A DNA stretch of 64,000 bases, taken from positions 744,001-808,000 of the forward strand of contig JAMWFC010000082.1 in the NCBI GenBank assembly GCA_027475525.1. Reading direction: 5' to 3'. The notes under the pieces are model-generated. The model made no database searches and was not told the DNA's origin. It saw only the letters and a list, made by a program, of their open reading frames with translations. This DNA is from Macrolepiota albuminosa (taxonomy: Eukaryota; Basidiomycota; Agaricomycetes; Agaricales; Agaricaceae). Of the stretch, positions 1-64,000 are shown piece by piece (the stretch's first letter is position 1; each line of letters starts with the position of its first letter). The translations under genes were made by a program, and so were the position numbers.

Positions 1-10
1 ATCAACGCTG

Positions 11-1212
11 CCACATGTGTGCAAACCTTGTATTGGAGAAAAGCAGCACAGAGCCCCTTTCCCACACATGTCTGACCATGAGACTGAAGTGTTAAGCAGA
101 GTATTTGCTGACATACACAGGCCAATGCGAGTTGGCAGCCACTAGTCAAACTGTCAGTGGTGGGGAACATTTGTTGATGACACCATGCGCTGGATGGAAG
201 CATTTGACATGTTGAAGAAGAGTGAAACATTTGCAGCATTTAAACTATACAAGGCCCAGGTTGAGTAACAAATAGGTCAGAAGATCAAGTGTATTCACTA
301 TAATAAAGGCGGCAAGTTTATGTCAAAAGCCTTTCTTGATTTCTGTAGATCTGAAGGGATATGACTTGAGTTTACCAATACTGTGACATCTCAGCAGAAC
401 GGAGTTGCTGAATGCCTCAACAGAACTATTAAAGAAGCTCTGATTTCAATGCTTGTCAAAGCTAATCTTTCTGAAAGTTTTTGGCCTCATGCATTGAACA
501 CTTACTGGCATGTACACAATTGTTGTCCTACATTGGCACTCCCATGCAATTCTACTCCGTTCAAAGCATACAAAGGCTATAAACCATGCATTGGTCATCT
601 TAAAGTATTTGGATGCACCGCATATGTGCTCATCAGATGGAATAAGCAAAGAGGTCTATGTGGCCACACAATAGCAGGCATTTCATTGAGTATCTGGACA
701 ACTACGTTGGCTGGAAAATATATATACCCAACACTAGGAAAATTGTTGTTTCGTGAGACGTCATCTTTGATAAAACATGTTTCCCAGGTCTTTCCTCTCA
801 CAATTGGTCATTGTTGCCCTCCTTGGAGGCCTTCCCACATCTTCCTGATCCAGAACCCTACAATTTCAATAATCTATTGGCTAGCTCAATCCCTGCACTG
901 CCCTCCACACTCACCAAAACCAAGCCAGTGGAGGTGGATCCTATATTTGATGATGGTCTACTCACGCCATTACCCAGTGACACAGAGGACACTGATGAAT
1001 TGGTGGGAGCTGACAAATTGATGAGAGTTGAACATCATGCACAGCCTCAAGCACCTCTTCCACAATGCAAGCCCAGTTAATGAACCCGCTTTCAAGCCCG
1101 TCACCACAACGCAGAGTATTATGACGCTTTACAACACCAAGAAAATCATGAATCACCTTTGATACGAGAACTGCCACTGCCTCCACCACCGTCACCCTAT
1201 CCCAATGACCAG
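11..1212 (+). pseudogene. copia A pol, GAG-pre-integrase and integrase part
   Basis: Frame 2 from position 11 reads CKPCIGEKQHRAPFP, the end of a copia GAG-pre-integrase domain. From 383 an open stretch gives the integrase core end (QQNGVAECLNRTIKEAL, then SFWPHALNTYWHVHN), typical of Ty1/copia. A TAG at about 140 and an opal codon at about 363 break the frame upstream, and frame changes follow near 800-1020. The protein would cut and join cDNA ends in the nucleus. The frame continues at 12795 beyond Gypsy-1. Nonfunctional remnant. Confidence 0.85.
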
Positions 1213-2160
1213 TGATAGGACCCTATACAGGTTAGGCGCATCAACGGCAGGCTCGGCACCGGCTCCGGAAACCTTGCCGCACTTGTTCCGAACTTAGCGC
1301 ACGCGTTCTACCCATTTTAAGCCATTTCTGACGGCCGCGCACGGCAAGAAGCAGATCCAATCAATGATAGCGCCGACGGCAGCAAGAATGACAACTGACA
1401 GATGGCATCAGTCACTGACGACAGCGCTTAGCGAGAAGTTTGATGATCTATCAAAAACTGACGGACAGCTTGGCGTTTGACCTTGGCGTCTGACACCGCT
1501 TACCGTCTCGATTTGGCGCCCAACGTCGCTTAGGTGTTCTGACAGACAGAAGGGTGATGGAGTGATGGTTTAGCTTCGCGATCTGTCGCCTGGCGTCGCT
1601 AAGGCTCTTGAATGGACGGTAGGGATCTGAAACCGTTGGAGCTACCCCTTTGAAATTTTCCAGTTTACCGCACTCTGGCGTCATTAGCCACTGGCGACGG
1701 CGAACTTATTGTAGTATAAAAGTACTTACCGACTTGTACATTGGACAGCAGACGAATAGACCACAGTTTCCCCCACTTACTTCAGTCTCCTTTACGCTCA
1801 AGAGCTCATTTACGCTACGGTCGGCAACGTTGAACTCATCGGCAGTTACAGACGTTCGCCAACACTCGACATACTCGCGCCTTGCAACTACGGCAGGCAT
1901 TATCGACGCTTAGAACTTCGCTAAGCTTATCGTGCTCTTGCCGCTCACCCTTGCCGTGTTCACTTACCGCATTTCCTTAGGCGCTTTACCTTAGCGCTTG
2001 ACACTTGCCGACCCCGTTACCGACTTTTATCCTTTTTCACAGACGCGTTCTCTGGGACCTGCCCGGGACTCCTCAATTACTTTTAGCGCGCCCAACGCAC
2101 ACTCTTGGTACGGTAACACAACTGTTACATTTGTTGCTGACCAAACTTTGGGCGTCATCA
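1213..2160 (+). repeat. Gypsy-1 5' LTR
   Basis: 948-bp direct repeat starting TGATAGGACC and ending GGGCGTCATCA, matched at a constant offset of 10630 by the 3' LTR. I saw no difference in the lines I compared by eye. It contains about 22 copies of TTRSCG or its complement CGSYAA. The small open frames inside are not coding candidates. Confidence 0.95.
1715..1721 (+). promoter_or_regulatory. TATA box in Gypsy-1 5' LTR
   Basis: TATAAAA in the middle of the 5' LTR, a plausible core promoter of the genomic transcript. The same box occurs at 12345-12351 in the 3' LTR. Position and sequence are the only evidence. Confidence 0.5.
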
Positions 2161-2163
2161 AAT

Positions 2164-2181
2164 TGGAGCCCACCGCGAGGG
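2164..2181 (+). promoter_or_regulatory. Gypsy-1 primer binding site
   Basis: TGGAGCCCACCGCGAGGG begins 3 nt after the 5' LTR. A TGG start is expected for pairing with the CCA end of a tRNA. I did not assign the primer tRNA. Confidence 0.7.
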
Positions 2182-2540
2182 ATCTCTAGGGCAGAATTCC
2201 GCCAGAAACCCGTCTCCAGCGTAGGCGCCGCCTGCTAGACCAGTCGGCAGAAGGCATAGCTCCTTCCCACCCATCAACTCCACAACCACCTGGTGCCTTA
2301 CCGGGTCTCTCTCTCGCCCAGGAACTACAGAACGCCACTGTAGACGCTTTTCCTGATCTCTTCCCGCATTCCCTCGATTATAGTGCCGACGACCCCTTAG
2401 CGTCGCCCTTTACCGTACCGCAGTCAATCACTCCCATTACTCCGCTAACGCCTCTTTCTCAACTCATTTCGCTTACCCCGTCGCCAATCTCCAGAACTCC
2501 TTCCCCACTACCGCTAACCGAACTCGCCAACACGGTCGCC
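2182..2540 (+). other. Gypsy-1 5' leader
   Basis: About 360 nt between the primer binding site and the Gag start, without a coding candidate. It is rich in CGCTAAC, TTACCG and TCGCC motifs like the rest of the element. It would hold the packaging and dimerisation signals, which I cannot locate. Confidence 0.4.
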
Positions 2541-3815
2541 ATGGAACAACAAGTCCAACGCATGCCGCCACGCAACCACTTCTCGGCACCGAAATGGGAC
2601 GAGACCAAGCCACGGGAGCTCTCCCAGTATTTTAAGGAGTTAGAGTATCTATTCAGGGATTGTAACATTACCGACCACACGCAGATGAAGGAGTACGCGG
2701 CAAGATACGTATCGTACGACACGGCAGAGACTTGGACTGGTCTTTCCGAGTTTGCAGCGCTCGTTCCCGCCACGCCGACAGCTCCCGCCCAAGGCGCTTC
2801 GTATGAGGACTGGAAGACGGCAGTAATCCAGCTGTACCCTGGCGCTGAGGAGGCTACGCGATACACGGTAAACGAGTTGCAGAAATTAGTTCAGGAATCT
2901 TTCGACAACGGCACTTCTTCTCTTGGCGCATTCTCCACGTATTACCGCGAGTTCCAGAAAATCGCTAGGTGGCTTCTGCAGAACGGCAAGCTCTATATTA
3001 ACGAGGAGCGTCGCCTATTTCAGCAGGGCATCCCGACTTCACTGTGGACTCGTATTGCCCGTCGCCTAGAGATAGTTCATCAGGCTCATCACCCAGACGA
3101 GCCCTATAACGTTGCCGACGTCTTTGAAGCCGGTAAATGGGTTCTCAAGGGAACGGACACTGGCGTTGGACTGCAACGCGCTAGGATGAGCCCACCCCCT
3201 GAGCGAACTAACGGTATCATTCCCATCCCGCCTCCTGTTGCCGACTTCGTTAAGAAAGAGGAGCTCAATGCTGCTATTACCGCCGCTGTCGCTTCCGCTA
3301 TGACTCGCATCGAAACCATGATTACCACCAACCTCACGGCTAACCGACCCGCTAACGTTCCCGCACCTGGCCCTTGCCACTTCTGTGGGGAAATTGGCCA
3401 TACTATGACTAGAGGACGCTGCGCTACCCTCGAGAATTACGTTCGCCAAGGAAGAATTCGAAGGGCTATCGACGGCAAGATAGTTCTCACCACTGGCGCC
3501 ACCATCCCCAACTACCCAGACAAGAAGTCCTTCCAGGAGCGGGTAGATGAATGGCATAGGCGCAACCCAGGACAAATCGTTACCGGCACGCTATCTGGCA
3601 ACGCCAACCCCGACCCCGAACAGGCGACCCAACAGCAGATGATTCACGAGGTCCTACATTTCGACAGCGTTGGCGACCACCCTACTTTCTCGCGGGAAGA
3701 GCGTATCGCCAAGCTCCAACAGGAGTTGGATTCGCTAAAGAACCAGGTTTTTGATGGGGTTGAAGTTAAGCAGCCCAAACAACCTCTTAAAGGATACAAG
3801 AGTTGGATTCGCTAA
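2541..3815 (+). CDS. Gypsy-1 Gag
   Basis: Structural protein of the virus-like particle. The ATG at 2541 sits in a good context (GTCGCCATGG) and opens MEQQVQRMPPRNHFSAPKW. Residues about 10-220 resemble the helical retrotransposon Gag region. Near residue 280 is a zinc knuckle CHFCGEIGHTMTRGRC (C-x2-C-x4-H-x6-C, last spacer longer than the usual four), followed by a conserved segment ending DEWHRRNP as in other basidiomycete Gypsy Gags. The ORF ends early at 3815 because a 77-bp tandem repeat (3724-3877) shifts the frame. In an intact copy Gag probably runs on into a Pro/Ala-rich linker (from about 3880) and the protease. Confidence 0.85.
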   Translation: MEQQVQRMPPRNHFSAPKWDETKPRELSQYFKELEYLFRDCNITDHTQMKEYAARYVSYDTAETWTGLSEFAALVPATPTAPAQGASYEDWKTAVIQLYPGAEEATRYTVNELQKLVQESFDNGTSSLGAFSTYYREFQKIARWLLQNGKLYINEERRLFQQGIPTSLWTRIARRLEIVHQAHHPDEPYNVADVFEAGKWVLKGTDTGVGLQRARMSPPPERTNGIIPIPPPVADFVKKEELNAAITAAVASAMTRIETMITTNLTANRPANVPAPGPCHFCGEIGHTMTRGRCATLENYVRQGRIRRAIDGKIVLTTGATIPNYPDKKSFQERVDEWHRRNPGQIVTGTLSGNANPDPEQATQQQMIHEVLHFDSVGDHPTFSREERIAKLQQELDSLKNQVFDGVEVKQPKQPLKGYKSWIR

Positions 3816-3877
3816 AGAACCAGGTTTTTGATGGGGTTGAAGTTAAGCAGCCCAAACAACCTCTTAAAGGATACAAG
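3724..3877 (+). repeat. 77-bp exact tandem duplication 1
   Basis: 3724-3800 is repeated at 3801-3877. It breaks Gag. Same offset as eight other duplications in the window; probable assembly join artefact. Confidence 0.95.
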
Positions 3878-4771
3878 CGATGCCTCCCGCTAGCAAGTTA
3901 CCGACACCTGCTCCTACCGCACCGCCTGCCGCTGCCCCTGCTACCGCTCCAGAACCATCATCGACCGCTACCGCTTACCGACACCTGCTCCTACCGCACC
4001 GCCTGCCGCTGCCCCTGCTACCGCTCCAGAACCATCATCGACCGCTACCGCCCCGAACCGCCTTTGCCGCCTCTCCATCCCTACTCAGGGATTCCCGACC
4101 GTTATCACGCACCAGCACAACGAAACTTTGCCGCTCCCGAGAAACGTCCTGAGGGTGGTTACCGACCTACCGCGCCAATCTTCGATATAGAAAAATCGAA
4201 TCACGTCTTCAACCGAATTATGAAAACCCACGTCACCTTATCTGTAGAAGAACTTTGTAGTATTGCTCCCGACGTCCGCAACCAGGTCAAGACGGCAGTC
4301 ACTCCCCGACGACCCTTGGCGACAGCCGTTGCCGAAGTTGATGAACTCGACGACGCGCTTCCTGGTTTCTCTGTTACCATCGACCCTCCCGACACTGAAG
4401 ACACTCTTGCCGACCCCATCGCTAACGCCACCTCTGTGGACCCAGTGGAGACCTACCTTAGGTCAGTCGACCACGGCGAAGACCCGGCAATCCTTACCGT
4501 CGCCCAAGAATCGCACGCTATCCGCTCGGTAGCGCTAACCGTAGACAACAAGCACGAAGTAGAGGCAATCGTGGATAGCGGGTCTCAGATTATTTCTATG
4601 GCAGCGGAAGTCGCTAACGATCTAGGCCTCATATACGACCCTACCGTTATATTAAACATGCAGAGCGCTAACGGAACGGTAGACCGATCCCTAGGCCTCG
4701 CCAAGAATGTGCCGTGCACCCTTGGCGACATTACGTTTTATCTTCAGATCCACATTTTACGCTCCCCCTAG
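3803..4771 (+). pseudogene. Gypsy-1 linker and aspartic protease part
   Basis: After a Pro/Ala-rich linker the frame gives PEPPLPPLHPYSG and a region with the retroviral-type aspartic protease motif VEAIVDSGSQIISMAAEV (DSG active site at about 4570). The protease would cut Gag-Pol in the particle. The frame stops at 4771 inside a second 77-bp repeat pair and resumes in another frame as AYDLLLGRPFDVLARSVV, the conserved protease C-terminal flap found in fungal Gypsy elements. Without the repeats this would be part of one Gag-Pol. Confidence 0.75.
3898..4051 (+). repeat. 77-bp exact tandem duplication 2
   Basis: 3898-3974 is repeated at 3975-4051 in the Pro/Ala-rich linker. Same 77-bp offset as the others. 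Confidence 0.95.
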
Positions 4772-4844
4772 GCCTCGCCAAGAATGTGCCGTGCACCCTT
4801 GGCGACATTACGTTTTATCTTCAGATCCACATTTTACGCTCCCC
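4691..4844 (+). repeat. 77-bp exact tandem duplication 3
   Basis: 4691-4767 is repeated at 4768-4844 in the protease. Right after the second copy there are four C residues where the conserved protein frame would need five, so a one-base difference sits at the junction. Confidence 0.95.
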
Positions 4845-5081
4845 GCATACGACCTACTACTTGGCAGACCTTTCGACGTCTTGGCGCGATCAGTCGTCAA
4901 GACAGTTACCGACGAGGAAACGACCCTCACCATTAGCGACCCCAACTCCGGAATCCGACGAACGGTGCCAACGTTCCCTAGGGGACAACGAAAAGGCGCC
5001 CGCGCTAAGCCCCCGGAGTTTACCGACCAACACGCCAACGAGCCTCCACACCGGTGTTTTCACAGACCATCGAGGAGGTGA
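4845..5081 (+). pseudogene. Gypsy-1 protease C-terminus in a shifted frame
   Basis: Reads AYDLLLGRPFDVLARSVVKT in frame 0, the expected continuation of the protease. The frame is lost near 5050, where the downstream Pol frame (FSQTIEEVIGDD) takes over. A further indel between the two frames is implied. Confidence 0.65.
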
Positions 5082-8000
5082 TTGGCGACGATCACGGAGA
5101 TGTAGCGCTAACGCTGGAATTTGACCATTCAACTGGTCTTGTAACTGTTATGTCTACTGCTTTTCTTGACGAAGATGTTTTAACTACTTTACCTACTACC
5201 GACGCAGAGCCTTCCCAGAAAAATCAAAACATTACCGACTCTTCTCTTGCCTACTTATACCTTACCGCCTCCGAATCGTTTCAAAATATTGCGTCTACCG
5301 ATACGTATCTCACTACCCTTCCCGGAGCCTCGTCTCCTGCCGTTCTTGGACTTGCCGCTCCTCAGGCTACAGTTCCCCTTTCCACATCTGTGTATAACCA
5401 AGCTAACGCTCCCAAAAGGAAAGGGGTTCAAGTTAAAAAGAAATATAAGCCAGTTGCGCTTAAAACAAAACCCATCGCTACGCACTCTCCCGAGACTTTC
5501 AGAATCGAGCGCCAGATCATTGGCGACCCTCTTGCCGACATGCCGATCCTATCACCGAATCCGCCACCCTTTCAGCCGACAGGACGTTTTACCGAGGAAC
5601 GCCAGCAGCAGTTCGCCAAGGAGCACGACACCGGATTTTTGACCAAAGATGAGTTGAACGTCCTTACCGATCTGGTCGCTAAGCAAGACAAAGCCTTTGC
5701 TTGGGAGGACTCAGAACGTGGCAGTCTACGTACAGATTTCTTTCCGCCTGTCGTCATCCCGACCATTCCTCACGTACCGTGGACTGAGCACAACCGACCG
5801 TTACCGCCTGGGATCGAAGCCGAGGTCTGCCAGATCATTAGGACCAAGATACAGGCTGGCGTCTACGAGCCCTCCAATAGCTCTTACCGCTCCCGTTGGT
5901 TCTGCGTCCTCAAGAAGAACGGCAATCTGCGCATAGTCCACAGTCTCGAGCCGCTGAACAGAGTTACCATTCGACACTCTGGCGTACCGCCTTTCCCTGA
6001 CCACTTTGCCGAGTCCTTCGCCGGGCGCATTTGTGGCGCCACCCTTGATCTCTACGTTGGCTACGACGAGCGCTTGATTCACCCTTCTTCCCGCGACCTC
6101 ACTACGTTTCAAACTCCGTTTGGCGCACTGCGCCTAGTCACCTTGCCGATGGGCTGGACAAACTCAGTCCCTATATTCCACGACGACATTACTTTCATCC
6201 TCCAACCAGAGATACCGCATAACGTCCTTAGCTTCATCGACGACGTTGGCGTCAAAGGCCCCAAAGATTGGCGACTCGTGAACGGCTTACCGGCGACCCA
6301 TCCCGAGAACCCCAATATTCGCTTAGCGCTATGGGATTTTTTCTTGCTGCTCAATCGAGTTCTCCAACGCATGAAGTACAGCGGTGGTACCTTTAGCGGC
6401 CACAAGCTCCTTCTTTGTGCGCCAAGGTTCAAAATACTTGGTCACATATGCACTCCCGACGGTCGCGTTCCCGACGAATCTCGCTTAGCACTCTTGGAGC
6501 GCTGGGGCCCTTGCCGCGACTTATCTGAAGTTCGCGCCTTTCTCGGTACCGTTGGCGTTCTCAGGATATTCGTCAAGAACTTTGCCCATCGCGCACATGC
6601 CCTTAACCGACTCACCCGCGCCAACGAGCCCTTCGAATTTGGGCCAGACCAGGTCACTGCCCAACGCGACTTAGTAAAAGCCCTACAAGACGCCAAACCC
6701 CTAGTTCCAATCGACTATACTTCTGCCGACCCGGTTATCTTGGCGGTGGATACCTCGTACATTGCCGTTGGCTATTTCCTGTGCCAGTGCCTTAGCGACA
6801 ATCGAAAACAGCGACGCTACAACCGCTTTGGGTCTATCACGCTAAACGACAGAGAGTCTCGCTACAGTCAGCCTAAGCTAGAGCTCTATGGACTCTTCAA
6901 AGCCTTCCGGTCGCTAAAGATGTATTTGATTGGCGTACGGAACCTTATCGTTGAAGTCGACGCTAGGTACATCAAAGGCATGCTGCAGAATCCCGATATC
7001 CAGCCATCCGCTAGCATGAATCGGTGGGTAGTCGCCATCCTCATGTTCCACTTTGAGTTGGTACACGTCAAGAGCTCTTTCCACGGACCAGATGGACTCT
7101 CTAGGCGACCACGGCAGCCTGGCGACCCGGTAGTGGACCCTCAGGCTGATAGCGATTTCGAGGACTGGGTCGACCGACTACATGGTTTCGTGCACCTCAT
7201 ACAACAACCGATTCCCCTACTACGACGGCAACAGCCTACCAGCATATTTTTGCATCCCATTGTCCCTTACCGCCCCGAGACCTTTAGCGCACCCCTCACA
7301 TTCTACACGGCAAGCATCCTTGGACAAGACTTGCCTCCAGTAAAAGTCGTACAGGAACCCCAGTCGCTAAGAGAAGACAGCAGAAACCTGACCTACGATG
7401 CCGTTCCCCGATCCGCCAAGGCAAAGGCGGAAGATAGTCGCTTGTTGGTAGTCGAGCAATGGATACAAGACCTTAAGCGACCCCCAGACCTTACCGACGA
7501 ACAATACGCTACCTTTATCCGCTATGCTACCCATTTCTTCTTTACCGACAACCGACTTTGGCGACGAAATCGAGATGGCGCCCACAAGCTGATCATCAAG
7601 CCAGAAGGTCGCTTACGAGTCTTGCGCGCTATGCATGACGAGCTAGGACATAGAGGTCTGTACGCTACCCGAGCTTCTCTGCTAGAACGCTTTTGGTGGC
7701 CACACGCTAGTGCCGACATCGCCTGGTACATTAGGACTTGCCACCTTTGCCAAATTCAACAGACACGCCAAGTACTCATACCGCCAACCGTTGCAACGCC
7801 AGCTCCCCTCTTCAGTAAAATCTACGTCGACACCATGCACATGCCCAAATCTGGTCGCTATAAGTACATCATTCAAGGTCGATGCTCGCTAATCCACTGG
7901 CCTGAGTTTCGCATGCTTCAAAGAGAAAATACCGAGGCGGTCGCCAAGTGGCTATTTGAAGACGTCATCTGCCGGTGGGGAGCGCTAAGAGAAATCGTCA

Positions 8001-8602
8001 CGGATAACGGTGCGCCCATCATCAAAGCGCTAACCTACCTCGCCAAGAAATACAACATTCACCACATTCGAGTATCTGGCTACAACAAGCGCGCCAATGG
8101 CCTGGTAGAGAGACCCCACTTTGACGTTCGGCAAGCACTCTTCAAGGCAGTCGATGGCGACGAGTCTCGTTGGAGCGAAGCGACCTATTCAGTGTTCTGG
8201 TCGGAAAGAGTTACTATTCGTAAGCGCATGGGTTGCTCTCCCTATTACGCGGCTACTGGCACCCATCCTTTACTCCCTGCCGACATCATAGAAGCGACCT
8301 ACCTTCAGCCAGCTCCCAACAGCATCTTAGCGACTACCGATCTTATCGCCAGACGAGCTATTGATCTCCAGCGAAGGAAAGAAGATTTAGAGCGACTCCA
8401 CGAGGCAGTCTTTAGCGCACGTCGCCAAGCAGCCCTACGATTCGAAACCGAGCATAGCGCCACTATCAAAGATTACAACTTCCCGAGGGGTGCGCTAGTA
8501 CTTATGCGCAACTCCAAAATCGAAACCTCTTACAACAAGAAAATGCGCCCGCGCTATCTTGGACCTTTGGTAGTTATCTCTCGTAACCGTGGAGGCGCTT
8601 AA
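5054..8602 (+). CDS. Gypsy-1 Pol: reverse transcriptase, RNase H, integrase
   Basis: A 1182-codon open frame copies element RNA and integrates the cDNA. Reverse transcriptase spans residues about 240-480, with the catalytic motif FIDDVGVKGP near residue 394. RNase H is about 560-690 (ILAVDTSYIAVGYFL ... GPDGLSRRP). Integrase has an HHCC zinc finger (HDELGHRG ... CHLCQ, about 860-900) and a D,D,E core (D of YVDTMH, D of VTDNGAP, E of GLVERPHF at about 926, 983 and 1018). The apparent first codon is not a true start, since Pol is made as part of Gag-Pol. The frame ends at 8602 only because of a 77-bp duplication; dropping one copy joins it to the frame at 8680-8880. Confidence 0.92.
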   Translation: MFSQTIEEVIGDDHGDVALTLEFDHSTGLVTVMSTAFLDEDVLTTLPTTDAEPSQKNQNITDSSLAYLYLTASESFQNIASTDTYLTTLPGASSPAVLGLAAPQATVPLSTSVYNQANAPKRKGVQVKKKYKPVALKTKPIATHSPETFRIERQIIGDPLADMPILSPNPPPFQPTGRFTEERQQQFAKEHDTGFLTKDELNVLTDLVAKQDKAFAWEDSERGSLRTDFFPPVVIPTIPHVPWTEHNRPLPPGIEAEVCQIIRTKIQAGVYEPSNSSYRSRWFCVLKKNGNLRIVHSLEPLNRVTIRHSGVPPFPDHFAESFAGRICGATLDLYVGYDERLIHPSSRDLTTFQTPFGALRLVTLPMGWTNSVPIFHDDITFILQPEIPHNVLSFIDDVGVKGPKDWRLVNGLPATHPENPNIRLALWDFFLLLNRVLQRMKYSGGTFSGHKLLLCAPRFKILGHICTPDGRVPDESRLALLERWGPCRDLSEVRAFLGTVGVLRIFVKNFAHRAHALNRLTRANEPFEFGPDQVTAQRDLVKALQDAKPLVPIDYTSADPVILAVDTSYIAVGYFLCQCLSDNRKQRRYNRFGSITLNDRESRYSQPKLELYGLFKAFRSLKMYLIGVRNLIVEVDARYIKGMLQNPDIQPSASMNRWVVAILMFHFELVHVKSSFHGPDGLSRRPRQPGDPVVDPQADSDFEDWVDRLHGFVHLIQQPIPLLRRQQPTSIFLHPIVPYRPETFSAPLTFYTASILGQDLPPVKVVQEPQSLREDSRNLTYDAVPRSAKAKAEDSRLLVVEQWIQDLKRPPDLTDEQYATFIRYATHFFFTDNRLWRRNRDGAHKLIIKPEGRLRVLRAMHDELGHRGLYATRASLLERFWWPHASADIAWYIRTCHLCQIQQTRQVLIPPTVATPAPLFSKIYVDTMHMPKSGRYKYIIQGRCSLIHWPEFRMLQRENTEAVAKWLFEDVICRWGALREIVTDNGAPIIKALTYLAKKYNIHHIRVSGYNKRANGLVERPHFDVRQALFKAVDGDESRWSEATYSVFWSERVTIRKRMGCSPYYAATGTHPLLPADIIEATYLQPAPNSILATTDLIARRAIDLQRRKEDLERLHEAVFSARRQAALRFETEHSATIKDYNFPRGALVLMRNSKIETSYNKKMRPRYLGPLVVISRNRGGA

Positions 8603-8679
8603 CCTCTTACAACAAGAAAATGCGCCCGCGCTATCTTGGACCTTTGGTAGTTATCTCTCGTAACCGTGGAGGCGCTTAT
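8526..8679 (+). repeat. 77-bp exact tandem duplication 4
   Basis: 8526-8602 is repeated at 8603-8679 near the integrase C-terminus. Counting one copy only restores the Pol frame exactly, strong evidence that the second copy is not part of the real element. Confidence 0.95.
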
Positions 8680-8880
8680 GTGCTCTGTGAATTAGATGGT
8701 TCAGTACTACATCGACCTGTTGCCGCTTTTCGCCTATTGCCGTATCTCGCTAGGGAACAAATCGACTTGCCGTTTGAAGCGCTAGATATCGACACCGCCA
8801 AGCTTAGAGAACTTGAAGAAACCGAATTATTGGACGATGATGACTTGCCGACTTTAGTTGAAGAAGAAGAAATTGACTAG
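8620..8880 (+). CDS. Gypsy-1 integrase C-terminal end
   Basis: Reads RPRYLGPLVVISRNRGGAYV, a GPY/F-like module of Ty3/Gypsy integrases, then an acidic tail ending EEEEID before TAG at 8878-8880. The first codons repeat the end of the previous frame because of the 77-bp duplication. Gypsy-C has a close homologue at 63204-63566. Confidence 0.85.
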   Translation: MRPRYLGPLVVISRNRGGAYVLCELDGSVLHRPVAAFRLLPYLAREQIDLPFEALDIDTAKLRELEETELLDDDDLPTLVEEEEID

Positions 8881-9298
8881 AAAAGACTATATACTGATAA
8901 GCTTTCATTTTCTATTACTTATCTTACTTATCTTTCTTGCCGTCACTTATATACTATATTCAACAGACATTTCTTTACGTAGTCAAGTCGCAGCGCTAGC
9001 GTGTCGCCAACGCTTAGCGCCTTGCGCAACTCTCGCCAAGGGTTTTTCGCCATGATGAATTACTGAGCGTTTCCCTTGTCCTCAAAATTTGTCTAAGTCC
9101 CTCACCTACAACTCCTCTTACTAAACCTACCTTAGAATACTTGCCGCTTGCGTTCTCTTGGCTTTCTTGGCCCTGTACTAACTTAGACTATGGAACTTAT
9201 CTGTTCACTTCAAAACGAAACGACAAAAAGTGTATAAAAACGGGCGGCAACCAAAAACAAAATATTTACAAAAGCGGCCTATCTACGCTAAGGTCCGC
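8881..9298. other. Gypsy-1 spacer between convergent pol and accessory gene
   Basis: About 420 bp without a coding candidate separates the ends of pol (plus) and the accessory gene (minus). I count about seven TTRSCG/CGSYAA hexamers in it. It should hold the 3' ends of both transcripts. Confidence 0.5.
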
Positions 9299-11673
9299 TC
9301 ACTCGCTATCGTCATCTAACGGCAGGGAATCGTCCGATACAGGCAGGGAAGAGTCTCGAAGCGGCAAGAGGTCGCCCGGCAGGATGTTGTTGGCGGTTTG
9401 CCAATCCATAGCGGCTTGGCAATCGTCCTGGTAGTCGCGAAGAACGCGGAGGCTGCGGCCCAGGTTGGAGTAGCGCAGTCGTAGCGCCATAAGCTGCCCC
9501 CGGACTCGTTCCCGTTCTCGCTCCATTACCGCCTCCATCGTTGCCGCCCTCCTCGAGAACCTCTCCAACATGTCCCGCGGGTTGAGCGCCACCACCGGGT
9601 ATACGAGGTCTTGCCCCAGCCAGTTGAAGGCGTCGCCAGTGACCGTCGGTTGCGGCTGGGGAGTCCAGGCTGGATTGACCCTGGCGACCACAGGGCGCCG
9701 CGGTTCCAGTCCGGCAACGTCCTCTGGGTCTGAGACCTCCCAAGGGGCGACGTTGCCGTAAGGCGGTAGCCAGCGCCAGGCTGGCTCCTCTTGAGCAACT
9801 TCTGCCGTTCCCGGCCCTTCGCCTGCCACAACCTCGTCGCCTTCCGGTTGCGTCGCCAGGGTTTCTTCTTCACCCTGGGCGTCCTCATCTCCTCCCGCTA
9901 CGGCTCCCTCTGCCTTCTCCCTGTCCTCCATCTCCACGTCTGCAGGGGCCTCTTCCCGCTCCTCTTGTGGCGCCAAGTCGCCAACTTCCTCCCGCTCTCC
10001 CACCTCCTCCTCCTCGCCAAGGGACCTCGCCGCCAAGTGGATAGGCGATAAGAGGCTACTTGGGCCTGCCTCGGGATCTTGAGGGGGCAGGCGACTCGCC
10101 GCTAACGCCTTCTCCAAATCTTCCATCTCGGTGTCGCGAGGGGCTGGCGAGGGGGAAGGCGAAGAAACTACCCGAGGTCGCTTGGCCTTGCCCTTCCCCT
10201 TGCTTGGGGAAGGGGCTGGCCTTTTCTCTGGGACCGAAGTCCCTTGGCGGTCACCAGCGCCTCGATTGCCGACTGTTTCCGTCCCATCTCCTTGGCGTGT
10301 CGGCAACGCCAAGGAGGCACGTCCAATAACTGCCATACCACCGGCAGCAACCTTCCTCTTTTGCCCCTCCACGAACTCCCTGGCCCTCCTCACCAAAACC
10401 GCGCGCGAAAAAGTCTTCTCGACCAGGGCGTCTGGCGCGCCGCCACGCTCCCGACTCTTGGCCCCATCGATAGTACAGGCGCGCTTGAGGGCGCCACAAC
10501 GATAACACGGCTGGGCCCCAGTCGGGAACCAGCAGCCTTCTGGGTCGTTGTCCGCCCAGCATTTGTCGCACTAGCGCTAAGAGTTAGCCAAAAACTAAAA
10601 GAGACAGAAAAATTACTTACCGCCCCCCGCGCCTCCTTAAAGGCTTGCCGTGTCGCCAGGGAAACCGTCTTTTTCCCCTTCATCTCTTCCATAACGACCC
10701 CGGCCTCCTGCCCCTCGTCAAGGACCGCCTCCTCCCGACGCGGCAAAAGCAAACTTTTCAGTTCCTTGTCGTCGAAGGAACTTTGCGTTGGCGCCTGCAG
10801 GCATAGGTTAGTAAACACCGCCTAGGTCCAAAAGGAAGACTTACCGCGTACTGGGGAGCCTTTCCCTTGCGAGGCTTGGAAACAGTGGTTAGCGTGGCGC
10901 GGCAGCGGCAAGAGCAAAAACTCACTTTCTTCAAAGCCTTACCCGGCTTTACTGGGGAGCCCTTCCTGCTAGCCGGCAGTGCTGGGCTCTGTGCACTGCC
11001 GGCGCGAGAAACCTTGGCGACTGGCGCCTTCCCAGCGGCAACGTCCTCCATCTCTGCCGCCAAGGCGGCCACTCTCTCTCGCTCCTCTAGCGCCCTGGTG
11101 ATCTCACGGGCGTCCTGAGAAATCTCCTCCTGCCTTGCCGCGACCTCCTCCGCAACCTGCATGCGCGCCAAAGGCGCCAACACCTCTTGTTTACTGTGTG
11201 GTGACAAGTCAGACCAAAGCTAAGTCAAAAGAATGGGTTAGGAATACTCACTCTGCCGCTGGCGCGCTTACCGTCATCGGCAAGGCACCAGACAGAATGT
11301 CCTCCAACTCGTCCTCGATCGTTGGGACGGGAGGAGGCGCCTGGAAACGCGATCAGCTAGCGACACGGCAAGAACTGGAGGTACTTACAAAACGAGAAAA
11401 AGGCGCTAGCCACTCCGCGCCACGATGATCCAGGTACCGCGAACGGCACCACTCTCGAACCTCTATTTCACGATCCCAGCCCACGCCAAGAACGCGCACC
11501 TCCAACCACCGCTCGTACAGCTTCATAACGGCAACCACCAAATTTACTGGCGCGTCGGCGCCAACGCCATCGATCCGCTTGAGGAAGTTGTTTGCCTTCT
11601 CAATGTAGGCCGAGGCTGCGTCTTGAGCCTCACGGGATGGGACAGGGGGCGGAGTTGGAATTCGGAAAGACAT
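9299..11673 (-). CDS. Gypsy-1 antisense spliced accessory gene, Zn2Cys6-like protein
   Basis: Six-exon model on minus: 11673-11389, 11340-11252, 11193-10926, 10874-10845, 10794-10621, 10570-9299. All five introns are GT-AG, 48-58 nt, several with CTAAC branch motifs, and phases agree, giving about 705 aa. The N-terminal domain (MSFRIPTPPP ... EVREWCRSRY) is conserved in Gypsy-C. Exon 3 encodes a coiled coil (EEISQDAREITRALEERERV). Exon 6 opens with CDKCWADNDPEGC ... PCYRCGALKRAC, spacing C-x2-C-x8-C-x8-C-x2-C-x6-C, like a widened Zn2Cys6 DNA-binding domain. Then come a basic NLS-like KGKGKAKRPRV, an acidic region and a second coiled coil. Function unknown; a nuclear DNA-binding regulator is my inference. 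It has no recognisable retroviral domain. Confidence 0.8.
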
Positions 11674-11806
11674 TTTAATATTATGGAGCGCCAGGTAAAA
11701 ATGGGGAGAAGAAACGAAGTCCTCACTCATGCGCCAGGACTATAAACAAAATCTCAAGAACGCACGGACCACCTGTCACAAAAGCGGTAACGGTAGCCTT
11801 ATTTGG

Positions 11807-11842
11807 TGACTGAGGACAGTCAATTTTTCAGTTGGGGGGAGA
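11807..11842 (+). promoter_or_regulatory. Hairpin and polypurine tract before Gypsy-1 3' LTR
   Basis: TGACTGAGGACAGTCA (11807-11822) is a perfect 6-bp inverted repeat with an AGGA loop. It is followed by CAATTTTTCAG and the polypurine tract TTGGGGGGAGA, then the LTR at 11843. The same hairpin, AT stretch and G-tract occur in Gypsy-C (58470-58503, opposite strand). Confidence 0.75.
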
Positions 11843-12790
11843 TGATAGGACCCTATACAGGTTAGGCGCATCAACGGCAGGCTCGGCACCGGCTCCGGAA
11901 ACCTTGCCGCACTTGTTCCGAACTTAGCGCACGCGTTCTACCCATTTTAAGCCATTTCTGACGGCCGCGCACGGCAAGAAGCAGATCCAATCAATGATAG
12001 CGCCGACGGCAGCAAGAATGACAACTGACAGATGGCATCAGTCACTGACGACAGCGCTTAGCGAGAAGTTTGATGATCTATCAAAAACTGACGGACAGCT
12101 TGGCGTTTGACCTTGGCGTCTGACACCGCTTACCGTCTCGATTTGGCGCCCAACGTCGCTTAGGTGTTCTGACAGACAGAAGGGTGATGGAGTGATGGTT
12201 TAGCTTCGCGATCTGTCGCCTGGCGTCGCTAAGGCTCTTGAATGGACGGTAGGGATCTGAAACCGTTGGAGCTACCCCTTTGAAATTTTCCAGTTTACCG
12301 CACTCTGGCGTCATTAGCCACTGGCGACGGCGAACTTATTGTAGTATAAAAGTACTTACCGACTTGTACATTGGACAGCAGACGAATAGACCACAGTTTC
12401 CCCCACTTACTTCAGTCTCCTTTACGCTCAAGAGCTCATTTACGCTACGGTCGGCAACGTTGAACTCATCGGCAGTTACAGACGTTCGCCAACACTCGAC
12501 ATACTCGCGCCTTGCAACTACGGCAGGCATTATCGACGCTTAGAACTTCGCTAAGCTTATCGTGCTCTTGCCGCTCACCCTTGCCGTGTTCACTTACCGC
12601 ATTTCCTTAGGCGCTTTACCTTAGCGCTTGACACTTGCCGACCCCGTTACCGACTTTTATCCTTTTTCACAGACGCGTTCTCTGGGACCTGCCCGGGACT
12701 CCTCAATTACTTTTAGCGCGCCCAACGCACACTCTTGGTACGGTAACACAACTGTTACATTTGTTGCTGACCAAACTTTGGGCGTCATCA
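11843..12790 (+). repeat. Gypsy-1 3' LTR
   Basis: 948 bp, same ends and sequence as 1213-2160 as far as compared. Followed by the CCAG target duplication at 12791-12794. Confidence 0.95.
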
Positions 12791-12794
12791 CCAG

Positions 12795-14369
12795 CATGGA
12801 GAGCAGCCCCTGTGGAACATCAATGTAGGGGACATTGATGCACATGGGGAGCAGGAGGTAGACTTTGCTCTGAATGTATTCTCAGATGAAGCCCTACTTC
12901 AAGCTGGACACGCTTTCATAGATTCAGAGATTGATGTGACTGCATGTGGTGTACTCTATGCAGCGCAAAAGGTAGGAGCACACAATACTAATCCTCGTTC
13001 ATTCTAGAAGGCAATGTCTAGTAAGAACACTGCTCAGTGGTATCAAGCAACGTGCGATGAAATGAACTTCCTTAAGACCAATAGTACTTGGTAGGCAGTT
13101 TATTTGCCCCCAGTATCAACAGATTCAAAGCTGCATAGTTGCCCAAGGCTTTAGTCAGCGCCCTGGAGTTGACTTTGACAAAACTTATGCCCCTACAGCT
13201 TGCTGGGCTGCAGTCCGCACTGTTCTTGCACTTGCGGCCATGGAGAACATGCATTTGGAGTCTGTTGACATTTCTTCAGCCTTCCTTCATAGGGTTGTCA
13301 ATGCCGAACTCTACATGAAGTTCCCTGATGGCTTTTCTGAAGACATACCAGATCATATACAGTGTCAGCCCAGTGAAGGCCCTCCCTGTGCCAAGCTCAA
13401 AAAGGGTCTGTATGGATTAAAACAGAGTGCCAATTTATAGAACAAAAGGTTACATCACATACTTTTGGAACTCAGCTTTGCACAAATAACCTCAGACCCA
13501 TGCATGTATGTTTATTTGCGAGATGGCATCCGCATAATAGTTCCCATTCATGTCGACAATATGACCCTAGCTTCAAAGTCAAGGCCAGCCATTCTCAAAG
13601 TCATTGCCAAACTCCATCAGCACTTCAAGCTTTGTCACCTCAGCCCAACCACTGGTCTGCTCAGAGTTGTTGTGACACAAAACAGGCCCAATTGAAAACT
13701 ATGGATTGATCAACGTTCTTACGCCATTGAAGTGCTTTCACAATTTAATATGCTCAATTGCAAGGCTGTGGCTACCCCACTTGACCCAGGAGTTTGTCTT
13801 TCAAAGGCCAATGGCTCCTCATCTTCCAAGGAAATAGAAGAAATGTGCACAGTCCTCTACATACAAGCTACTGGTGCACTCCTTTACCTTGCCATGTGTA
13901 CCCATCCTGACATTGCTTCGCTGTTGGCGTCCTTTGTCAATTCAATGCAAACTCCGGCCCGAAACACTGGAAGGCAGTTAAGCACCTTATGTGCTATATC
14001 AGGGGCACGCTTAATTACAAGATTGAATATTCCGCTTCTGCCACCCTACTTTCTTCCTCTTTCTTTGGTTACACCAATGCCAACCATGGGGGAAACCCCG
14101 ACCATTGCCATTCAATCTCAGGTCCCATGCTTATGGTAGCTGGTGGCATGGTCAGTTGGATGTCAAAATTACAGTTAATCGTTGCACTCTCAAGCACCAA
14201 AGCTGAGTTTGTGGCTGCAAGTGAAACAGGTCGCGAATTGTGCTGGTTGAGGAATTTCCTTGCTAATATCGGCATGCCTCAATCCGTAGCCTCTGTCCTC
14301 AATATCAACAATCAATCTGTGATCTTAGTCTCAAAACATCCTGAACACATGGGTTGCCTTAAACACTAG
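12795..14369 (+). pseudogene. copia A pol, reverse transcriptase and RNase H part
   Basis: Frame-by-frame reading gives the copia-type reverse transcriptase: QWYQATCDEMNFLKTNSTW, VAQGFSQRPGVDFDKTYAP, ALAAMENMHLESVDISSAF, then KLKKGLYGLKQSANL and later the RNase H part (LALSSTKAEF-like VALSSTKAEFVAASETGRE at about 14190-14250). TAG codons at about 13005, 13093 and 13440 and several frame changes disable it. It ends at KHPEHMGCLKH, exactly where the DIRS-like element begins; the missing tail is at about 19440. Confidence 0.85.
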
Positions 14370-14427
14370 AATCAGTCATTTGCTCTCTAGTTACACAGCA
14401 ACTTGTCTATTTCTTGCTACGCGTTAC
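14370..14427 (+). repeat. DIRS-like left terminal repeat
   Basis: Contains AATCAGTCATTTGCTCTCTAG followed by TTACACAGCAACTTGTC, both found again near the right end at 19267-19293 and 19339-19386. Confidence 0.65.
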
Positions 14428-14484
14428 ACTTTAACAAAATTGTTACTTTGTTCCTCATCAACTGAGACATCTTTATGACTTCTC

Positions 14485-15900
14485 ATGGTCAACAACCTAC
14501 CATTAAGTTGCCAGCCTCCCAACCTCTTAAGTCGACTAGAGAGACAGCCCTGCCTTCTGGATCGCATAGAGGAACATCCGAACCTAGCAGAATGCCTTGG
14601 GATATTATACCATAGGCCATACGACCTTCCAAACAAGAGCAGCAAATCTTCGACAAACTTGAGCATGTTGTCAATGAATTCAGATGCGGACACAAGTCTA
14701 AAGTCAATGCCATCACAGAGATTGTTGAAACTGTCAACAAGTCTGACCTTGATGAGAAGTTTAGATGAGGATCCATCACCAACTACATTACAGTACTCAC
14801 TGATATCGAGTCCAAAGAGAGGAACCAAGAATAGAGAGCGAAACACCATGAAGAAGCGGAAAGTGGACAGCCAAGAGAGCAAGATGATCATATCAACCGA
14901 GAACAGTCTGTTGAATCAGTTAGAGTGAGATGCAAAGGGAAAGGGAAAACTCACAACAAATCACAAACCCTTTCATCCAACTATTCACATTGAGACCGAC
15001 TCATACATGCAGTCCTCAAAAGCTCTGAAGCAAGCAGTGGATGTGAATCAGACACATCCAGTAGGGGTAAATCTGACACAGATCAGCTGAAAGCAAAGAA
15101 GCAGAGAATCAAGGAGGAAGAATTACCCTGGTACAACGAAGAAAGGCTTGCTTGAGAGGCTGAAGATCCCAGATGTTTCAAGAACAGAAGACTGCTCCAG
15201 CTTTACCTCAAAAACCCCTCACAAGTCAGACAGCACATCGCGGTCTCACAAATTGCCCCTTGCAACTTCCCTGTATCCAAATAGGACAAACTTATTAAGA
15301 GAGAGCTCACCAATTTTGACATCATCTACAGTGCTATCCACCATGTCGGGACTCCTCAAGAAAATAGAGGACATATTGGTGATTGTGAAATCATCCTTGG
15401 ACACAGCAATCTAGTGTGAAAAGTCGAGAATCATGGGCAGTGGACCATTGCAGCAAATCTCTATGAGGAGGCTCTCAGTTTTGCCTGGCCCAACAGACAA
15501 AATGAATGGGCCAACCACTACCGATACATTGTTGGATTATTCTCAGCAAAATCTGCTACCCTGCACACATGCGTCATTGAGTATGAAAAAGCAGTCAGAG
15601 CTAGAGTTGGCCCAGGGACAAAAATGCTCCTCACTGACCAAAACCGATTTGATGACCTGCGGGATGCAATTCTTGACTCCAGTGGAATCAACTATAGCAG
15701 GGCTGGAAGCAAAAAAGGTGGAGCAAAACAATCAATCAACAAGTCAGGTGGCAGTGCAAGAGGCACAGGACAAGCTGTCTGTAAATGATGGAACTCCACA
15801 GTTGGATGTCCATTCGATAGAGAGTCATGTTTTTGGAGGCACGTCTGCAAACAATGTGGAGGAAAACACAAGAAAACCGAATGCCCTCAAAACATCAAAA
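14485..15900 (+). pseudogene. DIRS-like Gag
   Basis: Pieces in shifting frames give a DIRS-type Gag: an N-terminal region with EQQIFDKLEHVVNEFRC, then WTIAANLYEEALSFAWPN (from about 15445), YEKAVRARVGPGTKMLLTD (from about 15580) and a zinc-knuckle-like HVCKQCGGKHKKTECPQ near 15840-15895. Several stops and frame changes interrupt it. It resembles Gag proteins of other agaric tyrosine-recombinase retroelements as I remember them. Confidence 0.65.
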
Positions 15901-17739
15901 ACTGAAGTTTTAAAAGGAAATATTCCGAAATATTTGCGCTACAACTACTACAACTATTCAATGCCACTTCTTAGGACCCTTGTACAATGGTCTTTAACTG
16001 CCAAGCCTCTTCCAATACTATCCTCTGACAAACTGAGTAATACACGAGCTACAAAAACCTTGGCTGAACACCCTGATTTATTTAAGATCATAACTCCTAT
16101 AAATGTCAACCTTTTTCAACAGCTTGTAACCAGTCATCCCAACCAACCTTTTGTAGTTTCTGTTATCAAGAGCCTCAAGGAGGGATTCTGGCCTTTTGCC
16201 AACACCAAACCATCATCCTACCCATTGACTTGTGATATGTCATCAGGACCCCCTGGAAATAAAGTCGAAGCAGATTTTTTGAGGTCGCAGCGAGACATCA
16301 AAATTGCAGCAGAACAATTTTCCAATGACTTTGGATCCCAATTATTTGATGGAATGTACAGTTTTCCAATTCACGCAGTTCCAAAGCCAAAATCTTCTGA
16401 CTTACACCTTGTGACCAATCAATCTGCTGGGCAATTTTCTTTAAACTCAATGATTACTCACAATGATATCTCAGGGTTTCCAATGGATAATATGAAGCAC
16501 CTAGGAGACTTGCTATTGTGCATCAGAGACAGATTGGACAAATCACTGATTTTGTGGAAGTCAGATGTCGCTAATGCCTATTGACTAATTCCTATGCACT
16601 CCAGATGGCAATTAAAGCAAATTGTCACTATTGATAACAGGCAATACATTGATTGGTGCAACTGTTTTGGTGGACAGGCATCCTTGGTCTGCTGGGGATC
16701 CGTTAATAGCCTTATTACCTGGTCTGCAGAAGACTTGTATGAGGTCGAAAACCCTCTATGCTTCAATGATGACACCTTTGGAGTCAACGATGCCGATGAC
16801 CTCAGCTTTTATGAACCATACCAAATATGGGTACCTAGATGTCAAGCAAACCTGTTACAACTCTGGGATGATCTTGGGATTCCTCACAAGCAAAAGAAAC
16901 AAATTTTTAGTGCACCATTAACAATAATCAGTATTCTTGTTGATCCAAATGCAATGTCTATGACGTTACCTTCAGATGCCAAGCATGACCTCGTCACTCA
17001 GATCTGTCGTTTTGCCTCTTATCAAAAAAGAAAATCAGCCTATCACTCTAAGCGAGCTTGGCAGCAGTTGGCCGGATGGATCAACTAGAGACTAAATGAT
17101 TTTCCTCTTTTGGCCCCATCTTTGTGCAATATTTATGCCAAACTTGCATCCATACCTGACAATCCCAATGCAAGAATTTGGTGTAATGCCGATATAAGAG
17201 CAGACTTACTCTGGGCAGCAAACCACATCAAAAACTCTGATGGAATCTTACTTCTCCATTCCAAGGCTTGGCCTGTGTATAGTGCTGACATCATTATTGA
17301 ATGCAATGCTTGCCCTACTGGGATGGCATACTGGTTTCCTTCTTTACAACAAGGCTATTTTTGTTCTACTCAGGAAGACACGCCAACAGAGCTCATTTTC
17401 TTTTTGGAAGCCTTAACAGTGACGTTAGCCCTGTGTTTTTCGACTCTAGATGTCCCAAAATCGCAAAAAATCACTATTTATTCAGACAACCAAAACACTG
17501 TCGATATCTTCAATTCATTACATGCACAACCTCTCTACAACCCACTCTTAAAATATGCAGTCAACATCCTGATCAGTGGTAGCCATAAGCTGAAAGTCTT
17601 ACACATCCCTGGAGAACTCAACATCTGTGCCGACCTACTATCTAGGAGAAAATTTGAAGACGCCCATAATCTATTCCCTTCTTTGTCTATTTTCAACTTT
17701 CAACCCCCTCAAGAGCTGCTGGGGGCAGTCAAAAAATGA
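15901..17739 (+). pseudogene. DIRS-like reverse transcriptase and RNase H
   Basis: From about 15901 the frame leads into reverse transcriptase: HAVPKPKSSDLHLVTNQSAG, LILWKSDVANAY, a TGA at 16582-16584, then PMHSRWQLKQIVTIDNRQY and the active-site region LCFNDDTFG (normally YVDD). A TAG at about 17086 interrupts again. RNase H follows (PVYSADIIIECNACPTGMAY at about 17275, ITIYSDNQNTVDIFNSLHA at about 17470, ending IPGELNICADLLSRRKF). The first stop is explained by CGA to TGA in TCG context. Nonfunctional. Confidence 0.8.
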
Positions 17740-18652
17740 TTATACAAACTGTAAAACCCAGGCAGCCACGTAGGATTGCCTGGACAAAAGACTGTCTCAT
17801 ACATGAGCGTTCAATAGCTTTGGGCTACTGTATTGGTGACTCAACATTTCGCTCATATGGATCAGCTCTAAACTCCTATCTCAACTTTATAAAAATCCAC
17901 CATATGGATACAAAACCCACTGCTACATAGCTTATATGTCCCATTACATCAACCCTAAGTCCATCTCATCCTACCTCTCAGGACTCTGTAACCAACTCGA
18001 GATCTATTTCTCTGAGGTACAAGCCGAGCAAAACTTGCCTCTTGTTAAGAAGACATTGGCCGGTTCCAAGAAAAGGTTTTCTTCCCCAACGAAACGTAAA
18101 CATGCAATCACAAGAGATGACCTCTTACAAGTCATTAATTTCTACCAAATGTCTAGCCACCATGACGACCTCCTTTTTGTTGCCCTCTTAGTCACTGGCT
18201 TTTATGCCTTACTCCGCCTGGGTGAAATGACGTTACCTGATGACCCACACCTCAAAGATAATCAAAAATTGACAATGTCACTGTTGGTCACAATTGAGGC
18301 TGACTCTTATTCTTTCTTCCTCCCTACCCACAAAGCCGATGCTTTTTTTGAAGGGAACAAAGTCCTCATCAAAAAGTCCAGACATGCAACAGACCTATAT
18401 AAATGATTTGTGACTTACTGGAACAGCCATCAGCATCTCTTCCCTTTGCACCATGAACTATGGATCACAGAAGATGGCTACCCACCAACACGTTCATTTT
18501 TCATGAGACTGCGACAGTTCTTTGATCATACCATAGCAGGCCAGTTCCTCCAAGCAGGTGGTGCCACCTTCCTTGCTGAGGCAAGTGCTGCTCCTCAGAT
18601 CATACAAGCAGCTGGCCAATGGGCCTCTGACTCATTCCAAAGATACATCTGA
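17736..18652 (+). pseudogene. DIRS-like tyrosine recombinase
   Basis: Three adjoining pieces give a phage-integrase-like tyrosine recombinase: an N-terminal SAM-like core-binding part (FRSYGSALNSYLNFIKIH), the first catalytic Arg in FYALLRLGEMTLP (about 18210), and a C-terminal part GQFLQAGGATFLAEASAA ending SDSFQRYI with the catalytic Tyr. The usual His and second Arg (GHSxRxGGAT) are both Gln here, so the enzyme would be dead. Stops at about 17928 and 18404 also break it. Confidence 0.8.
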
Positions 18653-19230
18653 AAACACCCTGTCATTTTACATGCCCTTGCTTTCAGCAGATGGTCAGAT
18701 GAGATATCGCATTGACCTCAATCCAAACACACCCAGTTGCCTCACGAGGTGAAATATTGGGGTGGCCTCTGTTGTCTTCCACACCTTCGCTTATAACAGG
18801 TGTGTTTTGACAATGAACCTTCTTCTTGGACAACCAATAACACATGTTTCGTGACAGTTTGTTGTCTTCAGCAGACTGCACATTCAAAATGTTATGAGTG
18901 TTGTTGCCCCTGCACATGCTGGCAACGAGACACTTGTTTTGCACTTGTCATAATGTTACGATGAAATTTTATATTGGTTTTTCCCATGTTTTTCTTGTGC
19001 CCATTTCAATTGCTCTGCGACCTCATGGCACCACCTAAATAGGAAATAGCCGCCAGCACAAGAATAAAAAAATCATGCGCAGATATCTTGCACGTGGGAC
19101 CGGCTCTACGAGCTCTCCCGATCCATGGTATTTCTATACTTATCAGACCGAGTAAGAAGCGGCTCATTGGTCGTATTAAAACGAAGTTTTTATGAGATCA
19201 ATGAGAGCAAGTCACAACTGTCACGTGAAT

Positions 19231-19390
19231 GCTATACCTAGAGAGCAATGAGGATTAGACAACTGAGAATCAGTCATTCGCTCTCTAGGTAAGCATTCTG
19301 CGCTTACAAACTATAACTAGTAGTCATTTAACCCAGAATTGCTCTCTAGTTACACAGCAACTTGTCTATTTCTTGCTACATGTTACCATT
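19231..19390 (+). repeat. DIRS-like right terminal region with inverted and direct copies
   Basis: ACCTAGAGAGCAATGA (19238-19253) is the inverse of TCATTCGCTCTCTAGGT at about 19276-19293, and 19339-19386 repeats the left terminus directly. This mix fits an internal complementary region next to the inverted terminal repeat. Confidence 0.6.
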
Positions 19391-19439
19391 GAATGAGGCT
19401 AATTATTGAGGATGACACTACCTCGGAAAAAACGCTGAC

Positions 19440-19591
19440 TCAGCAAATTTATATTCCTTGTTCATTGGTTCTGGTTATGACAGGCAGTCGACAATGGAAA
19501 AATCAAACCTATATACATTCCCACCAAGGATATGGTCGCTGACTTGCTCACCAAGACTCTCAAACACGATGCTGTTGATAATCTCTGCTGA
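19440..19591 (+). pseudogene. copia A pol, RNase H C-terminal tail
   Basis: Reads HWFWL, a stop, QAVDNGKIKPIYIPTKDMV, then ADLLTKTLKHDAVDNLC and TGA at 19589-19591, the standard end of copia Pol. It completes the fragment that stops at 14369, proving that the DIRS-like element went into copia A. Confidence 0.85.
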
Positions 19592-19665
19592 AAAATGGGT
19601 ATCATTGGAGAATTCTCATGCAACGAACTTCAGTGACTTCCTGTGGGCATTCCATCAGGTGGGAG

Positions 19666-19949
19666 TGTTGCTAGGGTGCCAGGAAGCCCATTTAGGTAAT
19701 CAGTAACACGTGATCACAAGTAGTTTTTTAGTCGCCCAGAGTCTTTTAGTTCTTTAGTTTTACTGACCACTGAACTGAGACTCCAGGCATGTATCTATTC
19801 AATATATTAGTTTTACCAACTACTGAACTAAGACTCCAGGCATGTATCTATTCAATATATTAGTTTTACCAACTACTGAACCAAGACTCCAGTCACTGTC
19901 TTATTCTCTTTGGTCTCAGTCTGTGCCTTTGTTGTAGTCGGCTTCAACA
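19666..19949 (+). repeat. copia A 3' LTR
   Basis: Begins TGTTGCTAGGG directly after the purine-rich GGTGGGAG and ends CTTCAACA, giving the TGTTG/CAACA inverted ends usual for copia LTRs. About 284 bp. Flanked on the right by GATCT, the predicted target duplication whose partner would lie left of the window. Confidence 0.75.
19754..19892 (+). repeat. 53-bp tandem repeat in copia A LTR
   Basis: A unit starting TTAGTTTTA and containing ACTCCAGGCATGTATC starts at 19754, 19807 and 19860 (third copy partial). Copies differ at a few bases. LTR-internal repeats of this kind often hold promoter or enhancer elements. Confidence 0.85.
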
Positions 19950-21600
19950 GATCTTTTTTTCCACAACCAGAGCACTCGTGTTTGTGGTCATGAGACTGAA
20001 TGGTGCAGCCTCAAGGCTTCTGCCAGTTAGTACAAAGTTCTTTGCCTTCTGGGTTGACCAGTCTTCTGCTCTTGTTTTGCAAAAGGTAGGCTCTCTGACC
20101 ATTCCACAGATCTTGGGCACCGCAGTGCCAGATGTCGTAGGTATGGCAACCAAGACATACCGTGCAGGCCACATTGGTCAAACCAGAGGAGCCTGAGGAT
20201 GAGCCTGTGCAGTGTGGAAAATACTCGCTGGTCTTTCCAGTTTTCTTATGCTTGGTGCTTCGTAAATGCAAAGAGTCACTGTCTCAGGACAGAGAAGGGG
20301 AACATTTTCTCTTTCCCTTGTTGCTCAAAGCCAAAGATGATGCTTTGTTTTTTAGAGAAGTGAGGTCTTGTGCGAGGAATTATGCAGCCATAAGGCAATA
20401 TATAATGTGTGCAGGGAATTTATGCAAAATAAATCCGATGGGGCATCCATGATAAGGGATCACCAGCTATCATATTCCCGCATAAAGCAAAATAAAGCAG
20501 GGGAGGGAGCCAAGATAATGAGGGCATCCCAGTATAAAGCAGGGTGATAAAGCAATTATAGCACCACATGCCAATAGAGGCACGTCAAAATTAAGCAAAT
20601 TGTAAAAGCAAGTAAGCAAGGTAAAGGCAGCAGTGGCGTAAAGATGAAAACAAGACATAAATATTGTTGATTGTGAGCTCCAAGTTTCCATTGGGAGAGA
20701 AGGCAACTCACCGTTCATTAGTGTGCTCCGTTTGACGTCATAAATTTGATTTTTTAAGGTGCGCAGAACCTTGTCGTCAATGAGGCCAATGTCAAAAATC
20801 CCAACTTTTGGCAGGTTCTTGATCTGCCTATGCCATTCTCTTTTGACCCGAGCTTGGTACAGAATTAAGACCTTCAAGCCTTCATGCCCGTTGTTACGCA
20901 GCTTATGGTTAGTCAAGCAAAAGAAAAACGTGTGTATTGCATCTATCATATTGATGGGCCAATTTTCTTGGACTATGTGCTTGAAGAAATTAGTGGAGGC
21001 TACGCAGACTTGGTCCCAAGCAAGATCTTTGTCCTGCAAGGCTTTACCTTTCGATCCCTTAAAATTGATCACTGGCTTGAGGGAAAGGATGTCATCCTCT
21101 TTGGCCAAGGTAAAGATCTTGCTGGAGGACACCAACTCATTTTTTGCTGCTTCAGCTCTGCCTTCTGGAGTGAAATAGCTTAACTCAATATATTTGTGCT
21201 CCCTCAATTCCTTTATGGCGAAGCATGTGGGAGGATATTCAATAACATTGGGAATGGGCATTCCTGCTACTAAATTCAGGACTTTTTCCTCAATCTCAGG
21301 GAAGTGTTCCCTCAAATGCCTGGATGGCAGTGTAACATTGTCTACCGCCTGCCCTGGCAGTGCTTCCCTGCTGGGAGCTCAGATTGCTCTGTCTGTAGCT
21401 TCTCTTTCTTTGCGCTTGGTTCCCCAGATAGCTTTCCTGTGCTCTAAGGCCACCAACCACAGGTTGAGTAAAGCATCAGCAGCTTGTTCATCAGACATTC
21501 CTTCTCTACCATGAGCAAAGGCCTCTCTGGTGAATCTGTGATCTTCTGCTCTGAAATCTGGGGCTACCTCAGAGTGAGGGTCCACCGTGAGTGTGATCAT
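19950..21600 (-). pseudogene. Zinc-finger Gag-like gene of a basidiomycete repetitive element
   Basis: ATG at 21600 opens MITLTVDPHSEVAPDFRAED, then DHRFTREAFAHGREGMSDEQ. A TGA at 21379-21381 interrupts, but the same frame runs on through LREHFPEIEEKVLNLVAG to a donor GTGAGT near 20713. After an intron of uncertain length, frames at 20271-19950 give a Cys-rich C-terminus: ACTVCLGCHTYDIWHC, LCTNWQKPEGC and HECSGCGKKD. I recall this two-part protein (N-terminal helical region, C-terminal CCHC/C3H fingers) as repetitive in agaric genomes and linked to retroelements; its exact class is uncertain. The last finger is cut at 19950 by copia A. Confidence 0.65.
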
Positions 21601-22077
21601 GCTTTAAAACACTTGGAGCAACTTAAGAGCCAAGAACTACGTTAAGAAAAATTAATTCTTGAACGGAATGAGTATTAGAGGACGGTGAAAAAATATAGCG
21701 GGTGGCTGTCACAGAGGAAAAGCTGATCTCTGTGACTGCACAGCCACCACAGTCAAAGACCACACCCTGTCCGTCTCTCAAACCCTCGTGACGTTCAGGC
21801 CAACCCATTTGCCAATTCTGAAGAAGTAGGGATGAGAAAAAGGATCCTGGTATGTTTGAGAGTGATCCAACTGATAGTGAGACATCCTTCAGTCTCAGTA
21901 GTTGTATGGATAATTGGAATGCAGCCACTAAAAACAAAAATAAGAAAATGTGGCTATCAAAATCCAGTATTTTTGCAAGCACTTGTCAGCACAAATTCAT
22001 TCTGTAGATCTGTGATATGATTGCGAGTGGCAAATTGTGTGTTATTTAATCACTACTACTGTAACAGACAACATGAC
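21601..22077. other. Spacer, no gene seen
   Basis: Upstream of the zinc-finger pseudogene. A 119-codon minus frame exists but has no recognisable features. I see no RNA gene or clear repeat. Confidence 0.4.
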
Positions 22078-22491
22078 ATCATTTTAGGACTAAGTATGGG
22101 CTTGCTATAGTTGCAAAGGCACTTGAGATCCTCAAACAATTTATTCTGGACTACAACATTGGTTGCACATTTGCAATCACAATCAAGAACTCATCCCTCA
22201 GCCTAAAGTTCAAGACTAATGAGTGCTGCTTCTATGTCAATGCATTTCATGGATATTTGCATCACTACATATGCCAGCTCTTCAATTACCCAAACATGAT
22301 TGAAGGCATTGGGTTGGAAGATTTTGAGACTTTAGAATGAGTATTCAGTGCATCAAATGCATTAGGCACAGTCACACAATAAATGACAGCTTTCCAATGT
22401 CGTGTATTCATTATCTCCACTTCTAGCACTGGGACCATGAAAAATATACCAATCTCACCAACATGATATATAACAATTACGACTTAAAATA
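22078..22491 (+). pseudogene. KDZ-family transposase fragment
   Basis: Plus-strand reading gives RTKYGLAIVAKALEILKQFI, then VNAFHGYLHHYICQLFNYPN and MIEGIGLEDFETLE followed by a stop and VFSASNALGTVTQ, later HWDHEKYTNLTNMIYNNYD. This is the well-conserved catalytic-region stretch of KDZ (Kyakuja-Dileera-Zisupton) DNA transposases common in agarics (GIGLEDLETLERIFSASNALA type). Only about 135 codons remain, with at least three stops. No terminal repeats were found around it. Confidence 0.75.
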
Positions 22492-23356
22492 GCCGTCTTC
22501 TTTCTTTTCCCTCCTTTGTCCTAACCCTCGTTCACGCAGTCCTTTCCTTTCTTTGGTCTCCTTTACTGTTCTCTACGTAGTTTGCTCACCGTCACGAATA
22601 GAAAACGCGGTCCTGTTTTGTCGAGCGTGTGGATCAGCAACTGTGCGGATTACACTGGCCATCGAATGGGAGTTTCGTCTCCCGATCAAAATATAGTATT
22701 AGAACACGGTTTGCTCTCTCTTGCAGTTCCATAAACCTTCGACAAATTTTCGGATATGGCGTCGCAATGGACTAATGAGACGACGTCTGGTTTGCGCTAT
22801 TTCAAACCATCTTCAACACATACACCTCGACTAGTAGCTGGTTGGACCGTCCTCTCACTTTTCTATTGAAATATCTTCTGTATTGGATTTCACCTGTTGC
22901 TGGAAGGAACTTTGCTTCACCGGCTGGCAAAACACACGGGAAATAAGAGCACATTGCTTAAGTTTTGGATATATGGATTCGATCCCAATCGGCACCCTCT
23001 TGCGGCTGCAGTCATGACTTTTGTTGAAAGAGAACCCCTCTCATATCTGTTGTCAAGATATTATTACATAGAGAAGATGCAAGACAAGCACGTCGATATT
23101 ACAAAATTCAAGGGACGTCACACATCTTTCAGTACCTGGAATATTGTCAGACTGTCGGAGTAGAACCAAATTCAGTGTTCTTGACATTTAAATACTCAAC
23201 CGTCTTGATCATTTGCTAGATAATTACTCTTGTGTCTTCTAGCCTCAATATTCATAGCAGATGCCTGTGCTCATGAGTACTATGAGTGTTTGCGAATGTT
23301 CTTTATTCGTGCAAACAGAAAACACCGAGAATCGTGCTGCGACGTCTATCAATGCC
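22492..23356 (+). other. Region with an unassigned open frame
   Basis: A pyrimidine-rich stretch at 22495-22570, then a possible ATG at 22756 (MASQWTNETTSGLRYF) and an 88-codon frame at 22897-23163 (LLKFWIYGFDPNRHPLAAAV). I do not recognise a family, and a spliced small gene is only a possibility. It lies downstream of the convergent oxidoreductase gene. Confidence 0.2.
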
Positions 23357-25627
23357 TCACCATGCAGCCTTAATCAAATCAGACCCTCTTTCCCCCACGA
23401 CGTACGTAGCAACCTGGGTATGTGCAGCAGGAACTAACGGCTGTGAACATCACCCAATCAGTCTTTCTATACAACCCGAACACAGGTAAACTAGACTCAC
23501 GATAACCGACGAGTCAACAATTCGAAGGCCCGCGACCTTTTTCACCCTCAAATCCGGATCCACTACCCCATAGCTTGCACCCTTGGCCGACATCGACGCC
23601 GTACCGACTATATGCGACACGGTGATCGCTGAATTACGGATAAAAGTGTCCAGTTCGTCGTCGGTGACGGCGGTATCGACGAGCTTGATGACGTAGTCTG
23701 CAAAAGCGGGTGCCTGAGCGAATCGGCGAGAGGCACGGATAGCTTCACGCATGACAAAGATGTCGAAGGGGGAATCGAGAAGGTTCGGATTGACGATTGG
23801 TGGGTCAAAGGGGTTACTGGAGTTTATTAAGACGCTACCACCTGAATATAGACAAATGAGATCTAGTTGAGCTCACATTCAAGGTAAAACGTACGTGAAA
23901 GAGGTGTTACCACCGCTGTGCCGATCACCATGAAGTTGCCTGTGGGAGGTATGGGCAGGCGTGTCGCACCGTTCTGTGAAGACGTTTAATGAGCACAAAG
24001 CAAAGGAAGGAATACATACAGCGATGAGGAACTCATAATGAGCACCACGTGGACCGGCCGAGGGATCTTTGAACTCGTTGAAAATCGTCGAATTATCTAA
24101 AAGACGCAGCCAGCCTGCGGTGTTGAACGTGCCGGCAGCATATGGCCCCATGTGCGTCTCGTTCCACTCCTTAGTCTGCTCTTCCATCAAAGTAGCATTC
24201 CGCACAGCCGTCTCAAAAGTATCCGTGGAATTGACAAGCCAGGTGTTCGCTACAAACGCATGGTCTGTCAGGTTTTGCCCCACTGAAGGGAGATGTACGA
24301 GTGGCTTGATACCGACTTTGGAGAGATGCGCGGAATCTCCAATGCCGGAATTTTGTAGGATATGTGGGGTGCCGAGAGCACCGCCAGACAAAATTACTTC
24401 TTTTTTGGCGACAACTCTTCTACGTGGTCCATCTAGTTGCGAAAAAGATCAGGCGATGTTCGATGCAATACGCCCAGGCCCACCTCCACGACCAGCGTCG
24501 TCTGCGAACTCCACACCTCTAAAGACTGGAAATCCTTTGGCAGTACCAGTTCGGAATACGCGTGTCACACGAGAACCGGTCAACACGTGTAGATTCGGTC
24601 GTTGTACGAATTTCGGAGCAAGATAGGATACTGCGGAGCTGCTTCGTACTCCAGCATTGATGGTGGACTGCGTCCAACCTGGGATGGTGTGATTTGATTA
24701 CTTAAAGTTGAACGGGAGGAACGAACCGATCCCGATTGTATTCCCAGAATTCATATCCAGATTGAAAGGGAATTCCGGAAGCTCCGATGCCGCCTGAATC
24801 ACCCTACGATCAAAGGAGTATACAAACCCGGGAAGGCTAACAGAGTTTATGCCATGGAAGCTATGCACAGATGGGTCGAATTCTCCCGTAGTGTTATGGT
24901 GGTCTGCGGGTGCAGTCCATTTTTCATTCTTCAGGGCACGCTGTAAATGAGAAGATGTTCACAGTAAGGAAAGACGTACTTTACGGAGATATTGCTGGAT
25001 GTTGTTCCACGACCACCCGCTATCCTTGGTTAAATTGGCATATCGATCATAATCGTCGGAAGAACCACGCGTGTATGCAAGACCATCTGGCAAGTAAAAA
25101 TATTGAATGCAGATGACTGTAAATAGGCGGACAGACACGGCGTACTCATGGAGCTGGTGCCACCAAGAATATGGCCCTGCGGGTAGCTCATGGACCGCCC
25201 ACCCAAGCCCGGAATCGATGAAGTCGTATAGTTCCAGTCCGCGGGCGTGTTAAAAAGACGGCTGTTGAAGAAGGGCACCTCTGAGTTGAAGACACCGACA
25301 TTACTTTAAGAAATATGTATTAGCTGCCAAGGTCAATTTCTATAGTCGAAGCAGCCTTACGTTCCCCCAGCCTCAATGACTAGTACAGAGTAACGAGGAT
25401 TTTCAGTCAACCGATTCGCAACAACGAGACCAGCAGTTCCACCTATCGTTACACTAATACATCAGTGTTTACCGTATACACACAAGGATAAGCAACACAT
25501 TACCTCCAACAATCACAAAGTCAAAACCGGTACGAGGCAGGTCTTCAGGCCGCGCCACGATCGCAGCCAAAGAAGACTTGGCCAACACAGCAGCAAGAAA
25601 TATTTGCTTGAGGGGAAAGAACAACAT
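23357..25627 (-). CDS. Secreted GMC oxidoreductase, aryl-alcohol-oxidase-like
   Basis: Intron-rich minus-strand gene from ATG at 25627 to TGA at 23357-23359. It would oxidise an alcohol using FAD and make H2O2 outside the cell. A hydrophobic signal peptide ([19 protein letters not shown]) leads to the FAD Rossmann motif [13 protein letters not shown], split by an intron at 25443-25503. Further GMC signatures: [29 protein letters not shown], the catalytic-His region [13 protein letters not shown] and the last exon [20 protein letters not shown] with the second active-site His. An apparent stop near 24447 lies in a GT-AG intron (about 24433-24483). At least seven introns. Both histidines are kept, so it is probably functional. 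Exact substrate (aryl alcohol, methanol, glucose) cannot be told. Confidence 0.85.
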
Positions 25628-26092
25628 AGTAGATTAATTCGTGTATTAGGCCGCCTGGGGCGACCTGTTGTAATCCAGAGCATAATAACTTCTACCTGGC
25701 TTCTTAAGTTCCATAAGTTCCCATTGGCGGATGCTCCGCGAAGTAGAAGTTAAGACCTGGAGCACATGATGCAAGGAGTATTCCAAGATTGCGGAGCTTC
25801 TTCAATGTCGTATTTCGCCAAGTAGAAAGGAGTTGCATGGGGATCACGAAAGATGTCACTCAGAATATAGATATAAATAGTAACACCAATGACCGAACCC
25901 ATGCCGAAGTTGTTACCGGAGAAACCGGGCGTCATAAGTATTTCAGGGAGTGGCGAGGTGGGTAGCTAAAGTTTACTTTACTCCGTCACGTCGCCATACA
26001 GTGAGGCAATTAGTTCTCGAGGAAGTTCCGAGAGGCCTAGCTCCGCGACGTCAGCTTCCTTTGTAAGGGCATTTTGTTCAGATTTAATCAAC
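25628..26092. other. Upstream region of the oxidoreductase gene
   Basis: Promoter side of the GMC gene and 5' flank of the tRNA genes. A 61-codon minus frame at 25750-25935 is not convincing. Confidence 0.35.
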
Positions 26093-26185
26093 TCCGGTAT
26101 GGTGTAACGGCTAACATTGCCGCCTTTCATGGCGATTGTTTCAAGGTGAGCGCGGCAGCTCGGGGTTCGATTCCCCGTACCGGAA
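26093..26185 (+). tRNA. tRNA-Glu (TTC) with 21-nt intron
   Basis: Full cloverleaf: acceptor TCCGGTA/TACCGGA with discriminator A, D arm GTGT/ACAT, anticodon stem GCCGC/GCGGC with loop CTTTCAC (anticodon TTC), T arm CGGGG/CCCCG with TTCGATT. A 21-nt intron lies at 26130-26150, after position 37, the canonical tRNA intron site. Mature length 72 nt before CCA. A T-run follows (polymerase III stop). Confidence 0.95.
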
Positions 26186-26248
26186 ACTTTTTGTATCGTG
26201 TCAAAATCTCAAAATTGTTCTAAGCCCAAAGGCCGGCCAACATCTTTG

Positions 26249-26341
26249 TCGGATATGGTGTAACGGCTAACATTGCCGCCTCTCATTGTGATAGTTTCGA
26301 GTTGAGCGCGGCAGCTCGGGGTTCGATTCCCCGTATCCGAA
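26249..26341 (+). tRNA. tRNA-Glu (CTC) with 21-nt intron
   Basis: Same architecture as the gene 63 bp upstream: acceptor TCGGATA/TATCCGA, discriminator A, anticodon loop CTCTCAC (anticodon CTC), T arm CGGGG/CCCCG. Intron 26286-26306, also 21 nt. Acceptor-stem changes are compensated on both strands, so both genes look under selection. Followed by a run of six T. Confidence 0.95.
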
Positions 26342-26982
26342 AGTTTTTTGTCATTTAACACTTTCTCCAGCAGCTCATCCAATACATATGTTCTTGCATT
26401 CACAACCAGAACCAGACGTTTATCACGATATATCTAAAGGGGACTAGAAAGAAAAAAACATAATAATTCGGGCATACACATATCTGAAAAAGCTTGACAA
26501 ACATGGACTATTCTATTCAATTAAAAACGATGGACAGGAGAGAACTCTTGAGTTGATTTGAACTCAAAAGGAATCGGAATCTACAAAGCAACAAAACACT
26601 CGGTAGTAGCCCAGATGCAAGAAAGAAGGATGCTCACATTAAGGCAAAGCTACATCATTCCATACCATGGTGATGTAATAATATATTTCGTGTGCGTCGT
26701 GGGTGAGGATTAGATGATTATGCATGGTTGGTTGGGATGCGAACTGCTTGCAGAATAAATAGAACTAAGACCGGAGATGAAGTGGGGACTAAAGTGAGAT
26801 GAATGGATGTGGACGAATGAGTGGTATCAAGCAATGAAAGGGTAACGGATTCGTGAATGAGAATAGATGGATAATGGACAAAATTGCTTGAGTGGGTGGA
26901 AGTGTGGGAACGGCACAAAGGCAACGAACGAATAAACAGGTCGAGCAACTTCCGACGTTTCAAAATCGAGTCTTCTTCATCA
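26342..26982. other. 3' flank of the RING gene
   Basis: Between the tRNA pair and the end of the minus-strand RING gene. No convincing coding frame; likely its 3' untranslated region and spacer. Confidence 0.4.
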
Positions 26983-29900
26983 TTAAGCAAGCGCACTAAC
27001 ACCCTCATCCCAATCCCCCCTCCTAATGTTCCCAACGCCTCTACAAACCGAACAACTAACCTCCACAAAGTCCTCGTGCCCAACACTCGCATCCTCCCCA
27101 AGCGCATTCGCCACCCTCGCTGCACTAACCAAACACGCAGGATGGAACGTATGCTCGCACACCACTTCCTCCTCCCTCTCTCCATCCCCTAATGTGAGCG
27201 CACAAATACTCAACTGCCTCCTCGCTTTATCCGTCATACCAACCCCTAAAAATGGCTCCTCATCGCTCGGTCCAGCTCCACAACTAACATCATAACACCT
27301 CAAACCCGCCTCGCGTTCCCTCTTCTCGATGCGCTGTCGCAACGTCGGCCCCGGAGGCGGAGGGAGCGTCCAAGGCTTCTTCTCCCTGGGCGCACGCGCA
27401 GGGCGGAAACGCGAGGGACCTGTAGCCGGAGCCTGGGCGTGTGTATCAGGTTGTACTTGTCCTTCGGGTTGTGTTTGCGTTTGCGCTTGTGCAGGTTGAG
27501 CTGCGCTGGCGGGGACGGGACCGAGATTGAACGGATTGAAAAGCTGAGGTTGGAAGAAGCGTGCCCAAGGGGACTGGGGCAAAGGCAGAACCCGTTCACC
27601 AGCCTGTTGTTGTGGCTGTTGTTGTGGCTGTTGTTGTGGCTGCTGGGGTTGCTGCTGCTGTGGAGGCAGATTCGGAACATTGGTACCGTTGACAGTATTG
27701 AAACCCTGGCCAAAGATCGCATCAGGCAAAGTGCGCATAAACCCGTTCAAAAAGTCGGCCTGGGCTTGCTGCTGGGGTCCTGAGGGTTGCTCCCCTTGCT
27801 CATGTTGCGCTGCTTGTGCGGGCGGTTGACCAGGCTGGACCCTACCAAAAGCGGGAGGCGGTGTCAGCGTCGCACCTGGGAAAAGCGAAGCGAACGGTAT
27901 AAATGGAATGTTCATCACCGGCCCAGGCGGATGAACGTTGAGATTTGCGTTTGCATTAGCCACATTGGGATTAGCATTCGCCTCGGTCGCATTATGATTA
28001 GCATTACCCCCCGCATCCAATCCACTCGGTTCGTCGTTGGCGCCAGCGCCTATATTGTTATTGATGTTGGCTTGGTTGCCACCACCGCCACCGCCACCGC
28101 CATCAGCACCAGAGCCAAGCGCATCCAAATCCGCGATCAAATTCCCGAGATTAAACACCGGCGTCCCGGCGAGCGTCCCAGCGGGCTGCATGAAAGGCAT
28201 CGGCGCCGAAACGAACCCTGGGACCCCGCCTACGCCCGGGAAAAACGCATGCCCACCCACATTATGTGGTTGTGGTTCATCTTGTGGCTGGGGATGTTGC
28301 TCGTGCTCGTGCCTTTCTTCGCCTGCTTGACCCTCTTCCTGCGGAGCATGAGCCTGGTTTTGAGGTTGCGCTTGCGCACCCTGCCCTGCTCCCGCTCCGG
28401 CACCCCTCGTCTGCCTTTGCCCCTGCCCCTGCGCTATAGAGGAAAACACCGCACTCAGGAAATCCCGCAACGCCGGCGCGTTCAGCATCTGCGCCGGTCC
28501 CTGTTGCTGCCCCGCCTGCTGTCCCTGTTGCTGTCCCTGTCCTTGCGCTTCTGCTTGGTCATGCTGTTCTCCCACACTCCCCCCTTGCTCCTCTTGCTGC
28601 CTCGGTTGCTGCTCATCTTGGGGCTGATTACCACCACTCACTCCCATCGGTCCCTGGTTCTGTCCCTGTCCTTGTCCCTGTGCCTGCGGGGGATTTTGTA
28701 ACGCCTGACTAAACAACGAGGCCAACGCCTCGCCCATCGTCCGGCCCGTAGCCGCGCCCGCGAACACGCCCGGAAGAGGTCCCGGTGGTCTCTGTTGCTG
28801 CTGCTGCCCTTGTTGCGGTTGAGCTCCATCTGGGCCTGCACCTGAGTTCGATGTCGCAGGAACAGAGTGCCGATGAGGAGGCAAAGCCACCCTCAAAATC
28901 TCACCCAACTCTCCAGCCTGCACATCACTCAGATCCATCATTGTCACTTCCTCGATCTCATTCTCGTGCATGTCTCCCATACCACCCATCCCCATCCCCA
29001 TCCCGCCCGGGCCCATGCCGAATCCCATAAAGGTAGGATCCGCATTCTGGTTGTGGTTATGATGCTGATGCTGATTTTGATGCTGATTTTGATCTTGGGC
29101 TGCGTTTTCCGCACCCGCACCCACATCCGGATTCATATTTGTATTCTGAGCGGGATTTATGTCGGGATTTGCGTTGGCGTTGAAATTTGCAGGGTTCGCA
29201 TTGTGCCCACCAAGATTAGGATTCGGACCAATAATGATATCAAAGCCAATCGTTAGAACTGCGCCAGGTAAGGCCCCCTGTATAGGCCCAGGGTTTCGTT
29301 GGGGTTGGGGCTCTTGTTGGTCAGCAGTGGCGGCGGCGGCAGTTTGAGCTTGAGCTTGGGGTCCAGGGCTGGTAGGTACCTCCGTGTTGGCATCGGGAGA
29401 AGGTGTACCTAAAATATCCACAATAAGCATGATCTCTTGAAAAAGTGTCACAAAAAATATACCTTCGCCCTGCTGCTGCGGCTGTTGCTCTCCCGCCTGC
29501 CTTTGCTGTCCCTGTCTTTCTCCCCACCTATTCCTAACATCAAATGAATAAAATGGCTGGCGACTCGCCGTCAACCTCTCTGGATCGATGTTAAACCTGC
29601 ACGTCGGGCATGTCGTCTGCCTCGGACGGGAGAACCACGGGATCAGGCATGCAGCATGGAAGACGTGTGCACAGGGTAACGAGACAATTTTCGGCTGCGT
29701 GGGGTCAGTTGATGAAACCAGTTTTGTTGAGCTTGAAGGCGCGGGTGCAGGTGCAGGTGCAGTTGCAGTGTCTGGCGATGGAGATGACGATGATGACGAT
29801 GGCACCGAAGCATCTTCTCCCTCCACGCGCTGAGGCGCTTCTTCCTGAGTCTTATCATCACTATCGACCCCGAATCCACCCTCGCCATCTAACAGTGTAT

Positions 29901-30729
29901 CCCAACAAATCGCACACGAACAGTCCCCTGCACCTATACCTTCCCCCTGCACGTTCTCAGTCGGTGTCTTCCCATTGAGCGCCTCGAGACGTCGTACAAG
30001 CCCCACGGGCACCTCCTCAAGCGCATCAACGAGCTGCTTTGCGCGCTCGGGGTCGTCCGTTTCACGCTCTGAGAGCGCACTAAGGAACCCGAGAAAATCG
30101 GCAAAACCCAGGCCTGGATTGGCGGGGTCTACGCCTGGCAGAGGACGCACAATGCGCTGGCCGTTGATGTCGATTGTAACAGCAAAACCGTTAATGATGG
30201 GCAGGCGCTGCCGCCGTGGCTGGGGCTGTTGTGGTTGCTGATTCTGATTAGACTGATTTTGGTTGTCCTGCCCTTCATGAACAGCGTCAGACATTCTTGG
30301 GGAGAGGGGGGCCGGAAGAGTGTCGCTTGAGTCAGTAAAAGACGACGGAACCTGAGCTACAGTTGGGTTCATTACGTCAACAAGAGGGCTGTTAATGCGC
30401 TGAGAAGGGTGCCTGCGGTCCCGCTCATCGTCGTTGTCATCTTCGACCCGCGGCCGGCGATTGCTCGTGCTTGGCCGGGATATGGGCTCAAGAGGGGGGA
30501 TATTCTCATTATCGTTGTCATCGACAGTCTGCATCATCACTTCTTCCTCCTCCTCCTCGTCTTGGCTCGAATCAGACCCGAGTTCAACGTCCGAGTCTGA
30601 CATAGGCTGGAGCTCGGGCGCATCGTCGTGGTTGTCGGTATCCATGGGCTCATCGTTGGGGACGTGCTGGACGTCGTCTTGTGGCATTGCGGCAAGTGTG
30701 CGGAGGACTTGATTGATAAAGGCGTCCAT
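26983..30729 (-). CDS. Large Q/N-rich RING-finger protein, probable E3 ubiquitin ligase
   Basis: ATG at 30729 (MDAFINQVLRTLAAMPQ), TAA at 26983-26985. A 54-nt GT-AG intron at 29409-29462 lies in frame inside the open frame, so the protein is about 1230 aa. Residues 40-70 are an acidic patch. A RING-H2 domain spans about 272-380: CAIC, then LPCAHVFHAACLIPWF and CPTC. The loop between the first two cysteine pairs is about 77 residues, far longer than usual. Residues 400-1100 are low complexity (Q, N, P, A, G). The last 90 residues hold a second RING-like set (RCYDVSCG, CEHTFHPACL, CSVC). Role inferred: ubiquitin transfer; substrate unknown. An upstream ATG at about 30799 in another frame overlaps the start and could act as a uORF. 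Confidence 0.8.
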   Translation of the reverse strand: MDAFINQVLRTLAAMPQDDVQHVPNDEPMDTDNHDDAPELQPMSDSDVELGSDSSQDEEEEEEVMMQTVDDNDNENIPPLEPISRPSTSNRRPRVEDDNDDERDRRHPSQRINSPLVDVMNPTVAQVPSSFTDSSDTLPAPLSPRMSDAVHEGQDNQNQSNQNQQPQQPQPRRQRLPIINGFAVTIDINGQRIVRPLPGVDPANPGLGFADFLGFLSALSERETDDPERAKQLVDALEEVPVGLVRRLEALNGKTPTENVQGEGIGAGDCSCAICWDTLLDGEGGFGVDSDDKTQEEAPQRVEGEDASVPSSSSSSPSPDTATAPAPAPAPSSSTKLVSSTDPTQPKIVSLPCAHVFHAACLIPWFSRPRQTTCPTCRFNIDPERLTASRQPFYSFDVRNRWGERQGQQRQAGEQQPQQQGEGIFFVTLFQEIMLIVDILGTPSPDANTEVPTSPGPQAQAQTAAAATADQQEPQPQRNPGPIQGALPGAVLTIGFDIIIGPNPNLGGHNANPANFNANANPDINPAQNTNMNPDVGAGAENAAQDQNQHQNQHQHHNHNQNADPTFMGFGMGPGGMGMGMGGMGDMHENEIEEVTMMDLSDVQAGELGEILRVALPPHRHSVPATSNSGAGPDGAQPQQGQQQQQRPPGPLPGVFAGAATGRTMGEALASLFSQALQNPPQAQGQGQGQNQGPMGVSGGNQPQDEQQPRQQEEQGGSVGEQHDQAEAQGQGQQQGQQAGQQQGPAQMLNAPALRDFLSAVFSSIAQGQGQRQTRGAGAGAGQGAQAQPQNQAHAPQEEGQAGEERHEHEQHPQPQDEPQPHNVGGHAFFPGVGGVPGFVSAPMPFMQPAGTLAGTPVFNLGNLIADLDALGSGADGGGGGGGGNQANINNNIGAGANDEPSGLDAGGNANHNATEANANPNVANANANLNVHPPGPVMNIPFIPFASLFPGATLTPPPAFGRVQPGQPPAQAAQHEQGEQPSGPQQQAQADFLNGFMRTLPDAIFGQGFNTVNGTNVPNLPPQQQQPQQPQQQPQQQPQQQAGERVLPLPQSPWARFFQPQLFNPFNLGPVPASAAQPAQAQTQTQPEGQVQPDTHAQAPATGPSRFRPARAPREKKPWTLPPPPGPTLRQRIEKREREAGLRCYDVSCGAGPSDEEPFLGVGMTDKARRQLSICALTLGDGEREEEVVCEHTFHPACLVSAARVANALGEDASVGHEDFVEVSCSVCRGVGNIRRGDWDEGVSALA

Positions 30730-31011
30730 TTGGTCGAAAACAAAGGAGCGCTGCGACCCCGAATGCGATTGCGGCCGCTGTTGCCGTCTGTTTGGCTCAT
30801 GCCAGACTGATCTAGAATCAAGAATCCCACAGAAATAGGAAATATGTCTTTCGCATCGTCAACCTGTGCAAACTTCACACTCCACAACTTGACAAATCAA
30901 GCAGCCCGATAGTGCTAAGTCTACAGTTATTCCCAAGAACCAATCCACCGAAAAACCCAAAATCACCTAAACAGTTCTGACATAGACGTCCGAGTCATTC
31001 TGTAATTAACG

Positions 31012-31165
31012 CTTCTCAATAGTTATCTTTTAGCCAAATGAGGAACACTGCTACATCCTATCAGCGCCTATCCATCCCTGGCTATCGTCTTCTCAATAGT
31101 TATCTTTTAGCCAAATGAGGAACACTGCTACATCCTATCAGCGCCTATCCATCCCTGGCTATCGT
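31012..31165 (+). repeat. 77-bp exact tandem duplication 5
   Basis: 31012-31088 is repeated at 31089-31165, in noncoding DNA unrelated to the Gypsy-1 copies. Confidence 0.95.
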
Positions 31166-33182
31166 GATTTATCTAAAACCTCGCTCTTGTGACACTTAGA
31201 GTCGATTGATTGATAACGATCCGTGACTATTAAGCAAAAGGTCTACCTGAGCTTAAAAGATATGTTTACATCCTTGGCTAGCCTTGAATCTGCCTCCAGG
31301 TCGAGTCTAACTAACACACCACGCACCATCAAGCTTACTGGCACACCCCATGATTCTGCCTCACAATCCTCCTCTTTCTGTGGCTCACATTGGTTCTGGG
31401 TCTTGAATTTACTAATATGCATTCGCGATTCAATAGAGGCACCCTAAATCAAAAAGATCAAAAAGCGGTCTTGTGTACTTTAACTTGACCACATGCCTCA
31501 AAAGGGTCCGAGTCCCTCAGTAACCAGACGCTAGTTCTACAGACTGTGGCTTGGGACTGACTAACTATTTTAGTATCCCACTGGCGGCTAGCTTAAGCTA
31601 GGCTCTCCTCTCTAGCTCATTTACATATACATATCTAATCATGTCAATCGGCAAGCCACTAGTCGTTATTCCGAGACAACGAGAAGCAGGGTCAATGGAA
31701 TACTCGAAAAGGCAGCCGTCGAGTCTTCCTGAAACAAGCGCACGTCACTTACTATGCATGGTTCTCGCGACTCTGGCCTGGGGTCAACCTTCTGCCCGTA
31801 TGACCTTCGATTCTCGAATCATTGGCATTGGCATCATATTCTACTTCCGAATTGGGGCGTCTCGCGTACCTTCGAGTACTTTGCACCTTTTACCATGCAC
31901 CTTCGTCCCGGAATGTACCTCAAGGGACCGGACCCCGTCCTTGAGAGACAACCGCCAAGTATCTGTTCACCTTTTACGACTTTGCTCTGGTTTCTCAATC
32001 TGTCGTCTCTTTTGAGCCTGATTTCTCCCCCAAATCCTCCAATCATAATTCCATGTGAGGTATCTGTGCTTTCCGGAGCATTACGTTTTCGGCGTTTGTT
32101 ACTAGATGCAAATCCACCTTGGACCTCAATGCCTTATTTTCAATTTTGCTGAAGGACAGCGTATTCTGATTGCCTTGTTTCTGGACAAAAAAAAACTCTT
32201 TTTAGTATGTAAAAAAGCAATCGTGTCGCAGTGTCTCCCCGGATCTAAGGAGCGCCCTCGCTCTATTTATCTAACATTACGCGGTGTGACAGTATAATCG
32301 TTATCTGCGAAATCTCTGAAAGTATCTCCCCACTATGTGAACTTTGTTATGTCTTCGGTCATTTGCAGCTCTATAATTAAAAAATCTCACTCGCTAGCGC
32401 CTCGCTCCACAGTCTCTCCACCGAGGGTATACCAACCAAGCGCTTCCCGTCTTCTCAGCGCCCCTGACCACGATTCACAACGTATATTCACGTATTCACA
32501 TCAAACGCAACGACTGCGCAGAACACATGGTCAGTCCTTCGATTCAATCTTAGTCAGTGTCAAGTTGACTACAGCATATATCCAAGGTTCCACAGTAGAC
32601 AAAAAGCTAGTTCATTCTTCCCCCACCCCCATCTCCAAATCTGGGCCCAGGCTCCGACTAGCACTCCAGCACGAAGCCTCCCTCTCCACCCGTGGGCAGT
32701 TTTTTTGCTTTCACTCTGAGCTCCAACCTAACGCTTCAGGTTGACATTTGTTCCAAAGTTCTGTTCTCAAATGGTACTATTAGAAGCAGGAGCCGAAAGG
32801 TAGAGGCAAGCGGCTGATCTAGATTGCAATCGTAGCCATTCATAACAACGTCCCTACCTCGCCCAAATTTATCCGGTATTCTCCCGCTGAAAGTGGACAT
32901 TTTGTTGTTCTTGTGTTCTTTTGTTATCTCGTTATCTCGTCATCCTGAATCCATTTCCTTCTTTGCAGATGTCACAGAACATACTATTATAGTACCGTCC
33001 CTGGACCAGCAGGTCTGGGGCCTCGATGGCAAGTTCTTTCAAACCGCCTAGATTGTCTCTCCACCCATGCCGCGGCAAGGCGATAACCTCGACTTCCTAA
33101 GTTTGCCCCCCATCTTGCATGCCGTTGACTGATCATGCCTACCGAACCAGACCTCCCGGTTTGCTTCCAACGAGAGACAGAA

Positions 33183-33308
33183 TGTCCCCAATAGAAGACC
33201 CTGGTTGTACAACACAACACTTGTAGTCCCCAATAGAAGACCCTGGTTGTACAACACAACACTTGTGGTCCCCAATAGAAGGCCCTTGTTGTACAAGACA
33301 AAACTTGT
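33183..33308 (+). repeat. 42-bp tandem repeat, three copies
   Basis: Unit starting at 33185, 33227 and 33269 with CCCCAATAGAAG and TTGTACAACACAACACTTG; the third copy has several changes. Open on the minus strand in two frames because the unit is divisible by three, but I see no support for coding. Confidence 0.9.
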
Positions 33309-33633
33309 AACCCTGAATCTCTTTACTCTAAGTTGCCTCAAGTCACAGATGCAGCGTGAAGGACACATTCCTTCCGTTTCTAACGCTGCTCAAGCTTTAA
33401 TCACGTTAACATCAAAGTTGCATTGCATCAACGATAACACTGCGAAGTGAAAGAAGGGAAACTCAAAGAAAGAAAGAAGCCGTCGTGGAAAACGTACACA
33501 TCGGTAGTAGGAAAGGGTGAGGCTGACCTTAGCTTAGCCTTCAAGCCGATGATGGTGGAACCTTCCTGACCTCCTTCCTTCGTTCGGACTCAATTTAACT
33601 CTTCTGACTGAGCCTTCTATCTATCTGAGATGT

Positions 33634-33787
33634 ACGTTACTATACAAGAAAGATGGTCAATGATCACAGAGGTCCCACACAGACAGCCGAGGGAAAGCTG
33701 TTCCCTTCAAACGTTACTATACAAGAAAGATGGTCAATGATCACAGAGGTCCCACACAGACAGCCGAGGGAAAGCTGTTCCCTTCAA
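33634..33787 (+). repeat. 77-bp exact tandem duplication 6
   Basis: 33634-33710 is repeated at 33711-33787, noncoding. Confidence 0.95.
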
Positions 33788-34672
33788 TGAATCACCTTGG
33801 TCGACAGGTGCTCAGTTTCGCATGTCGTCCGCGATCCACCTCCACGAGGCTTTCCATCGACCCCCGATAATATCCGACATACCACCCTGCAAAAAGCGCG
33901 TCAATCCTGGTCACGGCTGATACACATACTCATTCGTTCCAAATATCCCAGGGGAAGGGCGATCACGAGGGGTGAGGAGAAATAGGGGTGGGTCTGTATA
34001 TCATCTTATCTCTCAAGGTCCGATTCGCTAAGTCCAATTACATCTGGTCATTTGGACCCAAAGCCATTCCTTTGGATAACACCTTCTCTTTCGGATGAAC
34101 ACGAGTTCTCAAAACTTTTTTGTCATGCTTGACAGAAGACCGTGCATGTGGCCGACCTTTTTTTTCCTACGGCACTTGCGCCATTTTTACCCTCACAGTC
34201 GCGATCGTTAACCGTACCCGTGACAACCGCTTTCTGTATCGTTATGGAACCTGCCCGAAGAGTTGCCAAGATCCGTTCACTGTGAGATGCATGAAAAACA
34301 AAGTCATGGAGTCCTTGATATATTGAGATCGTAAAGAGATATTTTTACATTGGAGGGTGGGCATAGCCAAGTAGCGACCGATGGAAGTCATAGACTATGA
34401 AAATGACAAGACAACGACACCTGGTCATACGAGTGGGTATAGACATCGCGGTCATAAAGCATCGTGATCGTAAAATGACGGAAGGGGAGGAGGGGGAGTG
34501 GAAGTGGTCATGGCATATGTAGAGTGTAAGCACAGATCGTGGCAATAGCAATAGCACTGCTTAGCGGATGAAAGAAAGACCGGTGGAGAAGTCCATGAGT
34601 ACGCGGCCGGCCAGGTAGACGTGAGGAGAGTGGAATCATCAAGATATCCGTGGGCTTATGGGCGATTCCGCC

Positions 34673-37146
34673 TCAAGCGTGGTGGGGGACGAGCTGGGAA
34701 TCACATATTCTGTCCTGGTTTTGTTGTCCCAGGTCGAACTCGTATCGCTTGGTATCTGGGTCGCAGTGGAGTCTCAGATATAACGTCTTATCTCCAGCAA
34801 GGTCGACACGACGAATCCCCTGGCGTTCGTTATACTCTGTCGAACCTGGAGCCTTTTGGCAACGACGTTTAAAGGCGCGCTGACAAGCCTCCGAATTTAC
34901 AAGATGACGGTACTTGTGAAGCTCGTCACGCGTAAGTCGCCTTTGATAGGTATTGTAGATCGCCGTGAAGAAGTCGATGACCTGAATTCCATCGCCTTCC
35001 GTATGTTCGATGATAACGTTCCACGGCTGCAGCTCAGGTGCAGTGCACTTCATGTCAATGTACCTGAATTTAATAGCTGTGGAGAAAGGAAGATTCTTGT
35101 ATTCATCAGGAAAATCCTTGTCTATTCCCCAATCGCCATGAGAAAGGAGACGGATACCACGGCCATCCATCCCATCGGGATCTTGCGATATATCGAAAAA
35201 GACCATGGGCTTGACATCGGGACCACGCCGGCGCTGTTTATATTCAAGGATCGGCCAACTAAGCGCAACGCCTCGCATAATCGAAGGCTCTCGATGGCCA
35301 TGAGCTGGGAAAATTCCTGAAAATTGAATAGCTCTTACCTGTCCAGCCACGCGGGGTAGACGGCCTCGTTCGGTCTGCTGTCGGTAGGCGGTGTCCTTTC
35401 ATGTCGCAGCCTTGCATTCTGAGTGCATCGCCTACAGACGCATTCGTCAGTACGAGGGGAGCCACGACAATGGTCACTGTCGTTTACCCAGTCTTATCCA
35501 GTCTTCAGGATTAGTCTGTGGGTTTGACTGCGCTGTAAAATGGCTTGGATCAATCAATTGAGTATTCTTGATATGCTATCTCACTTGAATAGCCTGGCGG
35601 CTGAACACTCCGCATCTCATGTCTTTGAGGGTACAATTGCTGGTGTTTAGGGTGCTCTTTTTCGTCCTGCTGTTCCTTCTTTATAAAAAAACCTGGCAAG
35701 AAACAATCGATGCACGAAGACCGCCTTACGAGCAAAACCACAACTTACGTTCCGAGTGTCCAGACGGCGCAGGTCTGCGTCCGTAGTACGCTGATTCATA
35801 ATATTGTCGCATGCCTACGGTCCTGAATGAGATTTCATCATAGTCACAGGAACGACGAAGAACCTGTTTCTGACGAGTAACCATCTGGCATATACTTCTG
35901 GGGACGAGGAAGTAAAGGAGGCCGTCCGACTATGCTGGCTGTCAGAAGATGGCTCATTGCAAAAGCGGAGATAGCATACCTTCATTATCCGACAAACCGG
36001 CGCCATAGTTTTCAACATCACTTGGCCGTCGTGGGTATCCTGGCGAAGTTCATGCATGGGAGTCAGGCAAGGAAAATTGACTTTCTCCAACCTTTGTATG
36101 GATATTGCGGCTGCTGGGGATACTGCGACGAATATGGTGAAGCATAGATAGGATAACCAGTGGTAGGTACCCCGTGGCGGAGAGCAGGATGCCGCGGATT
36201 TAAAGTAGCTCCATAATTTGTATAACGGGCTAGACAAACGTCACGAACCATCAGCTGAGACACCAACGTACACGTGGTGCAACGAAACAACTAACATGAT
36301 ATCGGTTCATACTGAGGCTCAGCGCTCGATGCTGGCCACAGATGGCAAGTTAGAGATCGTAGAATCGACGTAAAGCCCACCTGCGTACTATTCTGCGGGA
36401 GCTTCTCGCTCAGTTTTCCCTTGTAATTGTGGCTTTCACGACCTGTCATGGTTGAGAAATGCGACGATAAAGAATCAGTCCCACGACCTTGAAGGCTTAT
36501 AAGAGAGGACTAGAGATAACGTGACCTACCGGTACGATTGATTTCATCATGCATGAAGGACCTGCCTGCCGGGTGTACTGGAGGTGGAGGGATGACTGGC
36601 TCAGTAGTATCCGGAAGATATCGCTGAGGCCGCTGCACCCCCGGAGACTTAGGGTTGTACCTGTTCGAGTCCCGCTCTCCCAATGGCCTCGTCGGTTGTT
36701 CAGGTGATCCCGACACGCCTGGCGCTGGAAATAATTCAAAATAAGACTGTTAGCAGAAGCGACAGCGAGGTAATCGGACGTACGACCAAGAGGTTGTGGG
36801 TGTACAACGAAACCATTGTATTTATGATCATTTGAAGAACCAGTCACATGGCGCGAGATACCACCATTCACGTCTGGCAACTGAGCAGAATAAGTCAACT
36901 GTAGAGAAAATGAGAGACCAGACCATTTATAATCACCGGCATCGAAGGAAACGACGCCTGGAGGCCCATCTTCTTCAGGGCTGACTTCGCCGGCTTCTTC
37001 GTCCGATGTCGCGGCTCAGCGGCGGGCTGTAGCCATCCATCAGACCGCGTCGCCGCGGGTGTTGTATCCGGTGAGAGTTCGAGAGGACGGAGCTTTGGAG
37101 TTGTAGGCTCTCCTCTGGCCCTTGAAGCTGTTGACGACTTGTACAT
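34673..37146 (-). CDS. DUF6699-domain protein with many small exons
   Basis: The last exon (from about 35276 to TGA/TAG at 34673) encodes a DUF6699-like domain: WPILEYKQRRRGPDVKPMVF ... QPWNVIIEHTEGDGIQVIDF ... TYQRRLTRDELHKY ... FKRRCQKAPGS ... GIRRVDLAGDKT. Upstream, introns with good sites link exons such as RTRPSTPRGWTG (intron about 35276-35341, phase kept), EHPKHQQLYPQRHEMRS, YPIYASPYSSQYPQQPQYPY, RSFMHDEINRT and the likely first exon MYKSSTASRARGEPTTPKLR with ATG at 37146. The N-terminal part is P/Q/Y-rich. The domain is common in agarics and its function is unknown. Exon borders between 35540 and 36540 are tentative. Confidence 0.65.
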
Positions 37147-38531
37147 GATGGGGGCAGAACAGAGGGTACCCAGGTGGCCCTGACGTGACGGGACTATATA
37201 AAAAGTATCCTGAATTGCCACGATGTGACGGTGCGGAGGATCCCAGATGTTTATTGCAACGGTTTGTAGGTCGACTGGTGAGATCACCGATGAATCACGC
37301 ACGGCGTGGCAAAAAGTCCATCTGATCGAGGCAAAGAAGTAGTCCGAGGTATAAGGCTTTGAAAAGCCTGCTATGTCGGACAGAGCTCCAGCGGTTTAGA
37401 TATCAATGAACGGAAAGTCCATGACCAAATGCACGAGGCGATCCCATCTCGTTAAATCCCATCACAAACTCACATGATGGTTGATGTGCCTGCAGTCTTG
37501 TCTATGGACATGTCTCCATGAGGAGGACCATATGACCAGGAGCTGTTCCTCGGGGCTTGAAATCGGTAGAGTAAGCTTTTTGTATGCTTGAGGCGTCTCA
37601 GCTGCGTCAATGTAAACATTCTGAATTGTCTGCGGGAGATAGACGTCCAACTCCGGTTCTTCAGAACTCCATGCACACGATTGGCGTTTCTCACAAAGCC
37701 AGATGCGATATGTCATGACGTCAGTCTCCCTGGAAGACTTGAAAATTTCAGGCGAAGTTTTGGAGTTGCAGAGTCATGTGCCAGTCGAAATTAATTTCCA
37801 TTGTTCATGTTCAATTGTGTAGGCTCTGACTACCTACCGTCTATTGTGTCAGTGACAACGACTTCGCTTGTTCGTGACACATCCTAGGCGTGTCCTCGCA
37901 AGGTTTCACATTGAGCTTTGCCTCGAGGCGATAGCGAGAGAAAATCGCCACTTATCTAGGCACCGCAGGCAGTTTAGATTTTCAATGATACTTATCGATC
38001 TCTTCTGGGACAAATTACCCATTAAAATATTGACAAGAGAGAAACGCACTGACCTCGAGGTGGTAAAAAAAAGATATCGGTCCGACTCAGGCGAAAGTAT
38101 GAGGTTTGACGTTTTTGCAATACTCGCTTCGAGTTGGCTTCACGAGACCCTTTGTTCGGCCTGATGATAACCCGGGCGGCAGCTACTATGGTGATAATGA
38201 AAATACCCAATATGTGTCGCAGTTACCCCCGTGAGCTTCGTGAAGAGATCGCTCTCGCTTATATCGGTGAGTGAGAGTCTGTGAGAGTGCGATTGCCACC
38301 GGATGTCGAGGAAGCTCCGACATGGTCGCCCTTCTATGATGCGTATCTCTCAGAGGTAAGTAGCTCGTAGCGAAGGACTCTTGCAATTGTTAGGTTGTTG
38401 ACGTGTGCTAGTGTCGTCACTGTGATGGCGGGCTGTGTCTATAATGGGAAACATCGGACCCTGAAAAAAGTTTTGTTTTCCCAGGGTCCAGGATTCTCTT
38501 CATCGTCAACGCCGACGACGAGACCAACAAA
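37147..38531. other. Divergent promoter region and unassigned frames
   Basis: Between the DUF6699 gene (minus) and NOP58 (plus). A minus frame at 37462-37716 (MTYRIWLCEKRQSCAW, ELDVYLPQTIQNVYIDA) and a plus frame at 37868-38164 are open, but I recognise neither. The last few hundred bases should contain the NOP58 promoter. Confidence 0.35.
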
Positions 38532-40338
38532 ATGGTTACCCATGTACTCTTCGAATCGGCGTCGGGGTATGCTATCTTTGAAGCAAAACTTGTCGAGGAT
38601 ATTGGATCAAGCTCTCGTGCTGTCCAAGAGTCGATCAAGGACCTCGCAAAATTTGGCAAAATGGTATCGCTATTGAGCTTTTCGCCCTTCAAGAGTGCAG
38701 CCCAGGCTCTTGAAAATGCCAACGATATATCTGAAGGTGTGTTGCTGGAGCTTTGCCCAAAATCTTCCTCACACGCGCTTTTTAGGAATTGTGAATGACT
38801 ATCTGAATAACCTTTTGGAACTGAACCTGTCAAAGGCTTCAAAGAAGTCGCCAGTGGTCCTTGCTGTTTCGGACAACGTGCTTGGAAACAACATTAAGAC
38901 TGAACTCGGCATCATTTGCGACAACTCTGAGACCTCGCAAGAACTCATTCGCGGCATCCGTCTCCATGCCTCCAAGTTGTTGAAGGGCCTTCAAACAGAT
39001 GACTTGCTCAAGGCTCAGCTCGGTCTGGGTCATTCCTACTCGCGCGCTAAGCTCAAGTTCAATGTTAACCGCGTTGATAATATGATTATTCAAGCAATTG
39101 CCCTCCTCGACCAGCTCGACAAGGACGTCAACCTCTTTGCCATGCGTATGAGAGAATGGTATGGCTACCACTTCCCCGAGCTCATCCGTCTCGTTCCCGA
39201 TAACCACCAATATGCCCGCGTGGCTCAATTCATTGGTGACAAGGATACCCTTAATGAGGAAAAGCTTCCTGACCTGGCCACAATCGTCGACGATGATTCT
39301 ACCCTCGCACAAAACATTCTAGACGCAGCTCGTGGCTCCATGGGTTCTTCCCTTTCCGAAATTGATCTTCTCAACATCAACGCCTTCGCAATGCGCGTCG
39401 TCTCCCTTTCGGATTATCGCAAGTCTCTCGTCTCATATCTATCCGAGAAGATGAACCTTGTCGCACCCAGTTTAACAGCGCTTCTCGGAGAGCGAATTGG
39501 TGCTCGTCTCATCAGTCATGCGGGGAGTCTGACAAACCTCAGCAAATATCCTGCAAGCACGGTGCAGATCCTTGGCGCGGAGAAGGCTCTTTTTAGAGCG
39601 TTGAAAACGAAAGGAAATACACCGAAGGTAGGTCTACCTCTTCAATTACCAGATCTGCAACCGCTGAACGCGATCAGTACGGTCTGCTATATCATTCGTC
39701 CTTCATCGGCCGCGCGGGCCCGAAACACAAAGGGCGCATCTCTCGGTTCCTCGCGAATAAATGTTCTATAGCGTCACGAATAGATTGTTACACCGGTACG
39801 TTTCTACAATTTATGAGTTTTTGATCAAATCTCACTCGTTTCATTCAAGATAATCCGACGCCAAAGTTTGGCGAAGCGCTGCGTGCTCAGGTCGAGGAAC
39901 GGTTGAACTTTTTTGAGACGGGTCAACCTCCTTCCAAAAACGCGGATGCCATACGGAAGGTGTTGGAGGATCTCGCGGTGGACGATGATGAAGATGTGGA
40001 GATGGAGATGGACGGACCGGCCTTGACAACGCTTGAGCCAAGTCCGAAAAAGGAGAAAAAGAAGAAGAGGAAGAGTGACGACATGGACGTTGATGAGGAA
40101 GAGGAACCTTCGGTGAAGAAGGTCAAATTGTCTAAAGAGGAGAAGAAGGCACTAAAGAAGGCTAAGAAGGAGAAGGCTAAGGCCGAAGCGGCTGCTGTGA
40201 CAGATGTGAGTCCCCTTCCTGTCGAAGTGAATTGGTTCGTGTATTGATATCTTCCTTCATTAGGACGAGGAGGTTCCTAAGAAAAAGAAAGAGAAGAAGG
40301 AAAAGAAGGAAAGGAAGGAGAAAAAGTCCAAGGCGTGA
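38532..40338 (+). CDS. NOP58: Nucleolar protein 58, box C/D snoRNP core
   Basis: Five exons: 38532-38736, 38786-39627, 39678-39795, 39850-40205, 40264-40338; introns 49, 50, 54 and 58 nt, all GT-AG, total 531 aa (yeast Nop58 is 511). The start [19 protein letters not shown] matches the NOP5 N-terminal domain. The Nop domain is strongly conserved: [74 protein letters not shown], then after intron 2 [20 protein letters not shown]. The tail is made of KKEK/EKKE repeats, typical of Nop58 rather than Nop56. It holds box C/D snoRNAs with fibrillarin, Nop56 and Snu13 for rRNA 2'-O-methylation in the nucleolus. An essential single-copy host gene, apparently intact. Confidence 0.95.
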
Positions 40339-41500
40339 TCTCCCCTTCAGTATTCTCTTTCTTTTCTGGCTTTCGCTCTTGTACCTTATCAGCGCTTTTA
40401 TATCTTCTTTTCGGCTTCACGTTTTAGCGTCTTGTGACAATATCCTTCAATGGCAGACCACTTTTCTCATGGGCTGGCCTCGGTCGCCTCATTCCCTTTT
40501 ACTCCGGAGTTAGATTGCGTCTTGTTCGCCATGAGGGAGGTCGGCCGAATAGTAATTTCGGTATCGCCTGGTCAGGTTTCAGGCAGAATGGAAAATCGAT
40601 TATCTGATGTTCGGCGACTCCGACCGAGATGGTGGGGATTGTGAGATTCGTTGTAATACGTCGATAGACTGGAGGCCAGTTGCGGGGTGGATAATATGTT
40701 GCTGAGGGTTGACTTCGGCAGGGGCCTTGTACAACCCCCGCCAACTCAATGTTAAGTCAAACATCTATAACGGATACAACACTATTGTTTATGCATCTCG
40801 ATCCAGTTCTAAAAATTATACCATAGCGGTGCACTTACATTCGTCGGTGACATAGATATCCAATATTTACAGTCGTGGATTTCTGGTGTAAAATAGCCTA
40901 GATACAACCACCTAATTGTGTATCAAGGGCAGTGGAACATAAAGGTGCCATGTGAAAAGATGGATTCAATTCAAGGTGTTTGACTGATTTGACCTTGTAA
41001 ATTCATGGCAAACAGGAAATTGTCCCATGTGAAAAGATGGATTCAATTCAAGGTGTTTGACTGATTTGACCTTGTAAATTCATGGCAAACAGGAAATTGT
41101 CTTTTCAGTCATACCTCTTTACAGCTCATTGCATTCAAAGGTTAGTGCGAAATGGCTGTAGAAAAATGGCCCTCTTTTAAGCTTGTTTGGCAATCACTGC
41201 TGGCACCTAATTGTGTTTCCTCCAGAAAAAGTAAAAAGATAACATATTATGCTATTCTCAATGCATCAATCTCCAATGGAAAAGCCTTATTCCATAGTAC
41301 TAAAAAGTGACCAAGGAACAAATAACATGTTTCTTTTGACACCTTTTCCATGAGAAACAGATATTGGTCTTAGTAGTGGATGTTGAACTTGCATGGGGAT
41401 GAGTGACAGGCCTACTTGTTTTTTTAATCAGCACCTGAATGCCAAGGCTTGAATAGGGTAAGCATTGTAATGCAGTATTCATCTCTGTCACCTCTATCAC
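40339..41500. other. Spacer between NOP58 and copia D
   Basis: NOP58 3' untranslated region, then AT-rich DNA with a 77-bp duplication at 40948-41101. No convincing gene. Confidence 0.4.
40948..41101 (+). repeat. 77-bp exact tandem duplication 7
   Basis: 40948-41024 is repeated at 41025-41101, noncoding. Confidence 0.95.
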
Positions 41501-41713
41501 TGTAGCTCCGGACACAAATAGACACAAATAAAGTATAAAAGCCTCAGTGTCGTGCCAATTAAGGAGGAAACAACTAAGTTATTGCACCTAAATAGACACA
41601 AATAAAGTATAAACTGTATCGTAACGTGAATATGATTATAAGTCCTTGACAGTAAGTGAGTGGTTACTTACAGCCTCAGTGTCGTGCCAATTAAGGAGGA
41701 AACAACTGAGGCT
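41501..41713 (-). repeat. copia D 3' LTR
   Basis: Begins TGTAGCTCCG on plus and ends ACAACTGAGGCT. A segment GCCTCAGTGTCGTGCCAATT occurs twice inside (about 41541 and 41671), so the LTR has an internal duplication. Near its end CTTACAGCCTCAG is inverted at 41706-41718. Confidence 0.8.
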
Positions 41714-41839
41714 GTAAAGCAAGTAACCAACGAGTGAGGTGGCAAGGGATCACGTGACCGCTCAGATGTGGAGAACCCAAATAGGAAGTAGTCCAACACA
41801 ACACCATCACCACAGAAGAAAGGAACGTGAAAAACATAA

Positions 41840-42480
41840 TCAATGCCTCACCAGGCCCAAGCCCAGTACAAAACGATCATGTAACACCTGCAGTAAAGCC
41901 TTAGTAAGAATATCTGCGACCATATCCAAAGTTGAGATCCAAGTAGGTTCAAATGAACTGGATAAAAAATGTTCACAAATAAAGTGGTAACAGATATCAG
42001 TGTGTTTGGAACGAGAATTTGTAGAATCAGACTTTGCAATGTTGATGGCACTTCTGTTATCACAGATTAAAGGAAATGGATGAGGAATCAGCATTGAAAG
42101 AGACATGAGAAGTAGGTGAATCCATACGGCTTTGCGCATGGCATAGGCTAATGACATGTATTCAGCTTCAGACAAAGAGAGGGCAACTGTGCGCTGGCAG
42201 ACAGAAGACCATTATACAAGAGACAAAAAAATAAAGAATGCATAGCCAGAAACACTGCGATGAGTAGAAGAGTCAGATGCCCAGTCAGCATTTACAAAAC
42301 CACAACCACAGGGTATCAAGAGACAAATCAGTGGGTGATTATCAGGTTCAGTGAAGTTGTACAACAGAGCAAAGTCAATTGTACTCAGTAGATAGTGAAG
42401 AACACCTTTTGCAGCCAGTAAATGTGCATGTGTCAGGCAGGAATTGTATTGACTGAGACTCATGGCTGTAAATGCCAAGT
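41840..42480 (-). pseudogene. copia D RNase H
   Basis: Reads FVNADWASDSSTHRSVSGYA, then in the next frame SEAEYMSLAYAMRKAVWIHL, LICDNRSAINIAKSD, KHTDICYHFICE and DMVADILTKAL, the full copia RNase H ending at 41840. A stop near 42212 divides it. Confidence 0.85.
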
Positions 42481-42484
42481 CAGG

Positions 42485-43620
42485 TCATGTGCACAAGCTG
42501 AGATACAGGATAGAGCCAACTAAACATTGGTAATGAAAGGTGAGATTGGCACCCAAAATGTCAGGAAGAGCATTTGCTGGAGGGTCAGGAAGTGAATGAA
42601 GAGAATGATATAGTGGGACTGAAGCTGGTTTGGCATCAAGAAGATTGTATGTTGAGAAAAGATTGGTGATAAAGCCCTTCTGAGAGAGCCAGAGCTTGTG
42701 TTGAGAATGGTCCCTATCAATCCAGATACCCAGATAAAGTGTAGTTGGACCAGAATCAACAACTTCAAAATGCTCATTCAGGCACCATATAAGCCAATTA
42801 TAAAGCAGAATAGAATTTGTTGTGTTCAAGCCATCATCCACATGTACATAAATGATGATAAAAAGTTGTGATCTGTTAGCTGGCATTGAAATTGAAGAGT
42901 CAGGAGGTTCATCAAGTAACACAGGAAAACTGCATGATTGACTTCACACTGGATGAGTCCCAAAGCCTTGAGAGCCTGACAAAGGATGGTATACCATTTG
43001 TGTGAGGCCTGCTTAAGGCCATACAATGCCCAAAGCAGACAATAACATGAAGAAGGATTGGCTTCAGAAAAGCCTGGAATCTGTTTGCAATAAACTTTGT
43101 GAGAGAGGGAAGCATTGAGAAAGGTGGTTTTGACGTCAAAAGTAAATAGATGAAAATTGAACTTTGCTATGTAGGCAAGAGTAATTTTTATGCTCATCAG
43201 TTTTGCAACAGGGGCATAAGTTGATCCATAGTCCTCTGGGCATTGACTGAAGCCTTGGGTGACTAATCAAGCCTTCTTTTTGCCATGAATGACTAACCCA
43301 TCAGCATCCAACTTATGTGCATAAACCCATCAAACGCCAATGGGTTTCTGGCCAGGAGACAATGAAACAACTTGAAAGACCCTTTGAGAACAAAGACTAT
43401 CCATTTTATGCTGCATTGCAGCATGCCATATATCTGCATCAGGACAACATATTGCATCACTATAATGATCAGGAGGTTTTGAAAGGTCAAAAGAATATAA
43501 GGTTTTAAACAAAATAGAATCAGGACCATAAGTTATCAATGCCTTGTACTCTGCTAATGCAGCAATCTCCATTGCATAAGCATTGTCTAAAAAACTAAAA
43601 AAAGCCATAGCCAACATCAA
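42485..43620 (-). pseudogene. copia D reverse transcriptase
   Basis: Starts near 43440 with DIWHAAMQHKMDSL, then FHLFTFDVKTTFLNASLSHK, LYGLKQASHKWYTILCQAL and IYVHVDDGLNTTNS with the YVDD-like active site VHVDD, followed by LSQKGFITNLFSTYNLLDA and LVGSILYLSLCT. Frames change at about 43290, 43197 and 42920; several stops. Nonfunctional. Confidence 0.85.
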
Positions 43621-44167
43621 GGCTCAAAAATCATGGATTGCATGGAGATTTTGCTCTGGAAGTAATATACAAGCAGCATGGTCAGCTTGAAGATGGACAA
43701 GACACTCATTACATGCCATTAGTTCCTCAATATAATTACAACCTTTTTTTAGTCAGGACAACATGCTGTCTGGTACAATACTGATGAAGTTCCACAGAAA
43801 CAACTGATGGTGGCAAAGCATGAGACAATGGCATATCAGTCTGAAAAGGCAGATCCATGATGATCAGAGAAGAGGAAACAGGAGGAGTGGAATTTGAGCA
43901 AGGAGTTGGAGTAAGAAGCTGAGAAGATGAAGATCATGTATCCAAAGATATCTGTGATGAAGAGGAGGAAGGGATGTGTTTGGCTGGTTGTAAATGAAGA
44001 TGCCTGGAGACAGATTCATCAAAAACAACATCTCTGAAAAAGAAATATTTGCCATTCAGATCCCATATCCTCCAGCCCAATTGGTCTTCATCATAACCTA
44101 TGAAAATAGCTTTGAAATGCTAACCTGATCCTTTGGGCTGGATCTTGCCAAGATAGAGGACAAAACA

Positions 44168-45481
44168 TCAACAGCTCCAAATACAAAGATGTGAGAGATC
44201 AGGCTTAACATTCTCCATCACTTCACATGAAGTCATCAGAGAAGGTAAGGTAGATGTAGGAAGACGGTTCTGGAGATATTGTGCAGTGAGAATAGCATTG
44301 CCAAGAAAGGACATTAGGAGACTGGACCAAGCCATCATAGCTTGGGCAAAATCTTCAATTGTTCTGATGTATCTCTCAGCCTTGCCATTTTGCTGATGGG
44401 CATATAGTGCCATTGCCTGATGAGTAATACCACAAGATGAAAAATAATTATGCAGTTCACCCAAAACAAACTCTTTCACATTGTCTGAACAAACCATGCA
44501 AATACAATTCCCAGACTTTAGTTCCCAAGAGGCCTCAACATGCTTAGAGTGACCAATGGCTTGGGTACAAAATAATAAAAGAGCAGTGCTCCCAAAATTT
44601 AAGTGATCATCAAGAATAGAATGAAAACGATTTGCATGTCCATTTGAAAATAAAATAGAAAATGGGCTGCAAGTGTCCATGTGAAGCAGATCACATATGG
44701 CAGATGCACAATGCTGCAAGTAATCAAAGGGCCAAGCTTGTCTTTTACTAAGAATGCAAGGAATACAATGATTGTCTGTAAACGATCCATTATATTCAAA
44801 TCCAGTCACATAGTTCTTTGTGAGGATCATCTTCATAGCATTATGTTCAGGATGCCCAAAACAAGCATGCCAAAGTGCAGGTGTGACATTGAGTTGCAGG
44901 AACAAATTTGAGACCAAAGCAGGAAAAGCAAGTAATGCACTAAGAGAGACTGGCGTAGGAGAGACAAAGTCACAGAATAAAAAGGAAAGATGATTGTGAA
45001 CCAAGGCTTTTATGGAACTGTTATTGAGTGCTGAGATGGAAGATGGAAAAAATATTGATGTAGAACCACATTCAAATAAAAGTCTCAGATTATGTTCAAC
45101 CATTGAGCCCACAAAAAGCAAGTTGATCAGTATATCAAGTACATGAAGACAATCTTCCAATGTGATAATTATGTTTTTGCCCTCAACATGCATCTGAAAG
45201 CGAGCCTGACCATGTGCAAGAGTATGCAGAATGCCACAATTTGTGGTACCCACAGGAACAGTACAATTTATATCATAGGTCCAAAAACATTGGCAGTCAC
45301 AAAAAATGTGCATTGTGGACCCAGAATCAAGAATTGAATTAAACTGATTAGAGATGAACACAAGAGCTATAGGAGAGGTTGATTGAAGAAAAGCCACATA
45401 ATGCATCAAAGAGGATTTAGATTCAGAAGCGACATAGGCAATCAAATTGATATTATTAATGTTGTTATTTGCAATAGGCAC
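44168..45481 (-). pseudogene. copia D protease and integrase
   Basis: 437 codons still open: aspartic protease FNSILDSGSTMHIFCDC (DSG), GAG-pre-integrase WHACFGHPEHNAMKMI with HCIPCILSKRQAW, and integrase core with D of LHMDTCSPFS, a CSDNVKEFV motif and YAHQQNGKAERYIRTIED carrying the catalytic Glu. Motifs are largely complete although the rest of the element is broken. The remaining integrase C-terminal part (43864-44100) is in other frames. Confidence 0.88.
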
Positions 45482-46134
45482 ATCTTATTCATCAGACTCA
45501 TTGACAAAGGATAACAGAGTAGGTATGGGCTGTGTGTCCGAGGTAGCTACATTAGCTCTAGGACAAAAATGAGCAGTATCATGACCATTTTCCATTCCAC
45601 CACCCTTGGACCAGCATGTTTCAATTGCATGACCATATATATTGCAGTTTGTGCACTGCGTACATGGCCAAGAATTATTTGAGTCAGGTGCAGTATTAGG
45701 AGTAGGATTGATAAAAGTGGCAGTCAAAGGATTGAAAACAGGAGGACTGGAATTTTGAGTGATTTATGTAGGACAAGATCAGAAAGCTAAAGCAAGTTGA
45801 CAACACTCAGCGTCCATATTCATCACCCTGGTTGCAAGCTGAGCAAAATCATACATTCCACTAGGTCCAGAGTTTTTTCAGGAAAGTTGAACCTCTTCCT
45901 TCAGAACGGATCAATGATCACCATTCAGTAAGCCATTGACAAACTTTTAGATATGTTGTCAGAGAGTAAAATCCCAGAATCTCCCATTCAACTGATGGAT
46001 GGCAAAACGCCATGCCTATATATAGGCAGAAACTATGTTTGATGATGCCATCAAAGCAAAGACTTTTGACTTGGTGAATTTGGCAATGAAGGCACTACCA
46101 ATCTCAAAGTGCTCATGTAAGAAAGTAAAAAGTT

Positions 46135-46400
46135 CACAGGCTGTATAAGAGTGATCTCCAGAGGCTGTGGCTTAGTCACACAGCTGGCAGAGGGAGATCC
46201 AAAGAGAACAAGTCTAGAGATTCTCTATGCCAGGTTGGATGCTTCTGGGGCCTCTGAAGCATGAAAAACAACTGTACAGTACAATAAAACTTTAAAAACT
46301 CAAAAATTATCTATACAAACAATTGCACAAATAAGGGGCAAACTCTGGCGAACTCTGGCTTATGTAAGCAGTCTGGAAGCAGTGCTGAGGGGCCCACACT
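46135..46400. repeat. Solo LTR of the Gypsy-B family inside copia D
   Basis: CAGAGGCTGTGGCTTAGTCA and CTGGCAGAGGGAGATCCAAAG plus the following 200 bp match the left Gypsy-B LTR at 49177-49435 with scattered differences. There is no internal Gypsy sequence next to it, so it is a solo LTR left by recombination or a fragment. Confidence 0.7.
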
Positions 46401-46443
46401 TGTCTGAATGGTAGATAAAGAACCAGAGCACCTCAAGGACTGA

Positions 46444-46597
46444 GAATAGTACTAACAGATAGTATTGAAAGAATAGAAACAGTAAAATGAAATAATGTCA
46501 GAAGAAATAAGAGAATGAATGAATAGTACTAACAGATAGTATTGAAAGAATAGAAACAGTAAAATGAAATAATGTCAGAAGAAATAAGAGAATGAAT
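46444..46597 (+). repeat. 77-bp exact tandem duplication 8
   Basis: 46444-46520 is repeated at 46521-46597. Confidence 0.95.
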
Positions 46598-47866
46598 GAA
46601 GGGAAAGTGAAGAGATAAGGAGTGAAGAAAGGAAGAAATGAGGAGTTCTCTGACAGGCTGGGCATATAGGTAGATTGTAAGGTCCACCACGTTTAGGAGA
46701 GAGAGAATCTTGAATATCCTGTGATAACTTTCTGACAATAACATGCTCAACTATGTCATCATTTTGCCAGAAAATCCTGTATGCATTCATCTCTTCAGAT
46801 GTTGAGTTGAAATCATAATGAGGAGGTAATGCAATAGAACTAGTTGGATCTCAAAGATCTCCGATGTTAGGAATCTGACATATGTAACTATGTAAACCAA
46901 TGCTGGTGATAATACAAGTAACCGCCAATTCTCAAGAAACCAATTCTGCAGATGAATAAAGAAGTCAAATAGTAGCTAAAGAGGGTAATTTAATATCTAA
47001 AGATGCCAGTTCAGCCAAACATGATGTACATAAATGTGATTGTTGTAAAAGTGGAAGATGATGTCATGGAGGGCGAACAGGTATAGGAATTAGATTCAGT
47101 AACAAATGAGGTGGAGGATCATGGTGAAAATAAAAAGGACGAGAGATATTATTATGAAAATTAAAATTATTGGTATTGTGGGGATGGTGAACATTTGGAA
47201 CATGTTGAAAACAAGATGAGACTTGGAGTATATTTGGCAGAGAAGCGTGATCGTGTCTTTCAGGAACAAAATGAGTAGAATTAGAGAAAAGAGTATGATC
47301 AGGATGAATATCAGGAAAAACAGAGAATTTATGCTGATTGTCATGAAGATTGTCTAATTGAAATTGTATGGAAGCAGAAGAAGCAGTGCATGATAGAAGA
47401 AGAGGGACTCAAAATTCAGTTGAGAAGTGGAATCAGATTCAGAGTAATACATATGAACAGAAGGCAGTGGAAAATAAGATCTACGAGATGCAGGAGCATG
47501 AAAAGCAGTAGGAAAATGATGATACAGGATTGAGATTGGAATAAAGAATGTTGTAAGTCCTATTGTTCTGAAAAGTTGGTGGTGTATCATAAGAATTCAA
47601 AGTAGGAAAAGAAGAATGCAGTTGTTGTGAGTGATGTGTTTCCTAAGTCAGCAGTTCAACCATTTTTGGATTAGACAAGGAGCCTGGTGTAAGTAAAGCC
47701 ATCATGCCTTCACCCTCCCAAGGATAATTAAGAATATTCTGCTCATCTCCTGCATGATTGAACATAATAGAAGAAAAAAAAATTATCACTACTGTGTGAA
47801 GGCAGCCATGGGTACCCAATAAGGTATCAGGGCAATGAGTTGTTCCACCAAGCTGGGCTTAAAAAA

Positions 47867-47877
47867 GGCCCATAACC
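47867..47877 (-). promoter_or_regulatory. copia D primer binding site, half tRNA-iMet type
   Basis: On minus, GGTTATGGGCC follows the 5' LTR end ACA directly. It is complementary to GGCCCATAACC, the anticodon arm (CAT) of eukaryotic initiator tRNA-Met. Copia and Ty5-type elements prime from an internally cleaved tRNA-iMet in this way. Confidence 0.75.
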
Positions 47878-48090
47878 TGTAGCTCTGAATTTCAATAGAT
47901 ACAAATAAAGTATAAAAGCCTTAGTGTTGTGCCAATTAAGGAGGAAACAACTAAGTTATTGCATTTAAATAGATACAAATAAAGTATAAACTGTATCATA
48001 ACATGAATATAATTATAAGTTCTTGACAGTAAGTGAGTGGTTACTTACAGCCTCAGTGTCATGCCAATTAAGAAGGAAACAACTGAGGCT
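47878..48090 (-). repeat. copia D 5' LTR
   Basis: 213 bp aligned with 41501-41713 at a constant offset of 6377. Differences are mostly C to T or G to A transitions. The minus-strand end reads GAGCTACA. Confidence 0.8.
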
Positions 48091-48447
48091 CACAGAAACT
48101 GTATACTGAGGATGTGAGTGTCTCTATATTATTGTACATTATATTTACTGTCTGACTGTATGCCTCTGGCTAGTTTGTGATTTGTTCATAGATATGAATA
48201 AAACAAGTTGCAATCTATCACAGAGACTGTATACTAAGAATTTTGTGATTCATTCATAGACTTTAAGACTAGCTTGACAGGTTATTTCTAAGAGTTGCTA
48301 GTTTTCCAAGTCTAGGACACATTTCTTAATATATTCTCACTCTCTGCCTTTTTTACAGGACTGTCATATTGTCTTTCCCTAGCCTTCTGATTCTCATATC
48401 ACTGGGTCGCTATTCATTCTTTAGTGGATCGTCAAAATGTTCAATTC

Positions 48448-49170
48448 TTTCACCAATCATGCTGCATCCATTACTGCTGGCCCTGCATCAGAGGAACTTA
48501 TCCAGTATTCTCATCCATCGGGTTTTTCTAACCATTTGCACCCTTTTCTTATGATATTCCCCCCCATTTGCATTTCTTTCCATTAGACTCATCTGATACT
48601 TTGATATCTTGACCCCACCAGCATCTCTTTAAATGTTACCACTTAAATCAATCACATATATCTTTGTCTCTTTCTCACTCTTTTATTCCAGTTTCTTATG
48701 ACACTCCAACTCTAGCTTCCTTGTCATCTTACTTTCTTCCTTCACATACTTTACATATTCCTACACCTGTACATCCTCTAAATTCACATCCTTTTCCCAA
48801 TTTTCCTTCTGGCCATGCCCTTCACAATCAGACACAATCAGCTTATATTCCTGGTTTCAACGTCTCAGATTCTTTATCCTTTACAACCCATCCCACAACA
48901 CATCCACCTCCAGTAGATATACCTTGCTTTACTCCACCCTCTCCTGTTCTGTTCTGTTCTGTTCTTTTTCTTATTCTTGCCCACCATCTGTCTTTCTTTT
49001 TGCATTGTTGCTGACCCCCTTTGTTCCTCCTCAACCTCAACATCATTCCCCTCTGGTCCCTCATTCTCCTATTGAACCTGTTGCTCCTCCTGTCCCACCT
49101 ATACCTTTTCAACACTCCTGGTATCCTTATCCATTTTATTATCCACCATTTCCATCTTATCTTCATGCTT
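48448..49170 (+). pseudogene. Gag-leader-like remnant of another copia element
   Basis: Plus strand opens MFNSFTNHAASITAGPASEE and continues, with stops, into a Ser/Pro/His/Asn-rich stretch (IPTPVHPLNSHPFPNFPSGH, QTQSAYIPGFNVSDSLSF). Start and composition resemble the Gag leader of copia D on the other strand. Only the first part of an element seems present; it ends at the Gypsy-B LTR. Confidence 0.4.
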
Positions 49171-49176
49171 TTTCTA

Positions 49177-49435
49177 TAAGGGTGACCTCTAGAGGCTGTG
49201 GCTCAGTCACACAGCTGGCAGAGGGAGATCCAAAGTGTATTAGAATATATACTGACAATATCATGATAGCTACTCACCTGGCAGAGGGAGATCCAAAGAG
49301 AACAAGTCTAGAGATTCCTTATGCCAGGTTTGACGCTTCTAGAGCCTCTGAAGCATGGGAAACAACTGTATAGTACAACAAAACCTTAAAAACTCGAAAA
49401 TTGCCTACACAAACTCTGGCTTATATAAGTGGTCT
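49177..49435 (-). repeat. Gypsy-B left (3') LTR
   Basis: Starts near TAAGGGTGACC. CTGGCAGAGGGAGATCCAAAG is present twice, 63 bp apart (49215 and 49278), as if an internal duplication had occurred. The first about 20 bp expected from the right LTR (TGTAGAGACTTG) are missing. Confidence 0.7.
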
Positions 49436-50410
49436 TGGTAGCGATGTCAGAGGCATCCAGATAGACTCGATCTCCAGGCTTGTACTTGAGGGCTAGAGTT
49501 TGTCCACGATAATAGTAGTGGGCCATGTCATCCTTTGCCTTAGCTAAAGCAGCCTTGGCTTCCTCCTAGGCTGCCTTCATCCAATCGATGAACTTGTTGA
49601 CAGCTTTATTCTCTGAAGGTCATCCATGAGGCTCGAATCTCATCTGAGGGTGTCAACCAGTATCTAGAAGGAAAGGAGACATCTGGGTGGCAGCGTGTAC
49701 ATGGTTGTTGTATTGAAACTCTGCCTCTGGTAATAGGTCATCCCAGTCATCCTGTCATTCATTGCAGAAGAGCCAGAGATACTGTTCTAGCTCCTGGTTG
49801 ACATGCTTGGTCTGGCCATCAGACTGGGGGTGATATGCTGTGGAAGTGTGGAGTTTGACATGAAGGAGGCAATACAGTTCTCTAGTAAACTCTGCCACAA
49901 ACTGAGGTCCATGGTCAGAGACATAAGCATCTGACAACCCATGGAGTTTCCAGACATGCTTCCAGTACAGATTAGTGGTGCCCATGGCTGAGCAAGTAGT
50001 GTGTGTTGGAATAAAATGAGCATGCTTGCTACAGAGATCCACTACCACCATGATCATGTCATATCCATGAGAGTCTGGTAACTTAACAATGAAGTCTACT
50101 GAAGCCACACTCTAATGCTCAGCTGGAATAGGCAATGGATGAAGCTGTCCCATAAGAGGCTGATGATGAGGCTTGGTCCAAAGGCAAAGGTCACAGGTGG
50201 AGATGTAAGAGCCAATATACTGGGACATTTGAGGCCATCAGTAATTCTGCAAGACCAGCTCCAGTGTCTTCCATCTGCCAGGATGTCCTGCAACTCAAGA
50301 GTCATGATGCTGCTCCACAATCTGCCTCCAGAGGTCTGGCAGGTTGGGAACATAAATGTGTCCCCAGAAGGTGAGAAGACCATTCTCCAAAGACCACTCA
50401 TCAGTGCAGA
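49436..50410 (-). pseudogene. Gypsy-B integrase
   Basis: Core motifs: MASVDFIVKLPDSHGYDMI with the first Asp, VSDHGPQFVAEFTRELY with the second, and TAYHPQSDGQTKHVNQELEQ with the Glu region, from about 50108 to 49755. The zinc-finger part precedes it in other frames (50401-50096). After 49755 frames are broken but DRVYLDASDIATK is readable at 49435-49475. Confidence 0.8.
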
Positions 50411-50720
50411 CAGACTTCACTCCAGTTTTCTCTTGAGCATGCAAGGCCATGGCAGCCTTGGCTACCAGATCTTCTTGAGCGCCCTCCTGGTTACCTCGTC
50501 AGATGTCTTAAAGGATGCTCACTTTTTCCTGGCTAACCACACCTTCTAGAGCATGGATGGCAAATAGTTCTGGCTTCAGGAGTACAATATTATCATTGTC
50601 ACTAGCTCCTGAACCATGGTCTGCTCACCTAGAAAGTGCATCTGGCTTGCCCATGCTCTGTCCAGGTTTGTGATGCAGAGAGAAGTCAAAGTTGGCCAGA
50701 TACAAGGACCATTGAGCCTG

Positions 50721-52110
50721 TCAGCAGTTAAGTTTCTTGGCTGTCCAAAAGTACTCTAAGTTCTTGTGATCAGTCCACACCTCAAATTTATGCCTGGCAC
50801 CCTCAAGGAAATGTTGCCACTCCTCAAATGACCAAATGATAGCCAGCATCTCCTTGTCATGGATCTCATAATTTTGCTCCATGGCATTGAGACTCTTGGA
50901 GTAGAAAGCCACAGGATGCCACTTACCATCCTCCCTTGACTGTTGAGAGAGAACGGCCCCAGTAGCAAAATCTGAGCTATCAGCTTCGACACGGAAGGGA
51001 GAGTCATCATCTGGGAATATAAGGACAGGCTTTGAAGTGACTGCCTATTTGAGGGCATCAAAGGCTGTCTGCTGTGCTGCATCCCAGTGCCAAGGAGTGT
51101 CCTTAGTGGTAAGATCAAAGAGGGGCCAGGCATGATGTGAGAAATCCTGAATAAACCTCCAGTAGAAGTTGGTGAAACCCAGAAAGGCCTGAACCTCCTT
51201 GTTCTTAGGCTCTGGCCACTCCACCACATCAGCCACCTTGACTAGGTCTATCTCAGCCATTCCATGAGAGATAATCAGTCCAAGATATTCAACCTTAGTC
51301 TGCTTAAACTCACACTTCTCTGGCTTAAGATAGAGCTGGTGTTGGCGAAGACGTTCCAGTACAATGCATGTAATCTGACGATGCTCCTCTAGAGTCTTGG
51401 CATAGATGAGAATATTGTCAAGGTATACACACACAATACCTTCTGCTATGAGGTCTCAGAAAATGTTGTTCATCATGGTCTGGAAGGTGGCAGGGCTATT
51501 AGTGAGGCCAAAGAACATTACCAGAGGTTCAAAGAGTCCACAATTTGTTTGGAATGCTGCCTTCCACTCATCACCTTCTTTGATGCACATATTGTTGTAG
51601 CCTCAGCAGACATCCAACTTGGTGAAGTAGCGTGCACCTTGGAGGTTGTTGACAAGCTCTGAAATGAGTGGTAAGGGGTAGCAATTCTTCACAGTCATTG
51701 CAAGTAGCGTGCACCTTGGAGGTTGTTGACAAGCTCTGAAATGAGTGGTAAGGGGTAGCAATTCTTCACAGTCATTGCATTTAAGACTTGGTAGTCCTGA
51801 ACCAGATGTAGAGATCCATCCTTCTTCTTAATGAAGAAGACTGGAGAGGCCATCAGAGACTTTGAGGGATGGATGCAACCAGAGTCTAAATTCTCCTGCA
51901 AAAAGGCATCAAGCTCATCCTGTTCTCTGGGAGAGAGAGGATAGACTTTGCAGCTAGAGGACTCAGCATTGGGCGTAAGCTCAATTGCATGGTCCCACTG
52001 CTTATGCTCTGGCAGGGGGTCAAATGATGTCTTAGAAAAAACATCCTCAAAGTCTTGCAGGTAATGAGGAACTGCATCTCAGAACAACTTAGAAGCAGAG
52101 TTGGTAGCAA
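50721..52110 (-). pseudogene. Gypsy-B reverse transcriptase and RNase H
   Basis: Reads [20 protein letters not shown] and [20 protein letters not shown] (51901-51695), then VCVYLDNILIYAKT (about 51430) with VEYLGLIISHGMAEIDLVKV, and RNase H MAFYSKSLNAMEQNYEIHDK (50912). The catalytic YxDD is YLDN, a substitution of a metal-binding Asp. A 77-bp duplication (51625-51778) disrupts the frame. Nonfunctional. Confidence 0.85.
51625..51778 (+). repeat. 77-bp exact tandem duplication 9
   Basis: 51625-51701 is repeated at 51702-51778, inside Gypsy-B reverse transcriptase. Confidence 0.95.
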
Positions 52111-52468
52111 ATGCCTGAGCTAGCTGCTGGGAAGTAGTTTGGCTAGCTCTAATCTCTGCTACAGTTGGTGGAGGTCATAACATAGTTGCATAAATCCTAT
52201 CACCTGTCTCAATAGCCTTGTCTGGAGACTCTGGGTCAGAAGCACACCCAAATTCACCCTCACATCCATCTTCCATCTGGGCTTCACTCACTACACCTTG
52301 AACATCCTCATAGAGGGCCTCTCTATAAAGGAATGCCAAGGGGGGAGGATCTAGTAGGTCAAGATCTGCAAAGGAGAGGTGTCCAACTTAGCAAGCCCAG
52401 ATAGCAGCATGCTCTTGGACTGACTTTCTATGCTCCTCTATAACTTTCTTGGCACATGTGGAACACTG

Positions 52469-53071
52469 TCAAGGGCAGCGGCTCATGCTCACTTTACCCT
52501 TGGCCCAGTCAATTTCAGGGTTGTGATCACGCAGCCAGGAGAACCCAAGTATCATGTCCTGCTTTTCTAGGCTGGTGACTGCAAAGACAGCACACTCAGA
52601 ATGAGTCTGATAGCAAAGGACTAAATCCACCACTGAGTAGATGAATCCAGCTTTATTGAGCATACCGTCAATGTTATAGACTGGAATAGGGTGAGAGAGG
52701 GGTTGGGTAGTGAGCTGGTGTTGTTCCACATAATTGGTGTCCAGGAAGAGTCCAGTAGCACCACTGTCCAAGAGAGCTATGATGCTTTGAGTCTGCTGAG
52801 TGTCAGTTGTCTCAATCTCCATATTCAGACACAGAAAGTTGGAAGAGGGAGTGGAGGCGACAACATAGCAATGAGGAAGGCATTGTTCCCAAGCTGGGAC
52901 ATGTAGTTGTTGGACAGGAGAAGGAGGAGAGGAGGTTTTAGCTGAGGCTTGGACCAAGGGGGTGCTTACAGTTTCAGTCAGAGAATCAGGAACAGGGAGC
53001 AATACATTAGAAGATTCTACTGATAGACATGTGAACTGATTAGCACCAGGTGGTGGAGGCATACAACTCAT
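52469..53071 (-). pseudogene. Gypsy-B protease region
   Basis: 200 open codons with the retropepsin motif SIIALLDSGATGLFLDTNYV near the middle and MILGFSWLRDHNPEIDWAKG toward the end, the standard Gypsy protease layout (DSGA, then ILGxxWL). Continues toward reverse transcriptase in other frames. Confidence 0.85.
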
Positions 53072-53212
53072 CCATCACTCTATTGAAAACCCTTCCCTGC
53101 AGAACCAAAGGACCCATCCAATAGTTCTGCTACAGCTTCCACAGGATCCAAGGACTCCTCCAAAAGGTTCTGTTTCAGTCTGTACATCTGGGGAGGGGTT
53201 TCCTTGAAAGTC

Positions 53213-54344
53213 TCAGGCAGCAAGGAGCTGGAGAAGAAGCTCTTCCTGCTCTAAAGCTGAGAGATAGCACACCTCCAACCCCTGGGGACAATATTGAGTA
53301 AAGTGACCAGGCTTTCCACAGCAATGGCAGAGGAGAGGAAGGGAGGAACATTGATGAGAGGTGTCAACATCTATAGGTACCCCAAGAGGGAGGGGACATG
53401 CCACAGGTACCTGAGCCAGGGGTGGAGCATGAAATGGAAGGGAGGGCTGGATGGGATAACAAGCAGAAAAAGATGCCTGTGAGGTGGAGCAAGGGGTGGT
53501 TCCATGGTGAAGCTCACATTGTAACTCCATGAGCTGCCACTGATCACATGCTACCTGATACCAGGTCTCAATACTTGTGTTGTCAGGTCATCCCTCAGCC
53601 ATGCTGTCGATCCGGTCCATGAGAGAGGGAAGGAGGCCATCTTGGAAGGTGAGACAGAGCTGAAGACCATCTGGATAGCAGGCCTGTTCAGCAAGAGCTC
53701 TGAAGGAGTCGATATACTCATCTAGGGTCCGCTTCTCCTGCTCATATTGATGAGAATCTTGGAGAGTGAGGGCTGCTACCTTAGCAGGGTCCAAGGGGAA
53801 GAACTCTGTCTGAAACTCCTTCTCAAACTGATCCCAACTTTCAAAACTCTCCACTCCTCCAGGGTATCAAAAGACTTGTAGCATGTACATTGAAGCTTGC
53901 CCAGATTTCATGTAAGAAAGAATGCAAGCAACCTTGAAAGCATCAGAAGGGAAGGCCTCACCACTGAGCTGAATTTAGATGATGCAAGACTGCAAGAAAC
54001 GCTCACCTATTGCTCAATCACCATTGAATGTGTCTGGGAGTGCTGGGCAAGGAATATTGACATGAACTGGGGGAGGCCTCAAAGCGAGGGACTGGGGGTG
54101 TGTCAGCCCTAACTGGAGGTGCCTGGAGAGGGGTAGGAGTGAGAGGGAGGCACTCTAAGAGGGTCTGAAGGGAATGGGAGATGGTGTCTGTGGCCTGACA
54201 TAATCCAGCAAGTTTGGTGGTGTGGAGGGTGAGGGAAGCTTGAGTAGTCTGCACCTGAGTCTCCAGAGCAAGCAAGCAACTCCAGGCATCATCCTGAGGG
54301 GCAGAAGCGTCCAGGGGAGTGTCTGAGGGGGCTGGTTGGGTCAT
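53213..54344 (-). pseudogene. Gypsy-B Gag
   Basis: ATG at 54344 (MTQPAPSDTPLDASAPQDDA) opens a helical N-terminal part. Then a retrotransposon Gag core WDQFEKEFQTEFFPLDPAKV and TLDEYIDSFRALAEQACYPD (53854-53588), and a CCHC knuckle CHCCGKPGHFTQYC near 53300. Stops at about 54018 and 53585 divide it. Confidence 0.8.
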
Positions 54345-54421
54345 AGAAGCAACAGAGGGGCAGGGAGTAATCCAGTGGGGGAGGGACCTAAAGGGGCAAG
54401 AGAGGGCTCAAGCAGGCTGAA

Positions 54422-54437
54422 GGGGGCTCCCAGACCA
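54422..54437 (-). promoter_or_regulatory. Gypsy-B primer binding site
   Basis: Minus strand TGGTCTGGGAGCCCCC lies 3 nt after the LTR end (CTACA at 54441). It has the TGG start of a tRNA 3'-end primer site. Confidence 0.65.
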
Positions 54438-54440
54438 AAA

Positions 54441-54537
54441 TGTAGAGACTTGTTTTGCTGTAAGGGTGACCTTTAGAGGCTGTGGCTCAGTCACACAGCT
54501 GACAGAGGGAGATCCAAAGTGTATTAGAATATATACT
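54441..54537 (-). repeat. Gypsy-B right (5') LTR, truncated
   Basis: Starts TGTAGAGACTTG and shares TAGAGGCTGTGGCTCAGTCA through GAATATATACTGAC with the left copy, then similarity stops at about 54537. Confidence 0.7.
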
Positions 54538-54680
54538 GACTTGCTTGCATGGGCCGTTGCTAGCATGGCATGTCCAAGATCTACCTTGTCACAAACTTGA
54601 CAATATATTTATTATTATTATTTTTATGCTTTTACAAATGTATGCAAAGGTAAAAATAAACACATAAATAAATACAAATA

Positions 54681-54886
54681 AGTGAACTGATCATCCCATC
54701 AAATGCTTATGTAATACATCATATGTCTAAAATAAGATAACGGAATAATCACGTGAATATGGTCATGTGGAACTGTGGAGACCACTACCATGTGCCTAAA
54801 CCTTTAATTAATAAATATTAAAACATTTTTAATATAGGAGAATATATATTATGTCACTTCTGCAGTTCGTTGCACTACACAAATAT
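54681..54886 (+). repeat. Diverged AT-rich repeat, copy 1
   Basis: Starts AGTGAACTGATCATCCCATC, contains CATGTGCCTAAACC and ends near ATATATATTATGTCACTTC. Matches copies at 56479 and 56731. Confidence 0.6.
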
Positions 54887-55962
54887 TTTTTTGACAATGT
54901 AAAAACAATAGCAGAAAAGTATGACTAACCAGTTTTAAATTTCATTATTTATTGTATTATTTTATTATTTATTCATTTTCAAATGTTTTCCCTTTTCAAA
55001 ATACACATATAAATACTTTTATTAGGTTTAATATTGGATATATGAAAGTCTGTTAATATACTATAGTACATTAGATATAAGATATACTCAAAGAGTCATT
55101 GAACATGTGGCAAGCAGTTAAGCACCTCGGAACGACATGTTGAACAATGATATTGCACGCTGTCCAGCTGTGTGCAGCATCCAAAAAGGAATACGTGAAT
55201 GCTTCGTCGAAGCATTGCTTGTCGTCACTTGGATGTACATGAAAAGCGGCGATGAGGTGGTTATTTTGATCAAACTCTTTAATCATAAAATGTTGAGCGG
55301 TTCAGTCATAATAAGTGTAAGCGCTGCTATGAATAAAGTTTGATATTATAAAAATGCCTCTACACACTAAAATGGACTGAAAAACTCACCAAAATACAAG
55401 TTCAACAACGTTAGCACATGTTAATATGTTGAAGTACCGACTGGTGACTATACTTAATCCAACAGCCACTCATATGTATGCCACGTAACGTGGTGGCAGA
55501 CGTGCATGGGTGCCAGCATTGAATACTAGTGATTGGTAGTGCGGTCATGATGTTAAGTGAATAGAATAACAAGTGTAAATGTATATGGAGGTATATTGAG
55601 AGAACACATCAACAGCATACATTTGTTGTGTAAATGAGTGAGTTCACACTAACTATATGTTTTACTGACAACTCAACATATTGGTTGGTTTATTGATTTA
55701 GTGTATTGTAGTTCATCCCATCAGTATTTGAGTAACACATTGTATTTTCCATAGAGGTTCATGCAGAAATGTTTCAGTGTGACTTGCATGAATCCATAGA
55801 CCGAGCAGACTGACGTACTTTTTGTACCATATCAATTGACATAATTTTACCCATCAGATCGTGTGAGCTCAGAGCGAGTAATAAGTATCAAGTCAATATA
55901 CAGTGATGGTATTTGCTTCCAGCAGGCGTTCATCAAACAAGTCCATAGCAACATAGAATGTT

Positions 55963-56100
55963 AGTACCAGTACCCCCAAGCAGCAGTGAGAAGGCATTTT
56001 CCAGAGCGTGCAATAGCATTTTGTAAGAGTGAGCTAGACATAACATAGCCAGTATAAGAAACCACTGAAAGGAAACAACAGACTGAAAGTGGAGAGCACG
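55963..56100 (+). pseudogene. Possible hAT transposase C-terminal remnant
   Basis: Plus strand reads VPVPPSSSEKAFSRACNSIL and, after stops, ARHNIASIRNH. The SSSEKAFS core is like the hAT dimerisation motif (ASSAxSERxFS). The match is short and could be chance. Confidence 0.3.
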
Positions 56101-56478
56101 CAAGAGGAAGAAGAGATGAAGGCTTACATATGTACTGTAATATATAAAAAACAAAATAGTAATACATAACATCAAATATATACAAATCATAAGGCATTTC
56201 AACATTCCATAAAGTTGTACCTTTTTTTAAAACAAAAATATATACATATAGATTTACAAGTAGAAACCAGATTTTTTTGTCAGCTAGCCTTGTACAAAGT
56301 GGCATAACAATGAGTAAATGTATATGTGTGTGTTTGCTACATATTCTCTGACAGTTGTTCAACTGAACTATTATGTAATACAAAGTCACATTTATGAAAT
56401 CGTTATTTAATTTTACTGTTCATTCCTTTTATAATTTAATAATCATTAAAAATAGTAACAAAATAAATAAATAAATAT

Positions 56479-56672
56479 AGTTAAACTGACTGTCCCACTG
56501 AATGCTTACATAATGTACAATTATGTTTAAAAATGCAGGTAACATGGATGGTTATGAAATCAGTCATGTGAACCTACAGTGGACATTATGTGCCCAAACT
56601 TCTTATTACTAACTAATAACCCAATTTTAATACGTGAATATATATTATGTTAGCGTTCAGATGCATGACCAA
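56479..56672 (+). repeat. Diverged AT-rich repeat, copy 2
   Basis: Starts AGTTAAACTGACTGTCCCAC, includes AATGCTTACATAATG and TATGTGCCCAAACTTC and ends near CAGATGCATGACC. Confidence 0.6.
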
Positions 56673-56730
56673 ATGGTCTTGTACCAGTTAAACAGCAGCA
56701 AAATAAATAAATAAATAAATAAAATATATA

Positions 56731-56912
56731 AGTAAACTGGTCGTCCCACCAAATGCTTATATAACATGCACATTTGTTTGCTTGATAGATATACCAAGGA
56801 TCATCTTTACAGACTACTTATTCCTTAGTTAGCTATAGGTAATGAAAATAAATTATATTCCCTATGAGTGCGTTTAACATATATTACATCAGCATTTGGA
56901 TGTACGACCACC
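56731..56912 (+). repeat. Diverged AT-rich repeat, copy 3
   Basis: Starts AGTAAACTGGTCGTCCCACC, includes AAATGCTTATATAACATG and ends near TTTGGATGTACGACCA. Same direction as the other two copies. Confidence 0.6.
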
Positions 56913-57398
56913 AATGATTTTTTGAAGATCATATGATCTCACATCATCTAAAATCACATAAACTGTCCTCATTTTGCAAAGGGTCGTTTGAACAATATGA
57001 CCTATATATAGCCTTAAATACACAGACTTGATTCAAACTAAACAACTCCCCAACAGTAATATACGATTATGCCACTCTAATATATAACACTATCATTGCT
57101 CTACTACCTCTGCAGACTCGTATATCCAATGTATCCAGACTGCCTTCTTCAACAATCAACCTTCTACCAGTAATTAAACTGTCATGGAACCACACCCTCA
57201 AGGACAAATCCACGTATCAACAAGTAAAATGACTGTTTGTGAAGTATATGATAACTTTTGGAATATATCGTCTGTTTCCTGACCCATAAACTGGCACATC
57301 AATGTATCTATTAATTGCAATGTCGATCAACACCACATCAAAAGACAGTATTGGTGCTGTATATACTGTTCTCATTATTCTAACTAATTCAGATGCGC

Positions 57399-58469
57399 TG
57401 ATAACGCCAACTGTGGTTGGGTGCGCTGGACGTATACGCAGTACAACGCTGTCTCCAGCACTTGGCGTGCATAGTTGTGAGGAGTCCTGACAGGGTTCCA
57501 GTGTGCTCGAGTGGAGGCGATAAAACGATGCGCTAAATTGTAGCGCTTTAGGGGCTACCTGGCAGACGGTAAGCGTCGTAGTTTAAACACAGATATTGAG
57601 GAAAAGACAAGTAGCGCAGCGTATTGTGCCCATAGGTGGTACCGTAAACGACGAGGACGAGATAGACAAAGCTAGCGCCTGGCTTAGTGATGAAGTCAAG
57701 GGAAGCTAGTGCGATTTGAACGCTAAGTGTAACTGTGTGCTCAAGGGGTTACAATTCGTTGTTATATACATGTAAAGTAGCTATTTTATATACTATGCAC
57801 TACTGTGTTTGCCAAGATACTAGTCCATCTGCAGCGCTACCTCCTAGCACCTCTCCTCATGGTTTCCTCTAATGGCGACCTGTCAACAGCGACCTTTTGC
57901 ACATGGATGATGGCGACCAACGGCGTTATGACCCACGGCGACCAGTGGCGACTTCATATTGGCTTAGAATTGCATGAGTCTGCTCACTTTTATTATAACT
58001 CTGATTGGCCAGGCTGTTCCGGGGTATGGTTGGAAAATCCTTGACAGATGCCATGAGCGCTAATGTCAGCGCTACACATTGTATCAGTTCCTGACAGGTC
58101 CAGATGTCGGATTTAAGTATATCCAGTGCCGCCGTCATTGATCCTTTTAGACTTCTGATTGAAGTGCCTCGTCAAATGGCAGCGCCTGCTGCTGGCTCCT
58201 TCTGGAAGTGATTGGGGTTTAGTTAGAGTCCTCTCCCGCCATTGTGTTAGCGCTATACGTTATGAGCCTCCTTCGTCCTTGGGATAGGTGAATGGAGTGT
58301 GCTGAAGGCTTGGTAGCTAGTGGTTAGGATAAATGTCTAAATCCTGTAGTAGGTTGCCAGAGCTAGGGCTGCTCTATATTCCCAACTGGTTGCTAGAGTC
58401 CTCAGTACGTCAAGTGTTGGTTGGCCTATAATGTCCCTTGATGTGCTCAGTCTGAGTAGAAGCCTATCA
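57399..58469 (-). repeat. Gypsy-C 3' LTR
   Basis: On minus it begins TGATAGGCTT next to the polypurine tract, like TGATAGGACC in Gypsy-1, and ends GGCGTTATCA, like GGCGTCATCA. About 1071 bp. AGCGC/GCGCT words are frequent. Its partner LTR is outside the window. Confidence 0.8.
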
Positions 58470-58503
58470 TTCCCCCAACTGAAAAATTGACTGTCCTCAG
58501 TCA
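58470..58503 (-). promoter_or_regulatory. Gypsy-C polypurine tract and conserved hairpin
   Basis: Minus strand: TGACTGAGGACAGTCA (58503-58488), CAATTTTTCAG and TTGGGGGAA before the LTR. Nearly the same 36 bp precede the Gypsy-1 3' LTR although the LTR bodies have diverged. Confidence 0.75.
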
Positions 58504-58556
58504 AACGCTGTCATTAATTTGACTGCGCTACGGTCCGTATGATACTGTCAGCGCCT

Positions 58557-58563
58557 TATAAAA
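58557..58563 (+). promoter_or_regulatory. TATA box of the Gypsy-C accessory gene
   Basis: TATAAAA about 50 nt before the ATG at 58614, on the strand of the accessory gene and outside the LTR. It suggests the accessory gene has its own promoter. Confidence 0.5.
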
Positions 58564-58613
58564 GTTGTTTTCAGCACTTCACCTTCTCGTGTTTTCCTTC
58601 CCATCTTTCCAGC

Positions 58614-61094
58614 ATGTCCACTTCTTTCAATGCCTCTGCTCTTCGCAATTTCCTGGCTAAGGCCTCCTATTTATTCGATCACGCTAAGTCTGTCGGTCCT
58701 GCTGATGCACCACAAACCATCCCTGGCATTATGCAACTCTATCGGCGCTGGCTCATGGTCCGCAGCTCTGACAGTTCCTGGGTGCGGGGCGTCGAGGTTC
58801 GTGAATGGTGCATGGCTCGGTACTGCAAATATGAGGGTGCCAATTGGTTACTACCATTTGCGGACTTGTTCGTAAGTTTTTAGGTTTGATTTTGGATTCG
58901 TGGCGCTAAGGTTCAGCGCCCATACTAGGCTCCTTCTCTGTCCGACAAGATCAATGCCCTGCTGGCTAGTACTGAGGTTGGCAAAGTGAGTTATCTCCTC
59001 TTCTTTCTCACGTTTTCCATGTTAACCCTGAGTAGTCAGTTGCTATGTTGCCCACCGTTGCCAGTCTTCCTAGTGCCCCGTTGGCCTCTACCGTTCCTTC
59101 CGCTCTGGCTGCTCCTGCTGCTCCTGTTTCTGTTCTGCCTCCTCCCGTTCTTGGTAGTCCTTTTCGTGGCGATGCTTCTCCCGCTCATACTGCACCTCCT
59201 GATTTGGCCATCAAACGGATTGCCATTACCGCCAGTGAGCCCCAGCCCGGACCTACCCATACTATTTCTTGCCTTCCCCCCCATAACTTCGCTGTTGTTA
59301 TTAATCGCATGCCCCCTGCTCTCGCTAGCCCTCCTAAACATACCGTGCGTCCTTGTTTTCCTGCCTCTAGTTCTTCTACTAACGTTGCTTCTCAGATCAA
59401 TCTCCCTGCTTGTGTTGCCCCTTTATATGTCGTAAGTGTTTTCCTTTTAAGATTGCTTGTATCTAGCGCCTGATTGAGCCCTCCTTAGATGCCCAACCAA
59501 ACTATATTTACCGACGCAGAGCTCCGTGATTTGCTGCGCCTTCGTCGCGATACTACCGTCATTGATACCAGCCTCCTGGCTGGTGTCCAAGTACTCGGCA
59601 CTAAGAAGAAGGTTACGGTGGCACCCATGGAGCGCCGCACCTTTAGGGCAAAGATTGGCACAGTAAGTGCTTGTTCGTCCCTGAAAGGTTGATGACGTTG
59701 CTAACTTCTTTCTCAGTGCAATAAATGCTGGTCTGAGAACGATCCCGAGGGTTGCTGGTTTCCTACCACCTCTCTCCTCTGCTACCGCTGCGATGTGCTG
59801 AAATGGGGTTGTGCCTTCAATGGGATTTGTACTTGTGAACGTGGTAGGGACGCTATCATGCAACACAATTACAAGTGCGCAGTCTTAGTTTGTAACGCCC
59901 GGGTCTTTGTGCTGCAGCAATGCGATCTGGCCGCTACTCATCAGCCCACTGTGATTAGCGCTGCAAGCCTAGCGCTTCCCGTCACCCAAGATGGTACCAC
60001 CGTGGCGGCCTCCTTTCCCCGCTCTCCCCATCGTCCTGTCCCTTCGAAGCGTAAGCCCGTTGTTGCCTCTCCTGGCAAGAGTCCCAGTAAGCGCCGGGAG
60101 CTAGCGCCTGCTACTCCCGTGGTCTTGTCTTCTACCGAGTCGTCTACTGATGAAGGCAAGGATACCGAGAGGGATGCTGAGGGCAAGGATAACGATGAGG
60201 CTGGGCCTGTAATTGACACCGATGTGCTGTTGGCGGTACGCGCTCTTCTGCTTCGCCTTACTCCCCCTATCGCCGCTAACCCTTATCAGAGTGGCCCCAG
60301 TGGTAATCGGTGCGTAGTCTTTGAGTTTTCCTTGTCAGGTTGCGCTAACTTCTTTGTTGCCAGATCCCCTACTCCTTCGGCTTCCTGTCATCGTGAATCC
60401 CTCCCGCCAAAGATGTCGTGATGTCTGTTGCCGGCGCTACCCCTGCTCCTGAGCCTGTTGCAGCTAGCGCCTCCCCCATCGCCCTTCCTATTACCCCATC
60501 TCTTACTCCCCCTTGTAGCCTTTTTTCCTTCCCCAGTACTCACGAGTCCTCCACCACGCCTGAGTCCAAAGGGACCTTAGTGGCTCAGAGCGAGCGCCGT
60601 TGCCGCTGGAGGTACTTGCCTTCTTATGGCATCCACCTTTCCTCCACTAGGGCCATGTCCCCAGGCAATGAGCGCTATGAATGGACCCCCCGTGCTCCCA
60701 TAACCGTTCAAGTAAGTCTGCATTTCTTAGTCAGTTCGCCTTTTCTCTGACCTCCACTAAGTTCAATCCCTTCTAGACTCCTCCCCCCGCCATGTGCGTT
60801 TCCGGCGATGCCTACCCTTGGCTTGGGGATGAGTTCTCTTATCCTGTCACTCCCCTTCGTCCTGCCACCGATCTCCACCAACAACTTTGTCAGGTCGAGG
60901 ACACTACCAATGTCATTGGTAGCGAGCTCGCCCTCCTACATCCTTGTGTTTCCACCTTAGCGTGTTGTGAGCTCCTCCTACTTGAGCTCCATGACAACAT
61001 CACTGATGCGCTCAAGTGGCAAGCGAGTAACGCCATTCAGGATGGGGACTTGCTTCCTTTGGGTGATCCCGCTCCCTCCACATCTGATGCGTAG
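58614..61094 (+). pseudogene. Gypsy-C antisense accessory gene, Zn2Cys6-like protein homologue
   Basis: Homologue of the Gypsy-1 accessory gene, antisense to pol. Exons: 58614-58871 (MSTSFNASALRNFLAKASYL ... VEVREWCMARY), 58929-58985, 59036-59431 (Ala/Pro-rich), 59489-59662 (58 codons, same length as the Gypsy-1 exon), then 59717 onward with CNKCWSENDPEGCWFP ... CYRCDVLKWGC, identical cysteine spacing to Gypsy-1. A later part (60421-60711, then 60777-61094 after an intron) matches the Gypsy-1 C-terminus (RWRYLPSYG, GDAYPWLGDEFSYPVTPL). Between 60310 and 60420 I cannot find splicing that avoids a stop, so this copy is probably broken there. Confidence 0.65.
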
Positions 61095-61618
61095 TCGCCG
61101 GCCCGTAGCGCTTCAAACTTTTGTGGACTTTAAAATTTTTGATACGTAGTTTGTGATAGCCCTACCAAAAATAAACGCTCCCCCTTTGTTTCGAAATTGT
61201 CAGTTTGTAAGTAATCAAAATACAAAGTAAGAAAAAGGGGAAATGCTCAGTAAATCATCATAGCATAAAAACCCCTATTACCAGCGTGATCCAATAGCCA
61301 ATATTGTACCAGCCTAGGAAGAAATAGGTATCGTCTGTAGAAAAATAAGTCGATTCATGCAAGAAGTTTTAATGTATAAGAAATAGAGTGCCACTGATCG
61401 CTTGTGGTTATTCGGTGATGGTGGCTATAAGCGCTAGATCTCGAAGGTTAACTTCCTCTTTGTGCGACCTAAAATAAGTTCAAGTGCATCCTATTGGTTC
61501 ATGTCTGTGTCAGGGTCCAAGCCTCTTGAGAAGTGCCCTCCCATGCTGTCGCTAGTTGAAACACTGTCTGAGTCCTATAAATTGCCCATGCCTCGACAGC
61601 GTCTCATCAGTCTTTGCT
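61095..61618. other. Spacer between Gypsy-C accessory genes
   Basis: AT-richer stretch (about 61110-61480) after the stop of the first accessory gene. No coding frame is supported. It should hold the first gene's 3' end and the promoter of the next block. Confidence 0.4.
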
Positions 61619-63010
61619 ATGGAAAGCCCAACCGGCATCGTGTGGACCCCCCGCTGTGATCGCGCTCATGTCATGATTGATCCCCCCACTTTCCTGGAAC
61701 GCGCTACCTCGTTCTTCCACCACTACCCGGCGGTCGGCATGCCCAGGCTGACCAATGGAGTCGTTGAGTTAGGTTGTTGCTGTCAGCTACTTCGTGCGGC
61801 TTGTGAGATTTGGAATGATGAGCTGCTGCTGACCCGATTTGGTATGGAGAAGAACTGGAGTCAGATTTTTCAGGTGCGCTATTGCCTTTTTCGCCCTCCT
61901 TCTCTTCTGATAGTCTCCAAATAAAGCAAATCGCGACCAAGAAAACAAAAGAACGTCTTGAGCTGCTGCTGGAGGAGAGTCACTACCTGGTTCGTTACCT
62001 TATTACCTCATTTCTTCCTTCTAACGCGTCACTTTGCTAGGCACCCCGCTCGTCTACCGGTGGCCGGCTTTTTCGTGGTCCTGCTGAAGGCTGGAGGCCT
62101 CCCAGGCCTCTCCTTTTGCCTGGTCCTTGATGCTCGCCTGTCTCCCATGTTGTTTATGTAAGTCAGCTCCTTCTTTTCCGTGGCGCCACTGGGTTGACAG
62201 ATTTTAGATACTTGATTTCTTTTGTCGTAGTTATATGAACTGCATCGCTGTTGTCGCCCCCCCCCCTCATGATTGTTTTGCGCATGTAAGAATTCCCTAG
62301 TATCTGCGACCCTGCAAGTAGCTTGAGGTACTTTATGGGTTCTGGCGCTGTTAACCTGGTCAGTATTACATCATGCCAGTAGTTCCCCTTCTCCTTGATG
62401 AGCCCAAACGTCTTTACCGTCCTGCTATCCTAGACCAATTGGAGCAGTTCCTCATGCTAATGCCTACCGGCGGCTTTCTCCACGAGAACAGCAACACTAT
62501 GACCCTGGTACGCAGGTACCAAATTCTTCTCGCCGCTTCTGAAGAATGGATGGTCAACGTCGACCCATCCATAGTCACCGTACGCCTCCCCTTAGCGCAG
62601 GTCATGAGTAATACTCATGCGTTGTGCAGGAGCCGGTTACAGGTACCGCTCTGAGTCTGGCCAGCCTACTCTGCGAAACGGGAACCTTGGTTAGTTCTTA
62701 TCTTTTTCTAACCTGAGGTTGTTAACTCCATGCTGTCTCTAAGAGTCTCTCCTGGCTCCCCCTTCCCCTTCTCATCAATCTTGATGTGCGTTGGGCCATA
62801 TTTGAACACATGGCCTTTCCTTATCCAATGTTTGAGTCCCACCCAGATGGGGACGGGTGGTACTCATCCCCCAACCCCTCGGCTGCTCCTCCAGGCGCTC
62901 CTCATGCTTCTCGCCCCAGCGCTCCTCCCACGCCTCCTCCTAGGGTTCCCGTTCCTCCCATACCTTCTGCTAACGTGCCACCTCCAGGCGCTCCTTCCAC
63001 CCGTAGATGA
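61619..63010 (+). CDS. Gypsy-C second accessory coding block, spliced, unknown function
   Basis: Begins MESPTGIVWTPRCDRAHVMI (61619-61873, 85 codons). A donor GTGCGC leads to an exon at 61927-61989 (QIATKKTKERLELLLEESHY), then one from 62041. A separate frame from 62373 reads MPVVPLLLDEPKRLYRPAIL ... LVRRYQILLAASEEWMVNVD, and the last part ends at 63010 with a Pro-rich tail (NPSAAPPGAPHASRPSAPPT). The 61619 and 62373 parts share a pattern of hydrophobic residues and an LLxAxxEW core, so they may be duplicated domains. One or two genes cannot be decided. Gypsy-1 lacks this block. Confidence 0.4.
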
Positions 63011-63167
63011 CCTAAAGATCAAGTGAAAGGTCCACATCAACGGTCTGCATCTTTAGGGTAGTTCAATTAGTTGTAGTCGTAGTCTGATCACCTGTTCCTT
63101 GTGTACTAGTACCGCTTGTTTATTTATTCTTTTCTGGTTGTTGGGTTGCCTAAGTCTGATCAAAGGG

Positions 63168-63186
63168 GGCGCTAACGGTTAGCGCC
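63168..63186. repeat. 19-bp palindrome in the Gypsy-C convergent spacer
   Basis: GGCGCTAAC, one G, GTTAGCGCC: a perfect 9-bp inverted repeat made of the CGCTAA/TTAGCG word. It lies between the accessory block (plus) and pol (minus). Confidence 0.85.
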
Positions 63187-63203
63187 TCGCGTTTCGTATA
63201 AGT

Positions 63204-64000
63204 TCATTGCTCCTCTTCTTCATCCGGAGTGCTCTCATCATTGTCCACCAACTCAGTCTCTTCCAGCTCTTGAAGTTTGGCAGTGTCAATGTCTAGCGCT
63301 GGCAAAGGTAGTGGAATATGTTCACGTGCTAAGTAGGGAATGAGCCGGAACGCCGCTACCGGCCAATGCAACACTGAGCCATCCAACTCGCAGAGTACGT
63401 AGGCGCCTCCCCTATTGCAGGAAACTACTATGAGGGGTCCTAGATATTGGGGTTGCATCTTTTTGTTGTGGGTGACTTTGATTTTTGAGTTGCGCATTAG
63501 TACTAAGACGCCAGTTGTAAAGTTGTAGTCTCGGATGGTAGCGCTATGCTCACTCTCAAATCGCAATGCGGCCTGTCATCTAGCTTGAAATACCACCTTG
63601 TGTAGGCACTTTAGATCCTCCATGCATCGTTGTAAGTCAATAGCGTGCCTAGCAATCAGATCGGTAGAGGACAGGATTGAGTTAAGCGGGGGTTGTAAGT
63701 ACGTTGCTTCCACAACATCTGCTGGGAGCAGGGAATGGGTGCCAGTCGCTGCGTAGTAAGGAGAACAGCCCATCCTCTTCTGTACAGTAACTCGTTCAGA
63801 CCAAAAGACTGAATAAGTTGCTTCACTCCAGCGACTTTCGTCACTGTCTACCGCTTTGAACAGCGCCTTTTGTATGTCAAAATGCGGCCTTTCCACTATA
63901 CCATTAGCGTGTTTGTTGTATCCTGAGACTCAAATATACTGTATGTTGTATTTCTTAGCGAGGTAGGTAAGCACCTTAACTATTGGCGCTCCGTTGTCTG
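63204..64000 (-). pseudogene. Gypsy-C Pol, integrase C-terminal part
   Basis: Closely similar to Gypsy-1: SGYNKHANGIVERPHF with the catalytic Glu, FKAVDSDESRWSEATYSVFW, LRFESEHSATIRDYNF, and GPLIVVSCNRGGAYVLCELD, ending in an acidic tail before 63204. In-frame TGA codons near 63930 and 63570 replace Arg codons of Gypsy-1 (CGA to TGA). The rest of pol is beyond the right edge. Confidence 0.9.

What the first reader, a model, noticed from the sequence alone, without database searches (positions are those of the whole stretch)
9299..11673. Antisense spliced Zn2Cys6-like gene conserved in two Ty3/Gypsy elements
Seen: both Gypsy-1 (9299-11673, minus) and Gypsy-C (58614-61094, plus) carry, antisense to pol and next to the 3' LTR, a gene with five or more GT-AG introns. 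A 58-codon exon has the same length in both, and in both an intron ends just before the first cysteine of C-x2-C-x8-C-x8-C-x2-C-x6-C. The end PCYRCGALKRAC resembles Zn2Cys6 domains. Coiled coils and an NLS-like KAKRPRV are present. Known: fungal Zn2Cys6 factors bind CGG-type sites as dimers; some plant Gypsy elements have antisense ORFs. Inference: a nuclear regulator of the element. I know of no description of such a gene in fungi.
Basis: partly seen in the sequence, partly recalled or inferred. Interest (0 to 1): 0.88.

Follow-up and report, generated by a model that had tools for sequence, protein, structure and literature searches.

The report
Mushroom retrotransposon's antisense self-recognition gene
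A mushroom jumping element carries, on its reverse strand, an intron-rich gene for a probable DNA-binding protein, and the element's own DNA is densely sprinkled with short conserved words that this protein may recognise, which hints at a way for such elements to tell their own DNA from the host's.

Summary
Gypsy-1 (1213-12790, identical LTRs) carries an antisense six-exon gene (11673-9299) between pol and the 3' LTR. Of 48 best-scoring genome copies, 38 keep all six exons in frame and 28 read through fully after splicing. dN/dS is 0.10, and 0.008 over the six-cysteine cluster. Named relatives found are hypothetical Termitomyces proteins only. It does not match Zn2Cys6 (Cys2-Cys3 spacing 8, no Pfam hit). 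An antisense gene in fungal Gypsy elements is already in print (brtn of Boty). New here: Gypsy-1 is saturated, LTRs and coding exons alike, with TTRSCG (198 sites, about 28 expected). The enrichment stops at the element ends, survives codon shuffling, and its silent positions change 2-8 times less than matched codons. Related families shift the word: a third gene lineage favours TTGSCG; Gypsy-C favours TAGCGC (which Gypsy-1 also has) and lacks TGCCG. Other element remnants tested in the window show no excess. Best reading: an element-encoded DNA-binding protein that coats its own family's DNA, like plant VANC anti-silencing proteins, but in a retrotransposon and with sites built into coding sequence. 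Binding and anti-silencing are inferred, not shown.

The parts
1213..2160 (+). 5' LTR of Gypsy-1
   Evidence: 100% identical to 11843-12790; TG...CA ends, CCAG on both flanks
11843..12790 (+). 3' LTR of Gypsy-1; its start lies 170 bp upstream of the antisense gene's ATG; 22 TTRSCG sites (2.4 expected)
5009..8602 (+). pol frame (RNase H, integrase zinc-binding domain); 56 TTRSCG sites in 5009-8599 against 11.4 after codon shuffling
11389..11673 (-). antisense gene exon 1 (helical N-terminal domain predicted in a relative)
11272..11340 (-). antisense gene exon 2
10926..11219 (-). antisense gene exon 3; its length varies between copies, out of frame in 2 of 48
10845..10874 (-). antisense gene exon 4 (10 codons; 9 in the second subfamily)
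10621..10794 (-). antisense gene exon 5 (58 codons; same length in 47 of 48 copies)
9299..10570 (-). antisense gene exon 6: six-Cys cluster, acidic and basic linker, C-terminal coiled coil
10475..10570 (-). cysteine cluster C-x2-C-x8-C-x8-C-x2-C-x6-C; kept in 48 of 48 Gypsy-1-type and 13 of 13 Gypsy-C-type copies examined
   Evidence: dN/dS 0.008 over the first 38 codons of exon 6
1213..12790 (.). field of 198 dispersed TTRSCG words (111 on +, 87 on -; median gap 42 bp)
58614..61094 (+). related antisense gene of Gypsy-C (first exon 58614-58871; 58-codon exon 59489-59662; Cys exon from 59717); reading frame apparently broken in this copy
61619..63010 (+). second antisense, apparently spliced gene of Gypsy-C; one of its exons lies about 2.7 kb from a Cys exon in many genome copies
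63402..64000 (-). C-terminal part of Gypsy-C pol, 78% identical to Gypsy-1 pol over 199 residues
57400..64000 (.). field of TAGCGC words (29, about 3 expected) over the Gypsy-C 3' part

Best explanation
Gypsy-1 and its relatives encode, on the antisense strand between pol and the 3' LTR, a spliced, probably nuclear, oligomeric protein: an N-terminal helical domain, coiled coils, and a six-Cys probably zinc-binding cluster with a basic tail. It most likely binds a short CpG-containing word (TTRSCG in Gypsy-1; shifted, overlapping words in related families) that the element has built into its whole length, coding exons included, at about one site per 60 bp. By coating its own family's DNA the protein would recognise self and keep host silencing (CpG methylation or heterochromatin) off the element, as VANC proteins do for VANDAL transposons. 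Shown: the gene, its splice structure as inferred from copies, and its constraint; the words, their boundaries, the family differences and the conservation at silent positions. Inferred: that this protein reads these words, that it binds zinc, and that the effect is anti-silencing.
For: Gene: 28 of 48 copies intact after splicing and all 48 keep six Cys; dN/dS 0.10 (19 non-redundant of 28 intact copies, 171 of 171 pairs below 1), Cys cluster 0.008; antisense pol beside it in 47 of 48. Words: TTRSCG 198 vs 28.4 +- 5.5 in dinucleotide shuffles, 68 expected under a third-order Markov model; 6-9-fold in eight of nine parts of the element, 1 vs 0.4 in the 169 bp before the 3' LTR; 3607 vs 560 over 48 loci, each above twice expectation; one site in each 1.2-kb flank. 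Protein- and codon-usage-preserving shuffles: pol 56 vs 11.4 +- 3.2, gag-like 25 vs 6.3, gene 29 vs 8.5; three control frames show no excess. Of 16 TNNCG words only TACCG, TAGCG, TGCCG and TGGCG exceed 3-fold in Gypsy-1; the rest are at most 1.7. The words stay identical between copies more often than other NNNNCG 6-mers (pol 0.938 vs 0.704, gene 0.676 vs 0.456). Silent third positions inside the word change 0.039 (pol) and 0.149 (gene), against 0.310 and 0.335 for the same codon and next base outside; per site, 4 of 24 against 105 of 188 polymorphic in pol (p 0.0003) and 22 of 40 against 302 of 398 in the gene (p 0.007). Words shift by gene lineage: third lineage (one locus, L061) TGCCG/TGGCG 4.2/4.6-fold, TACCG 2.8, TAGCG 1.6; Gypsy-C TAGCG 4.1, TACCG 2.6, TGGCG 1.7, TGCCG 0.5. 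CpG observed/expected is 1.09 in Gypsy-1 and 0.72 in Gypsy-C, against 0.12-0.29 in the other element remnants of the window.
Against: No binding, expression or methylation data. The link between gene and words is correlative: three lineages have both; the element remnants without them (Copia-like, a distant Gypsy) are CpG-poor and look old, and no close gene-less relative could be examined because the pol search did not complete. The words are not private: TAGCGC is 5.4-fold over in the 48 Gypsy-1-type loci (896 vs 165) and 6.5-fold in 8 Gypsy-C-type loci (111 vs 17), and Gypsy-C-type loci still have TTRSCG at 2.6-fold (151 vs 58). One control word (CTRSCG) is also conserved (odds ratio 0.41 gene, 0.50 pol), and pol control words scatter from 0.5 to 7.6, so the exact site is not pinned down. 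In the 4 broken copies (of 20) within 12% of an intact one, CpG transitions are equally frequent inside and outside the words (11 of 156 vs 52 of 674): no sign of local protection in dead copies. The high CpG may only reflect youth. The Cys cluster was not resolved by AlphaFold2 (pLDDT 33-40 by blocks of ten).
Confidence: 0.45

Rival explanations
1. The protein binds the words but acts as a transcriptional autoregulator or copy-number repressor of its own family (for example limiting LTR transcription or marking self to avoid self-integration), not as an anti-silencer.
For: The gene starts 170 bp from the 3' LTR and the LTR holds 22 sites (2.4 expected), some as direct repeats 13 bp apart. Two of the four word variants contain a CGG/CCG triplet.
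Against: A promoter regulator needs sites in the LTR only; here pol (14-18 per kb), the gag-like frame (16) and the gene (13-18) come near the LTR (23 per kb), at a cost paid in silent codon choice.
Confidence: 0.22
2. The words serve another factor common to these elements (integrase, Gag packaging, RNA export, or a host activator) and the antisense gene does something unrelated.
For: The families also share related pol (78% identical over 199 residues). Some strand bias: 111 + and 87 - sites overall, 16 and 6 in the LTR.
Against: Sites on both strands in all parts argue against an RNA signal. The word shifts between lineages, as expected of a diverging reader. The stretches of the window with Copia-like and distant Gypsy remnants show no excess.
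Confidence: 0.22
3. The words are a mutational or compositional by-product, for example surviving CpGs after methylation-driven decay, or codon bias.
For: The words contain CpG and the other element remnants of the window are strongly CpG-depleted (o/e 0.12-0.29).
Against: Gypsy-1 as a whole is not CpG-depleted (1.09; 0.98 with words masked); enrichment survives codon shuffling; the silent-site deficit remains with the same codon and next base; CpG transitions in 4 broken copies are equal inside and outside; in the gene six of seven control words give odds ratios of 0.74-1.39.
Confidence: 0.05
4. The antisense reading frame is a passenger (captured host gene or chance frame) and antisense transcription itself, as RNA, matters.
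For: Antisense RNA roles are discussed for other elements (PMC7264820, passages).
Against: dN/dS 0.10 overall and 0.008 over the Cys cluster, 38 of 48 copies with all exon lengths divisible by three while intron lengths vary by single bases, and intact frames across copies with mean dS 0.59.
Confidence: 0.03

Closest known systems
VANC anti-silencing proteins of VANDAL Mutator-like transposons, Arabidopsis (PMC5735166, passages read; PMC10398659, abstract and outline)
   Same: Element-borne gene; short words accumulated in the element and differing between related families; word and protein proposed to co-evolve.
   Different: VANDALs are DNA transposons; VANC21 words (YAGTATTAY) lie in non-coding, often tandemly repeated regions, and the two coding probes tested lack them, whereas here the words fill coding exons. 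Homology to VANC was not tested. Demethylation is shown there, not here.
[quoted passage not shown] PMC7264820, passages and section 5; PMC11963269, passages)
   Same: Same position and orientation; kept in most copies; nuclear or DNA-binding role suggested.
   Different: No Pfam match of our protein, so no TRP28 domain was seen. The main texts of PMC7264820 and PMC11963269 hold no word beginning 'intron'. No element-wide selected word was mentioned in the passages seen.
brtn of Boty-like elements in Botrytis cinerea (Zhao et al. 2011, seen only as cited in PMC7264820 and PMC8365987)
   Same: An antisense gene in a fungal Gypsy-type element.
   Different: Sequence not available here, so homology is untested; different phylum; nothing seen about introns, Cys cluster or words.
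Fungal Zn2Cys6 transcription factors (Pfam Zn_clus; spacing and properties recalled)
   Same: Six cysteines, a basic stretch in one half, coiled coils, nuclear signal-like sequence; two of four word variants hold a CGG/CCG triplet.
   Different: Cys2-Cys3 spacing is 8, not 6; no Pfam hit; the basic half comes second.

Membership tests
Fungal Zn2Cys6 cluster (Zn_clus, PF00172) | Spacing C-x2-C-x6-C-x5-12-C-x2-C-x6-8-C (recalled) | tested here: not met
   C-x2-C-x8-C-x8-C-x2-C-x6-C in 48 of 48 Gypsy-1-type and 13 of 13 Gypsy-C-type copies
Fungal Zn2Cys6 cluster (Zn_clus, PF00172) | Match to the Pfam profile | tested here: not met
   No hit at E<=1 for the window exons and no Zn_clus hit at E<=10 for the six proteins of A1 (HMMER filters drop most weak matches)
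Fungal Zn2Cys6 cluster (Zn_clus, PF00172) | Binuclear zinc geometry of the six Cys | tested here: inconclusive
   AlphaFold2 pLDDT 33-40 over the cluster
[quoted passage not shown]
   Gypsy-1 layout; antisense pol beside the gene in 47 of 48 copies
Antisense additional ORF of Ty3 elements (aORF-3R) | Conserved coding sequence over many copies | tested here: met
   28 of 48 best-scoring copies intact, dN/dS 0.10
Antisense additional ORF of Ty3 elements (aORF-3R) | Antisense transcription and splicing | not testable with these tools
   No RNA data; splice sites supported by copy comparison only
VANC-type sequence-specific anti-silencing system | Element encodes an extra protein and the family carries an over-represented short word that differs between related families | tested here: met
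   the words of the lineages overlap, and the third lineage rests on one locus (L062 is 99.9% identical)
VANC-type sequence-specific anti-silencing system | Words confined to non-coding regions, often tandem repeats | tested here: not met
   Words also dense in pol, gag-like frame and gene
VANC-type sequence-specific anti-silencing system | Protein binds the word | not testable with these tools
   No binding data
VANC-type sequence-specific anti-silencing system | Loss of methylation on target copies in trans | not testable with these tools
   No methylome
VANC-type sequence-specific anti-silencing system | Homology to VANC proteins | not tested
   No VANC sequence was fetched
brtn of Boty | Protein homology to BRTN | not tested

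The most novel reading that the evidence does not exclude
An LTR retrotransposon group has rewritten its whole genome, coding exons included, as a field of binding sites for its own antisense-encoded protein, so that each family carries a co-evolving 'self' code (TTRSCG, TTGSCG, TAGCGC, overlapping but shifted) which shields it from CpG-methylation silencing: a retrotransposon counterpart of VANC that arose independently in fungi.
Probability: 0.33. Interest if true: 0.94.

Novelty: new variant of a known kind. Interest (0 to 1): 0.84.

Why it matters
How transposable elements counter silencing without waking the rest of the genome is largely open; to my knowledge (recalled) VANC is the main worked example, in plant DNA transposons. 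A second, independent case in a fungal retrotransposon, with target words written into synonymous sites, would show that sequence-specific self-recognition is a general strategy. It also gives a direct in-vitro test (protein against word), a way to pair reader and word across families, and a likely role for the long-puzzling antisense genes of Ty3 elements.

Tried and rejected

Rows dropped or limited: of 101 places, 48 were used (8 fetched automatically, 40 chosen down the ranking, skipping some duplicates), some near-identical to each other; so the intact fraction is biased upwards. dN/dS used 19 of 28 intact copies (>2% apart). L023, L043 and L044 are rearranged or gapped and stay in the 48. 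The 9-locus set labelled A and the 32-locus set labelled B were chosen by hand, and the B set was not checked copy by copy. In one search the gene 6-mer test used all 28 intact copies, near-identical ones included. The broken-copy CpG test used 4 of 20 broken copies. The co-location test of the second gene used two lists capped at 150 rows each, and 30 of the Gypsy-1-type places.

Full report
What is there. Gypsy-1 spans 1213-12790 with LTRs identical over 948 bp and CCAG on both flanks, and sits beside a Copia-like remnant (retroviral SH3-like domain in 365-1018). A frame at 3791-4768 matches aspartyl protease, and pol carries RNase H followed by the integrase zinc-binding domain, the Ty3/Gypsy order. 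Between pol and the 3' LTR, on the other strand, lies a gene whose ATG (11673) is 170 bp from the 3' LTR and whose stop is at 9299.

The gene is spliced (by copy comparison) and under selection. The genome (G000, 100 Mb, 129 contigs) holds at least 97 near-full matches of exon 6 (101 places listed, 99 of 1239 candidates scored). Of 48 copies taken (window copy included), 38 have all six exon lengths divisible by three and 28 read through from ATG to stop after removing five introns; the 10 others out of frame fail mostly in exon 1. Intron lengths vary by single bases. One intron end had to be moved: the third acceptor is AAG in one subfamily and mostly CAG in the other. Over 19 non-redundant intact copies dN/dS is 0.10, below 1 in 171 of 171 pairs; the 58-codon exon has 0.046 and the Cys cluster 0.008. 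The neighbouring end of pol has 0.043 in the same copies. The other five frames of the CDS carry 5-31 stops per copy. All 48 Gypsy-1-type and 13 of 13 Gypsy-C-type copies keep C-x2-C-x8-C-x8-C-x2-C-x6-C; Gypsy-C exon 5 has dN/dS 0.29, dN<dS in 60 of 61 pairs. Pol lies antisense beside the gene in 47 of 48 Gypsy-1-type copies; in 0 of 8 Gypsy-C-type loci, whose 1.5-kb flanks would not reach it.

Relatives. Three protein searches returned only Termitomyces proteins (strains J132, T112, Mn162, T32_za158, T159_Od127), named hypothetical; one of the rows (P0069) carries Pfam domains of another element. The longer relatives align with the spliced window protein from the N-terminal domain to the C-terminal coiled coil; many others lack the Cys exon in their gene model or have it broken (exact pattern in 24 of the first 56). 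The host of the window is therefore probably Termitomyces or a near relative; this was not tested otherwise. No Pfam or PDB sequence match worth naming was found. The AlphaFold2 model of relative P0004 shows a fairly confident N-terminal helical domain (13-112), a long helix (128-198) and a C-terminal helix (541-603), but does not resolve the Cys cluster; fold searches were inconclusive.

The unexpected part. Counting words showed that Gypsy-1 DNA is saturated with TTRSCG (reverse CGSYAA): 198 sites against 28.4 +- 5.5, 111 on one strand and 87 on the other, median gap 42 bp. The word was found by ranking all 6-mers in the window element and then checked in other copies. The enrichment is present in the LTR (22 vs 2.4), the gag-like frame, pol and the antisense gene, 6-9-fold each, in 48 of 48 loci (3607 vs 560; 7.9-17.5 sites per kb in L005-L048), and stops at the element ends: one site in each 1.2-kb flank. 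Even a third-order Markov model leaves it about threefold over (198 vs 68). Among 16 words TNNCG, only the four TRSCG words exceed threefold. The other stretches of the window tested, with Copia-like, distant Gypsy, RING-domain and Nop-domain sequence, show no excess.

Selection on the words. With protein and codon usage held fixed, pol has 56 against 11.4 +- 3.2, the gag-like frame 25 against 6.3, the antisense CDS 29 against 8.5. Silent third positions inside the words change 8 times less in pol and 2.2 times less in the gene than the same codon with the same next base outside (pairs are not independent). Counted by site, 4 of 24 against 105 of 188 invariant-residue codons are polymorphic in pol (p 0.0003), and 22 of 40 against 302 of 398 in the gene (p 0.007). 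Six of seven control words give odds ratios of 0.74-1.39 in the gene; CTRSCG is also conserved (0.41 gene, 0.50 pol), so the true site may be looser than TTRSCG; pol controls rest on few sites and scatter widely (0.5-7.6). In the 4 broken copies within 12% of an intact one, CpG transitions are as frequent inside as outside (11 of 156, 52 of 674), which speaks against retention by mutation and gives no support to local protection in dead copies.

Words shift between lineages. Gypsy-C, whose antisense protein is about 40% identical over the core, has TAGCGC at 12-fold and no excess of TGCCG (0.5); the third gene lineage (L061, one locus and its near-identical twin) has TGSCG at over fourfold, TACCG at 2.8 and TAGCG at 1.6. 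Against full privacy: TAGCGC is also 5.4-fold over in the 48 Gypsy-1-type loci (896 vs 165; Gypsy-C-type 111 vs 17 in 8 loci), and Gypsy-C-type loci keep a 2.6-fold excess of TTRSCG. So the words are overlapping dialects, not separate codes.

Function. A constrained antisense protein with a Cys cluster and coiled coils, carried by the element families whose DNA holds a dense, selected, family-shifted CpG word, is most simply a self-recognition factor. The model in print is VANC (PMC5735166, passages): VANC21 binds YAGTATTAY in non-coding regions of VANDAL21 and removes methylation. The CpG observed/expected ratio fits an escape from silencing (Gypsy-1 1.09, Gypsy-C 0.72; other element remnants 0.12-0.29), but age is a confounder. 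Binding, zinc and anti-silencing remain inferred.

Against. No close gene-less relative could be examined: the pol search did not complete. The lineages share related pol as well as the gene. No RNA, binding or methylation data exist here. The gene's dS is 2.5 times that of the adjacent pol, which I cannot explain.

What is known. [quoted passage not shown] PMC7264820, PMC11963269, passages) and in a fungus (brtn of Boty; cited there and in PMC8365987). So the position is not new. New, as far as the searches listed under Tried and rejected reach, are the multi-intron Cys-cluster gene in mushroom elements, the second antisense gene of Gypsy-C, and the element-wide selected words.

Noticed in passing
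61619-63010 (+): A second antisense, apparently spliced gene in Gypsy-C between pol and the Cys gene. One of its exons has a same-strand Cys exon 0-6 kb upstream in 94 of 150 listed genome hits (90 of them at 2.4-3.1 kb), and none lies within 6 kb of 30 Gypsy-1-type copies checked (lists capped). No Pfam hit for two of its exons.
   Followed up: partly
3719-3877, 3898-4051, 4689-4844, 8524-8678, 51625-51779: Exact or near-exact tandem duplications of 77-82 bp at five places, some at ends of gag/pol frames; the constant length suggests assembly joins at a k-mer overlap rather than biology.
   Followed up: no
Gypsy-1 pol vs antisense gene: In the same 19 copies mean dS is 0.24 for the end of pol and 0.59 for the gene: faster silent change or exchange of 3' parts between elements.
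   Followed up: no
26093-26185 and 26249-26341: Two similar tRNA-like genes in tandem (89% alike over 100 nt) with no clear anticodon called by ARAGORN under the bacterial setting; possibly eukaryotic tRNAs with an intron.
   Followed up: no
1-1212, 44100-45500, 46000-57300: Other element remnants are extremely CpG-poor (observed/expected 0.12-0.29) while two host-gene stretches have 0.85 and 1.07: a strong CpG-decay signature on transposons in this genome.
   Followed up: partly
   Followed up: partly
LTR 1470-1970 and 12100-12600: Direct pairs of TTRSCG 13 bp apart recur in the LTR and are the commonest close pair spacing.
   Followed up: no
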